Positions 1-57,434 of a stretch of DNA of 57,434 nt are shown piece by piece. The notes under the pieces were generated by a model. The model searched no databases. It saw only the letters and a program-made list of their open reading frames with translations, and was not told where the DNA came from. Made by a program: the position numbers and the translations under genes. Positions within the stretch are counted from its first letter, which is position 1, and each line of letters starts with the position of its first letter. Source of the DNA: Nitrosopumilaceae archaeon AB1(1) (GTDB lineage: Archaea > Thermoproteota > Nitrososphaeria > Nitrososphaerales > Nitrosopumilaceae); contig CP136752.1 of assembly GCA_033471095.1 (NCBI GenBank), forward strand, positions 67,838 through 125,271, given 5' to 3'.

Positions 1-134
1 CCACCCAAAAATGGTTCAAAATAACAATCATATTTTGACGGAATCTGTTTATCCAACTCTGATATTATCTGTCTTTTACCACCTGCCCACTTGACAATAG
101 GTTGCAGAATATCAGAATTAGAAGATATAGACAT
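1..134 (-). CDS. Dam-type DNA adenine methyltransferase, N-terminal part (runs off window)
   Basis: The minus strand from an ATG at 134 reads into the left edge. The 44 visible residues contain PIVKWAGGKRQ, the S-adenosylmethionine-binding start of the D12 class of N6-adenine methylases (Dam, DpnII-M), followed by a YFEPFLGG motif I at the window edge. The enzyme should methylate adenine in a short palindrome such as GATC, but the specificity region is not visible. Its start lies 84 bases from a divergent gene for a PD-(D/E)XK nuclease, the arrangement of a small type II restriction-modification pair. Family assignment is firm; the recognition site is unknown. Confidence 0.88.
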   Translation of the reverse strand, partial: MSISSNSDILQPIVKWAGGKRQIISELDKQIPSKYDCYFEPFLG

Positions 135-218
135 TATATCATGATTATAATATTACTAAAAATAAGGGTGTGTATTATTGGCGTGTTTCATAAATATAAC
201 AGTCAGATACAAATAATT

Positions 219-668
219 ATGAATAGTGGCTCTAGAGCAAACAAAACAGGCGGAAAATTAGAAAATACAATTGAATCTACATTAACAAACTATACAAAAA
301 TCGATAGAACCCAATTTTTGACGACATATATGAAAGCAGATGCACCAATTTATTCAAGACAAGTTCACATAGGGGATAGTATTTACAATACAAAATTATT
401 TTGCGATTTTATATTATATCACCCGAAAAAACACCCACATTGTCTAGTCATAGAGAGTAAATGGCAGCAGACAGCAGGTAGTGTGGATGAGAAATATCCA
501 TATCTAGTTGAAAACATAAACAAACTCCCATACAAGACACTAATTGTAATTGATGGTGGAGGATACAAAAAAGGGGCAGAGGAGTGGTTACGTAAACAAC
601 AAAATGATAAACTACAAGTCATGAATATAGTAGAATTTCTAAAATGGACAAATAATGATAATATTTAG
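219..668 (+). CDS. Small PD-(D/E)XK endonuclease, probable restriction enzyme
   Basis: The reading frame opens at 102, but the residues before the ATG at 219 look like noncoding sequence, so I place the start there (149 residues). The protein shows the order expected of the PD-(D/E)XK nuclease fold: an early Glu in GGKLENTIE, an Asp in LFCDFILYH, then VIESKW, the E-x-K catalytic pair, followed by a helix with a conserved-looking Tyr. Lying divergent to a Dam-type methylase, it is most simply the partner restriction endonuclease. It is short for a type II enzyme, so it is probably a stand-alone catalytic domain. It could instead be a repair or nicking nuclease of the same fold. Confidence 0.7.
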   Translation: MNSGSRANKTGGKLENTIESTLTNYTKIDRTQFLTTYMKADAPIYSRQVHIGDSIYNTKLFCDFILYHPKKHPHCLVIESKWQQTAGSVDEKYPYLVENINKLPYKTLIVIDGGGYKKGAEEWLRKQQNDKLQVMNIVEFLKWTNNDNI

Positions 669-698
669 TTAGATTTTTCATATTTTTATGGTTCTGAA

Positions 699-1166
699 TT
701 ATCTTTCAACCTTGCAATCTCTGATACATTTGGTTAGAAAATATATCAGAATAGGGAATAGTGGTAATATTAGAAGAAATTGTAACAATGGGATAGACAG
801 AATATAAGCGGTATGAAAAAATGTTTCAGCAATCGCAGTAAGTAATTGGAGAGATAATATGCTAAATAGTATCGCCTTTAGTAAAATATTTTGACGAATT
901 TTTTTGAATAGTAATGGAATAGCGAATAGAATAAACGAGAAAGATCCTCCCCATAGGTAAAAAATATTTTTATAAATTATGTCAGGGCAGAAAACACTTG
1001 CAAATTCAATTGGAAAATTATCCAGATTCAAGGTATAGTCACTACCATCAGCAACACATGCGATGATATGTCCCAATTCATGTGTTAGAATAGATATGAA
1101 TAATAGAGGAAGTATGATTATAACATACAAAAAGATAAAACGGAATGGTGTCATGTTAATATACAA
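699..1166 (-). CDS. Integral membrane metalloprotease-like protein (M50/site-2 type)
   Basis: A 155-residue hydrophobic protein with about four membrane segments. The first ends in ILTHELGHIIA, an HExxH zinc motif within the membrane as in M50 site-2 proteases. A second Asp-containing motif, normally needed as the third zinc ligand, is not obvious in the C-terminal helices, so activity is uncertain. An internal ATG at 1154 is an equally possible start. It lies 40 bases downstream of a small zinc-ribbon gene on the same strand. It resembles the short M50-like proteins common in archaea; the substrate is unknown. Confidence 0.6.
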   Translation of the reverse strand: MYINMTPFRFIFLYVIIILPLLFISILTHELGHIIACVADGSDYTLNLDNFPIEFASVFCPDIIYKNIFYLWGGSFSFILFAIPLLFKKIRQNILLKAILFSILSLQLLTAIAETFFHTAYILSIPLLQFLLILPLFPILIYFLTKCIRDCKVER

Positions 1167-1206
1167 TATGTTTGGTAGTAAAATAAATTTTTATAGAACA
1201 CATACT

Positions 1207-1416
1207 TTATTCCCAGTCCTCAAGGCTGCCGGCATGCTCACCTTCAGTACTTCCAGAATAATCAGATAGAATGTCAGAGTATTTTGGGTCATTGTGTGCA
1301 ATGTATTTTACATAATCACCATACGACATACGAGTATCGCAGTTAGCGCATGTAACCATACTAAAATCGGATTCTAATTGTGCATCTTTTTTGCATTTCG
1401 CACATACTATCTTCAT
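1207..1416 (-). CDS. Small zinc-ribbon protein
   Basis: A 69-residue protein with two CxxC pairs (Cys5/Cys8 and Cys23/Cys26), a typical zinc ribbon, followed by a short helical segment and an acidic C-terminus ending in EDWE. It lies directly upstream of the membrane metalloprotease-like gene and may be cotranscribed with it. Small zinc ribbons of this kind are frequent and mostly uncharacterised in Nitrososphaerota. No enzymatic motif is visible; nucleic-acid or protein binding is the general expectation. Confidence 0.65.
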   Translation of the reverse strand: MKIVCAKCKKDAQLESDFSMVTCANCDTRMSYGDYVKYIAHNDPKYSDILSDYSGSTEGEHAGSLEDWE

Positions 1417-1522
1417 AAATTTGCAAGGGTTGTTGTTTTTAATATTACTTTATATTCACAAATCTGAGAGTTTTCAAATTATTCACAAATAGAAATAAAA
1501 ACATGGTTAAATCTGTAAATTT

Positions 1523-1801
1523 ATGGCACGAGTGTGTACCAAATGTAAATCAGACATACCAGATTCTGATGAATTGAATCCTATAACTGAGAAATACCCA
1601 TGCTGTAACAAGTGTTGGGAAGAGTGGAAAGAATACAAAGTAATGGTAATTAATGAAATGCGATTAGATATGTCAATGTCAGATCACCGTAAAGTAATTA
1701 AAAAACATGAAAAAGTATTCGTTGGTGTATTATCACCAGAAGGGGATATCATAGATTATGGTAATGAGGATAATAGAAATCCAGAAGAACCATCAGGTTA
1801 A
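1523..1801 (+). CDS. YggX-like Fe(II)-trafficking/oxidative-protection homolog with added cysteines
   Basis: A 92-residue protein. Its central part WEEWKEYKVMVINEMRLDMS matches the signature of the YggX family (WxxWxxxQxxLINExRL), small bacterial proteins linked to iron handling and protection of Fe-S enzymes. Unlike classical YggX, the N-terminus carries five cysteines (5, 8, 27, 28, 31) in CxxC-like pairs that look like a zinc or iron site. The start is an ATG 106 bases from the divergent zinc-ribbon gene. Homology is judged by eye, so function is inferred. Confidence 0.6.
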   Translation: MARVCTKCKSDIPDSDELNPITEKYPCCNKCWEEWKEYKVMVINEMRLDMSMSDHRKVIKKHEKVFVGVLSPEGDIIDYGNEDNRNPEEPSG

Positions 1802-2259
1802 AGCCCAATCATACGAAATATAGATTCAGGAGCAAGTTGAATTAGGATCTTTTTTTGAGATTCATTTAATGTGTTTACAATATTTTTAAAAGTTTTAGAT
1901 AGAATATTTTGTTCTTGTTTAGTTAGTGACAAAAAAACCCCAAGCAAACCATCATAATTAAAATTGATTGCAACATCAGGACGTTTGCATATCTCAAATA
2001 CATATCTTGAAAATATATCGTGACGTTGATTCTCCGGTAGTGTAGCAGATACTTCAAGCCAAGTTTTGAATAAACTACTAAATGTATGAAAAGGAATAGT
2101 ACATCCTACAGACATGGCACTAGACACAATATCAGAGCACTCAGAATCAGACATGGTGAAAAATTCTTTCATACGCATAGTTAGCATTGGTTTACGAAGA
2201 AAAGATTGAAGATTTGCCAAAGTTGTGATAATATTCTTACTAAATTCAGGATCAGTCAT
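1798..2259 (-). CDS. Conserved-type helical protein of unknown function
   Basis: A 153-residue protein that appears entirely alpha-helical, without cysteine motifs, a signal peptide or membrane spans. I do not recognise the family. Its 3' end overlaps the YggX-like gene by four bases in a tail-to-tail arrangement. Composition and codon use match the neighbouring genes, which supports it as a real coding region. Confidence 0.55.
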   Translation of the reverse strand: MTDPEFSKNIITTLANLQSFLRKPMLTMRMKEFFTMSDSECSDIVSSAMSVGCTIPFHTFSSLFKTWLEVSATLPENQRHDIFSRYVFEICKRPDVAINFNYDGLLGVFLSLTKQEQNILSKTFKNIVNTLNESQKKILIQLAPESIFRMIGL

Positions 2260-2373
2260 AATTTCATTTATTCAAAATAGTATTAAACTGTATATCATAT
2301 TAAAAACTTCAATTTAATAACAACAAAGAGTATAAAATAAACATTGCAATTTCTACTAGAAAATATTTTAAAC

Positions 2374-2982
2374 ATGCTAGGTGGATTAGTAGGAGTAACA
2401 ATTGGAATCATGACATTAATAGGGTATAGACATACAAACAGTCCAATATTATTTAGACTCTCAATTGCATTTTTTTCCATATCTACAGGATTTTTCATGA
2501 TTTGGGTCGGATATACACTAGAAGACTTTATATTCAAAGTAGGCTCTATTAATAGGGGAATAGAGGTAGTCGGAGTAATATTTCAGACAATAGGTTATTT
2601 CTTTTTAGCATTTTCACATACAATAAAATCATTTTTCCCAAAGACAAGACAATTTAGAACAATAGCAATTATGCCACTATTCATAGCATTAATTCATGTT
2701 GAACATCTATTACGTTCCATCGCATTCATACTTTTGATATATGCGGCAATTGAGACCATAATGACATATGCTACGGCACAGAAGAAAGGCACACTAATTA
2801 TTGCAATTGGTTTGGGTCTACTTGCAACAGGAGAATTTTTAGGTTGGTACTCTGTCGTATTTCCCAAATCAGTGTTATACTACATATCCATAATGATTCA
2901 AATCTTCGGATTAATCTGCATATTCATACCTATAGGTAGGATTACACTCACACGAAGCAAATTCACTCCTAGTGATATGTGA
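2374..2982 (+). CDS. Polytopic membrane protein, unknown function
   Basis: Counted from the ATG at 2374, about 202 residues with roughly seven hydrophobic segments separated by short loops (for example around MLGGLVGVTIGIMTLIGY and the C-terminal ISIMIQIFGLICIFIPIG). A TTG at 2344 would add ten residues and is an alternative start. The seven-helix layout is reminiscent of sensory membrane modules in archaea, but there is no cytoplasmic signalling domain and no retinal lysine motif that I can identify. It is followed by a winged-helix regulator gene on the same strand. Confidence 0.6.
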   Translation: MLGGLVGVTIGIMTLIGYRHTNSPILFRLSIAFFSISTGFFMIWVGYTLEDFIFKVGSINRGIEVVGVIFQTIGYFFLAFSHTIKSFFPKTRQFRTIAIMPLFIALIHVEHLLRSIAFILLIYAAIETIMTYATAQKKGTLIIAIGLGLLATGEFLGWYSVVFPKSVLYYISIMIQIFGLICIFIPIGRITLTRSKFTPSDM

Positions 2983-3053
2983 AGTAAGGGTTATCCAAGT
3001 TGTCAAATTCTTTTGTGTTTACCAAATATACCAAATTATATCAATGATTCAAT

Positions 3054-3335
3054 ATGTCAAATCATAGAACGCACATACAAATCATTGGAGACATACTATA
3101 TAGCGTTGCCAAAGAGACAGTTAGAAGTAGAACACTAGGGGATGTAATGAGAGAGACAAACATTGCTCACTCTAGATTAACAAACATATTGAATACACTG
3201 GTAGAGCGTAGTCTTGTAGAGACATATAGCGCAGATGGATCACAAAGATATAGAATTACAGAAAATGGTAAAGCATATCTTGAAGAATATGATATATTTT
3301 GTAAATCAGTTTTTAATCTAGGTTTGGTAATTTAA
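3054..3335 (+). CDS. Winged-helix DNA-binding protein
   Basis: A 93-residue single-domain winged helix. Residues about 25-45 (TLGDVMRETNIAHSRLTNIL) form a helix-turn-helix, followed by the two-stranded wing YSADGSQRYRITENGKAYLEE, a pattern seen in archaeal transcription factors of the HTH_45 type. No ligand domain is present. It follows a polytopic membrane protein and precedes the tRNA-modification genes; its targets are unknown. Confidence 0.75.
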   Translation: MSNHRTHIQIIGDILYSVAKETVRSRTLGDVMRETNIAHSRLTNILNTLVERSLVETYSADGSQRYRITENGKAYLEEYDIFCKSVFNLGLVI

Positions 3336-3446
3336 TCATCTAAATTATCTTCAAAGTCATCTTCAAAGTCATTATCTTCACCATCAATGTCTTTCCATTC
3401 ACACACAGACAACAAACAAATTAGAGCGTTATAATTTATTCCATCA

Positions 3447-4052
3447 TTGACAATAAAAAAAGTAAAATGTGATGAGAAAGGAACAGATATTTTTACAAAT
3501 GCTGTAAGAAATGGTAAAGTTGTCGTATTTCCCACAGATACAGTATATGGAATTGGAGGGGATCCATACAACGAAGAAACAATAAATAGAATTTATAAGA
3601 TAAAGAATAGAGATTTAAAAAAACCCATGCCAATTTTAGCAGACAATATCAAGAGATTAGAGAGAATTGTAAAATTTGATAAAAGCACCTTGATGCTTGC
3701 ACGAAAATTTTGGCCAGGTAAAATAACCATGATACTTGAAAATCAAGATGAACGATTGGGAAAATTATCACATAATGGTAAGATAGGGGTACGGATACCT
3801 AATAATAAATGTCTGTTAAAGATGCTAGGTAATTTAGGACTAATTATTGGCACCAGTGCAAATTTTTCAGAGCAAAAACCATTCATAAATCCAGATGAGT
3901 GTCTTGAAAAGTTTGCAGGGTATGATATTTTACTAGATGGTGGAGTATTGAAAGAGATGGCCGAGTCTACAGTAGTAGAGATTACAGATGAGAGAGTAAT
4001 AATTCATAGGGAAGGGGCAATAACAAAAAAGGAGATTTTAGATTTATTTTGA
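3447..4052 (+). CDS. tsaC: Threonylcarbamoyl-AMP synthase (TsaC/Sua5/YrdC family)
   Basis: A 201-residue YrdC-domain protein. It shows GKVVVFPTDTVYGIGGDPYN near the N-terminus, KNRDLKKPMPILA, and IGTSANFSEQKP in the second half, all signatures of the enzyme that makes L-threonylcarbamoyl-adenylate from threonine, bicarbonate and ATP for the t6A37 modification of tRNA. It lacks the extra C-terminal Sua5 domain. The start is a TTG at 3447. It overlaps the next gene (THUMP) by four bases, and a Cgi121-domain gene lies just beyond, so three tRNA-modification genes are clustered. Confidence 0.93.
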   Translation: MTIKKVKCDEKGTDIFTNAVRNGKVVVFPTDTVYGIGGDPYNEETINRIYKIKNRDLKKPMPILADNIKRLERIVKFDKSTLMLARKFWPGKITMILENQDERLGKLSHNGKIGVRIPNNKCLLKMLGNLGLIIGTSANFSEQKPFINPDECLEKFAGYDILLDGGVLKEMAESTVVEITDERVIIHREGAITKKEILDLF

Positions 4053-4570
4053 ATTTGATTATTACGTGTGCACGACATTTTGAAAAAGATGCTAAAAAAG
4101 AGATTACAGAAATTCTAAAACAGACAGAGTGTAAAGAGATAGATGTAATCATTACAGAGATGTCTGGAATTTTATTCGTAAATAGTAGTTGTGATCCAGT
4201 CGAGATCATAAGAGGATTGAAAAAAATATTTGCCGATGAGCCTTGGTCGGTAAGATATTGTCTCAGAATGATACCAATACATCATGTCATATCTACAAAT
4301 CTCGATGAGATTGCAGAAATTGCAAAAACATTAGAAAAAGAGATGGATGAGAATCAAAAATATAGAATAACAGTAGAAAAGAGAGAATGTGACATACCCA
4401 TCACAGAAATAATTACAAAGATAGCAGATAATATCAGTAATTCTGTATCGCTAGAACATCCTGATGTTATAATATTGGTGGAGATTATAAAAGACACCAC
4501 AGGAATTGCATTGATTCGTCCAGGGGATATATTCAGTCTTGATAAATCTAGACAATCTGTATCAGAGTAA
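4049..4570 (+). CDS. THUMP-domain RNA-binding protein (Tan1-like)
   Basis: A 173-residue protein starting at a TTG that overlaps the tsaC stop. The second half (about residues 75-165) has the alpha/beta pattern of a THUMP domain, including KYRITVEKRECDIPITEIITKIA and a final strand TTGIALIRPGDIFSL. Stand-alone THUMP proteins such as Tan1 bind tRNA and assist acetylation of C12 (ac4C) together with a Kre33/TmcA-type acetyltransferase. Its placement after tsaC fits a tRNA-modification role. The 3' end overlaps the convergent MoaD-Cgi121 gene by nine bases. Confidence 0.75.
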   Translation: MNLIITCARHFEKDAKKEITEILKQTECKEIDVIITEMSGILFVNSSCDPVEIIRGLKKIFADEPWSVRYCLRMIPIHHVISTNLDEIAEIAKTLEKEMDENQKYRITVEKRECDIPITEIITKIADNISNSVSLEHPDVIILVEIIKDTTGIALIRPGDIFSLDKSRQSVSE

Positions 4571-5320
4571 AATACTGGCCTTCTCTACCAATATATCCTC
4601 AACAGGGTTTGTTGATTGAATTGCATCAATGTGTTTTTTTGATATGGCAAATTTATGTTTCATAGTTGTAATAGTACTAAATTTTGGAGTGGAGGTGATG
4701 TAATTTTTTATGCTACGATTCAGTCGTGATATATCAATTTTATTTCCTACAATTATGAGTATAAAATCAAATTCACTAGACAGACCTGCAAGTTTCAATG
4801 ATTGAGTTATTTGGTTATTTAGGGCAAAGCGCATTAGAATGTCGGTTTCTAGTTTTTTTGACAATAACGCTTTATTTTTTTTCATGTGTAAAGATATCGT
4901 GATAATTTTTTTCATATGAGTAAATCCGAGAATATACTGTGCAGATATTCCCTGTATTACAAGTCTAGGATACTGTCTTCGTATATTAGTTATAAAATCA
5001 GCATCAAGCTTGTGATTTTTAGATATTGGAAATAAACGTACATTGTGATTTAAAATTGTAAGTGATAAATTAGAGCCGCCATGGATTATAGGAATTATAC
5101 TAGCTGTATCATCTGCTTGTAGTATAGTAGACATCCCATCTAAAGCATTAGAGTCAGTACCATTTACCGCAATTATGATATTTTTACCATCAAATTTATC
5201 ATCGGTATGATTCGCCAAATATTCAATTAAATCACGAATTGTTTTACCATCAAGATCAACTACAATAGAATCTTTTTGTAATAATTGTTTCAGATTACCA
5301 TATAATTTTACGGTGATCAT
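4562..5320 (-). CDS. Ubiquitin-like MoaD/ThiS domain fused to Cgi121 (KEOPS subunit)
   Basis: I place the start at the ATG at 5320, which begins MITVKLYGNL, rather than six codons upstream. Residues 1-82 are a beta-grasp MoaD/ThiS/SAMP domain ending in IIPIIHGG, so a Gly81-Gly82 pair sits exactly where such proteins end. The remaining 170 residues resemble Cgi121, the KEOPS subunit that recruits tRNA to the Kae1-Bud32 core; LETDILMRFALNNQITQSL corresponds to the conserved helix containing the Cgi121 E-L-x and Q-I signature. The neighbouring tsaC supports a t6A role. The fusion could act as one protein or be cut after the diglycine. Which partner dominates is unknown. Confidence 0.72.
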   Translation of the reverse strand: MITVKLYGNLKQLLQKDSIVVDLDGKTIRDLIEYLANHTDDKFDGKNIIIAVNGTDSNALDGMSTILQADDTASIIPIIHGGSNLSLTILNHNVRLFPISKNHKLDADFITNIRRQYPRLVIQGISAQYILGFTHMKKIITISLHMKKNKALLSKKLETDILMRFALNNQITQSLKLAGLSSEFDFILIIVGNKIDISRLNRSIKNYITSTPKFSTITTMKHKFAISKKHIDAIQSTNPVEDILVEKASILL

Positions 5321-5334
5321 AATTGAACAATAAT

Positions 5335-5616
5335 TCAATCATCTGCAGGTTTATCTGCATTTTTAAATTCACTAGTAGATACTTCTTCAACCTGATTCAT
5401 AGACTCTTGTTCAGATTCTTGTTTTTGTTTAAATTCCAGTTGCTCTTTTTCACGTCGTATCATTCTAGTGATATATCCGGCAAGTTTGTTGCGAAGTTCC
5501 TTAGAGCGCACAATAGATATCTCCCCAAGAGCAATTTTATTGTCAGCAAAATCAGTACCAAATTTATCCTTGTGCTCTGCTAACACCTCAAGAGATATTT
5601 TTTTTATTCTGTCCAA
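5335..5616 (-). CDS. rps17e: 30S ribosomal protein eS17 with acidic C-terminal tail
   Basis: A 93-residue protein whose first 55 residues match eS17 (EHKDKFGTDFADNKIAL, then SKELRNKLAGYITRMIRRE). Archaeal eS17 is usually about 60-70 residues. Here a 35-residue low-complexity tail rich in Glu, Gln and Lys follows, ending in KPADD. It lies 14 bases upstream of the MoaD-Cgi121 gene on the same strand, so the two are probably one transcript. Confidence 0.9.
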   Translation of the reverse strand: MDRIKKISLEVLAEHKDKFGTDFADNKIALGEISIVRSKELRNKLAGYITRMIRREKEQLEFKQKQESEQESMNQVEEVSTSEFKNADKPADD

Positions 5617-5997
5617 TAGACAAAATAGAGATCATGGGTTTTTTATACCTATACACACATGAAAAATATAAATGATATAATCAGTTGAGTAAATCCATCA
5701 AAAATTCACAGGGTAGACTAGACACATATAACTGCCAAAGTGTACTAATTATTAATGATGTAAGGTATCCATATCTTGAATGTTATAGAAAATAAATATC
5801 AATTTTACAAGAATTAATACTGTAAACAGATGACACATCATATTCAGTATACAATAATCAAAGAGTATTGTATTCGTTGAGTGTGTAGGTGATCTTGTCA
5901 TCTTGTAATGGTCATTTACATATTGGTGAATTTTGCAAGGTTGAAATTTTTATATTTCCAACAATCGTATAAAATTTTCATATACAATATATGGAAA
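5617..5997. other. Intergenic region, no gene recognised
   Basis: 381 bases between two minus-strand genes. It is AT-rich, with no reading frame of convincing composition and no tRNA or clear C/D-box RNA. It must hold the eS17 promoter on its left side and the 3' untranslated region of the histone gene on its right. Its length, unusual for this compact region, leaves room for a small RNA, but I see no convincing structure. Confidence 0.4.
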
Positions 5998-6216
5998 TTA
6001 AGATTTTAAAAGTTGCTTGAATGCGATTTTGACATCTTCTGCCTTTACTGTTTTTCTTCCTGCATGAGTTGCAAGTTCCACAGTACGTTTTGCCACATTT
6101 GCAGACACCTCATCTATTACATTGCGTAATTCATCAGTAGCCTCATCACTCACACGATTAGCACCGGCCTTTTTTAAAATTCTGAACATTGGTAATATAC
6201 TAAAATCAGATGCCAT
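5998..6216 (-). CDS. Archaeal histone
   Basis: A 72-residue protein that is a single histone fold with no tail. It shows FRILKKAGANRVSDEATDEL (helix 1 and loop 1), a long central helix, then THAGRKTVKAEDVKIAF, the R-T-V loop 2 and final helix that contact DNA. It wraps DNA as dimers and longer polymers. The length fits tailless archaeal histones. The gene is monocistronic, with an AT-rich upstream region. Confidence 0.95.
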   Translation of the reverse strand: MASDFSILPMFRILKKAGANRVSDEATDELRNVIDEVSANVAKRTVELATHAGRKTVKAEDVKIAFKQLLKS

Positions 6217-6303
6217 AATTATAATTGAATAATCAGGGTTAAAAAACTTGGGGTAAAACCTTATTGTATAGAATGATTAGTTGTAAATAGGAATGGTACG
6301 TTA

Positions 6304-7062
6304 ATGACTTGGTTTTTTGATACGCACATTCATTTATCAGATCCATTATACACACCATACATAAAATCAATACTATCAAGTATGACTCGACTACACATCA
6401 AAGCATGTTGTGTATCTACAGATTTGACCACATCAGAGGCTACTGTACGCCTAGCTGAAAAAAATAACAATATTATTTCATTTGTAGGAATTCACCCAGA
6501 ATTTACAAATGTAGAATTGGAAGATATCAAAGAATTTGTATTAAATCATATCAAAGAGATTCATGGGATTGGAGAGATTGGTCTTGATGGTACATTTAAG
6601 GGCGGAGTGACAAAAGAACAAAAGAATCTATTCACAAAACAATTAGAAATGGCAGAAAAATCAAACCTACCTGTATCAATACACTCACGAAAGGCATTAG
6701 ATGAAGTGGTAGATATTTTAAAATCATATAATACTAGAAAAACACTCATACATTGGTTTGATGGGAACAGTAAACAATTAAGAGTAATTATGGATATGGG
6801 GTGTTTTGTATCATTTGGTCCGGTAATGATTTATGCTAACGACAAACAAACGTTACTTGCAAAAAGCAATGAGGAGCAGGTTTTAGTGGAAACTGATGGT
6901 CCAGTTAGATTTTCAAGATGTTTTGAGGGCAAGGTGGCAGATATCACATTTATTCCAAGTGTAATTCATTGTGCTTCCAAGATATTAAAAAAGAATTTCG
7001 AAGATATGACACTACTACTAGAGAAAAATTCTAAAACATATCTTGACATAAATAATATTTAA
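6304..7062 (+). CDS. TatD-family metal-dependent hydrolase/DNase
   Basis: A 252-residue TIM-barrel hydrolase. It has the metal-binding DTHIHLSD at residues 6-13, GEIGLDG with the bridging Glu, SIHSRKA and LIHWFDG carrying His ligands, and ETDGP with the terminal Asp. TatD enzymes are 3'-5' exonucleases or deoxyribonucleases acting in DNA repair and turnover. All metal ligands appear present. It is followed by tRNA-Cys on the same strand. Confidence 0.9.
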   Translation: MTWFFDTHIHLSDPLYTPYIKSILSSMTRLHIKACCVSTDLTTSEATVRLAEKNNNIISFVGIHPEFTNVELEDIKEFVLNHIKEIHGIGEIGLDGTFKGGVTKEQKNLFTKQLEMAEKSNLPVSIHSRKALDEVVDILKSYNTRKTLIHWFDGNSKQLRVIMDMGCFVSFGPVMIYANDKQTLLAKSNEEQVLVETDGPVRFSRCFEGKVADITFIPSVIHCASKILKKNFEDMTLLLEKNSKTYLDINNI

Positions 7063-7065
7063 AAC

Positions 7066-7076
7066 TATAAAATAAT
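7066..7076 (+). promoter_or_regulatory. Possible TATA box for tRNA-Cys
   Basis: An A/T run containing TATAAAATAA lies about 40 bases before the tRNA 5' end. This is the right distance for an archaeal TATA element if a short leader is removed by RNase P. Confidence 0.35.
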
Positions 7077-7114
7077 CTAATGATTTAATTGTTGTTTATG
7101 ACAAATAGTTGTGT

Positions 7115-7186
7115 GGTGAGGTGGCAGAACGGTGATGTGTGGGTCTGCAAAACCCATTTAAGAGGGTTCGACTCCCTTCCTCACCT
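7115..7186 (+). tRNA. tRNA-Cys (GCA)
   Basis: A 72-base cloverleaf. The acceptor stem GGTGAGG pairs with CCTCACC, the anticodon stem TGGGT/ACCCA closes the loop CTGCAAA with anticodon GCA, and the T arm is GAGGG-TTCGACT-CCCTT. The discriminator base is T. No intron and no encoded CCA are present. Confidence 0.96.
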
Positions 7187-7257
7187 TTAGTAATTACATT
7201 AAGAATTGTGTATTGTTTTAACATGATTTTTATATAAATGAATATACGGATAATAGT

Positions 7258-8073
7258 TTGAAGATCAATAATGTTGCTATAATTAGTAAAGTGGGTTCAG
7301 AAGAATCAGAAGATGTTGCAAAAAAGGTTGCTGAAAAATTTCTAAAAAAAAAATCTAATGTATTCACAATATCACCAATAGATGTGAATGGAGCAAAAAA
7401 ATTAAAATCAATTAAAGATATTGCAAATATAAAATTAAATCTTGCAGTTACACTAGGAGGAGACGGCACTACACTGCGTGTATTTCGATATTTGAGTGAA
7501 GAGACACCAGTATTGACAATAAATGTTGGTGGGAATAGAGGTATATTATCTGAAATCAAAATTGAGCAGATCGATGATGCTATTAATCAGATTATAGCAG
7601 ACAAAATTTGGTTGGATAAAAGAATACGTCTAGTAGCATCGTGTAACGGGGAAGAGTTTCCACCTGCATTAAATGAGATATATATTAATAGAAAAAATCT
7701 AACAAAGACTGCAGAATTTGAGATCAAATTTCAAAATGATACTGTAAAGCAAAAGATGGACGGTGTGATAATTGCAACCCCTAGTGGATTTACAGGGCAT
7801 TCATTCTCACTAGGAGGCCCAATTCTACATGAGAGTCTAGATGTGTTGATAATTACACCTGTGGCCCCCGTGTATAGATTAGCGTCAATCGTAGTTCCAG
7901 ATGATAAGATTGAGATTAATTGCTCTCATGGGTGTAATATTGTAATGGATGCACAAGTGATTAAATCATCAGAATTTGATCAGACAATTACTGTAAAATT
8001 CTACAAAAAACGGGCAGTTTTTGTTAGATTAAAAAAGCAAGGTCTAAGGCAGATGAATCGCCTTGGTTTCTAG
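7258..8073 (+). CDS. nadK: NAD kinase
   Basis: A 271-residue protein with the NAD kinase signatures: LGGDGTTLRVFRYL (diphosphate loop with catalytic Asp), the GGNRGILSEI loop, NEIYINRK, and TPSGFTGHSFSLGGPI. It phosphorylates NAD to NADP. The start is TTG at 7258, which directly follows an AT-rich region. Its end overlaps the frame encoding Nob1, suggesting translational coupling with that gene. Confidence 0.95.
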   Translation: MKINNVAIISKVGSEESEDVAKKVAEKFLKKKSNVFTISPIDVNGAKKLKSIKDIANIKLNLAVTLGGDGTTLRVFRYLSEETPVLTINVGGNRGILSEIKIEQIDDAINQIIADKIWLDKRIRLVASCNGEEFPPALNEIYINRKNLTKTAEFEIKFQNDTVKQKMDGVIIATPSGFTGHSFSLGGPILHESLDVLIITPVAPVYRLASIVVPDDKIEINCSHGCNIVMDAQVIKSSEFDQTITVKFYKKRAVFVRLKKQGLRQMNRLGF

Positions 8074-8543
8074 AGGTACTAGATGCCAGTGCATTTTATT
8101 CAGGACTGCCATTTACCTCAGAGACAACAAGTTATACCACACCGCAGATACTAGATGAAATCCAACACATTAAAGGAAAATATGATATGACACAGGTATT
8201 AATTGATACAGGTAGATTAAAGATAGCAGAAGCAGATGAGCAAGATATTAAAATTGTAAAAGATTTAGCAAGGCAAACAAATGATATAACAAAATTATCA
8301 AAACAAGACATATCGGTTTTAGCTCTGTGTAAAAATCTAAATGGTGAATTAATTACAGATGATTTTGCAATGTCTAATGTTGCAAAAACAATGAAAATTA
8401 ATGTCATACCAATCATGACAAAGGGGATAAAGCATGTAGGTAAATGGATATATTATTGTCCAAGATGTAAAGTGAATTTCAATGGTGTAACAAACTGTGA
8501 TAGATGTGGTGGAATCTTGAATAGAAAATTACTCAAGAGGTAG
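8028..8543 (+). CDS. nob1: rRNA maturation endonuclease Nob1 (start codon unclear)
   Basis: A PIN-domain ribonuclease with a zinc ribbon. The PIN part begins VLDASAFYSG (catalytic Asp, codon near 8082), continues with ILDEIQHI, SKQDISVLAL and LITDDFAMSNVA, the remaining acidic residues, and ends with CPRC and CDRC at the C-terminus. Nob1 cleaves the 3' end of 16S rRNA in 40S/30S maturation. The frame is open from 8028 but contains no ATG, GTG or TTG before 8184, which is after the catalytic Asp, so the true start must be non-canonical (ATT at 8028 is the only near-cognate choice upstream) or a base is missing or added near 8060. It overlaps the nadK 3' end. Confidence 0.85.
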   Translation: MKKARSKADESPWFLEVLDASAFYSGLPFTSETTSYTTPQILDEIQHIKGKYDMTQVLIDTGRLKIAEADEQDIKIVKDLARQTNDITKLSKQDISVLALCKNLNGELITDDFAMSNVAKTMKINVIPIMTKGIKHVGKWIYYCPRCKVNFNGVTNCDRCGGILNRKLLKR

Positions 8544-9281
8544 TTTATGACCATGCCAATCAATTATAGAGCCATCATAAACTAATACATTTGTGAATCC
8601 AGATTCTCTCAACTGATAAAATAAATTGGACGCGCGATGACCGTGTGCACAATAGCAAATAATTTTTTTATTCGTTGGAATATTTTGATAGATTTTTTTC
8701 AAATTATCTGTGTTTAAAAATATACATCCATCCGTACCAACACCTCTCTCAAATGGAAAAGATAATGCATTGGGAAGATGTGCAGACATGTACTCTTGAG
8801 GAGATCTAGCATCAAGAAGAGAATAGTCAGTGTGAGATTGCTGTAATGTGTCAGTTGTTATTCGTAGATTTGGTTTCACTACAGGTACAAATTCTGCAGG
8901 AGTTGGTGTAGGAACTTCTCTGACAAGTGGGATATCATATTTTTCAAGTTGATTTGCGCTTGTATCTAATAAATTGATATTTTCAAGTCCTAGATACTCT
9001 AGTGTCCATGCAACTCTAGTCAAAGAAGGATTTTGGGCATCACCGTATAGTATTATGGTCTTTAAAGTATCAACCCCCAAAGCAGAAAGTGACGATGCGA
9101 TTACTTTGGAATCGGCCACTAGGTGTGCACCAAACTGATTTGGAGTCAATACTTTATCGACAGGAAAAGAATGCGCATTAGAGATATGTCCATTTTTATA
9201 CACAAATGCAGGACGTGTGTCTAAAAGAATCGTATTGGGAGATTTATAATTCTCCTTGAGCCAAGGAATAGTTACAAGCAT
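8529..9281 (-). CDS. Two-domain rhodanese (thiosulfate sulfurtransferase)
   Basis: A 250-residue tandem rhodanese. The first half is the inactive domain (LLDTRPAFVYKNGHISNA, no Cys at the active-site loop). The second carries ICYCAHGHRASNL with the catalytic Cys211. Such enzymes transfer sulfane sulfur from thiosulfate or mercaptopyruvate to acceptors. The active loop CAHGHR has six residues as in thiosulfate sulfurtransferases. Its 3' end overlaps nob1 by 15 bases tail to tail. Confidence 0.9.
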   Translation of the reverse strand: MLVTIPWLKENYKSPNTILLDTRPAFVYKNGHISNAHSFPVDKVLTPNQFGAHLVADSKVIASSLSALGVDTLKTIILYGDAQNPSLTRVAWTLEYLGLENINLLDTSANQLEKYDIPLVREVPTPTPAEFVPVVKPNLRITTDTLQQSHTDYSLLDARSPQEYMSAHLPNALSFPFERGVGTDGCIFLNTDNLKKIYQNIPTNKKIICYCAHGHRASNLFYQLRESGFTNVLVYDGSIIDWHGHKLPLE

Positions 9282-9311
9282 ACAATGTATAACAATAACA
9301 ACTATTTGTAT

Positions 9312-9992
9312 CTAATCAAGTTTTGATTGATCATTTATAATTTCATGTTTATTTTGCTTATGTAACATACTGTGTATTTTTTTAGCTCTTGCAGTACCCA
9401 AGCCTTGAATTTTACCAAGATCAACACTAGTTGCATTGAGAACATTGAGTGGAGTGTGCATCTTCTCCAACATACGAATCACTATCTTTTCGCCCACTCC
9501 GGGTAAACTAGATAATACTGACAATTGTTGTTGTTGAATATTGTTTGATTTTTTGATCTTTTTAATTAATGGTCCCTTGGAATTTTCTTTTCTCGAACAC
9601 ATAGCGACCAATAATTTTACTGTATGCTCAGCTGTAGGGGTGTGAAGTACAGGGATATTGTATTCTAAAATTACAGAAGATAGAGCACCGTAGAAAATTA
9701 AGGGGTTTTCAGTCATATCTTCAATCTCAATTACATCGCCTTCAACTAGTAAAACTGGATGTTTATAGTATTTTTTTAATCTGTTACACTGATCAAACAG
9801 TCTACCATCAAATACAGAGGCGATTAAATCACGTATACTTTTTCTTTCAATTACAACCTCTGGTGCTACAACATAATCTCCTACAGAAAGTGTCTTCATA
9901 GTAACAGTTATTCCAATAGCTTTCAAAAGATTAGGGATCCTACTTTTTCTTTCTCGATCATCAACTACAATACGTAATTTGGATAAACTCAT
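9312..9992 (-). CDS. XPF/ERCC4-family structure-specific endonuclease
   Basis: A 226-residue protein with an ERCC4 nuclease domain (VVDDRERKS at 9-17, GDY at 38-40, the ERKxxxD signature at 49-55) and a C-terminal tandem helix-hairpin-helix domain (LSSLPGVGEKIVIRML, then LGKIQGLGTARAKKI). It lacks the helicase part of Hef, giving the short crenarchaeal/thaumarchaeal XPF type that cuts 3'-flaps and forks and works with PCNA. The extreme C-terminus has no strong PIP box. A prefoldin gene lies upstream on the same strand. Confidence 0.93.
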   Translation of the reverse strand: MSLSKLRIVVDDRERKSRIPNLLKAIGITVTMKTLSVGDYVVAPEVVIERKSIRDLIASVFDGRLFDQCNRLKKYYKHPVLLVEGDVIEIEDMTENPLIFYGALSSVILEYNIPVLHTPTAEHTVKLLVAMCSRKENSKGPLIKKIKKSNNIQQQQLSVLSSLPGVGEKIVIRMLEKMHTPLNVLNATSVDLGKIQGLGTARAKKIHSMLHKQNKHEIINDQSKLD

Positions 9993-10026
9993 GAAATGAG
10001 ATAATGATTTAGTTTAAAATGTTTTG

Positions 10027-10416
10027 TTATTTTGGAGGATTAAGATTGGTAGTACCGGGTTGAGATTGAGTTTTTGTAATCATTTCATTAATTTTGGTCT
10101 CTTGTTCTTGCAGTGATGTTTTAAGTTGAGTTTCTTGTTTTTCTAGCACCGCAGATTTTGTCTTTGCAAGTTCCTGAATCTCTCCCAAGTCAGAGATAAG
10201 AATAGATTTTTTGGATTTTATCATTATAGAGCCGGCGCGTTTATAGACAGTGTCAGTATCACTTGCCTTTTCCAACTCCTCAAGGGCATGTTTCGATTCA
10301 CTTGTCTGTCTTTGTAATTCTTGCTTTTGCATCAAGATGTGCTGTAGATTTTGCTGAGATTGTTGAAATTTCATAATCTGTTCTTGTAGCCATGGTGGGA
10401 TCTGAGGATTTGACAT
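10027..10416 (-). CDS. pfdB: Prefoldin beta subunit
   Basis: A 129-residue coiled-coil protein with the prefoldin-beta pattern: a first long helix rich in Gln (QSQQNLQHILMQKQELQ), the beta hairpin TVYKRAGSIMIKSKKS, and a second long helix. It forms the alpha2-beta4 jellyfish chaperone that hands unfolded protein to the thermosome. In many archaea this gene follows pcc1; here it is separated from the pcc1 cluster by two plus-strand genes. Confidence 0.92.
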   Translation of the reverse strand: MSNPQIPPWLQEQIMKFQQSQQNLQHILMQKQELQRQTSESKHALEELEKASDTDTVYKRAGSIMIKSKKSILISDLGEIQELAKTKSAVLEKQETQLKTSLQEQETKINEMITKTQSQPGTTNLNPPK

Positions 10417-10500
10417 AAATAGAGAAAATCAGCATATTCTTATATTCCTATCTAGTATGAAAACGCGATCTTAAAATTTGGATACGTATAATATTGTATA

Positions 10501-10974
10501 ATGAGTGATTTGACGGGTAAAGAAAATATTGAGTTCAGAGTAATCAAAGAGGATTGGAATCAATATGAATTTAAAAATGACATAATAATTAGAGGTAGAA
10601 CTTTCATAACTAGAATACAGCAAGATACTATCTCTACTACCAATTCAGATAAACCAAACTATAAAATGCAATTTCAAAATCATTTTGTAGTATTTGCACC
10701 AAATAGAGAATGTGGTACTCCAACATTACCTCTTCCAAATCCACAACAAATTACCAAAGATATGATGCAAGAGATAGAACCGATAACAAATAGTGAACCA
10801 TGGAACGCATATGAGATTATCAAAAATGGAACAATTGTAAAAGTTAAACTTGTAGTGAATGAATTTATAAGAGTGATGGATAAATTTGATCAGTTTGGAC
10901 AGCCATTCTTTATAATTAATAGTGGACAGGCAGTTAACATCAAAGTAAATACAAGCGTTGAAAAATTTGCCTAG
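10501..10974 (+). CDS. Unrecognised soluble protein, likely lineage-conserved
   Basis: A 157-residue protein, mixed alpha/beta, starting at an ATG 84 bases from the divergent prefoldin gene. It has no cysteine cluster, membrane span or catalytic motif that I recognise; strands such as DIIIRGRTFITRIQQ and TIVKVKLVVNEFIRVM suggest a beta-barrel or sandwich. Base composition matches its neighbours. Confidence 0.6.
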   Translation: MSDLTGKENIEFRVIKEDWNQYEFKNDIIIRGRTFITRIQQDTISTTNSDKPNYKMQFQNHFVVFAPNRECGTPTLPLPNPQQITKDMMQEIEPITNSEPWNAYEIIKNGTIVKVKLVVNEFIRVMDKFDQFGQPFFIINSGQAVNIKVNTSVEKFA

Positions 10975-11013
10975 ATATGCAAGATTTAATTTAGATTATA
11001 TAATTATTTCAAT

Positions 11014-11718
11014 ATGCCAAATCTCTTTATAGATATAGAAACAATACCTGACATAAAACCAGAATTATATCTGGATTCACAAAGAAGAGTAGAATCCGGA
11101 GAGCTAACAAGAAATTCAGAGGAGAAGGAATTATACTGGTTGTCTCAAAGAGGGGCACTGAATCCATTAGAGGGAAAGGTAATGTTGATTACATATCAGA
11201 TAAATGATGCCCATATTTTTAGGCTAAAGGAATGGGAAAGTGACGAGAAGACAATATTAAGAAAGTTTTTTGACATCTTGTCTGATTTATCATATGGTTC
11301 AAGTAAGGACAGGCTACACATAATTGGGCACAATATACTAAGTTTTGACATATTTTTCCTATACAACAGAATGATAAAAAAGGAGATATTTGAGAAAAAA
11401 TTCATTTATCAACGTCTGATAAGCAGACCTATGTTTATTGATTTTCTACAGATGCATTTACCTCTGAATAATTTTACGTCTAGGGGATTAAAGCACGATG
11501 TGCTTGCACATGCATATCAACTTCCTACAAAAGAGACTCAGGGATCAGGTGCTATAACAGATTATTTTGAGGGAAATTTTGATAAAATATTAGAGTATTC
11601 AAAAAAAGAATTTGTGTATCCTCAGATGTATAAAAAAATTACAGAGAATGGATTAATTTCAAAAGAAAAACTACAAGAGTCGATAAACTGGTATAATGAT
11701 ACACATCAAATTAAGTAA
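11014..11718 (+). CDS. DnaQ-like 3'-5' exonuclease (PolB-exo type)
   Basis: A 234-residue protein with an RNase H-fold exonuclease layout: IDIETIP (Asp7, Glu9) as ExoI, IIGHNILSFD (Asp112) as ExoII, and a late Tyr/Asp-containing ExoIII region. It resembles the predicted 3'-5' exonuclease related to the DNA polymerase B proofreading domain. It shares the segment LKEWESDEKT with the truncated exonuclease gene inside the tandem element at 24608-24949, showing that the two are related. Nucleic-acid substrate unknown. It overlaps the convergent gene by eight bases. Confidence 0.8.
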   Translation: MPNLFIDIETIPDIKPELYLDSQRRVESGELTRNSEEKELYWLSQRGALNPLEGKVMLITYQINDAHIFRLKEWESDEKTILRKFFDILSDLSYGSSKDRLHIIGHNILSFDIFFLYNRMIKKEIFEKKFIYQRLISRPMFIDFLQMHLPLNNFTSRGLKHDVLAHAYQLPTKETQGSGAITDYFEGNFDKILEYSKKEFVYPQMYKKITENGLISKEKLQESINWYNDTHQIK

Positions 11719-12076
11719 TAACAATAACAATGGTTTCACCTTTGAAAGATGACATCATTCCAGCTAGACGAGCTCGAAAACCATATTTTTTCTTACGCAA
11801 AGAAATAATTTTATCCACAATAGCGCCTGTAACAAATATTGCATTTCCACTATCCCATTCACCCTTGGAGATGCCTTTGGAGGTACAAGGCATAAATCGT
11901 ACAGCAGACGTATGTTGTATTCTTTTAACTTTACCCGTGCCACTTTTAGTGGTGACATACAATTTGTCATTCAGCACAACAAACCATACAGTAGTTTGTA
12001 CAGGGGTATTGTCTTTACGAGTAGACTCGAGGGATATACAATCAAAACCTTTTAGGTAATCAAATCTTCCCATCAA
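11711..12076 (-). CDS. PPOX-class flavin/F420-dependent oxidoreductase
   Basis: A 121-residue split-beta-barrel protein of the pyridoxamine-phosphate-oxidase-like class, with the pattern PVQTTVWFVVLNDKLYVTT followed by KVKRIQHTSAVRF. Members bind FMN or F420; the F420 ligase gene elsewhere in the window makes F420 plausible. It is the last gene of the exosome cluster, overlapping the stop of pcc1. Start at 12076 or one codon later. Substrate unknown. Confidence 0.8.
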   Translation of the reverse strand: MMGRFDYLKGFDCISLESTRKDNTPVQTTVWFVVLNDKLYVTTKSGTGKVKRIQHTSAVRFMPCTSKGISKGEWDSGNAIFVTGAIVDKIISLRKKKYGFRARLAGMMSSFKGETIVIVIT

Positions 12077-12327
12077 AACACACCTTTTGTAGACTCTAAA
12101 GTATCAAAACTTACCTGAGCCAGTCTAAGAATTGAATTAACACTAGCTCTCATATGCGGTAGATGATTAGAGGTTATGCCAATATGTACCGTATCACCAG
12201 TATGAGAGATATTTGTTTTTGTTGGATTTTCAAGATAGTATTTTTCATCAGTCTTTAAGGAATCAGAGATGGATTTTGAATAAGCTCTGGTATTAATAGA
12301 GATATCAACTTTAAAGTTTAACGTCAT
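12073..12327 (-). CDS. pcc1: KEOPS complex subunit Pcc1
   Basis: An 84-residue Pcc1/CTAG-type protein, with an N-terminal strand region and the conserved C-terminal helix containing HMRASVNSILRLAQVS. Pcc1 dimerises the KEOPS complex, which transfers threonylcarbamoyl to A37 of tRNA. Placement right after eL43 is the classical archaeal context. It overlaps eL43 upstream and the PPOX gene downstream. Confidence 0.9.
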   Translation of the reverse strand: MTLNFKVDISINTRAYSKSISDSLKTDEKYYLENPTKTNISHTGDTVHIGITSNHLPHMRASVNSILRLAQVSFDTLESTKGVF

Positions 12328-12520
12328 AAGCTGTACCAGTTATTTTACAACCACATTTTGGACAAGACCATATACCAACAGATTCTCTGCTAAATTTTGC
12401 AGAGCCACAGGCAGGGCAGTATCGTTTTTCTTTTAATAACATATGGACTTTGGTATATTGTTTACGAAGTTTGATACCATATCGAGCGCCAAGACCTTTG
12501 AGTGATTTTTTCTTTGCCAT
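12311..12520 (-). CDS. rpl37ae: 50S ribosomal protein eL43 (L37Ae)
   Basis: I start at the ATG at 12520, giving MAKKKSLKGLGARYG and 69 residues. The zinc ribbon CPACGS...CPKCG is complete, and RYGIKLRKQ is the family's rRNA-binding part. Upstream is rrp42 (2-base gap), downstream pcc1 (17-base overlap). Confidence 0.95.
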   Translation of the reverse strand: MAKKKSLKGLGARYGIKLRKQYTKVHMLLKEKRYCPACGSAKFSRESVGIWSCPKCGCKITGTAYDVKL

Positions 12521-12521
12521 A

Positions 12522-13328
12522 TTATGCAGCATCCTGTAAAATTTTTCTAATATTTTTCCCAATAGACGTAGCTAATTCACCACAATGTATCAATTGCTCC
12601 ATAGTAAATCCACCATTACCACCTTTTTGTAGTGCACAAATGTTTCCATCAGAATCACTAGTAATTGTTACACGTGCATCAAGACAGAGCCATTCATCTG
12701 CATCAGGATCTACAATAATATGATCATCAATTCTAACCATGGTTACAGATATTGGTGTTGTAAGTATTGGTAGTTTAGACACATCACCTTCGACCAAGGT
12801 TGGAGCATCATCCTTCATCTCCCATTTTGGAAGTTTGGTATTATTCAGAGCAGCAACAGATGCAAAAGAACATGCATCGAATAAATTCCCACAGTCATCT
12901 ATCACACTATTATCAGTAAAGACGCCAACTACAGATTTGTTTTGCTCAATTACTAATTGGGATAAATCAATCATATGACTTTCACGAATTCCTCTGTCTA
13001 CGACTCGAGCTATCTCTATAATTTTTTCATTTGGTGGTCCAGGTTCAGCATCAGGATGAGCAAGAGGAAGAATCTCTGCAGTACACATCAACATACCACG
13101 ATCACCGGCGTCTGGGTATGGTCTATCGGGTTGAACTTTTACTCCAGTGACTACCTGAGTATCACCAAGGAATACACGTGCAGAACCTTCTGCTTTTGGA
13201 ATAACACCTGGCTCTATTTTTAATTCACGAGGTTGATCCAATGCCCTACCATCAGAGCGAGTACCATTATCTAAAAGTGTCAGAATATGTTTACGTTTCA
13301 AATTATCAATTATTGTTGTATGGGTCAT
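12522..13328 (-). CDS. rrp42: Exosome subunit Rrp42 (non-catalytic RNase PH-like)
   Basis: A 268-residue RNase PH-fold protein with NGTRSDGRALDQPRELKIEPGV at the start and GSARVFLGDTQVVTGVK. It forms the hexameric exosome ring with Rrp41 and contributes to RNA binding, lacking the catalytic Asp pair of Rrp41. It follows rrp41 with an ATGA overlap at 13325-13328. Confidence 0.96.
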   Translation of the reverse strand: MTHTTIIDNLKRKHILTLLDNGTRSDGRALDQPRELKIEPGVIPKAEGSARVFLGDTQVVTGVKVQPDRPYPDAGDRGMLMCTAEILPLAHPDAEPGPPNEKIIEIARVVDRGIRESHMIDLSQLVIEQNKSVVGVFTDNSVIDDCGNLFDACSFASVAALNNTKLPKWEMKDDAPTLVEGDVSKLPILTTPISVTMVRIDDHIIVDPDADEWLCLDARVTITSDSDGNICALQKGGNGGFTMEQLIHCGELATSIGKNIRKILQDAA

Positions 13329-14065
13329 AATTCACTACCAAAAAATCTATCATGAAGAGCTTGTTTTTGAATCTCATAAACTTGTTTACAACCATCAATT
13401 GCAGTGGAGATACACTTTGAATATTCTTCAGGTGTAAGAACTCCGTCTAGTTGTAAAAGTGTTATTTTGTCAAGATTTGGCATGTATCCAACTGGCATGT
13501 CTGCTTGACCTGCTTGATCCTCTTCATTATTAATATCTAAAACTATAGTATCTTCCACTTTACCTACAGCACATGCACATACCAAGTCACGCATTGGTAT
13601 TCCTGCATCAGCAAGAGCTGCTGCAGCAGCATCAAGGGCAGCGCATCTAGAACCACCATCTGCTTGTAAAACTTCGATAAATACATCAACAACCGTTCGT
13701 GGAAATGCATCTAAAATCACAGCTGGAATTAATGCCTCTTTAATTACTTTAGAGATCTCAATCTCACGTCTAGAAGGTGCAGGTCTTTTACGTTCTGGAA
13801 CTGAAAATGGAGTCATGTGATATCTACATCGAAGAATTCCAGTATCAACATTAGAGAGGTGTTTTGGATGCACATCTCTAGGGCCATACACTCCTGCTAA
13901 AATTTTATTATCTCCAAATTCAATATACGCTGAACCATCTGCATTCTTCAACACTCCTGCTTTGATGGTGACCTTACGTGGTTCGTCAATTTTTCTACCA
14001 TCGCAACGTAGACCTTTATCGTCCAACAATACCATTGTACTTTTTCTTCCACCCATTCTAATCAC
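13325..14065 (-). CDS. rrp41: Exosome catalytic subunit Rrp41
   Basis: A 246-residue RNase PH-fold protein with the usual LRCDGRKIDEPRKV start, KILAGVYGPRDVHP, and a C-terminal domain containing the catalytic acidic residues in VLDINNEEDQAG. It phosphorolyses or extends RNA 3' ends. An ATG at 14056 would avoid overlapping rrp4 and begins MGGRKSTMV, a reasonable alternative start. Confidence 0.96.
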   Translation of the reverse strand: MIRMGGRKSTMVLLDDKGLRCDGRKIDEPRKVTIKAGVLKNADGSAYIEFGDNKILAGVYGPRDVHPKHLSNVDTGILRCRYHMTPFSVPERKRPAPSRREIEISKVIKEALIPAVILDAFPRTVVDVFIEVLQADGGSRCAALDAAAAALADAGIPMRDLVCACAVGKVEDTIVLDINNEEDQAGQADMPVGYMPNLDKITLLQLDGVLTPEEYSKCISTAIDGCKQVYEIQKQALHDRFFGSEL

Positions 14066-14729
14066 TCGATTTCAACATTTTTTCTACCCTGTCAGTCAGG
14101 TTAGCAATATGTGCCTCTTTATTCACCATTTCAACAGCCTTTACCGCCTTTAATAATCCAACGGAATCATCATTACTTACCACAATCAAACCATTCTGTC
14201 CTACTGTGAGCACTGATTTTGTTATATCTTCAATTAACTGTATCATGGAACCACTTCTTCCAATTAATTTTGGAATCTTTCCTGATGTGATTGGAACTAA
14301 TAGTCCTGAATCAATCTTACCCAAATCACGATCTGCGACAGTAATTAGAGGATCACGTGTTCTATCAAAGTTTACAATTCTAGCTGCTATCATATCACCT
14401 TTAGCAAGTTTTACATTTAATTCATCAGCATGTGCGTTATAATCTCTACCGAATACATCCTGAGCAGGTAATACTCCAGAGTAACACGAATTGATATCAA
14501 CCTCCCAAGAAAGAGATGTGTGAGATACAACCTTACCTACAATCAGATCATCAATATTTGGCATGTATTTACCAGTAAGTGGAAGAACTCGAACACCACT
14601 ATCAGCGATTTCAGAGTAGCCAGTTATTGTAGATATGATGTCATTACCATGGAATTGCACATTTGATTCTAGACGTAAAGCCTGATTTGTAATGACTTCA
14701 CCGGGTATGACTTGTTGTCTATCAGACAT
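14058..14729 (-). CDS. rrp4: Exosome cap subunit Rrp4
   Basis: A 223-residue protein with an N-terminal domain, an S1 domain (about residues 60-140) and a KH domain containing IPKLIGRSGSMIQLIE. It caps the exosome ring and feeds RNA into it. The start overlaps the sbds stop by one base. Confidence 0.95.
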   Translation of the reverse strand: MSDRQQVIPGEVITNQALRLESNVQFHGNDIISTITGYSEIADSGVRVLPLTGKYMPNIDDLIVGKVVSHTSLSWEVDINSCYSGVLPAQDVFGRDYNAHADELNVKLAKGDMIAARIVNFDRTRDPLITVADRDLGKIDSGLLVPITSGKIPKLIGRSGSMIQLIEDITKSVLTVGQNGLIVVSNDDSVGLLKAVKAVEMVNKEAHIANLTDRVEKMLKSSD

Positions 14730-15418
14730 TATTGACGCACCTCAACTGACGCTGTTCCTTTAGTAACAGAACCTAGTTTATCTATCACAGTAGGTCTTAC
14801 AGCGGCTGGTATTTCTAGTATCGCTTTAAGAGAACCATTTGTCTGCCATTCTTCGTTTTTCAGAGTACCAACAGATTTTAGCACAGAGTATGATTTTGAA
14901 GCATATTGTGCAGGAATGAGTATGTCTAGTTCCAAATTTTCTGATTTTAATGCGATTATAGAACGAAGTCCTTCTACTATATCCTTGACTTGTTCCTCAG
15001 CTTTGACATCTGGATCTATCGAAATTCTAGCATCTTTTATAGCCTGATCAATCCTCAAAGGCGGATGAGGTAATTTAGTTCTAGGATCAACATAGGTTTT
15101 GGCGATATGATCAATTATCTGTTTACGTTTTTCATTTACCATATGTCTACGCTGATCAGTAGTAAGATTCAAAGAGCCTTTATTCATAATTATATTGGCA
15201 ATCTCAGATGCGTTTTGGGTTTGAAACGCTTTTTGTAATTTCTCTCCAGATACCCTAGTGCCCTTGCTAGAATCAGAATAAATTTCATCAGAGATCAATA
15301 CCTTAGACAGATCAGATATCTTACCAGTTTTAAAATCCAAAGCAGGATCTGGTTTTACCAAAATCTCAAATTTCTCTCCGGCATGAGTAAATCGTACTAC
15401 GCTAACCTTATCTGCCAT
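14729..15418 (-). CDS. sbds: Ribosome maturation protein SBDS
   Basis: A 229-residue, three-domain protein whose N-terminus VVRFTHAGEKFEILVKPDPA and central NIIMNKGSLNLTTDQRR are characteristic of SBDS/Sdo1, which releases the anti-association factor aIF6 from the large subunit. It is the first gene of the minus-strand exosome cluster and is divergent from rpoD. Confidence 0.95.
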   Translation of the reverse strand: MADKVSVVRFTHAGEKFEILVKPDPALDFKTGKISDLSKVLISDEIYSDSSKGTRVSGEKLQKAFQTQNASEIANIIMNKGSLNLTTDQRRHMVNEKRKQIIDHIAKTYVDPRTKLPHPPLRIDQAIKDARISIDPDVKAEEQVKDIVEGLRSIIALKSENLELDILIPAQYASKSYSVLKSVGTLKNEEWQTNGSLKAILEIPAAVRPTVIDKLGSVTKGTASVEVRQ

Positions 15419-15498
15419 ACACTAAACTAAATAAATTATGGATATTAATCTATATTAATAGTAAAAATCATAGGTTTATATTCATAATAAAACTTAAA

Positions 15499-16146
15499 TT
15501 GGTATTGGTAGTAGAAGTAAAAGTTATTGAGAAGAAAAACAATAGACTGTGGGTCAGTATAAAAGGTGTACCAATTCAATATGCTAATGCCCTTAGACGT
15601 ATCTGTTTGAATCAGGTACCAATAATGGCAATAGACTCGATCGATGTAATTAAAAATTTCACAGTAATGACAGATGAAGATCTCGCTCACAGATTAGGCA
15701 TGATACCATTAAAGACTAATCTCACAAGATTTGCAGAGCCCCATGCTTGTAAATGTAATAGTGAGATTGGTTGTATAAACTGCAGAGTCATGTTGGTATT
15801 ACAGGCTGACAGTAGAAATGAGACATATACTGTAATGTCTGATGAATTAATATCAGAAGATACAGATGTAAAGCCAACATCCCAAGGAATTCCAATCGCA
15901 ATTTTGGCACCTGGTCAAAGTATTCACATAGAAGCATACGCAAGACTCGGAAGAGGTACAGAGCATGCTAAATGGAATTCGTCAAACATAGCAGTGTTAA
16001 TTCCAGGAGACAACCCAGAGGAATATGTGTTAATAGTTGAGGGTACAGGAGCACTAAGCCCAGAAATGGTGATTAATAAAGCCGTTGAAGAACTTGGTGA
16101 AAAGATGAAAGAATTTAAAAGCAAAGTAAAAGAATTGAATGTATAA
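15499..16146 (+). CDS. rpoD: RNA polymerase subunit D (Rpo3)
   Basis: A 215-residue RNA polymerase assembly subunit (alpha/Rpb3 homolog), with IQYANALRRICLNQVP dimerisation helices and AHRLGMIPL. The insert around residues 79-92 reads ACKCNSEIGCINCRV, four cysteines matching the ferredoxin-like Fe-S insert of some archaeal Rpo3. Two in-frame TTG codons (15499, 15505) could start it. It precedes eL18-uL13-uS9; rpoN and rpoK, often in this operon, are not adjacent. Confidence 0.95.
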   Translation: MVLVVEVKVIEKKNNRLWVSIKGVPIQYANALRRICLNQVPIMAIDSIDVIKNFTVMTDEDLAHRLGMIPLKTNLTRFAEPHACKCNSEIGCINCRVMLVLQADSRNETYTVMSDELISEDTDVKPTSQGIPIAILAPGQSIHIEAYARLGRGTEHAKWNSSNIAVLIPGDNPEEYVLIVEGTGALSPEMVINKAVEELGEKMKEFKSKVKELNV

Positions 16147-16252
16147 AAATCAAAGTTTTATTATATAAAATAGAGGAATTGAGGCATAGTTTTTCAAAAT
16201 AGATACAATGTAGTGCATATATTATATTTGGGTAATATGATTTACTCGATAT

Positions 16253-16597
16253 ATGAGTAAATATCCAACGAGTCTAATCAAGGAATTAAAGGCTGCAGGA
16301 ACTGCAAACAAGGCGCCAATTTGGACAAAGATAGCAAAATGTGTGACAAAATCCAGAGTAGCACACAAAGTAACCAACATAAAACAAATTGCAAAATTTA
16401 GTAAAGATGGAGATACTATAGTATTTCCCGGAAAGGTGTTAGGGGTTGGTCTATTGGATTATAAAATTACACTCTGCTCATTTGCAATATCTAATACCGC
16501 TGCTCAAAAGGTATTAGATGCAGGAGGTAAGATTGTTGAATTTTCAAACATCATAAAAGAGAAACCAACTGGTACAGGAGTGATCATACTTGGATAA
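16253..16597 (+). CDS. rpl18e: 50S ribosomal protein eL18
   Basis: A 114-residue protein with the eL18 pattern: KYPTSLIKELKAAGTANKAP, then VFPGKVLGVGLLDYKITL and SNTAAQKVLDAGGK. First of three overlapping ribosomal protein genes; its end overlaps uL13 by eight bases. Confidence 0.94.
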   Translation: MSKYPTSLIKELKAAGTANKAPIWTKIAKCVTKSRVAHKVTNIKQIAKFSKDGDTIVFPGKVLGVGLLDYKITLCSFAISNTAAQKVLDAGGKIVEFSNIIKEKPTGTGVIILG

Positions 16598-17051
16598 AGA
16601 AAATACAAAATCATTAAATCCAGATCACATAGTGGTAGACGGTACCGATCACATTGCAGGAAGATTATCTTCTATGGTAAGCAAATTACTGTTAGAAGGA
16701 AACAGAGTATCAATAATTAATTGTGAAAAAATAATGATCAGTGGCGCTAGAAAGAGTATAATCAGAGAGTATAGAGAATTTTTAGAAATTTCCAGTATAT
16801 TAAATCCAAAGCACGGACCATTTCATCCAAGACGCCCGGATACCATAATCAGTCGAATGATTCGAGGTATGCTGCCAAGGAAAAAAACATCTGGTCGTGA
16901 AGCTCACAAAAGATTAAGAGCATATATCGGATCACCAAAGGAGTTACGTTCGATCAAAAGATTGCAATTCAAAAAGGCGATGATTACAAGAAGAACATCT
17001 GCATATACTACTATGGAAGAGCTGGGACTAACTATAGGGTGGACTGTATAA
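16590..17051 (+). CDS. rplM: 50S ribosomal protein uL13
   Basis: A 153-residue protein with VVDGTDHIAGRLSSMVSKLLLEG and the archaeal HPRRPDTIISRMIRGMLPRK segment. It starts at a TTG overlapping the eL18 end. The stop TAA shares one base with the uS9 start. Confidence 0.95.
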   Translation: MDKENTKSLNPDHIVVDGTDHIAGRLSSMVSKLLLEGNRVSIINCEKIMISGARKSIIREYREFLEISSILNPKHGPFHPRRPDTIISRMIRGMLPRKKTSGREAHKRLRAYIGSPKELRSIKRLQFKKAMITRRTSAYTTMEELGLTIGWTV

Positions 17052-17494
17052 TGGACAAGAAACAACTCTATTACGCCACTAGAAAATCGGCACATGCACA
17101 TGCCTTAATCACAAAGGGATCAGGCGTGGTAAGAATAAACAACATACCAGTAGAGATGGTAGAGCACATAACTGCTAGAGAATTAATACTAATTCCTTTT
17201 GAGTTGATTGGTAATATTCGTCAAAAAATAGATGTTGTTGTAAAGGTAAGTGGCGGTGGATTTATGGGACAGTCCGGAGCTGCAGCTACTGCCATATCCA
17301 GAGCACTTACCGGTTGGACAAAAAATAAACAAGATCCAACTAGCCACCCACTAGACAAAGCTACTCGAAAGGAGATTAAAGAGAAGATACTTGCATATGA
17401 TAAATATTTGATCAGTGGAGATGCTAGACGCAAAGAACCTAAAAAGTTCGGCGGACCTGGCGCCAGACGCAGAAAGCAAAAATCATATCGTTAA
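17051..17494 (+). CDS. rpsI: 30S ribosomal protein uS9
   Basis: 147 residues from the ATG at 17051 (TAATG overlap with uL13); a GTG at 17039 is less likely. Shows VVVKVSGGGFMGQSGAAATA and ends in GARRRKQKSYR, the tRNA-contacting C-terminus with a final Arg, as in all S9 proteins. Confidence 0.95.
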   Translation: MDKKQLYYATRKSAHAHALITKGSGVVRINNIPVEMVEHITARELILIPFELIGNIRQKIDVVVKVSGGGFMGQSGAAATAISRALTGWTKNKQDPTSHPLDKATRKEIKEKILAYDKYLISGDARRKEPKKFGGPGARRRKQKSYR

Positions 17495-17495
17495 A

Positions 17496-18218
17496 GTGAA
17501 AATCATTATCTTAGCCGGTGGGCATGGAACGCGTGGCAGACCATTTACAAGTTATATATCAAAAGCTATGATTCCAATTTTAGATAAACCACTTGTAGAG
17601 AGAATAGTCGAATATGTAAATTCATTTAAAATTATTGATGAGATTATTATTATCGCAGATTATAAAAAACTTGGCGGTCAAATCAAACATCATATAGAAT
17701 CATTAAAAAATATGCCAAAGATTACATTTGTACAAGATACAGATAGCGGTACAGCAGGGGATTTAATTCATGTCAAATCCATAAAGAAAGAGGAGGATTT
17801 TATTTTATGGTTTGTAGACAATTTATGTGCCATAGATTTAGACGCCATGATAAAATTATACAGAAAAAATAATTGTATAGCTTGTATTGCAACACGAGAT
17901 GAAAAGAGAGAAGAGACGGGATTTGCAAAGGTGGAAAATGACATAATTGTAGAGTTTGTCGAAAAACCAAAGATCAGTCTTCCAATGAATGAGTGTCTAG
18001 GGATATACATACTAAATGAAAAGATTTTACAGTGAATAAGAGAGGTAGATAATCCTAGCGTGAATCTATCTTATGACATATTACAAAAATTGTCCAGTAC
18101 ACGACAAATTTGTGCATACAATATTAGACAGACCCTATGGTTGGATATAGAATCCCCTACCGTACTAGATAGAAATCCAAAAATAGTTAAACAGATTGTA
18201 CAATCGATGGAGTCTTAG
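17496..18218 (+). pseudogene. Sugar-1-phosphate nucleotidyltransferase interrupted by one in-frame TGA
   Basis: From a GTG just after uS9, the frame reads IIILAGGHGTRGRPFT (nucleotide-binding G-G-x-G-T-R), then KPLVER and VEFVEKPK, matching glucose-1-phosphate thymidylyltransferase or mannose-1-phosphate guanylyltransferase proteins. A TGA at 18033-18035 stops it after 179 residues, but the same frame continues for 61 codons with homologous C-terminal sequence (LSYDILQKL, then WLDIESPTVLDRN) to a TAG at 18216-18218. A single change, for example CGA to TGA, explains it. The 3' part overlaps the convergent leuD by 32 bases. Either a recent pseudogene, an active truncated protein, or a base error. 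Confidence 0.8.
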
Positions 18219-18777
18219 AGTTTTTCTCAAATTGAGTGATTTCTTTCTCATAGTTTAAAGTCTGAGAGATATCATCTAGCCCCCTCAGTAAAACATTCTT
18301 TTGAAATGAATTAAATTCAAATGAAATATCTTTATCATCAGCACGAATCATTTGATTTTCTAGATTAACTTTTACCTGTCTTGTTGTTTCAAGTAGCCAG
18401 TGGATAGTATCATCAGGAAGGGATATTGGAACTAGACCATTTTTAATACAATTACTCTGAAAGATATCAGCAAAAGAAGGAGCAAGAACTACATTAAAAC
18501 CATAGTCCAAAAGAGACCAAACAGCATGTTCACGACTAGACCCACACCCAAAATTTTCACCAGATACTAAAACTTTAGAATCTTTATACTTTGGATCATT
18601 TAATACAAAATTTTGTATAGGAGAGCCATTTTCATATCTCCAATCATAAAATAGAAAATCACCAAAGCCAGATTTGGTAATTAATTTTAAAAATTGTTTA
18701 GGGATTATTTGATCAGTGTCCACATTAGTTTTATTCAATGGAGTAGTAAAACTAGTAATTACTTTAAACGGTTTCAT
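18187..18777 (-). CDS. leuD: 3-isopropylmalate dehydratase small subunit, bacterial-type LeuD
   Basis: A 196-residue swivel domain of the aconitase family. It shows [14 protein letters not shown] near the start and [17 protein letters not shown], the substrate-binding loop. The length fits the bacterial LeuD type, about 35 residues longer than the archaeal form encoded upstream at 20184-20660. With LeuC it isomerises 2- to 3-isopropylmalate in leucine synthesis. ATGA overlap with leuC. Confidence 0.93.
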
Positions 18778-20180
18778 GGTATAATCTTCCGTGTATCTAC
18801 AAAATGACCCTCAATGGCAGCAGCAGCGGCCATTACAGGACTGACAAGGTGGGTACGTCCCTTGTAGCCTTGTCTTCCCTCAAAGTTACGATTTGATGTA
18901 CTTGCACAACGCTCTCCCGGCTTTAAAATATCAGGATTCATGCCTAGACACATACTACATCCAGCACCTCTCCATTCAAATCCTGCATCCAAGAATATTT
19001 TATCCAGACCCAACTTTTCAGCCTCTCGTTTTACACTCTGAGAGCCAGGAACTACCATTGCCTTTACGCTAGGCGCAATTTTATTGCCCTTAACCACTTT
19101 GGATGCCTCTATTAGATCTTCCAATCGTGCATTAGTACAAGATCCCAAAAATACTCTATCAATAGCGATGTCAGTGATTAGAGTTTCAGGTTGCAGATCC
19201 ATATACTGAAGGGCCTGTTGTGCATTCTTTAATTTGCCTTCATCACCCTGAGCATATTCTTTAGGATTTGGAACTCTATCTGTCACATCACATGTCATAC
19301 CAGGATTGGTACCCCAACTTACTTGTGGTTCAAGTCTATCAGCGTGAACTGTATGACTTTTTGCAAACGATGCGTTAGCATCGGTGTATAATGTGTCAGA
19401 CCACTGTTCAACTAATTCATCATAATTTTCAGGTGTAAACATTCTATTTTTAATATAAGCGAATGTAGTTTCATCTGGTGCAATTAGTCCAGCCCTTGCA
19501 CCACCCTCAATAGACATATTACAGATAGTCATACGTTGCTCCATTGACAACTCTTGTATTGTGTCACCCCGATATTCTATAACATGTCCCATCCCTCCTT
19601 GGGTTCCAATATCACGTATTATGCTCAGTATGATATCTTTGGCAGTTACAGCATGCGGGTGTTGTCTTTTTCCAGTTACAGATATCTCAAATGATAATAA
19701 TTTATTCATCCATAATGTTTGAGAGCCAAGTACGTGTTCTACATCACTAGTACCAATACCGAATGCAAGAGAGCCAAATGCACCATGTGTAGATGTATGG
19801 CTATCACCACATACAATGGTGGTACCGGGCAGAGTTATACCCAATTCAGGACCAATAATATGTACAATTCCCTGTTGAGCACTATCCATATCAAATAGTC
19901 TAATTCCGAAATCTTTACAGTTTTTAGATAGAGCTTTAATCTGAGATTTAGAAGTATCATCTACTATTGTCAGAGGGCTAGTAGGAACATTATGATCCAT
20001 AGTAGCTATGGTAAGATCAGGTTGACGCACTTTTCTATTATTCACACGTAATCCATCAAACGCCTGTGGAGAGGTTACTTCATGAATTAGATGACGATCA
20101 ATGTATAATAAAGAGGGATCATCTTTACCATCAACTATAACGTGTGATGACCAAATTTTTTCAAATAATGTTTGAGCCAT
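18774..20180 (-). CDS. leuC: 3-isopropylmalate dehydratase large subunit, bacterial-type LeuC
   Basis: A 468-residue [4Fe-4S] enzyme with [26 protein letters not shown] (first cluster Cys) and [13 protein letters not shown] (the other two). The length and [11 protein letters not shown] sequence are the bacterial LeuC form, not the roughly 420-residue archaeal form next to it. It is translated with leuD (overlap) and lies three bases after the archaeal-type small subunit gene, so one transcript likely carries both pairs. Probably acquired from bacteria in an ancestor. Confidence 0.94.
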
Positions 20181-20183
20181 AAA

Positions 20184-20660
20184 TCATACCTTGAGATGAA
20201 AGAGTCCACCGGCAGTAATAATTTTTTGTATAATTTCAGGAAATGGTTTTATAGAATGAGTAGTGTTTTGAGTAGTGTTTGTTAATTTGTTCTCATCTAA
20301 ATTTATAGCAATTTCATCACCGTCGGAAATAGAATTGTATGTATTAGCATCAATCTCTATCGGGAGTAGAAATGCTCCATCTACACTATTTCGATAAAAA
20401 ATTCTAGCAAAAGATACGGCGATAACTGCCTTTATTCCACTATGAGACAGAGTTATTGGAGCGTGCTCTCGACTAGAACCACAACCAAAGTTTTTACCTG
20501 CCACCACAAATGTAGCTTTTTTAGAATGAAAATCAGGATCTAAACCTTCCATAGCATGTGTTGCAAGTTCAGCATAATCATGAATCTTCAGATATGTACC
20601 AGGTATGATAACATCAGTGTCGATATTATCACGATCATATTTTACCACTTTTCCATTCAA
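20184..20660 (-). CDS. Archaeal-type IPMI/homoaconitase small subunit
   Basis: A 158-residue protein starting at a TTG that overlaps the preceding gene's TGA. It contains NIDTDVIIPGTYLK and [17 protein letters not shown], the swivel domain of archaeal two-subunit isopropylmalate isomerase/homoaconitase. It is intact although its large subunit partner is frameshifted. In Nitrososphaerota an enzyme of this family is needed both for leucine and for the LysW-type alpha-aminoadipate route, so this pair might serve the second. The substrate cannot be told from sequence alone. Confidence 0.85.
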   Translation of the reverse strand: MNGKVVKYDRDNIDTDVIIPGTYLKIHDYAELATHAMEGLDPDFHSKKATFVVAGKNFGCGSSREHAPITLSHSGIKAVIAVSFARIFYRNSVDGAFLLPIEIDANTYNSISDGDEIAINLDENKLTNTTQNTTHSIKPFPEIIQKIITAGGLFHLKV

Positions 20661-21930
20661 AGAAAATCCCTCGGATCAGTAATTTTTCCAGTAATGGCAG
20701 AGGCAGCAGCTGACAAGAGGTGATGCAAGATATGTCTGTGAATCAATATCCCCCATTCTGCCAGGAAAGTTTCTGTTTGTCGTACTAATGCAAATTTCGT
20801 CTTTTCCCAATACCCCCATATGCGCTCCACAGCACGCTCCACACGTTGGAGGACCGATTGTGGCCCCAGCGCTCAAAAAAAGTTGTATTAGACCTTTATC
20901 CAAAGCCCTCTGATAGATAGATATTGCAGCTGGAAGAATTTGTGTACGAATTTTTACAGTTCTGCCCTTTAAGATTTTAGCTGACGGCAACCAGATCTTC
21001 GAATTTTGCACCAGTGCACGAACCAATGTATGCTTTGTCCAACTCAACGTTAGGAGCCTCACGCACAGGAGTGGTATTTGCCGGAGAGAATGGTTTTGCT
21101 ACAATAGGCTCCATGGTAGACGCATCATAATCAATCACTTTAGAGTATTGTGCGTCATCATCTGAATGAAGCGTCTTCACATTAGTAGCTCCGTGTTGTG
21201 TGAGATAATCTACAGTCTTTTGATCAGATTCCACTATGCCATTTTTAGCACCTGCCTCTGTAGTCATATTTGTAAGGGTAAGTCTCTCTTCCACAGACAT
21301 TACATCTATACCGCTACCACCAAATTGTAGTGTCTTGTAGGTTCCGCAATCAGTACCATGATCACCAATAATTTTAAGAATAAAATCTTTAGCCATAACA
21401 AAAGGTGGTAATTCTCCATCAAGATTGATCAGAATAGTTTCTGGAACCTTGAACCATATATTACCATTCAACAATACATATGCAATGTCAGTGTGACCTA
21501 ATCCACATGCAAATGCTCCAAGAGCTCCAGTTGTATTTGTGTGAGAGTCACCACCAACATACACTTCACCAGGTAAAACTAGTGCTTCTTCATGTGACAG
21601 AGTATGACAAATACCATGTTGGCCTAGACCATACTTGAAGTGTTTCTTTATTCCATATTGTTTAGTAAATTTTGATAATTTGTTAATATTTTCAGCAGAT
21701 ATTTTTTCGGCACTAGGAACAAAGTGATCTTCGGCCACCCAAACTTTGTCAGGGGAGTGAAGTTTAGAGACATCAATTCCTTGTTTGGATAGTTTATCAA
21801 ATACTTTGATCACACCAGGTCCAGATACATCGTGTAACATGACTTTGTCTACATTTGCAAATATGACATCATCTGGAGATACACTAGTCTTGCCTGATGC
21901 TCTAGCAAGAATTTTTTCTGTAATATTCAT
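20657..21930 (-). pseudogene. Archaeal-type IPMI/homoaconitase large subunit split by two +1 frameshifts
   Basis: Joined across frames this is a complete aconitase-family large subunit of about 424 residues: VGGDSHTNTTGALGAF, AYIGSCTGAKFEDL (cluster Cys), PTCGACCGAHMG (two more), TTNRNFPGRMG, and the C-terminal TGKITDPRDFL. The first frame (from 21930) ends at a TAA right after FEDLVAVS. The second covers the Cys-x-x-Cys part, and the third the last 20 residues. Both shifts are +1 and both lie in the same heptamer GTCAGCT (minus strand; 20979-20985 and 20708-20714). Dropping the A gives GTC-GCT and restores exact family spacing. It may be a pseudogene, a recoded gene or a base error. Confidence 0.85.
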
Positions 21931-22026
21931 AAATAAAAATGATATACTAGGAATTAAAATCTTATGTGCGAGTCTAGTTTCAAGGAATTCAAAACAAACA
22001 AAAAGAATGCATCACATAATTATATA

Positions 22027-22791
22027 ATGCCAGAATTAATAATACGTCCTATCAAGATTTCAAAGCAAAAACAACATTTTGACTTGTCAGGTATAATTTA
22101 TGACTCTGTGAGAGAGGATATTCAGACAGGGGATATACTAGTAGTATCTAGTAAATTTGTTTCATATTCGCAAGGAAGATTAATTGATAAAAAAGTAAAG
22201 AGATCAAAATTGGGATATGATTTGGCAACAAAGTTGCAAATGAGTTTAGATATAGCAGAGGTGGTAATACGTGAAGCAGATAAAATTCATGGAGGTGTAG
22301 CAGGATTTGCGTTGGCCACATCAGACGATATAATGGCCCCAAATGCAGGAGTTGACGGATCAAATGGATTGAATAGTTTTATTCTATACCCAAAAGAACC
22401 ATATGTAATTGCACAACAAATTAGAAAAAAAATATTTTTAGAATCTTTGAAATTAATCGGGATAATTATATCAGATAGCAGATTACTACCTGCCAGGGTC
22501 GGAACATGTAGTGTTGCAATAGCATGTGCAGGTATGGAACCAATTAAGGATAAGCGTGCGACAATGGATTTAGAAAAAAAACCATTACGTGTCACATTGC
22601 AGGCCACTGCAGATAGTCTTGCTACCAGCGCAAATCATGTAATGGGCGAGGGGGATGAATCTGTTCCAGTAGTTCTGATTAGAGGCTCAAACGTTACAAT
22701 GACAGATAGAAAAATTTATCCTGATGAGATGACCATACCATACGATCAATGTATTTATGTGAAAAGCTTGTCACATAGCATTAATGTATAA
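22027..22791 (+). CDS. cofE: Coenzyme F420-0:L-glutamate ligase
   Basis: I start at the ATG at 22027 (MPELIIRPI), 254 residues. Motifs: VVSSKFVSYSQGRLID, then PNAGVDGSNG with metal-binding Asp, and SDSRLLPARVGTCSVAI, all typical of CofE, which adds glutamates to F420-0 with GTP. Nitrososphaerota use F420, and a PPOX-type protein in this window may bind it. It is divergent from the archaeal-type IPMI gene by 96 bases. Confidence 0.94.
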   Translation: MPELIIRPIKISKQKQHFDLSGIIYDSVREDIQTGDILVVSSKFVSYSQGRLIDKKVKRSKLGYDLATKLQMSLDIAEVVIREADKIHGGVAGFALATSDDIMAPNAGVDGSNGLNSFILYPKEPYVIAQQIRKKIFLESLKLIGIIISDSRLLPARVGTCSVAIACAGMEPIKDKRATMDLEKKPLRVTLQATADSLATSANHVMGEGDESVPVVLIRGSNVTMTDRKIYPDEMTIPYDQCIYVKSLSHSINV

Positions 22792-22833
22792 TAATGTGGA
22801 AATATTTAAGATGTTAAACATACACATCAGGTT

Positions 22834-23118
22834 ATGAATGATGATGTGAAAATTATGTGGCAAAATATTTTAAAATTAAAAAAGGATATTGAAAAACTCC
22901 CCAAGATTACAGATAGCCCAGAGATGATAAATAACACAAATCTCTTGCGGAACAACGAATCATTGATAAAGAGACTAGACATTAATGAAAAAATGTTGAA
23001 TGAATATATGAAATACACCAGAGGATTAGAGAATACACTAAAGAGTATGATAAAAATGCAAAAAGAACTAGTCACACTACTACAGACTGTACGAAAGAAA
23101 AAACAGTCTAAAAGGTAA
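22834..23118 (+). CDS. Small coiled-coil protein, unknown
   Basis: A 94-residue, charged, mostly helical protein with heptad-like leucines and a Lys/Arg-rich C-terminus (VRKKKQSKR). No family recognised. It lies 42 bases after cofE on the same strand and overlaps the 3' end of birA by eleven bases. Confidence 0.5.
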   Translation: MNDDVKIMWQNILKLKKDIEKLPKITDSPEMINNTNLLRNNESLIKRLDINEKMLNEYMKYTRGLENTLKSMIKMQKELVTLLQTVRKKKQSKR

Positions 23119-24058
23119 GGCTACCGGACAAAACTCTATGTATAGAATCATTTGATATTACTAGTGCCCCATCAGGGTCAAGTCGTAATGCCTTACCAGT
23201 TATAGTAGATTGTAAAGTGGTAACAGTAACCATCTTACCTATGGTAGAAGAAAGACCAGTCCAATCATTTATGATTTTATCATGATCTTTACCAATCATG
23301 TTAAATGTGAACTCTATATTACGCAGTATACTTTGAATAAATTCTATACGACTTCCAGAGTAATTAAGACTAGCAACGTCTACCGATTCAGACATATTCT
23401 TTGATATCTCTTTGGCATTTACATTAAGATTAATTCCTATGCCAATTACCATATAGGAGATTATTTCTTGTGCCATGACTGAATCGATTAGAATACCTGC
23501 AACTTTTTTATCACCAATCATAATATCATTTGGCCATTTCAAATTTACAGAAATCCCAATGATACTTTGTATTGCATTTGCAATAGCTAGAGAAATACAC
23601 GCCGGTACAAGTGTGCTATTAATCGGCTCAAAATTTGGTTTTATAATTATAGACATCCAAATTCCACCCGGTGGAGATATCCATTGTTTGTCTTGTCTTC
23701 CACGACTATGTGTTTGAGTTTTAGCAATTATTACGGTGCCATTCTCAAGAGGGTTTGTTGCCATCTCTATGGCTATATCTTGAGTAGATTTTACCTCATC
23801 CATATAGTAAATTCTATTTCCCATCAAACGAGTATTAAGATTATTTTGAACCTCCCACGGTAACAAATCATCAGGGATTGACACTAGTGTAAGATTATCA
23901 GTTATATCATACCCCAACGCCTTTAAGGTTTTTACGTTATTCTCAATTTCAGAGGATTTCAAATTTAGTAAATCAACATTGGGTTTAACAGTATCTTCAG
24001 AATTCTTTTTTAAAAGATTGACAAATTTTCCTAATTGGCTAAAAGATGTGTGAATCAA
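23108..24058 (-). CDS. birA: Biotin-protein ligase (BirA/BPL)
   Basis: A 316-residue biotin ligase. The catalytic domain starts around residue 83, with YYMDEVKSTQDIAIE, the loop THSRGRQDKQW (canonical G-R-G-R is S-R-G-R here), and VNLKWPNDIMIGDKKVAGILID. A C-terminal SH3-like segment is present. About 75 N-terminal residues may be a degenerate helix-turn-helix. The target is biotin carboxyl carrier protein of acetyl/propionyl-CoA carboxylase of the 3HP/4HB carbon-fixation cycle. ATGA overlap with the upstream regulator. Confidence 0.92.
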   Translation of the reverse strand: MIHTSFSQLGKFVNLLKKNSEDTVKPNVDLLNLKSSEIENNVKTLKALGYDITDNLTLVSIPDDLLPWEVQNNLNTRLMGNRIYYMDEVKSTQDIAIEMATNPLENGTVIIAKTQTHSRGRQDKQWISPPGGIWMSIIIKPNFEPINSTLVPACISLAIANAIQSIIGISVNLKWPNDIMIGDKKVAGILIDSVMAQEIISYMVIGIGINLNVNAKEISKNMSESVDVASLNYSGSRIEFIQSILRNIEFTFNMIGKDHDKIINDWTGLSSTIGKMVTVTTLQSTITGKALRLDPDGALVISNDSIHRVLSGSLTF

Positions 24059-24564
24059 AAACCAATATCAAAGTCAAATCTGCTATCGTCCATACCACCA
24101 TCGTCTATTCCATCTCCGCCATAACCATCAGGAATACTTTCAGTTGGGATATAGTCTGTCATTGTTGAACCAATCATACTGAACATCATTGAAAACATCA
24201 CCATGTCAATGATTCCAAAAAATAACATCGTTGGTAGAATAGAACGATTACTATCCATAAATTGTCGAACATCTTTCTTATTACCAGATTCATAGGCAGT
24301 TGCCATTTTGCTCCAATTTTGTTCCATTACTTGTATTTTTACATCCAATTCATCATCACCGCGTCTAGTTGTAGTGATTTCAATTTTTTTACCCAACCAA
24401 CCACTCTTTTCTTCAACTCTGATCATATGATTTTTCTCAAGGCGCTCAAGGGCAGAATTGATATCGGTAGACGGTAATTTAGTCATGTTTTTAATTTTAT
24501 TAAATTTCTTACATCCACGCTTAATTGCTCCTAAAACAGTAATTTCTATAGTATCATCATTCAC
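24055..24564 (-). CDS. Winged-helix protein with C-terminal membrane segment
   Basis: A 169-residue protein. Residues 1-70 form a winged helix (ITVLGAIKRGCKKFNKIKNM, then the recognition helix STDINSALERL). Residues about 112-135 are a Met-rich hydrophobic helix (TMLFFGIIDMVMFSMMFSMI), and the tail is Gly/Asp-rich, ending in DFDIGF. A membrane-bound regulator is a possibility. It is cotranscribed with birA, whose control it might influence; this is inference. Confidence 0.65.
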   Translation of the reverse strand: MNDDTIEITVLGAIKRGCKKFNKIKNMTKLPSTDINSALERLEKNHMIRVEEKSGWLGKKIEITTTRRGDDELDVKIQVMEQNWSKMATAYESGNKKDVRQFMDSNRSILPTMLFFGIIDMVMFSMMFSMIGSTMTDYIPTESIPDGYGGDGIDDGGMDDSRFDFDIGF

Positions 24565-24607
24565 GATTTATAGATATATCATGATGTTAAAAATGTTAGT
24601 TTGTACA

Positions 24608-24949
24608 TTAACTTATCAAATTTGATTTAAAATTAAATATTAAATAATATGGAGGATTGATAATGTGATTAAATTCAATAAAATATAATTTTTCTAAAAT
24701 AAATTTATGCTCAAACTTCAAATTATATCCTACCGGTATAAAATCAAAATCATAACTACTAACAATATTTGTTTGTTGCATAAACTGATCTAACATGGTT
24801 TTTTCATCTGATTCCCATTCTTTTAGAATATGTATATCTCCAATTAGTTTCCCTGTATTTCTTTCTAATTCTGCCCACTGTATTGTAATAATTTTATCCT
24901 TAACTTCATCTAAACCCGTTGTCTCTATATCTAAATAATAACTAGTCAA
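24608..24949 (-). pseudogene. DnaQ-like exonuclease, truncated, spanning the left edge of the tandem element
   Basis: A 113-residue reading frame starting YYLDIETTGLDEVKDK (ExoI Asp/Glu), with ILKEWESDEKT and then FIPVGYNLKFEHK, which corresponds to ExoII. The related intact gene at 11014 has 234 residues, so the ExoIII half is missing. The 16-bp boundary repeat (24691-24706) lies inside this frame: the N-terminal part belongs to the repeated unit and the last about 33 residues are unique flanking sequence. The N-terminal part recurs at 31542-31784. Probably the remains of a viral exonuclease. Confidence 0.65.
24691..24706 (+). repeat. 16-bp boundary repeat, left
   Basis: TTTCTAAAATAAATTT. 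It is the left edge of copy A and differs at one position from the junction and right copies. It could be an attachment-site core or a microhomology used in tandem duplication. Confidence 0.75.
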
Positions 24950-25265
24950 ATCTATTATTATTAAACAATTATGGCTTTAACCATTTCCCAAAAAGTATTT
25001 AGCATACTTCCCTTTTAAGATAAACCATTTTTCACTCTAGGTTTGTTTAATTATTACTATACTGATAATGAAACGGAGAATGGCCACACTAATGACACGT
25101 ATTGTGCATTAAAGATTGTGTTCCAGTTTAAACGAATACTGCCTCAAAACGATGAACTAACTTATGTGACCATTAATGGCCAATTCTCAATTTTCTATAC
25201 TATACACTAGTAATTAATCATTTATTGAAAATTTTACGCTATGTTTTAATATAAATTATTTTTTA
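24950..25265. promoter_or_regulatory. Divergent regulatory region with inverted repeat
   Basis: 316 AT-rich bases between the minus-strand exonuclease fragment and the plus-strand structured block. It contains an 11-bp inverted repeat with one bulged base (25076-25086 and 25176-25187, GAGAATGGCCA against TGGCCAATTCTC). The same sequence recurs at 31785-32100. Confidence 0.5.
25244..25258 (+). promoter_or_regulatory. Candidate TATA box of the structured RNA, copy A
   Basis: TTTTAATATAAATTA resembles an archaeal TATA element. With normal spacing, transcription would start at about 25270-25280, right at the abrupt change from AT-rich sequence to the structured block. Confidence 0.45.
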
Positions 25266-26622
25266 AAAGTTCGGGGAGGAAAACCCCTATTCATCAACAA
25301 AGCTCTGCCAAGAGCTCGCTTCATAGGTTATCACTCTAATTTCGCTTTTGCGCGCTTGCTTGCTGCATTAATTTTAACGCATTCATATCGCCAAACCCAT
25401 CTACATACAATTCTCTTTTTATGGATGCAGTTTGTTTTTTCTGCATTCATTTTTCAGATGTATTGATGAAATGAATGGAGTGCCTGGGCTGCTCGTAGAG
25501 TATAAAGACGTGAACCTCGGGCCCCATATGTGGAGATTAAGGACGTGAATCTATACTCCTTGATTGGACGCTCATTCATTTCCACCAAATGGATTCGTTT
25601 CATCATTCGTTGGAATGATCAAAATGAATTCAAGTCTGCCACTTGGAGAGATTACGTGCTCCTACTCTTCCAACATTATTTCAAAGTCATTTTGATCAAA
25701 ATGACTTCGAACGTGTGCCACTTGGAGAAATTACTTTTCTCTCTTCAAGTGGGCAATTTTTGTCCAACTCCCTAGCGAGTTCCACCGGAATGGACAAGGA
25801 GAAGTTGGACAAAACAAAGACTTTCTTTTTTTGATGGAAATGCATGGCACGCGGACTGTTGTCGCTCTCTCCCTAGTATCTCAATGATACTAAAAAAACG
25901 CACAGTATCTCCACAATTATGGGGGTGCTGTGCGTTTACTTTTACCCATCGAAAAAACAGCTGATTGTTTTCTGTGTTTTTGAATAAGCTCAAAAGTAAG
26001 AGGCGCAAACATGGGGGGCTGGATACACATGATGACGGTGTCCACCTCCATCCAAACTCAATCCCTCTATTACCCCACTTAAAAAAAACATGGAGTACAG
26101 AAGGATAGGATGGACATCCCTTTCATGTGTGTCTCTTACCTGTTTATTGGTAATTTTTCAAAAAAACTACACATGAAGGTGATGCCAATACCCGTTGATT
26201 CATACTTGTTCTGTTAGATGAATGTGAGCAGTGAAGGATAATATGCCTGAGTATTCTTTCACTGTCCCCATAGGAAGAGACGGGTGGTACTTGGTAATCA
26301 AATACTATCTGTCGCTCTATAATCCTTATGTTGAATTTTTGGGTGCCTAGCGGGCGCGAGGCATAAATCTCTCTGAGGCGGGCTCTGAGAAAACCAATGC
26401 CTGGTTTCTATACTGTTTTACCAGTTTACTAGGGGATACCGAAGTTGCCCTCGGGGGGTCTATCTCCCTAAAGTGGAACGGTGTTTGTTAGGTTGCGTTG
26501 TTGGCGCAACCAACAAGGATTATCATTTGCAGAGGGAGTGTACGGAGTAGAGTGTTAACCCTACGGGGATATTTGGTACATCCTTGCCCAATGTTAACCC
26601 GACGGTATGAGAAACCCGCTTT
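25266..26622 (+). ncRNA. Candidate giant structured noncoding RNA, copy A (about 1.36 kb)
   Basis: No convincing protein is encoded here on either strand. The block is far richer in G+C than its surroundings (94 of 180 bases in 26341-26520, against 16 of 60 in the start of the next gene) and is packed with hairpins: 25301-25316, 25421-25450, 25602-25619, 25684-25707 (24-bp perfect palindrome), 25760-25769/25803-25812, 25875-25891, 25898-25912/25921-25935 (15 bp), 26122-26130/26169-26177, 26229-26240/26252-26264, 26391-26407, 26485-26497/26505-26516. Several stems contain G-T pairs that form G-U on the plus strand but A-C on the other, which orients the RNA. The ends can pair (25266-25275 with 26615-26622). 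Not recognised as a known class. Confidence 0.65.
26554..26605 (+). repeat. Short direct repeat at the 3' end of the structured RNA
   Basis: GTTAACCCTACGG (26554-26566) and GTTAACCCGACGG (26593-26605) differ by one base and lie 39 bases apart; the same pair occurs in copy B. They might be alternative pairing partners or protein-binding sites. Confidence 0.55.
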
Positions 26623-26635
26623 ACTTTGATACCCA

Positions 26636-26650
26636 TTTATAAAAATAAAA
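26636..26650 (+). promoter_or_regulatory. Candidate TATA box for the terminase ATPase gene, copy A
   Basis: An A/T run TTTATAAAAATAAAA lies about 45-58 bases before the TTG start of the terminase-like gene, just past the last hairpin of the structured block. It may separate the two transcription units. Confidence 0.35.
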
Positions 26651-26693
26651 TGATTTTATTCTTTAGTTCCTTTAATGATAAATAATTTTACCA

Positions 26694-27731
26694 TTGGTTA
26701 AAAAGAAGATATCAATATACCCACTCTTAGAGTCTGAAAAAATAGATGAAATTGAATCATCTGTTATACTTGGAGGTAATGCACTATGTGATAAATTAAG
26801 TACATTACAGTTCTGGTGTGGTAATAATACCTTACATCATACCAAAGAAAATTACCATGAAGATTATTGTTGTTTAACACATGTAGTTGGCCTACCACAA
26901 CATCCAGGAACTGGACTATCAGAACCACTGACACCATTTCAGGTGGATTTTTTTAATAAAGTAAATGATACAGTCTCCCAGCCAGAAGGTGTGGAAAAGT
27001 CTGACTGGTTGAGATTAGCCCATAAATTCCATCTTAACAAAGGACGTCAGATGGGATTTACAGAAATTGTACTAAGAGTAATTCAGTACTATTGTTTTTC
27101 TAGATATGCAGGAGCTAACGTTGGAATCATGGCAGCCACCAATGGTAATCTGGCACGAAAAGACCTTAGACGATTTTACAGACTATTTGCAAATATCAAA
27201 CCAGTATTAGAAGGACCACTAAAAGGCAGGGATATCAAACTAGTAAATGACACAGTTGTTGAGGCATTTCCAGCTAGTGAGGAAGCACTCACAGGGGATA
27301 CCAAATACAAATGCATATTCATGGATGAGGCAGCAAAATGGAAGCTAGTTGATGACACACCAGTCTTTAACAGTATCATGCCAATTGTGAGAAGTAACGG
27401 TTCTGATTTGTTTTTGGTATCTACTCCCAAAGGCCCAATCAAAATGTTTTATAAAATATTCAAAGACCCTCAAGACTTTGTTATGATGGTATATGATATT
27501 TGGGAGGCAGAAGGCAACCTGTTTACCAAAGCACAAATAGAAGACATGATTGCCTCCTCCAAAGAAGATCCCAATCAAGAGTATTTATGTAAATTTACCA
27601 TAGGCCAGGATTCAATATTTGGAATGATGGCAGACCAGAACAGAGGGGATGGATCATGGGGCGAATGGAATGTAGAGGATGATGATGAGGATGATCATTA
27701 CGTTGAAGATGATGATGATATAGAATGGTGA
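26694..27731 (+). CDS. Terminase large-subunit-like ATPase, copy A (no nuclease domain)
   Basis: A 345-residue protein with the ATPase core of viral DNA-packaging motors: PFQVDFFNKV, a Walker A-like HLNKGRQMGFTE, a Walker B YKCIFMDEAAKW with catalytic Glu, and the coupling motif VSTPKG. It ends after FGMM with a very acidic tail (DDDEDDHYVEDDDDIEW) instead of the RNase H-like nuclease domain. A separate nuclease-like fragment is encoded at 31388, about 3.7 kb downstream. It starts at a TTG 72 bases after the structured RNA. It differs from copy B at five residues in the Walker A region (EIVLRVIQYY against EIVPRVIQDH, and A to V nearby). Confidence 0.85.
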   Translation: MVKKKISIYPLLESEKIDEIESSVILGGNALCDKLSTLQFWCGNNTLHHTKENYHEDYCCLTHVVGLPQHPGTGLSEPLTPFQVDFFNKVNDTVSQPEGVEKSDWLRLAHKFHLNKGRQMGFTEIVLRVIQYYCFSRYAGANVGIMAATNGNLARKDLRRFYRLFANIKPVLEGPLKGRDIKLVNDTVVEAFPASEEALTGDTKYKCIFMDEAAKWKLVDDTPVFNSIMPIVRSNGSDLFLVSTPKGPIKMFYKIFKDPQDFVMMVYDIWEAEGNLFTKAQIEDMIASSKEDPNQEYLCKFTIGQDSIFGMMADQNRGDGSWGEWNVEDDDEDDHYVEDDDDIEW

Positions 27732-27814
27732 TAAATCAAAAATCTAATTAAATTAATTATTGGCTTTAAGCATTTTGGATCAGCTATATAGAAAAGTATC
27801 TTCAAAGTATTATA

Positions 27815-30800
27815 ATGCAAAAAAATAAACTAGTATTCATTGCAGCAATGGCACTAACTGTAATTGGCGCAACAACGTTTATTTTCTTAGAGGAATCAAT
27901 TTCTGTCTCTGATAGAATGGAGACAGAAAATACCGAAACTGTAAATGAAATCTCAATTAAAACAATAACCATGACAACTAAAAGTGGTCATTATAATACA
28001 GGTAGTCATATATTATGGCCAAAGGTTTCACTAGATTTTCCAACACAGGTACAAAAGGGAACTCCATTTGATGTAACTGCACATTGGACATGGGTAGAAT
28101 ATGAAATAGATGAAAATACAGGTGAGTATGTAATAGATGACGATACAGGCGAACTTGAAATATCAGAAACTGCATCTCAATATGACAACGAACTTGTTTC
28201 ATACGCTCATGATACTGAGCTTCAAACAAGTGTATTTAGTGGAACTGATTTTATAAATAATTCTGACTTTGCAATGACTGGTAATTCTACAGGATATCAG
28301 CTTGGTTGGGGTAATAATTACAATTTTTACGAACAACCAATGATTTATGATGAAGTGGGTCCTCACAGTAAAACCCTAACATATCAAATCGACAGTTTAC
28401 TTGATTTACAATATTTTCATGTTATAGGAGTTACTATAGGATTTGGTAATAATTTTGATTTGTATCTGCAGGAAAGTCCACTAGGGACGATAAACATTTC
28501 TGATTCTCCATTTGTACCTAGTGGTATGCAGAGCCCTCCTAATCCCGATGCAGTTAGATTAGCTGATTAAGACAGAATGCATGAATACGCACTTGCAGAG
28601 ATGGATGCAACTGGAAAAACATTTGATGAGTATTATTATCCTGAACCAACTGCAGATGAATTAGAAGATCTTGAAAAAGCGAGACAATTTGAATTTGAGA
28701 ATAGTAATGGTAAAACTATAGAGGATATTCCTGAAACTGCACAATATATCATGGATAATAATATTTCCAATATTGTGGATTATCTATTTAATGAATCATA
28801 CACCTTTGAGTTTATCGATGAATTTTTTACTTAATATCCTGACTTGATAGGACAGAGTTTCGAAAATATATTTTCTTACTTTTTACTTCCTTATGCATAT
28901 GCAGCTAGTGATGATATTAGCGTACGAGGATATTTTTATTTAAATGATGAGAATGAACGTTTAACATCTGCACAAAATGTAAAAGTTTGTGTATTAGAAT
29001 ATAATTCGGTTCTTCCTGCATATGCACAACAATTCAACAACCAAGAAATTTGTTCTACCACTAATAGTAGAGGGTATTATTCTTTAACAGTGCCAAATAT
29101 AGATATGGATAATCGTAACAGTCAACCTGATGTTAAAGTTATTTTTTCTTTAGAGAATGATAATTTCACAATTAAAAATTCAGATAGGATTAATATCAAT
29201 CAGGTTTTTTTTACAGCTAAACAAAAATCAAACGTGTCAGGCAATTCAGGATATATGGGATTGCATTATCCTTCAACTAGTCCTGATAACTATTCTGGAT
29301 TTCCAAGGGAAAAAATTTCAACAGCTTACTTGATCTATGATGAATTAAATTATGGATATGATAAAATAAATGAATATTTTGGTTATTCTGTGCCTTTTGT
29401 GACTGTAGAATGGGGTGATGAAAGATTAATAAAATCAACATTCTTCGACCATGAAACAAATACAATCATACTTAATCATAGGGTTGTTCCAACTTACAAT
29501 CATTTTATTGACGATGCTAAATCTCCTAATACAATTATGCATGAATACACACATAAAATACATCACTCAGTTTATGGTTTAGATTATAACACAGATTTAC
29601 CGTTAGGTACTGGATGTGATGACCATGGAGTAAATAGAATATCAAGTAATGAATGTGCATGGACAGAAGGGTTTGCACATTTTATGTCTGCTGTAGTGTA
29701 TAATGATCCTGTTTTAAAATTTTCATCATACTTACAATCAATTAACATCGAGAATGCAAAATATAATACATCACCAGACGGAACTGGAGGAACATCATTT
29801 CCAACAAATTCCTTAAACTTGGGAACTGCAAACGAGGGTTGGGTTGCATCTGCATTATGGGATATTTATGATGATTCCTTAGAGAGTGGAGATGATATGA
29901 ATGAGCAAAAATCAAAATTATGGATTGCATTTACTGATGTAAAAGAATCAACTGAAAATACTTATCCTGCATCCTCAATTTTAGAATTTAAAAATGATTG
30001 GAATGATAATGGTTATTCTAGTCTAGATAATGTGTTTAGTTTGAATAATTTAATTTCTGAAACCACTGTAACACCAACAGGCAGTACGATATTTTCTGAT
30101 GACTTTGAAGGTACACTATCTAACTGGACCTTAACTGGAGATGATGAGGATTGGGAGTTAAAACGAGGTAGCCAAACTGGTACTACAGGATATGTTGCAT
30201 CTTCTGATGATTGTGACAGAAATTGTTACATGGAGTCAATTACTATTGATGCAAGCCAAGCTGTAACACTTGGCTTTGATAGATACATAGATACAGGAGT
30301 TGATAGAAATGAAGGACTTAAAGTTTCAGTATCTACTGATGATGGCGCATCATATACTCAACTTGCATTTTACTCTCAAAATAATAACAAAGATGACTCT
30401 ATTTGGCACACTGAAACACTAGACATATCATCATATCAATCAAGTACATTCAAACTAAAATTTACAGGTGTATCGTCATACTATGATGATATTGTCAAGA
30501 TAGATAATGTTACTATCACCGGATCTTCTGAAAGTACTACAACATCATCCTCATCATTTGATGAGAACTTTGATGACTTAACAAATTGGAGCAAGTCTGG
30601 TGATAACAGATGGAATGTAGTATCTTCTTGGTATGAGGATTTACCACCAAACGGAGGTAATTTTATTTCTTCAAAAAATTGTGACAACTCTTGCATACTA
30701 ACCAGTGATACAATAGACTTGTCATCTTATTCATCTGCAACACTAGAGGTATCAAGATTTGTGGATAAATCCTTGGATAGAGGTGAATATCTATCCATTG

Positions 30801-30994
30801 AGGTGTATAATGGAAATACCTGGACTGAAATTGCAAAGTGGGGTGCAGATAACAATGAAGATACTGATGAATGGGAAGATGAATCTATAAACATCACAAG
30901 ATATTTGGATGACAACTTTAAGATAAAAATCACATCTTTGCAGAGCAGTAGTAGTGAAGATACAGGTCTAGACTATATCAGAATAGCTAATTGA
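27815..30994 (+). pseudogene. Secreted HExxH metalloprotease with MAM-like domains, copy A, two in-frame TAA codons
   Basis: One continuous frame of 1060 codons interrupted only by TAA at 28568-28570 and 28832-28834. It starts with a signal or anchor helix (KLVFIAAMALTVIGATTFIF). After a divergent N-terminal part comes the zinc site HEYTH at 29540-29554 with a downstream CAWTEGFAHF Glu, the gluzincin arrangement. The C-terminus has two beta-sandwich modules of about 140 residues, each starting near a FxxNWTLTG/LTNWSKSG motif. In copy B the second stop position reads AAA in EKYP. Likely a surface or virion protease that lost function, unless stops are read through. Confidence 0.8.
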
Positions 30995-31066
30995 TTATGA
31001 TATTTTGTAACATTTTAGCACACCAGCTAACCACAACTTAATACTATCTTCATATTATAATTTACC

Positions 31067-31240
31067 ATGGATATATTCCTAGACAAATTAGATGAGATTA
31101 TAAAATCATATGAGGAGATTGTACTTGATGATGCCACACCACAACAGACATCAGTATTGTACTCTATGATACTACTTGATTTGATGTATCTCAGATATGA
31201 TCCAACTGGAGAGAAGAGAAAACTATGGGCGATATCCTAA
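31067..31240 (+). CDS. Small acidic protein, copy A
   Basis: 57 residues from an ATG (MDIFLDKLDEIIKSYEEIVL), helical and acidic, ending in KLWAIS. It lies 70 bases after the metalloprotease and overlaps the next tiny gene by 16 bases. Identical in copy B. Size and position suit a viral accessory gene; function unknown. Confidence 0.5.
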   Translation: MDIFLDKLDEIIKSYEEIVLDDATPQQTSVLYSMILLDLMYLRYDPTGEKRKLWAIS

Positions 31241-31317
31241 AATCAGTATACATTGCATTATTTGGCAGTTTTGGAATTGGGATGATGGTTGGATATCTTA
31301 TTGGATTGTTAAAATAA
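31225..31317 (+). CDS. 30-residue single-span membrane peptide, copy A
   Basis: MGDILKSVYIALFGSFGIGM followed by MVGYLIGLLK: one membrane helix with glycine zipper spacing. It overlaps the preceding gene in a different frame. Similar tiny membrane proteins act as holin-like or coat peptides in viruses, but nothing here proves this. Identical in copy B. Confidence 0.45.
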   Translation: MGDILKSVYIALFGSFGIGMMVGYLIGLLK

Positions 31318-31387
31318 TTACTATAACTGTAATTACTTCTACAATACCTGATGCCCAAAAGAAGTATCACAAAGAGTGAAAAAATTA

Positions 31388-31576
31388 ATGTCAATAGGGG
31401 AGCGAAAGGCTAGTACGATTCGAATAATTTGTGGTGATCCAGGAAGAACCAACGACCCATTTGGTGTAGTTGGTGTAGAGTTAGACTTGGATACTCGAAG
31501 AATTCGAATAAGACTTGCAAGACAATTTCTAAAATTAATTTATGCTCAAACTTCAAATTATATCCTACCGGTATAA
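31388..31576 (+). pseudogene. Terminase nuclease-domain N-terminal fragment, copy A
   Basis: From an ATG the protein reads IRIICGDPGRTNDPFGVVGV, like the first strand of the RNase H-fold nuclease domain of terminases (Asp after the strand, then D-P-F-G-V-V-G). It is cut after LARQF, where the unit ends. The last residues (YAQTSNYILPV) come from the following copy and are junction artefacts. This would be the nuclease half missing from the ATPase gene at 26694. Confidence 0.55.
31526..31541 (+). repeat. 16-bp boundary repeat, A/B junction
   Basis: TTTCTAAAATTAATTT, located where the terminase-nuclease fragment of copy A meets the exonuclease fragment of copy B. The sequence to its left matches the left side of the right boundary, and the sequence to its right matches the right side of the left boundary, as expected of a head-to-tail junction. 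Confidence 0.8.
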
Positions 31577-31784
31577 AATCAAAATCATAACTACTAACAA
31601 TATTTGTTTGTTGCATAAACTGATCTAACATGGTTTTTTCATCTGATTCCCATTCTTTTAGAATATGTATATCTCCAATTAGTTTCCCTGTATTTCTTTC
31701 TAATTCTGCCCACTGTATTGTAATAATTTTATCCTTAACTTCATCTAAACCCGTTGTCTCTATATCTAAATAATAACTAGTCAA
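31542..31784 (-). pseudogene. DnaQ-like exonuclease N-terminal fragment, copy B
   Basis: The same N-terminal sequence as at 24608-24949 (YYLDIETTGLDEVKDK to GYNLKFEHK), ending at the A/B junction; beyond it the frame runs antisense to the nuclease fragment and is meaningless. A by-product of the tandem duplication. Confidence 0.7.
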
Positions 31785-32078
31785 ATCTATTATTATTAAA
31801 CAATTATGGCTTTAACCATTTCCCAAAAAGTATTTAGCATACTTCCCTTTTAAGATAAACCATTTTTCACTCTAGGTTTGTTTAATTATTACTATACTGA
31901 TAATGAAACGGAGAATGGCCACACTAATGACACGTATTGTGCATTAAAGATTGTGTTCCAGTTTAAACGAATACTGCCTCAAAACGATGAACTAACTTAT
32001 GTGACCATTAATGGCCAATTCTCAATTTTCTATACTATACACTAGTAATTAATCATTTATTGAAAATTTTACGCTATG

Positions 32079-32093
32079 TTTTAATATAAATTA
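32079..32093 (+). promoter_or_regulatory. Candidate TATA box of the structured RNA, copy B
   Basis: The same TTTTAATATAAATTA as in copy A, at the same distance from the structured block. Confidence 0.45.
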
Positions 32094-32100
32094 TTTTTTA

Positions 32101-33458
32101 AAAGTTCGGGAGGAAAACCCCTATTCATCAACAAAGCTCTGCCAAGAGCTCGCTTCATAGGTTATCACTCTAATTTCGCTTTTGCGCGCTTGCTTGCTGC
32201 ATTAATTTTAACGCATTCATATCGCCAAACCCATCTACATACAATTCTCTTTTTATGGATGCAGTTTGTTTTTTCTGCATTCATTTTTCAGATGTATTGA
32301 TGAAATGAATGGAGTGCCGGGGCTGCTCGTAGAGTATAAAGACGTGAACCTCGGCCCCATATGTGGAGATTAAGGACGTGAATCTATACTCCTTGATTGG
32401 ACGCTCATTCATTTCCACCAAATGGATTCGTTTCATCATTCGTTGGAATGATCAAAATGAATTCAAAAGTCTGCCACTTGGAGAGATTACGTGCTCCTAC
32501 TCTTCCAACATTATTTCAAAGTCATTTTGATCAAAATGACTTCGAACGTGTGCCACTTGGAGAAATTACTTTTCTCTCTTCAAGTGGGCAATTTTTGTCC
32601 AACTCCCTAGCGAGTTCCACCGGAATGGACAAGGAGAAGTTGGACAAAACAAAGACTTTCTTTTTTTGATGGAAATGCATGGCACGCGGACTGTTGTCGC
32701 TCTCTCCCTAGTATCTCAATGATACTAAAAAAACGCACAGTATCTCCACAATTATGGGGGTGCTGTGCGTTTACTTTTACCCATCGAAAAAACAGCTGAT
32801 TGTTTTCTGTGTTTTTGAATAAGCTCAAAAGTAAGAGGCGCAAACATGGGGGGGCTGGATACACATGATGACGGTGTCCACCTCCATCCAAACTCAATCC
32901 CTCTATTACCCCACTTAAAAAAAACATGGAGTACAGAAGGATAGGATGGACATCCCTTTCATGTGTGTCTCTTACCTGTTTATTGGTAATTTTTCAAAAA
33001 AACTACACATGAAGGTGATGCCAATACCCGTTGATTCATACTTGTTCTGTTAGATGAATGTGAGCAGTGAAGGATAATATGCCTGAGTATTCTTTCACTG
33101 TCCCCATAGGAAGAGACGGGTGGTACTTGGTAATCAAATACTATCTGTCGCTCTATAATCCTTATGTTGAATTTTTGGGTGCCTAGCGGGCGCGAGGCAT
33201 AAATCTCTCTGAGGCGGGCTCTGAGAAAACCAATGCCTGGTTTCTATACTGTTTTACCAGTTTACTAGGGGATACCGAAGTTGCCCTCGGGGGGTCTATC
33301 TCCCTAAAGTGGAACGGTGTTTGTTAGGTTGCGTTGTTGGCGCAACCAACAAGGATTATCATTTGCAGAGGGAGTGTACGGAGTAGAGTGTTAACCCTAC
33401 GGGGATATTTGGTACATCCTTGCCCAATGTTAACCCGACGGTATGAGAAACCCGCTTT
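32101..33458 (+). ncRNA. Candidate giant structured noncoding RNA, copy B
   Basis: The second copy of the structured block, about 1.36 kb. It differs from copy A by a handful of changes (one G fewer near the 5' end, T to G and loss of one G in the region matching 25483-25524, two extra A after GAATTC, one extra G in a G run). None disrupts the hairpins listed for copy A, and the closing pairs AAAG/CTTT and CGGG/CCCG are kept. Confidence 0.63.
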
Positions 33459-33529
33459 ACTTTGATACCCATTTATAAAAATAAAATGATTTTATTCTTT
33501 AGTTCCTTTAATGATAAATAATTTTACCA

Positions 33530-34567
33530 TTGGTTAAAAAGAAGATATCAATATACCCACTCTTAGAGTCTGAAAAAATAGATGAAATTGAATCATCTGT
33601 TATACTTGGAGGTAATGCACTATGTGATAAATTAAGTACATTACAGTTCTGGTGTGGTAATAATACCTTACATCATACCAAAGAAAATTACCATGAAGAT
33701 TATTGTTGTTTAACACATGTAGTTGGCCTACCACAACATCCAGGAACTGGACTATCAGAACCACTGACACCATTTCAGGTGGATTTTTTTAATAAAGTAA
33801 ATGATACAGTCTCCCAGCCAGAAGGTGTGGAAAAGTCTGACTGGTTGAGATTAGCCCATAAATTCCATCTTAACAAAGGACGTCAGATGGGATTTACAGA
33901 AATTGTACCAAGAGTAATTCAGGACCATTGTTTTTCTAGATATGCAGGAGTTAACGTTGGAATCATGGCAGCCACCAATGGTAATCTGGCACGAAAAGAC
34001 CTTAGACGATTTTACAGACTATTTGCAAATATCAAACCAGTATTAGAAGGACCACTAAAAGGCAGGGATATCAAACTAGTAAATGACACAGTTGTTGAGG
34101 CATTTCCAGCTAGTGAGGAAGCACTCACAGGGGATACCAAATACAAATGCATATTCATGGATGAGGCAGCAAAATGGAAGCTAGTTGATGACACACCAGT
34201 CTTTAACAGTATCATGCCAATTGTGAGAAGTAACGGTTCTGATTTGTTTTTGGTATCTACTCCCAAAGGCCCAATCAAAATGTTTTATAAAATATTCAAA
34301 GACCCTCAAGACTTTGTTATGATGGTATATGATATTTGGGAGGCAGAAGGCAACCTGTTTACCAAAGCACAAATAGAAGACATGATTGCCTCCTCCAAAG
34401 AAGATCCCAATCAAGAGTATTTATGTAAATTTACCATAGGCCAGGATTCAATATTTGGAATGATGGCAGACCAGAACAGAGGGGATGGATCATGGGGCGA
34501 ATGGAATGTAGAGGATGATGATGAGGATGATCATTACGTTGAAGATGATGATGATATAGAATGGTGA
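33530..34567 (+). CDS. Terminase large-subunit-like ATPase, copy B (no nuclease domain)
   Basis: 345 residues, the same as copy A except for a few positions between about 125 and 142, including EIVPRVIQDH in place of EIVLRVIQYY. Walker A-like GRQMGFTE, Walker B CIFMDEAA and STPKG are intact, and the acidic tail is identical. All listed substitutions lie just after the Walker A region, so one copy may be mutated in a functional place. Confidence 0.85.
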   Translation: MVKKKISIYPLLESEKIDEIESSVILGGNALCDKLSTLQFWCGNNTLHHTKENYHEDYCCLTHVVGLPQHPGTGLSEPLTPFQVDFFNKVNDTVSQPEGVEKSDWLRLAHKFHLNKGRQMGFTEIVPRVIQDHCFSRYAGVNVGIMAATNGNLARKDLRRFYRLFANIKPVLEGPLKGRDIKLVNDTVVEAFPASEEALTGDTKYKCIFMDEAAKWKLVDDTPVFNSIMPIVRSNGSDLFLVSTPKGPIKMFYKIFKDPQDFVMMVYDIWEAEGNLFTKAQIEDMIASSKEDPNQEYLCKFTIGQDSIFGMMADQNRGDGSWGEWNVEDDDEDDHYVEDDDDIEW

Positions 34568-34650
34568 TAAATCAAAAATCTAATTAAATTAATTATTGGC
34601 TTTAAGCATTTTGGATCAGCTATATAGAAAAGTATCTTCAAAGTATTATA

Positions 34651-37600
34651 ATGCAAAAAAATAAACTAGTATTCATTGCAGCAATGGCACTAACTGTAAT
34701 TGGCGCAACAACGTTTATTTTCTTAGAGGAATCAATTTCTGTCTCTGATAGAGTAGAGGCAGAAAATATTGACATATCAACTATACAATATGACTTTCCA
34801 TTACATGGTGAATCTGAGAATATAGGAATACCATCAATATATGGTGGAGAACTTGATTTTACAATATCTAATCTACCAAAAATAGGTGAGACTGCTGAAA
34901 TTAAAATGAATTATACTCAAGGAAATAATATAGTTCTTCAAGTTCTAGCCAATCAATATGCAATTGATGGAGTTCCAGAACAATTTTATCGGTCCATATC
35001 AATTAGTGATAATTTTGAGTTTGTAGGCCAAGATAATGTTATTACTTCTGAATTTGAAAATAGAATATATCAAATAATTAGAAGTCCTATAGATACAAGT
35101 AATCCTAATGAAAACATTTCCTTGTCTGCAACTATCAGAGCAGTTTCAGAAGGTATGGGTAATATCACTGGTGGTGGTGCAATAACCTCTACATATATTC
35201 AAGTACATGTAGGAGAAAATGAAACTCTACTCAAAGAAGACTATCTAAATTTACATCCTGAAATGAGACCACAACGAACACCACCTCAACAAGAACAAAT
35301 AGAATTATGTTATGGTCAGCCATGTCCACCACTTGATGGACTTCCTTTTGGTGGTAATGGTACAACTACAATCACTCCTTCTACTGAAGAAGGATATCGT
35401 ACTTTCCTAAAGGATGTAATGAAAATGAGTGATGAAGAAATCGAGGAGTTGGTTCAAAAAGAATATCCAGACCCAGATGACTCTAATCCCTCTATTGAAA
35501 GATTTTCTAGTGAATTAGAAACTTTTGGATCTAGTGGTCCAGGTATTGCACATACATATCCACATTATAACATTGACATGCCAAAATACGTTACAGTAGG
35601 CGATGCATTTGATATTAATATTAATTACAGTTTTGTTGAGATTGATGAAGATGATGGATCAATTGATACACGAATACAAGATAATGGTCCCAATGTATAT
35701 CTTGACGATGTTCATTCTGGTGTAAAATTAATTACATATTTCCCAGAAGAATTTGAATTACAAAATAAAGATGACCTTGATTTTATTAGTTATAGTGTTG
35801 GTCGTGATTCTGAATGGGATAGACATACTACCTTTTCTACTATTGGATTATTCTATAATCTTGAAGGGCCAAAAACTATAACTTACTCATTTATCCTAAA
35901 CAGCACTGTTAATTATCCAAACAATGAATTTCAAATGGCACTTGATGTTATTTTAGATAAATATTATCTTAATCAAATAAGCCCAGATAGATATGAAATT
36001 TCTAAAACTCTAGTAGTTCCAAACTTTGGTCCTGAAGGAGAACCACAACCACCTTATCCTGGACGTATTACTTCATCATATCCTCCTATTTCTATTGGTA
36101 ATGATTCAACGAACACACCATCTGTTGATTCAATAGAATCTTTGATTTTACTTGCAGAAGCTGATGAAATTGATGAAATAGTAGAAGATTTTGGTTTTGA
36201 AACTATCGAAGAATTTTATTACTCTATATTCTCATCTGAACTCGTAGATGAATTCCTAGAGAAATACCCACAGTACAGTAATGCTAACTTTATTCTTCCA
36301 ACATTAAACTGGATACTACCAGAAGCATATGGACAAAGTTTTCAACAATTCATTGTACAAGGCCAAGTCTTAATTGAAAATGATTCTGGTGACTTTGTAG
36401 TACCTGAAGGTGAATTTGAAGTATGTGCATATGATAAAAATTTACTACTACCTAATGAAGACCCAACTCCTCTAACTGAATACAATAGTAATGATGAAGC
36501 TTGTGATGATTTGAATAGTCGTGGTTATTTTTTAATGAGGGTTTCACCAACTGATCCAGATAATGATGGTACAACCCCTGATATTATGGTGGGTTTACCT
36601 TTAAAAAATAGTGGTGTGTTGATGTTTGATAATTTGAATATGCCGGAAGAAACAATTATTTATTCTGAACCAAGGGAGAACGTATCCTCAATTCTTGTGA
36701 ATTTTGTAAGTGATGAAAGAATTGATATTGATAATGAAAATTTTTTAAAATCTTACAAAGTATTTGGTACGATAAATGAAACACTAGAAACATTCCATGA
36801 TTTGGGGTTTAGAACTAATACACAATTACAAGTTTTGTATGATCCAATCACCACAACTGAATTTCGATTAATGTATCAATCAAATCTAATATCTCTTACA
36901 GATTATTATCATCCCACTAATGGTGAATTCATACGAAGTATAGTTGACCATCCTGTAGCAATCTCTCATGAAGTAGGACATTTTATTCAAGATAAGACTT
37001 ACAAAAATGTAAAGGGTGATCAAGGTAGAGTTCCATCTTGTGCAGGAATTATCGGTACACATGGTGACCATATAACAACAAACCCTCAATGTGCATGGAG
37101 TGAAGGATGGGCAACTTTTGTAGGACTATTAACATCTGATAGTTCTGAACATACCACATTTGTTACAAATGATGCTATAAATTCTGAGTCTGGAACAAAT
37201 AATGGAGTAAAATTTCCAACTAGAAACGGATATTCTGTTGAAGGTTGGGTAACTGCTGCACTTTGGGATATTCATGATATAGTAGATGAAAGGAGTTCTC
37301 GTTCATCTTATGATTGTATAGATGGCCAAACACAAAATTTATGGAATGCATTTAGTACAGATACTGCACCAAGTGGACCAAATTACATTGCAAAAAATAT
37401 GAACGAATTTAAAGATGATTGGAATGCATTGGGATATACCAGTCTTATTCCTTTGTTTAATTTGAATCATTTAACTGGTCCAATTACACCTCCTACAACA
37501 GATGTCGTAATATTTAGTGATGAATTTAATTCGTTTACAAACTGGACACTAACAGGAGATGATGAAGATTGGGAGTTAGTATCTGATACTACTGGATATG

Positions 37601-38403
37601 TTGCATCTTCTGATGATTGTGACAGAAATTGTTACATGGAGTCAATTACTATTGATGCAAGCCAAGCTGTAACACTTGGCTTTGATAGATACATAGATAC
37701 AGGAGTTGATAGAAATGAAGGACTTAAAGTTTCAGTATCTACTGATGATGGCGCATCATATACTCAACTTGCATTTTACTCTCAAAATAATAACAAAGAT
37801 GACTCTATTTGGCACACTGAAACACTAGACATATCATCATATCAATCAAGTACATTCAAACTAAAATTTACAGGTGTATCGTCATACTATGATGATATTG
37901 TCAAGATAGATAATGTTACTATCACCGGATCTTCTGAAAGTACTACAACAACATCATCCTCACCATTTGATGAGAACTTTGATGACTTAACAAATTGGAG
38001 CAAGTCTGGTGATAACAGATGGAATGTAGTATCTTCTTGGTATGAGGATTTACCACCAAACGGAGGTAATTTTATTTCTTCAAAAAATTGTGACAACTCT
38101 TGCATGCTAACCAGTGATACAATAGACTTGTCATCTTATTCATCTGCAACACTAGAGGTATCAAGATTTGTGGATAGTTCATTGGATGGTGGTGAATATC
38201 TATCCATTGAGGTGTATAATGGAAATACCTGGACTGAAATTGCAAAGTGGGGTGCAGATAACAATGAAGATACTGATGAATGGGAAGATGAATCTATAAA
38301 CATCACAAGATATTTGGATGACAACTTTAAGATAAAAATCACATCTTTGCAGAGCAGTAGTAGTGAAGATACAGGTCTAGACTATATCAGAATAGCTAAT
38401 TGA
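34651..38403 (+). CDS. Secreted HExxH metalloprotease with MAM-like domains, copy B (intact)
   Basis: A 1250-residue protein. The N-terminal 33 residues and the last about 270 are nearly identical to copy A; the core is different and longer. It has a signal/anchor helix, two or more beta-rich N-terminal regions, an acidic helical segment around residues 500-545 (ESLILLAEADEIDEIVEDFG), then a segment alignable with copy A beginning LNWILPEAYGQSF, the zinc site HEVGH (36967-36981) with downstream CAWSEGWATF Glu, and two C-terminal beta-sandwich modules with Cys pairs (DDCDRNCYM, CDNSC). Probably a surface-attached protease or adhesin. Confidence 0.85.
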   Translation: MQKNKLVFIAAMALTVIGATTFIFLEESISVSDRVEAENIDISTIQYDFPLHGESENIGIPSIYGGELDFTISNLPKIGETAEIKMNYTQGNNIVLQVLANQYAIDGVPEQFYRSISISDNFEFVGQDNVITSEFENRIYQIIRSPIDTSNPNENISLSATIRAVSEGMGNITGGGAITSTYIQVHVGENETLLKEDYLNLHPEMRPQRTPPQQEQIELCYGQPCPPLDGLPFGGNGTTTITPSTEEGYRTFLKDVMKMSDEEIEELVQKEYPDPDDSNPSIERFSSELETFGSSGPGIAHTYPHYNIDMPKYVTVGDAFDININYSFVEIDEDDGSIDTRIQDNGPNVYLDDVHSGVKLITYFPEEFELQNKDDLDFISYSVGRDSEWDRHTTFSTIGLFYNLEGPKTITYSFILNSTVNYPNNEFQMALDVILDKYYLNQISPDRYEISKTLVVPNFGPEGEPQPPYPGRITSSYPPISIGNDSTNTPSVDSIESLILLAEADEIDEIVEDFGFETIEEFYYSIFSSELVDEFLEKYPQYSNANFILPTLNWILPEAYGQSFQQFIVQGQVLIENDSGDFVVPEGEFEVCAYDKNLLLPNEDPTPLTEYNSNDEACDDLNSRGYFLMRVSPTDPDNDGTTPDIMVGLPLKNSGVLMFDNLNMPEETIIYSEPRENVSSILVNFVSDERIDIDNENFLKSYKVFGTINETLETFHDLGFRTNTQLQVLYDPITTTEFRLMYQSNLISLTDYYHPTNGEFIRSIVDHPVAISHEVGHFIQDKTYKNVKGDQGRVPSCAGIIGTHGDHITTNPQCAWSEGWATFVGLLTSDSSEHTTFVTNDAINSESGTNNGVKFPTRNGYSVEGWVTAALWDIHDIVDERSSRSSYDCIDGQTQNLWNAFSTDTAPSGPNYIAKNMNEFKDDWNALGYTSLIPLFNLNHLTGPITPPTTDVVIFSDEFNSFTNWTLTGDDEDWELVSDTTGYVASSDDCDRNCYMESITIDASQAVTLGFDRYIDTGVDRNEGLKVSVSTDDGASYTQLAFYSQNNNKDDSIWHTETLDISSYQSSTFKLKFTGVSSYYDDIVKIDNVTITGSSESTTTTSSSPFDENFDDLTNWSKSGDNRWNVVSSWYEDLPPNGGNFISSKNCDNSCMLTSDTIDLSSYSSATLEVSRFVDSSLDGGEYLSIEVYNGNTWTEIAKWGADNNEDTDEWEDESINITRYLDDNFKIKITSLQSSSSEDTGLDYIRIAN

Positions 38404-38475
38404 TTATGATATTTTGTAACATTTTAGCACACCAGCTAACCACAACTTAATACTATCTTCATATTATAATTTACC

Positions 38476-38649
38476 ATGGATATATTCCTAGACAAATTAG
38501 ATGAGATTATAAAATCATATGAGGAGATTGTACTTGATGATGCCACACCACAACAGACATCAGTATTGTACTCTATGATACTACTTGATTTGATGTATCT
38601 CAGATATGATCCAACTGGAGAGAAGAGAAAACTATGGGCGATATCCTAA
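38476..38649 (+). CDS. Small acidic protein, copy B
   Basis: 57 residues, the same as the copy at 31067-31240 (MDIFLDKLDEIIKSYEEIVL start). It follows the intact metalloprotease by 72 bases and overlaps the membrane peptide gene. Function unknown. Confidence 0.5.
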   Translation: MDIFLDKLDEIIKSYEEIVLDDATPQQTSVLYSMILLDLMYLRYDPTGEKRKLWAIS

Positions 38650-38726
38650 AATCAGTATACATTGCATTATTTGGCAGTTTTGGAATTGGGATGATGGTTG
38701 GATATCTTATTGGATTGTTAAAATAA
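38634..38726 (+). CDS. 30-residue single-span membrane peptide, copy B
   Basis: The same as the copy at 31225-31317: a single hydrophobic helix with Gly-rich face. Conservation of such a short frame in both copies says little because the whole region is duplicated. Confidence 0.45.
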   Translation: MGDILKSVYIALFGSFGIGMMVGYLIGLLK

Positions 38727-38796
38727 TTACTATAACTGTAATTACTTCTACAATACCTGATGCCCAAAAGAAGTATCACAAAGAGTGAAAAAATTA

Positions 38797-38955
38797 ATGT
38801 CAATAGGGGAGCGAAAGGCTAGTACGATTCGAATAATTTGTGGTGATCCAGGAAGAACCAACGACCCATTTGGTGTAGTTGGTGTAGAGTTAGACTTGGA
38901 TACTCGAAGAATTCGAATAAGACTTGCAAGACAATTTCTAAAATTAATTTTTTGA
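38797..38955 (+). pseudogene. Terminase nuclease-domain N-terminal fragment, copy B
   Basis: 52 residues with GDPGRTNDPFGVVGV, identical to copy A up to LARQFLKLI, then a TGA in unique flanking sequence. Both copies are therefore cut at the same place; the rest of the nuclease domain is not in the window. Confidence 0.55.
38935..38950 (+). repeat. 16-bp boundary repeat, right
   Basis: TTTCTAAAATTAATTT, identical to the junction copy. Beyond it the sequence becomes unique (TTTTGATATTT). Confidence 0.75.
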
Positions 38956-39016
38956 TATTTTTAAAGGAATTAGTATAAAGATCATAGATGATACACACAT
39001 CATCAGATAAAAATCA

Positions 39017-39096
39017 CTCTAAATCTGTGATTAAATTTCAGTGTTAAAGCGAAAATTACATTAAACAAGGTAATGTTTATAATGTTTAGAGTGTAA
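39017..39096. repeat. Inverted repeat upstream of a small gene
   Basis: CACTCTAAA and TTTAGAGTG, a 9-bp perfect inverted repeat with about 60 bases between the arms, in the AT-rich spacer right of the tandem element. It may be an operator or the trace of a mobile element; weak evidence. Confidence 0.3.
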
Positions 39097-39106
39097 TTAA
39101 CTAATA

Positions 39107-39436
39107 TTGTCTTTTGAAAAAATTATAGAAAAAATAAGAACTGAGAATGATAATCCAAATATACTCAGTGAAGAAAAAGCAGCTGAAAAAATAGAGGAAT
39201 ATGCAAATAAAGAAAAGAAAAATACTAACAAAAAAATTGAAATCAAATTTAAGGGTTTTGATGGAATAGAGATTACCTGTTCTCCGGACAATATAAAATA
39301 TTTAGAGAAATCGGTTGAAAAACATAAACCGAATCTGAAATATTTAACTTATGAACGATACCAATATCAAATTAAAAAATTGGAAGCTAAAATCAAATAT
39401 GAAAATTTGAGAAAAGAAAGTACTAACACTAGATAA
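39107..39436 (+). CDS. Lys/Glu-rich helical protein, unknown
   Basis: 109 residues from a TTG start (MSFEKIIEKIRTENDNPN). It is strongly charged, with two helical stretches around a short strand segment IEIKFKGFDGIEITCS. No recognised family. It lies between the tandem element and the cyclase-like gene, so it may be accessory DNA. Confidence 0.5.
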   Translation: MSFEKIIEKIRTENDNPNILSEEKAAEKIEEYANKEKKNTNKKIEIKFKGFDGIEITCSPDNIKYLEKSVEKHKPNLKYLTYERYQYQIKKLEAKIKYENLRKESTNTR

Positions 39437-39464
39437 TTATAGTACTAAACTAAAAATCAAGGTA

Positions 39465-40206
39465 TCATTTCTTACAGAATGTAAAAAAATCCAAAGTATT
39501 ACGCCATTTAAGAGTAATAGAGATTGTACGCGCCTTTTTTAAATTATCTTTTATAAGGTTATGAAAGTAATCTGTTTTAGTCGATGCTTCTTGCACCATG
39601 AGTGGATATGCTGGCCAATTAATAGCCCAACCGCTTTTTTCTATACAAGTTTTTAAAGGTATATCATATTTTACATATATTTTATTACCGTATAAATCAA
39701 ATTTAGAAGAGTCTGTTTTATCAAGTATGTTATAAACACTAGGTGATGCTGAAATGCCAATCCATTGTTGTAAATTGTAATATTCGAGCTGCCTCATCTA
39801 TAGCTGGACCCAATATTGAGTTTTTGGTTTGTATTATTCGGCCATAACTTATACATCCACGAAAATTTATTCCTCGATACAAACTGTTAATCATAAATAC
39901 AATCAAAAATTTACCAACATTAACAACAGACGACTCTTTGGTATCTCCAAACACGGTAATACAAATGGTGTCTGAAAATACACGAAAATTAACTGTATAG
40001 ATTTTTTTGTCTAATATATTGTATATTTGTTCTTCAAACACAAGAAGTAATGTATCCCAAGTAGCTGCTACATCGATAGGATCATTTTTCCAAATATCTT
40101 TTGTTCCCAACCTATCTATTAAAATTAAAACACCCTCTTTGTCTGTCATAGATGGTTCTGTGGAAGAGTCTGAAGTTTTATGCACATAAGTAATTGATAT
40201 TATCAT
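39465..40206 (-). pseudogene. Class III nucleotidyl cyclase-like protein, frameshifted
   Basis: Two overlapping frames join into one protein of about 245 residues. The first part shows GVLILIDRLGTKDIW and FRVFSDTICITVFGD, placing two Asp residues as the metal ligands of class III adenylate/guanylate cyclases, then RGCISYGRIIQTKNSILGPAIDEAA. After a +1 shift near 39786 the frame continues EYYNLQQWIGISASPSVYN. The minus-strand bases read GCT-C-GAA at the shift. Homologs of this fold occur in signalling and in anti-phage Pycsar systems, but no effector gene is adjacent. Probably a decayed gene. Confidence 0.6.
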
Positions 40207-40442
40207 AAATAATCTTTTGGTATAATATTATGAATTCTATAAATCATTGTACAATTCACCATATCAATAATTTTAGTAATTAGAATTTCCACATTTTGTC
40301 ATCAGTGAAATTCAATTGTACATGGATATTTTGAAAATATGATTTAAAATATCATGTATTATGAAAAATAATTAATTATAATTCACAGTAGAATAAATGT
40401 CACATTACAAAAATATAAAATCTAGTATCCATTGATCAATTC

Positions 40443-40853
40443 ATGGAAGAAGATCCACACACAGATGAGCAGATACGAGGCATATTAGGATTAAAGAGGG
40501 TGGCAGTAGTTGGCATGTCTAAAAATCCAGAAAAAGCAGCCCACTATGTACCAAAATATCTTTCAGAGAATGGCTTTAGCATCACTCCAATAAATCCAAC
40601 TGCACAAGAAATTCTAGGTAAAAAATGCCTTCAAGATGTAACTGAGATTGATACAGAGATAGACATCATAGATGTATTTCGTCCCTCAGAAGATGTTTTA
40701 CCAATAGTAGAGAAGGCAATTAGCAAAAAACCCAAAGTAATTTGGTTACAAGAGGGAATTCACAATAAAGAGGCTGAAGATTTGGCAAAGAAGGCAGGCA
40801 TAGATATTGTGTTTAACAGATGTATGCTTGCCGAACATAGGCGTTTGACGTAA
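40443..40853 (+). CDS. CoA-binding (YccU-like) Rossmann protein
   Basis: 136 residues with KRVAVVGMSKNPEKAAHYVPKYL, NPTAQEILGKKCL and VIWLQEGIHN, the pattern of the CoA_binding_2 family. The fold binds CoA or acyl-CoA; the cellular role is poorly known. The downstream pterin-dehydratase-like gene begins one base after its stop. Confidence 0.88.
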   Translation: MEEDPHTDEQIRGILGLKRVAVVGMSKNPEKAAHYVPKYLSENGFSITPINPTAQEILGKKCLQDVTEIDTEIDIIDVFRPSEDVLPIVEKAISKKPKVIWLQEGIHNKEAEDLAKKAGIDIVFNRCMLAEHRRLT

Positions 40854-41195
40854 TTGACAGATGAACAATTTCTAGATCAGTTGAAACAGTTTTGTAAAAA
40901 ATATAACGATATAGATGTTAGAGTAAAACAGCACGAGGATTCAGGAGTTGTGCAAATCTTAAACGACAAAGCCACACCAGTCAAGAGAGCAAAATTAGGA
41001 TCAGATGAAATTATGGAACTTGCATGTGCAACAGCAGAACATCATCCATACTGGGATATTTTATATCACTGTACTCAAATTACCGAAACCGTATTGGGAG
41101 AGTGGAATGGAAAATTGAACAAAGATCAGATTGAAGAGATAAATTGGTTGTTGTCAAAAACACAAGATGCAATTAATCGTGTAGCAAAGAGTTAG
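40854..41195 (+). CDS. Pterin-4a-carbinolamine dehydratase-like protein
   Basis: 113 residues from a TTG start. The segment AEHHPYWDILYHCTQITETV resembles the (E/D)HHPxW signature of pterin-4a-carbinolamine dehydratase, and LGEWNGKLNKDQIEEINWLL the C-terminal helix with a shifted GLT motif. Enzymatic function is likely but not certain. It overlaps the 3' end of cysS by four bases. Confidence 0.7.
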   Translation: MTDEQFLDQLKQFCKKYNDIDVRVKQHEDSGVVQILNDKATPVKRAKLGSDEIMELACATAEHHPYWDILYHCTQITETVLGEWNGKLNKDQIEEINWLLSKTQDAINRVAKS

Positions 41196-42580
41196 GCCTT
41201 CTCACTAAAAATTGATTCACGTTTTATCCATATAGTGCCAGAGTTGTAATCTAAAAAATCTACATTCATAGATGTAATTTTATCTCTTACAGAGTCTGCC
41301 TCAGCAAATTTCTTCTCTTTTCTATAAATAATACGCATATCCATGAGCTTTTGAATCTCTTGTCTCTCAGTTGATGTGACAGAAATTAGTTTTAATCCCA
41401 ATATATTTAGGATATAATGAAACAATGTGATAGCATTTTTTGCATCATTTTTTGACAGAGTTGATGAAGCAGCTGCATTATTTACCACATCTCCAAGTTG
41501 AAAGAGAGCAGATAATGCAAGATGAGTGTTGAGATTATCGTTTATTGCAGAGTCAAAAGCTTGTTTTATCTGTGAAACGGTATCATTTAATGTCTCAGAG
41601 ATAGATAATTCTGTCTGAAGACATTCATGATACGCAGATTCAATCTGCCTCCATTTTGTTGTACACTCTAGCAACATTTTTGGTGTATAATCTATGGGTT
41701 TTGCATAATGTCCAGACAGACAAAATAATCTTGTCACGTTAGAGCCCCAATCATGAATAACTTGACGTGCAGTTTTTGTATTACCAAGGGATTTAGACAT
41801 TTTTTCACCATCAAGTGTTACCATTCCCACATGCATCCAACATTTAGCCGTAGGTTTGTCAGTACAAGATTCACTCTGTGCAATCTCATTTTCGTGATGT
41901 GGAAATATCAAATCACGTCCACCTCCATGTATGTCAAAGTTATTTCCTAAATACTTTAGACTCATTGCAGAGCATTCAATATGCCAACCAGGTCTACCAC
42001 AACCCCACGGACTAGACCAGTTAGGTTCAGTATTAGAAAACTTCCACAGAGCAAAATCCAGAGGATTATTCTTTGACGAGTCTATCCCTATACGTGCCCC
42101 CGCCTCTAATTCATCAATATGTTTGCCAGATAATTTACCATAGTTGAGAAATTTACCCACATTATAATATACACCAGTTTCAGTCGAATAGGCAATTTCT
42201 TTTTCCATTAATTGTGATATCATATCTTGTATTTCAGATATGTGTTCTGTAGCAACCGGATACTGTGATGCGCGTTTTATATTTAATTTATCTGAGCAAG
42301 ATAAAAATTCATTAATGTATTTCTTTGCAATTTGTTTTGGTGTAGTAGATTCATCAATAGCTCGTTGAATGATTTTATCATCAACATCTGTAAAATTTTG
42401 TACTAACGTAACGGTAATATCCATAGATTCAAGATACCTACGCAATACATCAAATACAATTATTGTCCTCATATGTCCCACATGGGAATCATCATAAACA
42501 GTTACCCCACACACATAGATGGATACTGTCGAGGTAGAAGATACGACATTTTGATTTGTCAGAGTATCATAGATTTTCAT
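41192..42580 (-). CDS. cysS: Cysteinyl-tRNA synthetase
   Basis: 462 residues with Cys24 of the zinc site, HVGHMRT (HIGH motif, residues 33-39), WGCGRPGWHIECSAMS with further zinc ligands, FPHHENEIAQSE and GEKMSKSLGN (KMSKS). A complete class I synthetase. The corresponding tRNA-Cys is at 7115. A degenerate NadE-like gene lies 14 bases upstream on the same strand. Confidence 0.96.
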   Translation of the reverse strand: MKIYDTLTNQNVVSSTSTVSIYVCGVTVYDDSHVGHMRTIIVFDVLRRYLESMDITVTLVQNFTDVDDKIIQRAIDESTTPKQIAKKYINEFLSCSDKLNIKRASQYPVATEHISEIQDMISQLMEKEIAYSTETGVYYNVGKFLNYGKLSGKHIDELEAGARIGIDSSKNNPLDFALWKFSNTEPNWSSPWGCGRPGWHIECSAMSLKYLGNNFDIHGGGRDLIFPHHENEIAQSESCTDKPTAKCWMHVGMVTLDGEKMSKSLGNTKTARQVIHDWGSNVTRLFCLSGHYAKPIDYTPKMLLECTTKWRQIESAYHECLQTELSISETLNDTVSQIKQAFDSAINDNLNTHLALSALFQLGDVVNNAAASSTLSKNDAKNAITLFHYILNILGLKLISVTSTERQEIQKLMDMRIIYRKEKKFAEADSVRDKITSMNVDFLDYNSGTIWIKRESIFSEKA

Positions 42581-42593
42581 TACTAGTCATTTC

Positions 42594-43379
42594 CTATTTA
42601 AAACTCTGCTGTCCCTTGTGTTTATTATTTTCATATAATGTTTTAATGTAAGATATAAGGTAATCAGGAATTTCAGTACACGAATATATCTCTGAAGAAT
42701 CTAGATTAGACTCTAAACAGTATAGTATAGAGTCAAGTTCCTCATACGTCGGACCAACTTTATGATTAAGAGTAGACCGAGATGGTAAATTTGGCATATC
42801 TGATTTTTCAAGAATATTTTGTGGTATGCCTAGAAATTCTCCTAGTCGCATAATTTGACTTTGGTATAATCTATGCAAGGGTAGAATATCTGCAATATTA
42901 TTCATAGACTGTATAACATTGTTAGTAAGATAGTCACTATAATTACAAGTATTTACTACAAGATAATTTAACGTGTATGCAAAGTGATACAATAAAGTGA
43001 TTTGAATTTGTATTGGAATATCACTAGTGTTAATTGAGGATTGGGTGATTTTCTGATATGCATTTTTTATAAAAGTGGTATCAATTATTTCATATGGAAT
43101 TTTTAAATCCGTTGCCAAAGATTGCGCATCACTTGTATCAGATGAAACTGTAGAATTGGTTGTAAATATCAATACTTTAATTTTTTTAGTCATAAATTTT
43201 CTAAACAAGAATAATAGTATAGCAGAATCAAGTTTACCATCAAGGGACAATATTATTCCAGAAGAGTTTGTTGCAGTAAGAAATTTTTGTGTAAATTCAC
43301 AGTTACGTTGAATAAATTGTTCACAATCTAAATGTGATACCTTGTCTAAAATAAATTGGTTCATGAATAAATTCATCAA
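42594..43379 (-). CDS. NAD synthetase (NadE) homolog with degraded active site
   Basis: 261 residues with the overall NadE layout. The ATP-binding loop, normally S-G-G-x-D-S, reads DGKLDS at 47-52 (GIILSLDGKLDSA), and the usual TGNKSE segment reads NTCNYSDY. The downstream ILPLHRLYQSQIMRLGEFLGIP and the PSA-like end NLPSRSTLN remain alignable. The substituted residues bind ATP pyrophosphate and deamido-NAD, so normal catalysis is doubtful. It could be a decaying gene, a paralog with a new role, or a non-catalytic partner. It sits upstream of cysS. Confidence 0.75.
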   Translation of the reverse strand: MMNLFMNQFILDKVSHLDCEQFIQRNCEFTQKFLTATNSSGIILSLDGKLDSAILLFLFRKFMTKKIKVLIFTTNSTVSSDTSDAQSLATDLKIPYEIIDTTFIKNAYQKITQSSINTSDIPIQIQITLLYHFAYTLNYLVVNTCNYSDYLTNNVIQSMNNIADILPLHRLYQSQIMRLGEFLGIPQNILEKSDMPNLPSRSTLNHKVGPTYEELDSILYCLESNLDSSEIYSCTEIPDYLISYIKTLYENNKHKGQQSFK

Positions 43380-43394
43380 ACATATAAAAAATTA

Positions 43395-43697
43395 TCACAT
43401 ATCAATGTAGATTTCATTATTTTCAACCTTTGTTTTATAGGTAGTGAGTTTGACACCTTTGACATAATCTTGCAATTCTCCAGTCTTAAAATTAAAATGC
43501 CAAGCATGTAAAGGACATTCTACCACATCTCCATCAAGTTCTCCAGGAGCGATGGATCCATCTTGATGAGGACATATCCCATCCATGGCATAATATCCAT
43601 CTTGATTAAATAACGCAATACGTTTATCATCAATGTTAAATTCTTTGCCATGACCGGCTTGAACATCATCGGTAGATGCAATTCGTCTCCATGCCAT
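43395..43697 (-). CDS. Rieske-type [2Fe-2S] ferredoxin
   Basis: 100 residues with CPHQDG (Cys42, His44) and CPLHAWHF (Cys61, His64), both halves of a Rieske site. It is soluble and single-domain, like the ferredoxin component of dioxygenases or an electron carrier to assimilatory reductases. The start is an ATG that overlaps nothing; the neighbours do not show a partner oxygenase. Confidence 0.93.
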   Translation of the reverse strand: MAWRRIASTDDVQAGHGKEFNIDDKRIALFNQDGYYAMDGICPHQDGSIAPGELDGDVVECPLHAWHFNFKTGELQDYVKGVKLTTYKTKVENNEIYIDM

Positions 43698-43783
43698 TAT
43701 ATCTAATCATAAATATGGACATATTTAGATTCTATGAATTAGTCGTGATAAGTTTTTTAATTGCCCATACTAGTCATATTATA

Positions 43784-44014
43784 ATGAATGAGGCATACGT
43801 GTTACTAAACGTAGATTACAAGAGTCAAAAGGCAATAATTAGTGAATTGGAAAAAATATCATGTGCAAAGAGCGTAAAGACGATATATGGCATATATGAT
43901 TTATTGGCAATTTTGCAATCAGAGAATATGCAAGAATTAAAGACTGCAATTGATGGCGATATACACAATATCAAAGGAATCAACAATATGACTTCACTAA
44001 TCACAATAGAGTAG
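43784..44014 (+). CDS. Stand-alone AsnC/Lrp ligand-binding (RAM) domain protein
   Basis: 76 residues from the ATG at 43784 (MNEAYVLLNVDYKSQKAIIS). It has the beta-alpha-beta-beta-alpha-beta pattern of the RAM domain with the family motif KTIYGIYDLLAILQS. There is no DNA-binding domain. A second protein of this type is encoded at 45500. Such proteins sense small molecules, often amino acids, and oligomerise. It lies three bases upstream of the thioredoxin reductase-like gene. Confidence 0.85.
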   Translation: MNEAYVLLNVDYKSQKAIISELEKISCAKSVKTIYGIYDLLAILQSENMQELKTAIDGDIHNIKGINNMTSLITIE

Positions 44015-44017
44015 AAA

Positions 44018-44989
44018 TTGGCAGAATATGAAATAATTGTGATTGGCGCAGGACCAGCAGGTTTGTCTGCAGGAATATTCATTGCCAGACAAAAGGCATC
44101 TTGTCTATTAATTTCAAAGGATCTAGGTGGTCAAATGAATCTAATTCCAAAACTTGAAAATTATCCTGGTACCATCATGTCTAGTGGTCCACTACTTGCA
44201 AAAACATTAGAAAGTCAATATCTCACATTCAATGGAGAGTTGAGTTATGATACAGTCACAAACATAGAAGAGTCAGAGAAAGGATTAGTAGTAAAAACTG
44301 AAAGAGGTGAACACATAGCAAAAGCAGTTGTAATAGCTCCGGGAAAAATTCCAAATAATTTAGGAGTAGAGGACGAAAGTAAATTTGCAAACAAAGGGGT
44401 ACATTATTGTACCAAATGCGATGCACCATTTTATCAAGGTAGAGTCACAGCATCCGTAGGAGTTGGAGCATACCTGTTAGAATCAGCAGTACTGTTATCA
44501 CGAATGGCAAACAAGGTATATGTAATATTCAAAGGAGGTCGGCTAGGAGGAGATAAAGATCTCATAGCATCACTGGAGAAGAAAGAAAATGTAGAATTAA
44601 TTCCAAGTTCCAGCATAATATCAATATCAGGATCTGGAAATTTACAGCAGATTAAACTAGAAGATTCATCAGGTACACAGAAAGAACTTGATGTCGATGG
44701 GTTATTCGTAGAAATGGGATCAAAGATTAATCTAGATTTTGTCAAAAATCTGGTAGGGTTGAATTCAAAGGGAGAAATTGAAGTAACAGCAGGTGGAAAA
44801 ACATTACATCCAGCAATATTTGCAGCCGGCGATGCCACAGATATTCCATATAAACAGATTGTCGCTGCGTGTGGAGACGGAGCCGCCGCTGGAATATCCG
44901 CATTCAACTATATAGAAAGATTAAAGGGCAGACCAGGCATACGCTCAGATTGGAAGAAACAGATTGGGGATACCGTATTCCACTATTAA
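44018..44989 (+). CDS. Thioredoxin reductase-like flavoprotein lacking NADPH motif
   Basis: 323 residues from a TTG start. FAD motif IGAGPAGLSAGIF at 9-21, dithiol Cys131-Cys134 (HYCTKCDAPF), and IFAAGDATDIPYKQI at the C-terminus. The second Rossmann loop reads SVGVGAYLLESA rather than GGGNSA, and the HRRxxxR NADPH-phosphate motif is replaced by IFKGGRLGGD. It therefore may not use NADPH, like other deep-branching archaeal TrxR-like enzymes. It is in tandem with the AsnC-like gene and msrA. Confidence 0.88.
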   Translation: MAEYEIIVIGAGPAGLSAGIFIARQKASCLLISKDLGGQMNLIPKLENYPGTIMSSGPLLAKTLESQYLTFNGELSYDTVTNIEESEKGLVVKTERGEHIAKAVVIAPGKIPNNLGVEDESKFANKGVHYCTKCDAPFYQGRVTASVGVGAYLLESAVLLSRMANKVYVIFKGGRLGGDKDLIASLEKKENVELIPSSSIISISGSGNLQQIKLEDSSGTQKELDVDGLFVEMGSKINLDFVKNLVGLNSKGEIEVTAGGKTLHPAIFAAGDATDIPYKQIVAACGDGAAAGISAFNYIERLKGRPGIRSDWKKQIGDTVFHY

Positions 44990-45025
44990 TTAAAAGTTTT
45001 AATTTCACTACAATTATTATTAATT

Positions 45026-45484
45026 ATGAAAGTAGTATTTGGAGCAGGGTGTTTTTGGCACGTAGAAGATCTATTTAGCAAAATACCAGGAGTGACCGAT
45101 ACCATGGTAGGATACCTTGGTGGCACATTAGATAACCCCAGTTATGAAGATGTATGTAGAAATAATACAGGTCATGCAGAGGTAGTTCAAGTTGATTATG
45201 ATCAAAGCAAGGTAACATTTCAAGAATTATTGGATGTGTTTTGGAATAATCATGATCCCACCACACTAAATAGACAAGGTCCGGATGTGGGCAATCAATA
45301 TAAATCCGCGATATTTTACCATGATGAAGAACAAAGGACGTTAGCAGAAAAATCAAAGAATCAGATGAATGATTCTAAAAAATTTACAAATCAAATAGTC
45401 ACAGAAATTACCAAAGCTACACAGTTTTATCCTGCAGAAGATTATCATCAAAAATATTTTAAAAAATGTGGGATTAATCGTTAA
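45026..45484 (+). CDS. msrA: Peptide methionine-S-sulfoxide reductase
   Basis: 152 residues with the active-site GAGCFWHVEDLF (catalytic Cys9) and VVGYLGG-like TMVGYLGGTLDNPSYEDVCR. The N-terminus is short, as in minimal archaeal/bacterial MsrA. It reduces methionine-S-sulfoxide in proteins using thioredoxin; its placement after the TrxR-like gene fits that redox role. Confidence 0.95.
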   Translation: MKVVFGAGCFWHVEDLFSKIPGVTDTMVGYLGGTLDNPSYEDVCRNNTGHAEVVQVDYDQSKVTFQELLDVFWNNHDPTTLNRQGPDVGNQYKSAIFYHDEEQRTLAEKSKNQMNDSKKFTNQIVTEITKATQFYPAEDYHQKYFKKCGINR

Positions 45485-45499
45485 AAATAGAATGTGAAT

Positions 45500-45739
45500 T
45501 TAACCTTGACCTTCAATGCCCATAAGGGTAAGTGTTGAACGTATTTTGTCAATTTTACGAATCTGCCATGTAATTGCTTCACGCAATAGACTGACCTCTT
45601 TAGATTCAACTTTTACAAGTATATCATATGCACCAAATGTGCCATGAACTTCTTTAACGGTATCCAGCTTTTTTAGTTGAGCAATTACAAGTTCCTCAGA
45701 GCCCAGCTCACAATTTATCAATACATATGCAGACGCCAT
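45500..45739 (-). CDS. Stand-alone AsnC/Lrp ligand-binding (RAM) domain protein
   Basis: 79 residues from the ATG at 45739 (MASAYVLINCELGSEELVIA), with KEVHGTFGAYDILVKVES, the same motif as at 43784-44014 but on the opposite strand. No DNA-binding domain. The pair flanks trxB-like and msrA, suggesting they arose as paralogs around a redox cluster. Confidence 0.85.
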   Translation of the reverse strand: MASAYVLINCELGSEELVIAQLKKLDTVKEVHGTFGAYDILVKVESKEVSLLREAITWQIRKIDKIRSTLTLMGIEGQG

Positions 45740-46003
45740 TACTTTGTTGTGGTATTTTATCATATATAACAATTAAAAACAAATGAACTCATGATTCAAC
45801 ATAAAACCAATAATTTCACATATTAATAAATATCATGATTTTCACCATTAACAAATTCTAATATTCAAAAAATATATCAGAATTGGGTATTTAAAAAAAG
45901 TGTAGAGTATGTGATAAAAATATACATAAAATAAAAATATCCTAAAAATTAAATTTATAAAAAATTAAATACAAGTATACTAGTAATTGTAAATGAATAC
46001 ACC

Positions 46004-46441
46004 ATGCATGAATTTATAATACGTAAATTAAATGAAGATGATTTATCAAAAGGATTTTTTGATACCTTGCAATCATTATCAGATGTAAAAAATATGAATA
46101 TAAAAATTGCAAAAAAAATATTTAAAAAAATAAACATTGATGAAAATTATCATGTATTTGTAGCAGTGAATAATGATCAAATAGTTGGCACATTAACATT
46201 ATTAATCGAACAAAAATTAACTAATAATTGTGGTAAATCAAGTCACATAGAAGATGTATCAGTACATAAATCATTTCAGAACAAAGGAGTTGCCACAGAA
46301 TTATGTAAAAGGGCAATAGAGTATTCAAAAAAAATGAAATGTTTTCAAACTGTATTAGATTGTGCAGATGAGGTAATTCCCCTATATCAAAAAAATAATT
46401 TTAAGATACATGGAAGTGCCATCAGATATAATCATCTATGA
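46004..46441 (+). CDS. GNAT-family N-acetyltransferase
   Basis: 145 residues with the acetyl-CoA loop HKSFQNKGVATELCKRAIEY (Q/R-x-x-G-x-G/A) and an IEDVSVHKSFQNKG segment like glucosamine-6-phosphate acetyltransferase Gna1, ending in IPLYQKNNFKIHG. Substrate not certain, but the Gna1-like match hints at an amino sugar or protein N-terminus. The preceding 231 bases are very AT-rich and hold no gene. Confidence 0.85.
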   Translation: MHEFIIRKLNEDDLSKGFFDTLQSLSDVKNMNIKIAKKIFKKINIDENYHVFVAVNNDQIVGTLTLLIEQKLTNNCGKSSHIEDVSVHKSFQNKGVATELCKRAIEYSKKMKCFQTVLDCADEVIPLYQKNNFKIHGSAIRYNHL

Positions 46442-46643
46442 TAAAGCAAATTCACATTTGTAAATATGTAAACTAGAATTCAATATGATACATGGTAAAG
46501 GTTTAGGAATATTTGTAATTTATCATTTAGCACAAAACATACAATATAAGAGAAAAATTTGGATTTATGAAATATAGAATAATTTTAAATAACATACACT
46601 GTATCATAGAAACCTTTATCAAATATTATACAAATCATAACTT

Positions 46644-46988
46644 ATGCAAGTTCAAGAAATCGCATCTAAAGTTCTAAAGACTGGTAAAGGCGTTCGCGTT
46701 GTTACAGTTTGTGATATGAATGGCAAAATAGTGTACAGTGCACGTCCAAAATCCATCAAAATACTTTTGGGCGCAGATGACAGCAAGACATCACTACGAA
46801 ATGCAGCTAGACAATGGAGAGCCCGAAAAGCACTCGCTAGAAAAATCGGTCAGTGTAGATATGTTTTAGCACACTATGAAAAGGTAAAAAGAATCACAAT
46901 GCCAGCTGGAAAAAATCACCTACTATTCATAACGACTTCAAATTCTTTTGATCACATGAAAATTGTGCGCAAAGTACGTAGATTATAA
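46644..46988 (+). CDS. Basic conserved protein, unknown
   Basis: 114 residues, strongly basic in the middle (RQWRARKALARKIGQCRY), with a strand-rich end (HLLFITTSNSFDHMKIVRKV). The N-terminal VRVVTVCDMNGKIVYSARP and the C-terminal strands fit a roadblock-like alpha/beta fold found in several small thaumarchaeal proteins, including the gene at 47298. A TATA-like stretch lies about 30 bases upstream. Function unknown. Confidence 0.65.
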   Translation: MQVQEIASKVLKTGKGVRVVTVCDMNGKIVYSARPKSIKILLGADDSKTSLRNAARQWRARKALARKIGQCRYVLAHYEKVKRITMPAGKNHLLFITTSNSFDHMKIVRKVRRL

Positions 46989-47085
46989 AAATTTTACCAA
47001 CTAACTATTTTTAGACTATTTAGAGTGTAGAGTTAATCACTAGCTAATCTGAGGTATAAACACAATCAATCATAGAATTATTATT

Positions 47086-47238
47086 ATGAGGTACAAAAAA
47101 TTATGTATGAAAGCAAGATTTGCTACAGTTTGTATTTCGTGTGGAGATCAAATAGAAAAGGGTAAAGAAATTGGAAAAGATCCTACAGGAAAGTGGGTAC
47201 ATAGACATTGCATAGATGATTTAGAAGGGTTACCCTGA
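47086..47238 (+). CDS. 50-residue zinc-finger protein
   Basis: A short frame from the ATG at 47086 (or 47107): VCISCGDQIEKGKEIGKDPT then KWVHRHCIDD. CxxC plus HxxxHC-type residues form a likely zinc site. It fills the gap between two roadblock-like genes. Composition and the zinc motif support it despite its size. Confidence 0.6.
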   Translation: MRYKKLCMKARFATVCISCGDQIEKGKEIGKDPTGKWVHRHCIDDLEGLP

Positions 47239-47297
47239 AAATTAAATATAAAACAACGGTTAGATTTTTATTCCAAAATATACAACTATATTATAAC

Positions 47298-47663
47298 ATG
47301 GATGAGTCGTATGAACCCAAGTGTCAAGAAATTTTAAAACAGAAAAAGATCAGATTCGCAGGAGTAATAGATGAAAATGGAAAAATATTAGCAGGTGGAT
47401 TTAAAAAAAATATAATTCCTCTAGAAGAGGATAAAAAGAAATTAGACTCGTTTATGGAATTCGTATCCATGGTATCAATAAGAAAAGAATATGATCATAG
47501 TTTGGGACCAATAAATTATCTAGCAGCACGAAGAGACAAGTTGGTACTAGTTAGTTTTCCATTTCCAATAACAAAGGTTATTTTACTAATATCTGCAGAA
47601 CCTACAGTGAATATTGAGGAAATAGCAGGTGTGGTAGTATCTACATTTAGTGGTTACAATTAA
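47298..47663 (+). CDS. Small roadblock-like conserved protein (DUF6659-type)
   Basis: 121 residues with an alpha/beta pattern FAGVIDENGKILAGGFKKN followed by KLVLVSFPFPITKVILLIS. It resembles a family recurrent in Nitrososphaerota (annotated as DUF6659) and probably has a roadblock/longin-like fold used in regulation of small GTPases. The assignment is from memory of the family's look, not a search. Confidence 0.65.
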   Translation: MDESYEPKCQEILKQKKIRFAGVIDENGKILAGGFKKNIIPLEEDKKKLDSFMEFVSMVSIRKEYDHSLGPINYLAARRDKLVLVSFPFPITKVILLISAEPTVNIEEIAGVVVSTFSGYN

Positions 47664-47707
47664 ATCTCAAAGTATACAGTTCAATAAATTTTAAAAAAGA
47701 TAGGATA

Positions 47708-47800
47708 TGCCGGAGGTGGGTTTCGAACCCACGACCTCCAGATTATGAGTATTACCCTTTATGAGGACTGGCACTCTAGGCCAGGCTGAGCTACTCCGGC
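47708..47800 (-). tRNA. tRNA-Met (CAU) with a 17-base intron
   Basis: Minus strand: acceptor GCCGGAG/CTCCGGC with discriminator A, D stem GCTC/GAGT, T arm GTGGG-TTCGAAA-CCCAC. A standard anticodon arm forms only if 17 bases (complement of 47751-47767) are removed, giving stem CCAGA/TCTGG and loop CTCATAA with anticodon CAU, as in elongator tRNA-Met. The intron would sit at position 30/31 in the stem rather than the canonical 37/38. An elongator identity is favoured by the resemblance to archaeal tRNA-Met; tRNA-Ile2 cannot be excluded. Confidence 0.88.
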
Positions 47801-47942
47801 ACAAAATTTCACATATTTGATTATAAATTAAATGATTCGTAGATGTAATTATACACTAAACAAATACAGAATAATATATTGCAGTTTTATAATCAACATA
47901 TTGAAATCTAGACGAGTAATAGACATTATTAGAAAAATGCAT

Positions 47943-48221
47943 ATGAGCAAAATTGGTGATGAAAAAACTTGGATGGAGATTGAAAATAAAATTATAAACA
48001 ACATCCCCCTCATAACAGAAGAATCAAAGTATTTTGCCCAAATGACTAGAATTTATAAAAATCCATCCATCCCACATCGCAAAATATTTCACTCCAAGCT
48101 ACCAGAAGATAACATGTACATACCATGCAATACATGTAAAGAAAGTGCAAAATACTATTGTCACATGAATGATCTGTATTTTTGTATGAAACATATAGTT
48201 GGACACGATGAAAACGAATAA
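47943..48221 (+). CDS. Small cysteine/histidine-rich protein
   Basis: I start at the ATG at 47943 (MSKIGDEKTWMEIENKII), 92 residues; the frame is open further upstream. The C-terminus has PCNTCKESAKYYCHMND and FCMKHIVGHD, four Cys and several His likely binding zinc. Function unknown; the adjacent tRNA-Met gene is on the other strand. Confidence 0.6.
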   Translation: MSKIGDEKTWMEIENKIINNIPLITEESKYFAQMTRIYKNPSIPHRKIFHSKLPEDNMYIPCNTCKESAKYYCHMNDLYFCMKHIVGHDENE

Positions 48222-48256
48222 TCATTGTCATATATGACTAGGTTGTAGAGAAAAAT

Positions 48257-48586
48257 ATGGAATCCATAAAATTTACACTGGATAAGGAACAAGAGATTAC
48301 CAAGGCACAGATTAAAGAAATTCAAAAATATCTAAACAGTATGCCAGTAAAAGATATTTTGGCAGGACTCAAATTTGCAAAAAATCGTTGGGATGCAAAA
48401 GATGCAGGAGTGCTAAACATGGGAAGAAAAAGTATTGTACAGAAAGAAATTGAGGGAATCACATCAGAGCAAGCAGTATGGAGATTAAACAATTGGAAAA
48501 TCATGATTGTCAATTATAGGGAAAAAGGATACAGTTATCCCACTATATCACGAATCAAAAAAATATTAATTACAAAACGTGGCTAA
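48257..48586 (+). CDS. Helical conserved protein, unknown
   Basis: 109 residues, all-helical, with a central FAKNRWDAKDAGVLNMGRKS and a C-terminal basic stretch. No recognised family. It lies 35 bases after the previous gene and overlaps the 3' end of the CdvB-like gene by four bases. Confidence 0.55.
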   Translation: MESIKFTLDKEQEITKAQIKEIQKYLNSMPVKDILAGLKFAKNRWDAKDAGVLNMGRKSIVQKEIEGITSEQAVWRLNNWKIMIVNYREKGYSYPTISRIKKILITKRG

Positions 48587-49227
48587 ATTTGAACCATGGT
48601 TTTGTTTGCAGGAGTTGTAAGATTATTAGGTATTTCAGGAATGTTTGACTTTGCATTACCTTCTATTAATTGACTTACCTCTTGTAGAATATTTGCTGCA
48701 TCAGAATTACTATTTACAGAAGGCAACATAGCATCGGATGAATTTAATGAAGTATCATTCATCACATCACCTAGTGTAGATGATAGATTTTGCATAACAC
48801 CATTCATCTCTGGCATTATTCCACCTAGTGACATACTTAGATCTTTAATGATGGACATACATGGACTTAGGGTAACTACGACATCACCTAGTTCTGAAAC
48901 AGTTTTCAGTCTAAAATCAATCTGTTCCATAGATAGACGTGCCTTACTTACCATTGAATGCATTTTACGAATTTCTACTAATTCTGCAGCATAACCTTTT
49001 GCATATAATACATTATGTGTACGTTGTGCATTAACAATTTTTTGTAGTATAAAAGAATCTTTACTTTTCAATTTTTTCTCAATTTGAGTTAATTTGCTAA
49101 TTGGTTGCATCAAATGGTTATGGGCATTTTCTAATTTGGATTTAAGGGGAACGGCAGGTTTTACCCTATTTAGAACTTTTTGAGATACACTCACAGATGA
49201 CATTTTATTCCAACTATTACCTAACAT
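48583..49227 (-). CDS. CdvB/ESCRT-III (Snf7) paralog
   Basis: From the ATG at 49227 (MLGNSWNKMSS), 214 residues; the frame is open eight codons further. The body matches the archaeal Snf7 fold: LENAHNHLMQPISKLTQIEK, then NAQRTHNVLYAKGYAAELVEIRKM and the helical hairpin. The C-terminal third is low-complexity (Asn/Ser-rich, PEIPNNLTTPANKT) with no obvious MIM2 motif for CdvC. Nitrososphaerota divide with Cdv proteins and usually encode several CdvB paralogs; no cdvA or cdvC lies here. Confidence 0.85.
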   Translation of the reverse strand: MLGNSWNKMSSVSVSQKVLNRVKPAVPLKSKLENAHNHLMQPISKLTQIEKKLKSKDSFILQKIVNAQRTHNVLYAKGYAAELVEIRKMHSMVSKARLSMEQIDFRLKTVSELGDVVVTLSPCMSIIKDLSMSLGGIMPEMNGVMQNLSSTLGDVMNDTSLNSSDAMLPSVNSNSDAANILQEVSQLIEGNAKSNIPEIPNNLTTPANKTMVQI

Positions 49228-49317
49228 AGATTTACAATAGTATTTTATCAAATTACTTTAAAACAGGCGTGTAACTCTGCCCTGTGTCACTAGGGTTACA
49301 GATTTCAGGAAGACAAC

Positions 49318-50463
49318 TTATCCAAAGGTAAATGTAAAGATCTCAAAGTCAGGCGTATCTACTTTGATTACTAACAGATGAGATTCAGTATCATCAGTAC
49401 TAACTAAATTATATAAATCAGAATCAGATACACGAACAATTCCATCAGAGTCAACATGTTTACCGGCACGTTCAGCAGATATGATCTCACCGTCAAGTGA
49501 GATTTCCAAATTTGCGTTATTTGCAGCTACGATATTCACTTCTTTGGCAACGAATGGCAATACAACATATCCAGAATCAGATACAAGTCTCATAGAATCG
49601 TGCATATTGTTCCATGTACCTTGAATGTAAAACTTGTTTTTATAATACTTGTCATCTTTTGGTAGTACATACACTACATCTTGTCCAGGCAAAAATCCAT
49701 TTTCATTTCCAAAATTACCACGAGTAAAGCCATATCCAAAATATAGCTCTGGAGTTACTCTTTGAAAAGAATGGGTAAATTCTGTAACATCAACAGTAGT
49801 ATCTGCAGACACAAATTTAACACCCAGAGATTCTGAGCGCTCTTTTAATAATTTTTGAATTTCAAGTTCAGTTTCATCATAAGAGCCTTCACCAATATGA
49901 TCGTATCTGATGTATCCTTCATGATCTGCAAGATACTTGCGTGGCCAATATCTATTTTCAAACGCTTCCCAAATTTCCTTGTCATTATCTAATATTACAG
50001 GATAATTTATAGAGTGTTTATCAACTGCAGTTTGAACATTAGATAGATCTTTTTCAAATTCAAATTCTGGACTGTGTATACCAATTATTAACAATCCATC
50101 ATCTACATATTTTTCATCCCATGCAGTGATGAATGGTAGTGTACGTATACAATTGATACAGCTGTATGTCCAAATATCATACAACACCACCTTGCCCTCA
50201 ATGGCAGCGGCTAGTTCTTCAGGAGAGGTATTGATATAGCCTGCAATGCCAACTAAATCAGGTGCCTGTTTGTACCTAGATTTATCAATTAACGCCACAA
50301 CGTTAGACAAGTCTGTAGTCGTACCCTGTAATGTAGTAGTGTTTGAATTTTGATATTGAGGTTGAGTATTTTGGTCCAAGTAGGAAAAAGATACACCAAG
50401 TGCAGCTATAACGCCTACTATAACAATTCCCATTATAACAGCAGTACGAATTTCAGATTTCAA
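49318..50463 (-). CDS. Membrane-anchored TlpA-like thioredoxin-fold protein
   Basis: 381 residues. N-terminal membrane anchor (AVIMGIVIVGVIAALGVSF). A TlpA/redoxin domain has YDIWTYSCINCIRTLP with the CINC dithiol (Cys102, Cys105). The C-terminal half (about 230-381) is a beta-rich domain such as follows the redoxin domain in mycobacterial DipZ. It overlaps ccdA, which likely supplies electrons across the membrane. Together they form the two halves of a DipZ-like system for extracytoplasmic thiols. Confidence 0.9.
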   Translation of the reverse strand: MKSEIRTAVIMGIVIVGVIAALGVSFSYLDQNTQPQYQNSNTTTLQGTTTDLSNVVALIDKSRYKQAPDLVGIAGYINTSPEELAAAIEGKVVLYDIWTYSCINCIRTLPFITAWDEKYVDDGLLIIGIHSPEFEFEKDLSNVQTAVDKHSINYPVILDNDKEIWEAFENRYWPRKYLADHEGYIRYDHIGEGSYDETELEIQKLLKERSESLGVKFVSADTTVDVTEFTHSFQRVTPELYFGYGFTRGNFGNENGFLPGQDVVYVLPKDDKYYKNKFYIQGTWNNMHDSMRLVSDSGYVVLPFVAKEVNIVAANNANLEISLDGEIISAERAGKHVDSDGIVRVSDSDLYNLVSTDDTESHLLVIKVDTPDFEIFTFTFG

Positions 50464-51191
50464 CCCAACAGCACCAATTCATTCAAGAGTGGGAAATTTG
50501 CAATATATGCAAGTTGGTTTGTAAATACAAGAATGCCTAAAAGTATAATGAATCCTCCAAGAATAAAGGAATAATATTTGAGATGTTTGGTCATAGAACG
50601 AATTACTCGTGTTGCACGTGAAAAGAATATACCCATCAAAATGAATGGTATGCCCAATCCTAAGGAATATGCCAATAAAAGATAAAATGAAAGAGATGGA
50701 GTCGTAGCTGCAAGAGTAAGTATTGTACCTAAAATTGGTCCTACGCACGGAGTCCAACCTGCAGCAAACGCAAGTCCAAATATAAATGACATTGGATAAC
50801 TTGATTTTGAATTAGTGGGGAGAAATTTTTTTTCTATATTCAAAGATCGAAATTTGTTGGCAAGAATTAAAAAAACACCAAAGCCAATTATAATTATACC
50901 ACCGATATAATTGAGTCCTGTTAATACTTCATCTGCTGCACCACCTAAAATACTATTAATAAAAACACCTAATGCGGAGAAAACCACGGCGAATCCTAAA
51001 ACAAAGAATACCGAATTTAATACAACACGTGATCGATTCACCATTACTGTTGAGCCATTCTTTGTAGTTAGATCTGATACAGTAGTACCTGAGATATAGG
51101 CAAGAAATGCAGGAATCATAGGTAAAATACACGGTGCAACAAAAGATCCCAATCCAGCAAGAATTGCAATAACAATTGTTATCTCGGCCAT
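50460..51191 (-). CDS. ccdA: CcdA/DsbD-type transmembrane electron carrier
   Basis: 243 residues with six predicted helices. The two conserved cysteines are in VAPCILPMIP (Cys21) and AGWTPCVGPIL (Cys149), as in CcdA. It moves reducing equivalents from cytoplasmic thioredoxin to the outer-face thioredoxin fold encoded directly downstream (ATGA overlap). Relevant to cytochrome or blue-copper protein maturation. Confidence 0.93.
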   Translation of the reverse strand: MAEITIVIAILAGLGSFVAPCILPMIPAFLAYISGTTVSDLTTKNGSTVMVNRSRVVLNSVFFVLGFAVVFSALGVFINSILGGAADEVLTGLNYIGGIIIIGFGVFLILANKFRSLNIEKKFLPTNSKSSYPMSFIFGLAFAAGWTPCVGPILGTILTLAATTPSLSFYLLLAYSLGLGIPFILMGIFFSRATRVIRSMTKHLKYYSFILGGFIILLGILVFTNQLAYIANFPLLNELVLLG

Positions 51192-51486
51192 AACTCAATA
51201 TTATTACTTAGTAATTTAAATGAAGATCATACCATAATTTGATGTATAATATATTATAAAATTCAAAAATGAATACATTTCATGAGGTTCTGTGAACTCT
51301 CAAGCGCATAGGCACGATATGGATCTTCTCTAAAATCTCAGAAATGATTACATAGTGTGGTTAAATATTCTATAAATTTTTTAATACTTAGATACAATGT
51401 GGATCTTTAAAATATTACAACTAAGAATCGTATGCTTTAAAATCTTTTTATCTGTTCACTCTATTCACAATATTATATATTGTGGG
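51192..51486. other. Intergenic region
   Basis: 295 AT-rich bases between ccdA and a run of unknown genes. A short arm pair GTTC/GAAC around 51288 and several A/T runs are present, but no gene or RNA is supported. It carries the ccdA promoter on its left. Confidence 0.35.
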
Positions 51487-51990
51487 TTAATATTGTATAC
51501 AAAGAATGCATCGTGGTTTATTTTTATTTATAAACTCACATAATTTTTCTATAATATCACTGATTTTTAGTTGTGCAGTGTCATATTCTTTTTTCTCAAT
51601 GTCGTCATAAAAACTAATTAATTTTCTTTGGAGTGATATATCGATATTGGATATCTCGTTTGAAGATTTTAAACTATCATATGCCGCTGTATGCTCCTTT
51701 AACATAATAATATTATTTTTAGATTTACTGGAAACATAATTGAAACCAAATTTCTTAGAAAAATCTTTTACTTCATCATGTAACTGACACGCATTTTTAT
51801 AGTTTTTTTCTTTCAAATCGTTAGATTTTGTATAATTATATATTCCTAAAGTAACTAAACCAGTAGTGAGAATTCCTATAAAATTCCAATACGGATGTAT
51901 ATCATCAAAAAAGACAATTGAAATTATAAAAACTAATGATACACACACACAAATTAGAAAAGGGGAAAATAGATATACCATCAAAACCAC
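51487..51990 (-). CDS. Two-span membrane protein with helical cytoplasmic part, unknown
   Basis: 167 residues. Two hydrophobic segments near the N-terminus (LFSPFLICVCVSLVFIISIV and NFIGILTTGLVTLGIY), then a long helical soluble part with charged residues and a CILC near the end. No family recognised. It follows the two unknown genes upstream with a single-base gap; such small membrane proteins often act as effectors in defence or toxin modules, but nothing proves this here. Confidence 0.5.
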   Translation of the reverse strand: MVLMVYLFSPFLICVCVSLVFIISIVFFDDIHPYWNFIGILTTGLVTLGIYNYTKSNDLKEKNYKNACQLHDEVKDFSKKFGFNYVSSKSKNNIIMLKEHTAAYDSLKSSNEISNIDISLQRKLISFYDDIEKKEYDTAQLKISDIIEKLCEFINKNKPRCILCIQY

Positions 51991-51991
51991 A

Positions 51992-52522
51992 TCAGGAGTT
52001 TCTTAATTTAGTACATAAATTAGATACGAATTTTTCATCTATTTCTAGTTTTTCGATTTTGGGGTGTTTTTCTCGTGGCATAAATGAAGGAGTATCATTG
52101 TAAGCAAGGACACTATTTTTATCACTTCCACCTAAAGCATCAAGAATCAAATGATATGATGCAATAGCATGGTAGTTCTTACTTTTCATTTCTTCATTGT
52201 TTTCATCTACTTTCAAATACGAACCAAATACGTTCAAAGTTTTTAGTATAATTGCGCTGAGTTGATCTTTAAACATAGTATCAGATGCACTATATTTCAT
52301 AAGTTGTTCATACTCTGTATACAAGTTCAATAAAGAACTGGTAATGTCCAGCAATCTTTTCGTAAAATCTACAATATATTCAGTATTATTTGGATTGGGA
52401 CTACAGGCTCCCATCATCACAGGAGTGTGTGATGGATAAGATCCAACAAGTGGGAGGGCGCCAGATATAGAATCTGGGGATTTCGTCACTATAATAGGTT
52501 CCATGTTTTCAACAAATCCCAT
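51992..52522 (-). CDS. Unknown helical protein
   Basis: 176 residues, mostly helical after a glycine/proline-rich start (GALPLVGSYPSHTPVMMGAC). No signal peptide or catalytic motif seen. Its start overlaps the previous gene by 34 bases, so the two are translated together, and the membrane protein gene follows immediately. The function is not recognisable. Confidence 0.5.
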   Translation of the reverse strand: MGFVENMEPIIVTKSPDSISGALPLVGSYPSHTPVMMGACSPNPNNTEYIVDFTKRLLDITSSLLNLYTEYEQLMKYSASDTMFKDQLSAIILKTLNVFGSYLKVDENNEEMKSKNYHAIASYHLILDALGGSDKNSVLAYNDTPSFMPREKHPKIEKLEIDEKFVSNLCTKLRNS

Positions 52523-52962
52523 ACTTCTTTACATTGTTTCGCGGTAAAACTTTCTCTTTTTTGCTCTACTTTTTTAATTGCATCCTCATCAGACAATTTC
52601 TTAACATGTTTTTGATAATGTAAAGACGCAGCAATTTCTAAAAATGTCATGTCTGTTTCACGACCTTGTATGAATTGCTGAAAAATTTCAAATTTATCTT
52701 GAGATTCTTTGTTTACAAATTGTGTTTTTTTATCAGGTATTGTATCATAAAACTCGGTTAGTGCAAATCCGCATGTTGATAGCGTTGAACAATAAGGACC
52801 GTGTATATACCATGAAAAATCATATCCCAAATAGATGTCAAATGTTTGTAATAAATAAATAAATTTTTGTAATTTTATACGATCATCAAGAGTTTTCATA
52901 GAAAAGTCAAAGTTTGGAAATTGCTTAAGAATAAATCCTAAATCTATTGGTTGTTTATCCAA
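52489..52962 (-). CDS. YwgA-like/Panacea-like protein
   Basis: 157 residues. The N-terminal MKTLDDRIKLQKFIYLLQTF followed by YDFSWYIHGPYCSTLS matches the look of the KLQK-hY...GP pattern shared by YwgA-like and Panacea (SocA-type) proteins, which act as antitoxin or adaptor domains. It leads a three-gene run with the overlapping unknown gene and a membrane protein. This is a weak match by eye; a toxin-antitoxin or phage-defence role is only a hypothesis. Confidence 0.5.
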   Translation of the reverse strand: MDKQPIDLGFILKQFPNFDFSMKTLDDRIKLQKFIYLLQTFDIYLGYDFSWYIHGPYCSTLSTCGFALTEFYDTIPDKKTQFVNKESQDKFEIFQQFIQGRETDMTFLEIAASLHYQKHVKKLSDEDAIKKVEQKRESFTAKQCKEVWDLLKTWNLL

Positions 52963-53258
52963 ATTTCATACACCTATAAACAGATACGTTACAATAATAT
53001 ATGCCATATTGTACCGTACTATACAGTATGTTATAATCGTATATATACAATAAATGGCTGTACGAATAGGTATTAATAAATTGAAGTGTTAAAAAATTAA
53101 AAATTTTTATATATCTCTGGCAAAGCCTGAAAATTTTGAATCGGATGATCATCATAAATATCAATGTGCGTACAGATTTCCGTATTGGCAAGTTAGATGG
53201 ACTTGCTGATTCCTGTGAGACATCATTAAATCTTTGAAATTTTTCACAGGGTATCAAA

Positions 53259-53660
53259 TTATTGATAAAGATATGTCGAGAGTGCAATCACATATTCGGT
53301 GCTATTATGTGTAAATGTTACAACTATTTTTTTCTTTACCAATTCATCTATTGCATCTAAAATTTTTTTTCCGTTTAGTTCATTCCCATCTGGCGTTTTT
53401 AAATATTTATCATTTACATCTATTGGGTAAATCACATGAACTGGAAATAATTTATAAATTAAGCTATCAAAGATTTCTTTTTTAGTGATATTGTATATGA
53501 TTTCATTTATTGAGTATGCACGATTCCAATTTATGAATAGATACCACACAACAAGTTTCTTAGGATTTGTATCTGGTATATACACACCCTTATGATCTTT
53601 AGATGGTAGTTGGTATTTGTCACTAAATTTGGCTTTTACATCGGCTATTGGAAATGTCAT
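53259..53660 (-). CDS. Small unknown protein
   Basis: I start at the ATG at 53660 (MTFPIADVKAKFSDKYQLPS), 133 residues. Mixed helix and strand, including KKLVVWYLFINWNRAYSINE and a helix IDELVKKKIVVTF; the second half may be a winged helix. Family not recognised. The 296 bases between this gene and 52962 hold no supported gene. Confidence 0.5.
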   Translation of the reverse strand: MTFPIADVKAKFSDKYQLPSKDHKGVYIPDTNPKKLVVWYLFINWNRAYSINEIIYNITKKEIFDSLIYKLFPVHVIYPIDVNDKYLKTPDGNELNGKKILDAIDELVKKKIVVTFTHNSTEYVIALSTYLYQ

Positions 53661-54004
53661 GATGTAATTAATTTTGTATGTGGTATAAACATTTCGTAAA
53701 ATGTGTTGGATGTAAGTCATATCATCTGAAATAATGTAAACTAAAAAAACTGACGCTCAGTCAGTTAAAAAATAATTCGTATTGACATCATCTACAACAA
53801 CGAATCCAACTAGGTCGCATGATGAATTTATTAGTTCTGACATGATCTTTAGAGTCATACCAAACTTTAGCATAAATTTGTCTCATAGATTATATTGTCA
53901 TTTCTCTTTTTAAAATCATATTGTAAAGATGAATTCTCAGATGTGATTACTTGAATAGATGATGATTGAAATAAATGCTAAGACATGCATACATTGATTT
54001 TAAA
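53661..54004. other. Intergenic region with hairpin, no supported gene
   Basis: 344 bases between two minus-strand genes. Short frames of 30-40 codons occur on the minus strand (for example from about 53870), but none has strong support. A terminator-like hairpin is at 53748-53766. Confidence 0.4.
53743..53766 (-). terminator. Hairpin plus T-run, terminator-like
   Basis: AACTGAC and GTCAGTT form a 7-bp perfect stem with a five-base loop. Read on the minus strand it is followed by seven T, the form of an intrinsic terminator. It lies downstream of the minus-strand gene at 54005. Confidence 0.45.
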
Positions 54005-54217
54005 TTACAAATTTGACAAACCTGAATCTACAATTAAATTATCATTAATTATTGTCAGTGTAATTAATTGCCCTGCTTGAAATTTATCTAACTCTCTCAT
54101 CATTGATATTCTACGTTTAGATACACATCTTTTTGGTATAGATTTACCATCTAGTATAATGGTAAAAAATTCAGGCAGTAAACTGTAAAAGTTTTCAGAT
54201 TGATTCTCGATATACAC
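54005..54217 (-). CDS. Small unknown protein
   Basis: 70 residues with strand-rich ends (FFTIILDGKSIPK and LITLTIINDNLIVDSG) around a basic middle (KRCVSKRRISMMREL). It may be a small beta-barrel or DNA-binding domain. No recognised family; short, so moderately supported. Confidence 0.4.
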   Translation of the reverse strand: MYIENQSENFYSLLPEFFTIILDGKSIPKRCVSKRRISMMRELDKFQAGQLITLTIINDNLIVDSGLSNL

Positions 54218-54354
54218 TTATGACACCATAATTTATTTCAGATCTGGTTAAGACTCTTTGAATTTGCATTAATATTTAAAATTATTAACAACAATCTATT
54301 AACTGTATATCATATATTCAATCATATAGTATACGCCAATATCTAATTACAAGG

Positions 54355-55443
54355 TTACTGATCTAATTTTAAAATTTTTGCCTCTCCTACATCAATAGCC
54401 CCATCAGGTATTTCATCAACTAAATTTGAATCATATTTCTCTAAAAATTCTTTATGGTTAATAGGATCAGGTAACCATATTTTAGATTTACTCGCTACTT
54501 CAGTTAAATACTCAAAAATTATTATTACTTTCCAAAATGTTTTGAATTGACAAAATTCATCTGCAATATTTAAAATATCTTTCAAACCTGAGATATTACT
54601 TTTAAAGCCCACACCATCAATCAAAGCCATTATTTTAGGTCTTTCTATATCTTTTACATCATTCCAACTATTTTTTGCTTCTTGTATCTCTAATGAATCT
54701 TTTGATTCACCATACTGACCTATGTTTGAAGTATGCACAGTAGATTTAAAACAAATTTTAGGATGACTAGCATTTGGAATTACAAAATCATAGGAAATTT
54801 TTCTAATTGTAATATCTTTTGAAATTGGTTTTATTGCTTTTTGTTGTGGTTCAAATGGTATATTCAGTTTAAGAAGTTGTACAGCTAAGCTTTTTTCAGC
54901 ATAGTGTCCTAAACGCTTTGCACGTTCCTGTCGTATAAAACCAGGCCATGTTGCCTGATTCAAGGTTTCTAGTATTACATCTAACATTTTATCATCCACT
55001 TCACAATTTTTGTCAATTATTTCAGCAAACACCCTTCTCATATTATCTGTTAAATATTTTTCAGCATATGGGAGTATTTTAGAATCTGAAGATAATTTAG
55101 AAGATTTAGTTGGGACTTTAATGGACTTATTACTCTGAAGCATAGAGCGTAAATCAGTAAGTATCTTATTTCTAGTAGAGCCAATTAACTGTAGTATTAT
55201 CGAAACTAAATCAGTATCTTTTTCTTCTTCAAGAATTTTATAAATTTTATTACACGCAATTTTAGAATCTTTATTCTTACACAATATACAAATAATTTTT
55301 TTTAGTGTAATTTTATTCTCAACTGTCAATTTAGCACGATATATGAATGAGTTAAGAAACTCATCTTTTGTATGTTCCCATACATGATCAAAAAATTCTT
55401 TTTGTAAGGTTTCAGCATTTGTCAATTTAAGAGTTAATTCCAT
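54355..55443 (-). CDS. Probable type II restriction endonuclease
   Basis: 362 residues. The N-terminal half is helical (charged repeats, no motif). The second half has a likely nuclease core: ISYDFVIPNASHPKICFKSTVHTSNIG with an Asp and a K-S-T in the place of the PD...(D/E)xK centre, then GQYGESKDSLEIQEAKN. The gene overlaps the preceding methylase by 17 bases in the same operon, the usual form of a type II restriction-modification pair. The catalytic centre is my reading and should be checked by modelling; cleavage site unknown. Confidence 0.7.
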   Translation of the reverse strand: MELTLKLTNAETLQKEFFDHVWEHTKDEFLNSFIYRAKLTVENKITLKKIICILCKNKDSKIACNKIYKILEEEKDTDLVSIILQLIGSTRNKILTDLRSMLQSNKSIKVPTKSSKLSSDSKILPYAEKYLTDNMRRVFAEIIDKNCEVDDKMLDVILETLNQATWPGFIRQERAKRLGHYAEKSLAVQLLKLNIPFEPQQKAIKPISKDITIRKISYDFVIPNASHPKICFKSTVHTSNIGQYGESKDSLEIQEAKNSWNDVKDIERPKIMALIDGVGFKSNISGLKDILNIADEFCQFKTFWKVIIIFEYLTEVASKSKIWLPDPINHKEFLEKYDSNLVDEIPDGAIDVGEAKILKLDQ

Positions 55444-56338
55444 TCGATGTAGCCATACGTCTTCGTGGATTATTTCCAGTATCCATAGTTGTAGAATGTA
55501 TTATATCCAACGTTTTCCAATCAGGTATTTTAAAAGGTTCGCAAATTTTATTTCGTATTGTATCTCTAAAATCAGAATTGAGTTCAACCCCTATTCCCTT
55601 TCTATTCATTGCTCTTGAAATTTTTAATGTAGTACCTGAACCTAAAAAAGGATCAAATACAACATCGCATTCATTAGTCATTGTTTCTAACATTATAGAT
55701 ACTAACTCGTCAGGATATGATGCAATATGATAATTCATTGTTTTAACATTAGGAGGTCTATATGCAGGGATTCGTAGTATATTACCTAAACATCTACCTC
55801 GCGGATTCATTTTGTTCTTACGAGGATCTACATGCTTGTATTTATTTTCTACACGTGGTTTATGAAACGTATAATCACTATTCCCACCATCTTTTGTAAA
55901 TATCAATAATAATTCATACTTATTATCAAATAATCGTTCTATGTAAGATCTAGGTTGTGGTAATGCATTTGGGATATACCAAATCAAAGAATCCCACAAT
56001 TTCCAATCTTTCATTCTGCCATATATGTCATAACCGATTGGAATAAATTGTTTATTATGTCTCCTATTTCCAACATTTAATACAAAGATTGCATTTGGTT
56101 TTGCAATTCGATAACATTCATTCCAAACATTGTTTAGTCTTCCCAAATATGTCTCATAGTCACTTGAACCTATTTGATTCTTATGACCATAATCTTTCAA
56201 GTTCCAATATGGTGGACTAGTCATAATGAAATCTACTGACTCATCTTCGATGAAGTCTAATGATTCAGAATTATTAAAGTAAACAGTTTGTCCACTCACA
56301 TGTAGAACTTGTTTAGAATGTAAGCGTTTTTGACCCAA
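55427..56338 (-). CDS. Type II DNA methyltransferase, beta class (probably N4-cytosine)
   Basis: 303 residues. Motif IV is FIMTSPPYWNLKDYG near residue 38; SPPY is typical of N4-cytosine enzymes. Motif I DPFLGSGTTLKI is near the C-terminus (about 228), so the order is IV before I, the beta class. Intermediate segment GNRRHNKQFIPIG carries other conserved parts. It leads an operon with the nuclease gene that follows. The site recognised cannot be read from the sequence. Confidence 0.9.
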   Translation of the reverse strand: MGQKRLHSKQVLHVSGQTVYFNNSESLDFIEDESVDFIMTSPPYWNLKDYGHKNQIGSSDYETYLGRLNNVWNECYRIAKPNAIFVLNVGNRRHNKQFIPIGYDIYGRMKDWKLWDSLIWYIPNALPQPRSYIERLFDNKYELLLIFTKDGGNSDYTFHKPRVENKYKHVDPRKNKMNPRGRCLGNILRIPAYRPPNVKTMNYHIASYPDELVSIMLETMTNECDVVFDPFLGSGTTLKISRAMNRKGIGVELNSDFRDTIRNKICEPFKIPDWKTLDIIHSTTMDTGNNPRRRMATSNGINS

Positions 56339-56416
56339 TACTTTTTTTTAGTATTTACTACTTTTTAACTTTATATGATTATTTATAAAGAAATACATAA
56401 TATTCTGTAAATTTTT

Positions 56417-56590
56417 TTAGTCTGCTTTATTCACGGATATACTACCATTCTTCTTGATCTCAAAAACAATAGTCTTAGGCTCATTTAGTTCTTCTAAAAT
56501 TGGTTTGGGAACAATCACCATACATCCTCGTGTATCATGATATTGTAATTTGACGTTAAATTTTGTTTCATCTTTTTTCCATCTAGTCAT
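56417..56590 (-). CDS. 57-residue AbrB-like small protein
   Basis: A short frame, ATG at 56590, with MTRWKKDETKFNVKLQYHDT, RGCMVIVPKPILEEL and TIVFEIKKNGSISV. The strand-helix-strand pattern with VPKPILEEL resembles swapped-hairpin AbrB/SpoVT domains, seen in antitoxins and regulators. It sits just upstream of the methylase operon on the same strand and could control it. Small, hence moderately supported. Confidence 0.55.
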   Translation of the reverse strand: MTRWKKDETKFNVKLQYHDTRGCMVIVPKPILEELNEPKTIVFEIKKNGSISVNKAD

Positions 56591-56673
56591 AATATTGTGT
56601 TAATCGTTTATAATTTAAATCTAACCAATAGGATACGGTAATGTTAATATTAACCAATAGGATAACATAGTGT

Positions 56674-57434
56674 ATGAATCAGCGCAAACAACAAGCAAAA
56701 ACAATGTTGGAAACACCCAACACGGTTATGCAAACTAGTACTAACACATTCAAAGTAAAATCAATGACAACACCAGGTAAATATTATGTTGTTCCTCGTA
56801 CATGTCAAAAACTTGTGTGTGAATGTCCTGATAATCAATACCACAAAAGTGACTGTAAACACATTCATGTTATTCTCAATATAATAAAACAGAATAGATG
56901 TTATGTTAATAACGAATTTAAAATAATGGAACGTTCCAAACTTAACCTTTGTAAATATTGTAGTTCAGGTAATATACGCAAACGTGGATTTAGAACTAAC
57001 AAATATGGTAAACTCCAAAAATACCAATGTTTAGAATGTACAAGACTCTTTACTACAAACTTTGGGTTTGAAAAAACTCAGGTTCACCACTCTATAATTA
57101 CTGGTGCTATGCAGATGTATTTTACAGGTATGTCAGTTAGAGATATTGCAAATCATTATGAGATGATGGGTATCAAAATATCTCATATGGCAGTTTACAA
57201 ATAGATAAGCAAATATTCACAAATGACTCAAAAATATCTAAAAGAAATAATCCCTAGAACCTGTAATCGCACATGGGTAAGAGCAGATGAAGTATGGCTA
57301 AAAATAGATGGTCAGAAAAAATACTTGTTTGCATCCATAGATAACGACACTCGGTATTTTCTCGCTTATGATGTAGCAGATACAAAAAAACAACACAAGG
57401 CAGACGATCTTTTGATTCGTACAAAAAAAGCAAT
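56674..57434 (+). mobile_element. Transposase with SWIM zinc finger, in-frame TAG, runs off window
   Basis: From the ATG at 56674, the protein has a SWIM motif (CECP at 49-52, then CKH at 61-63), a four-Cys zinc ribbon (Cys93, Cys96, Cys119, Cys122), a helix-turn-helix (SVRDIANHYEMMGIKISHMA) and then a TAG at 57202-57204. The same frame continues with TWVRADEVWLKIDGQKKYLF, which holds the first Asp of a DDE core, and ASIDNDTRYFLAYDVADTKKQ. The position after VYK usually holds Trp in related transposases, so TGG to TAG is likely. It has the DDE layout of IS-type elements; the IS ends are not visible. Confidence 0.7.

Follow-up and report, generated by a model that had tools for sequence, protein, structure and literature searches.

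A non-coding block of ~1.37 kb, packed with hairpins, lies directly 5' of an intact TerL ATPase gene on an element that is virus-derived and integrated in the chromosome of a Nitrosopumilus-like ammonia-oxidising archaeon. Copy 1 of the block occupies positions 25266–26632 of the window, i.e., the whole stretch of 57,434 nucleotides analysed here, and is assigned to the + strand from a TATA-like motif only. We tentatively propose, as a reading that is quite possible, that the block is the gene of a long (~1.37 kb) element-encoded structured non-coding RNA, possibly serving the terminase. The fold excess (z of ~-8.4), the non-coding status, the island of high G+C, a hairpin at 25896–25937 whose G-U pairs favour the + strand and the location in the place of the small terminase subunit (TerS) speak for an RNA, whereas the equal folding of the two strands, the lack of a GNRA loop and the lack of a homolog speak against it.

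A GC-rich island without coding capacity

The G+C content of the block is 0.43 as compared to ~0.33. Along the sequence it climbs from 0.24 (24501–25000) through 0.34 and 0.41 to 0.44 (26001–26500) and falls again to 0.35. The best-frame codon score of the block averages -0.20, against a genic mean of 0.165 (genic 5th percentile, 0.018) and a value of -0.30 for shuffled sequence, and stop-free runs as long as its longest also occur in shuffled sequence. No similarity to TerS was found in any frame of the block (best E value of 0.12 by tblastn and of 0.86 by profile), and these tests together with the codon scores rule out a coding gene broken by frameshifts. The abrupt rise in G+C, the non-coding status and the more than ten strong hairpins that the initial annotation had described are all borne out, the hairpins numbering ~20. 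Its start of the block at 25266 stands, whereas its end at 26622 is better set at ~26632, where the last hairpin closes.

As had also been described, TATA-like elements lie on either side of the block, TTAATAT at 25246–25252 (+), ~20 nt 5' of it, and TTTATAA at 26636–26642 (+), between the block and terL; both are pattern matches only. Upstream, an imperfect inverted repeat, GAGAATGGCCACACTAATG ... CATTAATGGCCAATTCTC, spans 25076–25188 (+), with a predicted fold of -28.0 kcal/mol and a window z of -3.4 on the + strand.

Strong folding on both strands

When base pairs may span at most 120 nt, the block folds into ~20 consecutive local hairpins, many of them at -14 to -47 kcal/mol. A few longer-range helices (e.g., 25573–25589 with 25830–25846) are also predicted. 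Per kb, the block has 2.9 stems of at least 10 bp and the remainder of the window 0.24, a 12-fold difference in density. The MFE of the first 1000 nt is -316.9 compared to a shuffle mean of -249.0 (z of -8.4); over the whole block z ranges from -8.2 to -8.6 on the + strand and from -8.6 to -9.0 on the - strand, and four genic controls of the same length gave values of -1.6 to +2.0. The block is more stable than shuffled sequence, as would be expected of a large structured non-coding RNA, and its excess (~-8.4) is stronger than that of the host 16S rRNA (-5.5). A stability specific to the sense strand was sought in the block and was absent (z of -8.2 on + and -9.0 on -), in contrast to the 16S rRNA, for which the sense strand gave -5.5 and the opposite one -1.9. 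Likewise, none of the 27 hairpin loops predicted in the block is a GNRA loop, as compared to 5 of 33 in the host 16S rRNA. This strand-symmetry control means that fold strength alone is insufficient to show that the block is an RNA.

Within the block, a stem at 25639–25752 (+; direct repeat D1, helix list) has two 5' strands (TGCCACTTGGAGARATTAC at 25636 and 25715) that compete for a single 3' strand, and a double-hairpin domain at the 3' end (26448–26632, +; local fold) was the source of covariance model R1. The hairpin at 25758–25814 happens to fit the attC-like pattern GTCCAAC...GTTGGAC. An integron attC array would have repeated attC hairpins on either side of cassette ORFs, together with an integron integrase; in the block no ORFs lie between the hairpins, and no integrase was recognised among the island ORFs scanned.

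A symmetric z is expected of palindromic DNA, though some RNAs may behave likewise. The block could act at the level of DNA, as a cluster of palindromes in double- or single-stranded form, e.g., a pac-like packaging-initiation region by terL or a replication origin, an explanation that we regard as somewhat unlikely. Besides the strand-equal fold excess, the adjacency of terL, the inverted repeat just 5' of the block and direct repeats inside it (e.g., TGTTAACCCKACGG, at a spacing of 39 nt) are in line with such a site. However, by the standard of a pac site or an origin, 1.37 kb with ~20 different hairpins is both large and irregular; the tandem unit has no recognised replication gene, and G-U pairs are embedded in the stems. 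Internal G-U pairs make some of the strong hairpins more stable on the + strand, notably that at 25896–25937 (+; inverted repeat I1, helix list), the inner helix of which has three G-U pairs on + and over which windows gave z values of -4.5 to -4.7 on the + strand and of -2.3 to -3.3 on the - strand. Stem-embedded G-U pairs number 24 vs. 11 A-C pairs on the + strand, a weak + bias by a method that fails to recover the 16S structure, and folding free of G-U pairs did not separate the competing readings.

A duplicated, virus-derived element

The block resides in an island of ~15.8 kb (24565–40440) between a wHTH gene (24055–24564) and a CoA-binding gene (40443–40853). Since the homologues of these two genes lie ~100 nt apart in two relatives (G189 and G087, from tblastn coordinates in L132 and L136), the region of 24.6–40.4 kb is an insertion, located at a site that is conserved. 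By self-comparison it holds two tandem units on the + strand, one of 6835 bp (24691–31525) and one of ~7.4 kb (31526–38950) whose central cargo gene is another one, and the junction word TTTCTAAAAT recurs at 24691, 31526 and 38935. A 3.2-kb stretch that includes the block (24691–27932) equals 31526–34768 at 99.6%, and 30177–31541 equals 37583–38950 at 99.1%; the flanks of the units are shared at at least 99%, whereas the central cargo genes differ.

Copy 2 of the block (32101–33468, +) is near-identical to copy 1, with one substitution and four small indels between the two; two of the indels are in G runs, where sequencing error is possible. The two near-identical copies described previously are indeed present, yet as evidence they are weak. 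Because the duplication takes in entire units, of 6.8 and 7.4 kb, copy 2 does not represent independent conservation and says nothing specific on the block. Elsewhere in the window, an aconitase-family gene (20657–21930) is seemingly split into several ORFs, which with the G-run differences suggests indel errors of the assembly.

The TerL ATPase (26694–27731, +; 345 aa) appears intact, with the motifs KGRQMGF, MDEAAKW and TPKG, and its Walker-type motifs align with those of viral relatives. It matches Terminase_6N (4e-5) and the PHROG terminase large subunit (4e-17), and a profile that combines it with its relatives hits T4 gp17 (4.5e-8). Copy 2 of the gene (33530–34567, +) has four clustered base differences, which fall in one short segment and all apparently change amino acids (L to P, YY to DH, A to V). 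Of the nuclease half of TerL the element retains just the first 50 codons, at the end of a unit (31376–31525, +; GDPGRTNDPFG), in a fragment truncated at the unit junction and 44–47% identical to the nuclease ORF that follows TerL in L010 and L009. Between terL and this fragment sit secreted, metallopeptidase-like cargo proteins with HExxH motifs: that of unit 1 (28844–30994, +), with HEYTH in its translation, has no match in Pfam, PHROG or PDB, and that of unit 2 (34651–38403, +; 1250 aa), with HEVGH, has relatives in genomes of the family. A DEDD exonuclease (RNase_H_2; 24608–24949, -) is likewise truncated, cut at the unit junction (Pfam PF13482, E of 3.2e-6; PADLOC DEDDh, E of 2.1e-6). At 39465–40206 two overlapping reverse ORFs resemble one frameshifted gene that by eye is possibly nucleotide-cyclase-like and that has no Pfam or PADLOC match.

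Searches for relatives of the block

A cmscan of the window with 4227 Rfam families at gathering scores left the block unmatched and returned two tRNAs only, and a permissive scan of the block gave short matches at chance level. The initial annotation, which had suggested this check, did not recognise the block as a known class and considered that it may be undescribed; the outcome agrees with this. Known RNA families, including GOLLD, ROOL, OLE and HEARO, are ruled out by their covariance models at gathering score, as are group I and group II introns, for which the block has no Rfam intron ribozyme match. ARAGORN reports a 95-nt tRNA on the reverse strand at 47707–47801 with the anticodon TCA (labelled SeC), which possibly contains an intron or is misread.

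BLAST of the block against 400 genomes of the order and 250 of the family gave outside the host only short matches, of 27–58 nt (L005–L008, L106–L110), that did not extend, and in the same genomes the only hits of model R1 (3' domain) were the host copies. In terminase-bearing loci R1, R2 and nhmmer returned nothing, and scans of phages, plasmids and, by exact words, IMG/VR were empty or gave words that did not extend (17–18-mers in viral contigs L099–L104), apart from a single hit, L153. Genomes that carry relatives of the cargo proteins (Nitrosopumilus sp. LS_AOA, G156, and four others, G411, G246, G129 and G210) have no block detectable by BLAST. The search models are insensitive, being built from effectively one sequence, and a diverged homolog could escape them; rapid evolution may also have put the block beyond the reach of the homology tools used. 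No relative of the block was found, and it is covariation among homologs that defines classes of large structured RNA. In the host genome no further copy of any part of the block was found beyond the duplicate, which rules out a dispersed repeat or transposon remnants.

The lack of a relative would also suit fast-evolving or decaying non-coding debris, such as nested palindromic repeat remnants from the decay of a provirus, an origin that we consider unlikely. The neighbouring exonuclease and nuclease ORFs are truncated, the portal and one further protein of related viruses have no match in the host genome (weak negatives), and the two block copies have accumulated five small differences as compared to none, one at the junction aside, in the preceding 565 nt, all of which would be in line with decay. 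Yet neutral decay does not produce a z of ~-8.4, long stems are 12-fold rarer in the rest of the window, the TerL ATPase is intact and the host genome holds no other copy of any block part.

The place of the small terminase subunit

Relatives of TerL were drawn from IMG/VR and a contig of Nitrosopumilus sp. LS_AOA. In most of those examined the start of terL coincides with, or closely follows, the end of a short ORF that is taken as TerS from its position and size, the exceptions being L011/L120, with a helicase-like ORF 5' of terL, and a few loci with a gap of up to ~200 nt; none of the relatives examined has a GC-rich non-coding block 5' of terL. As a short TerS-like ORF adjoins terL in most relatives and the block lies there in the element, the block takes the place of TerS. 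These head-tailed thaumarchaeal viruses and proviruses (L113–L129 of IMG/VR; contig L047/L112 of Nitrosopumilus sp. LS_AOA) have TerL ATPases that are 42–71% identical and, as in the element, encode the nuclease in an ORF of its own that has a GDP motif close to the start. The element differs from them in that they have a TerS-like ORF before TerL, complete nuclease ORFs and no GC-rich block. In six of the thaumarchaeal virus contigs (L115, L116, L119, L121, L122 and L124) separate ORFs encode the ATPase and the nuclease of the terminase large subunit, and additional small genes often lie between the two.

A terminase scan of named genome contigs gave no close relative and, with a profile, Nitrosopumilus sp. 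LS_AOA only. In contig L047 of this MAG a decayed TerL fragment is followed, within 9891–10838, by the same cargo promoter and truncated signal peptide that the window has. This segment represents traces of the window's unit in a second genome, from which the block is missing.

A very long structured 5' leader that regulates terL mRNA in cis would fit a block directly 5' of terL on the same inferred strand, but it is improbable, given the separate TATA-like motif at 26636 between the two, the terL genes of relatives that lack the block, and a length of 1.4 kb that is far above that of usual leaders; since separate TATA-like motifs precede the block and terL, the block need not be a leader.

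A candidate RNA beside a packaging ATPase

In the structured-RNA reading that we tentatively favour, transcription would proceed from the TATA-like motif at 25246, starting near 25270 and ending near 26632, ahead of the TATA-like motif that terL has for itself. Such an RNA would form ~20 serial hairpins grouped by a few longer helices and might, speculatively, assist packaging or transfer of the element alongside the TerL ATPase, in trans or as a recognition structure. This packaging role is a speculation drawn from position alone, and the element has no complete nuclease. The initial claim of a giant archaeal RNA stands in so far as the block is structured, non-coding and GC-rich and lies on a virus-derived element; its RNA nature is put in doubt by the strand-equal fold, the absence of GNRA among 27 loops and the lack of a homolog. 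We consider it highly improbable that such an RNA replaces the small terminase subunit and, together with the TerL ATPase, recognises or moves the DNA of the element; if true, it would be a second, unrelated RNA component in a viral DNA-packaging motor.

Giant structured RNAs known from viruses or mobile elements belong mainly to bacteria and phages. By analogy, the nearest kin of the block in a possible mode of working would be GOLLD and ROOL, giant phage and prophage RNAs of unknown function, of which GOLLD often exceeds 800 nt (PMC12286853). The block resembles them in size class, in being structured and in its residence on a virus-like element. Unlike GOLLD and ROOL, which were defined by covariation across many relatives and often lie near tRNA islands, it has neither a relative nor an Rfam match, shows no strand bias of folding and no GNRA loop, and is found in an archaeal host with a terminase as neighbour. 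OLE RNA, of ~600 nt, has nucleotides that are highly conserved across species (PMC9723947). The likeness to OLE is that of a large structured bacterial RNA, from which the block, unmatched in Rfam, differs.

The pRNA of phi29 is much smaller than the block, and the phi29 ATPase is of another type than the TerL described here. It offers a conceptual analogy only, that of a structured RNA with a packaging ATPase, and the block has no Rfam match to pRNA. In NitKor-E1, a cryptic integrated element of Nitrosopumilus koreensis AR1, the terminase genes are the sole viral hallmarks, TerS lies immediately 5' of TerL and a tyrosine integrase is present (PMC6563490). The element described here is likewise a thaumarchaeal integrated element with terminase as its sole viral hallmark, but it has the block in the place of TerS and no recognised integrase.

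Should the block turn out to be a DNA site, a 1.37-kb cluster of hairpins next to terL would still be unusual as a packaging or origin region. As a candidate for an archaeal element-borne RNA, located by a packaging ATPase in the place of TerS, it would provide a genetic context in which the function of such an RNA can be tested.
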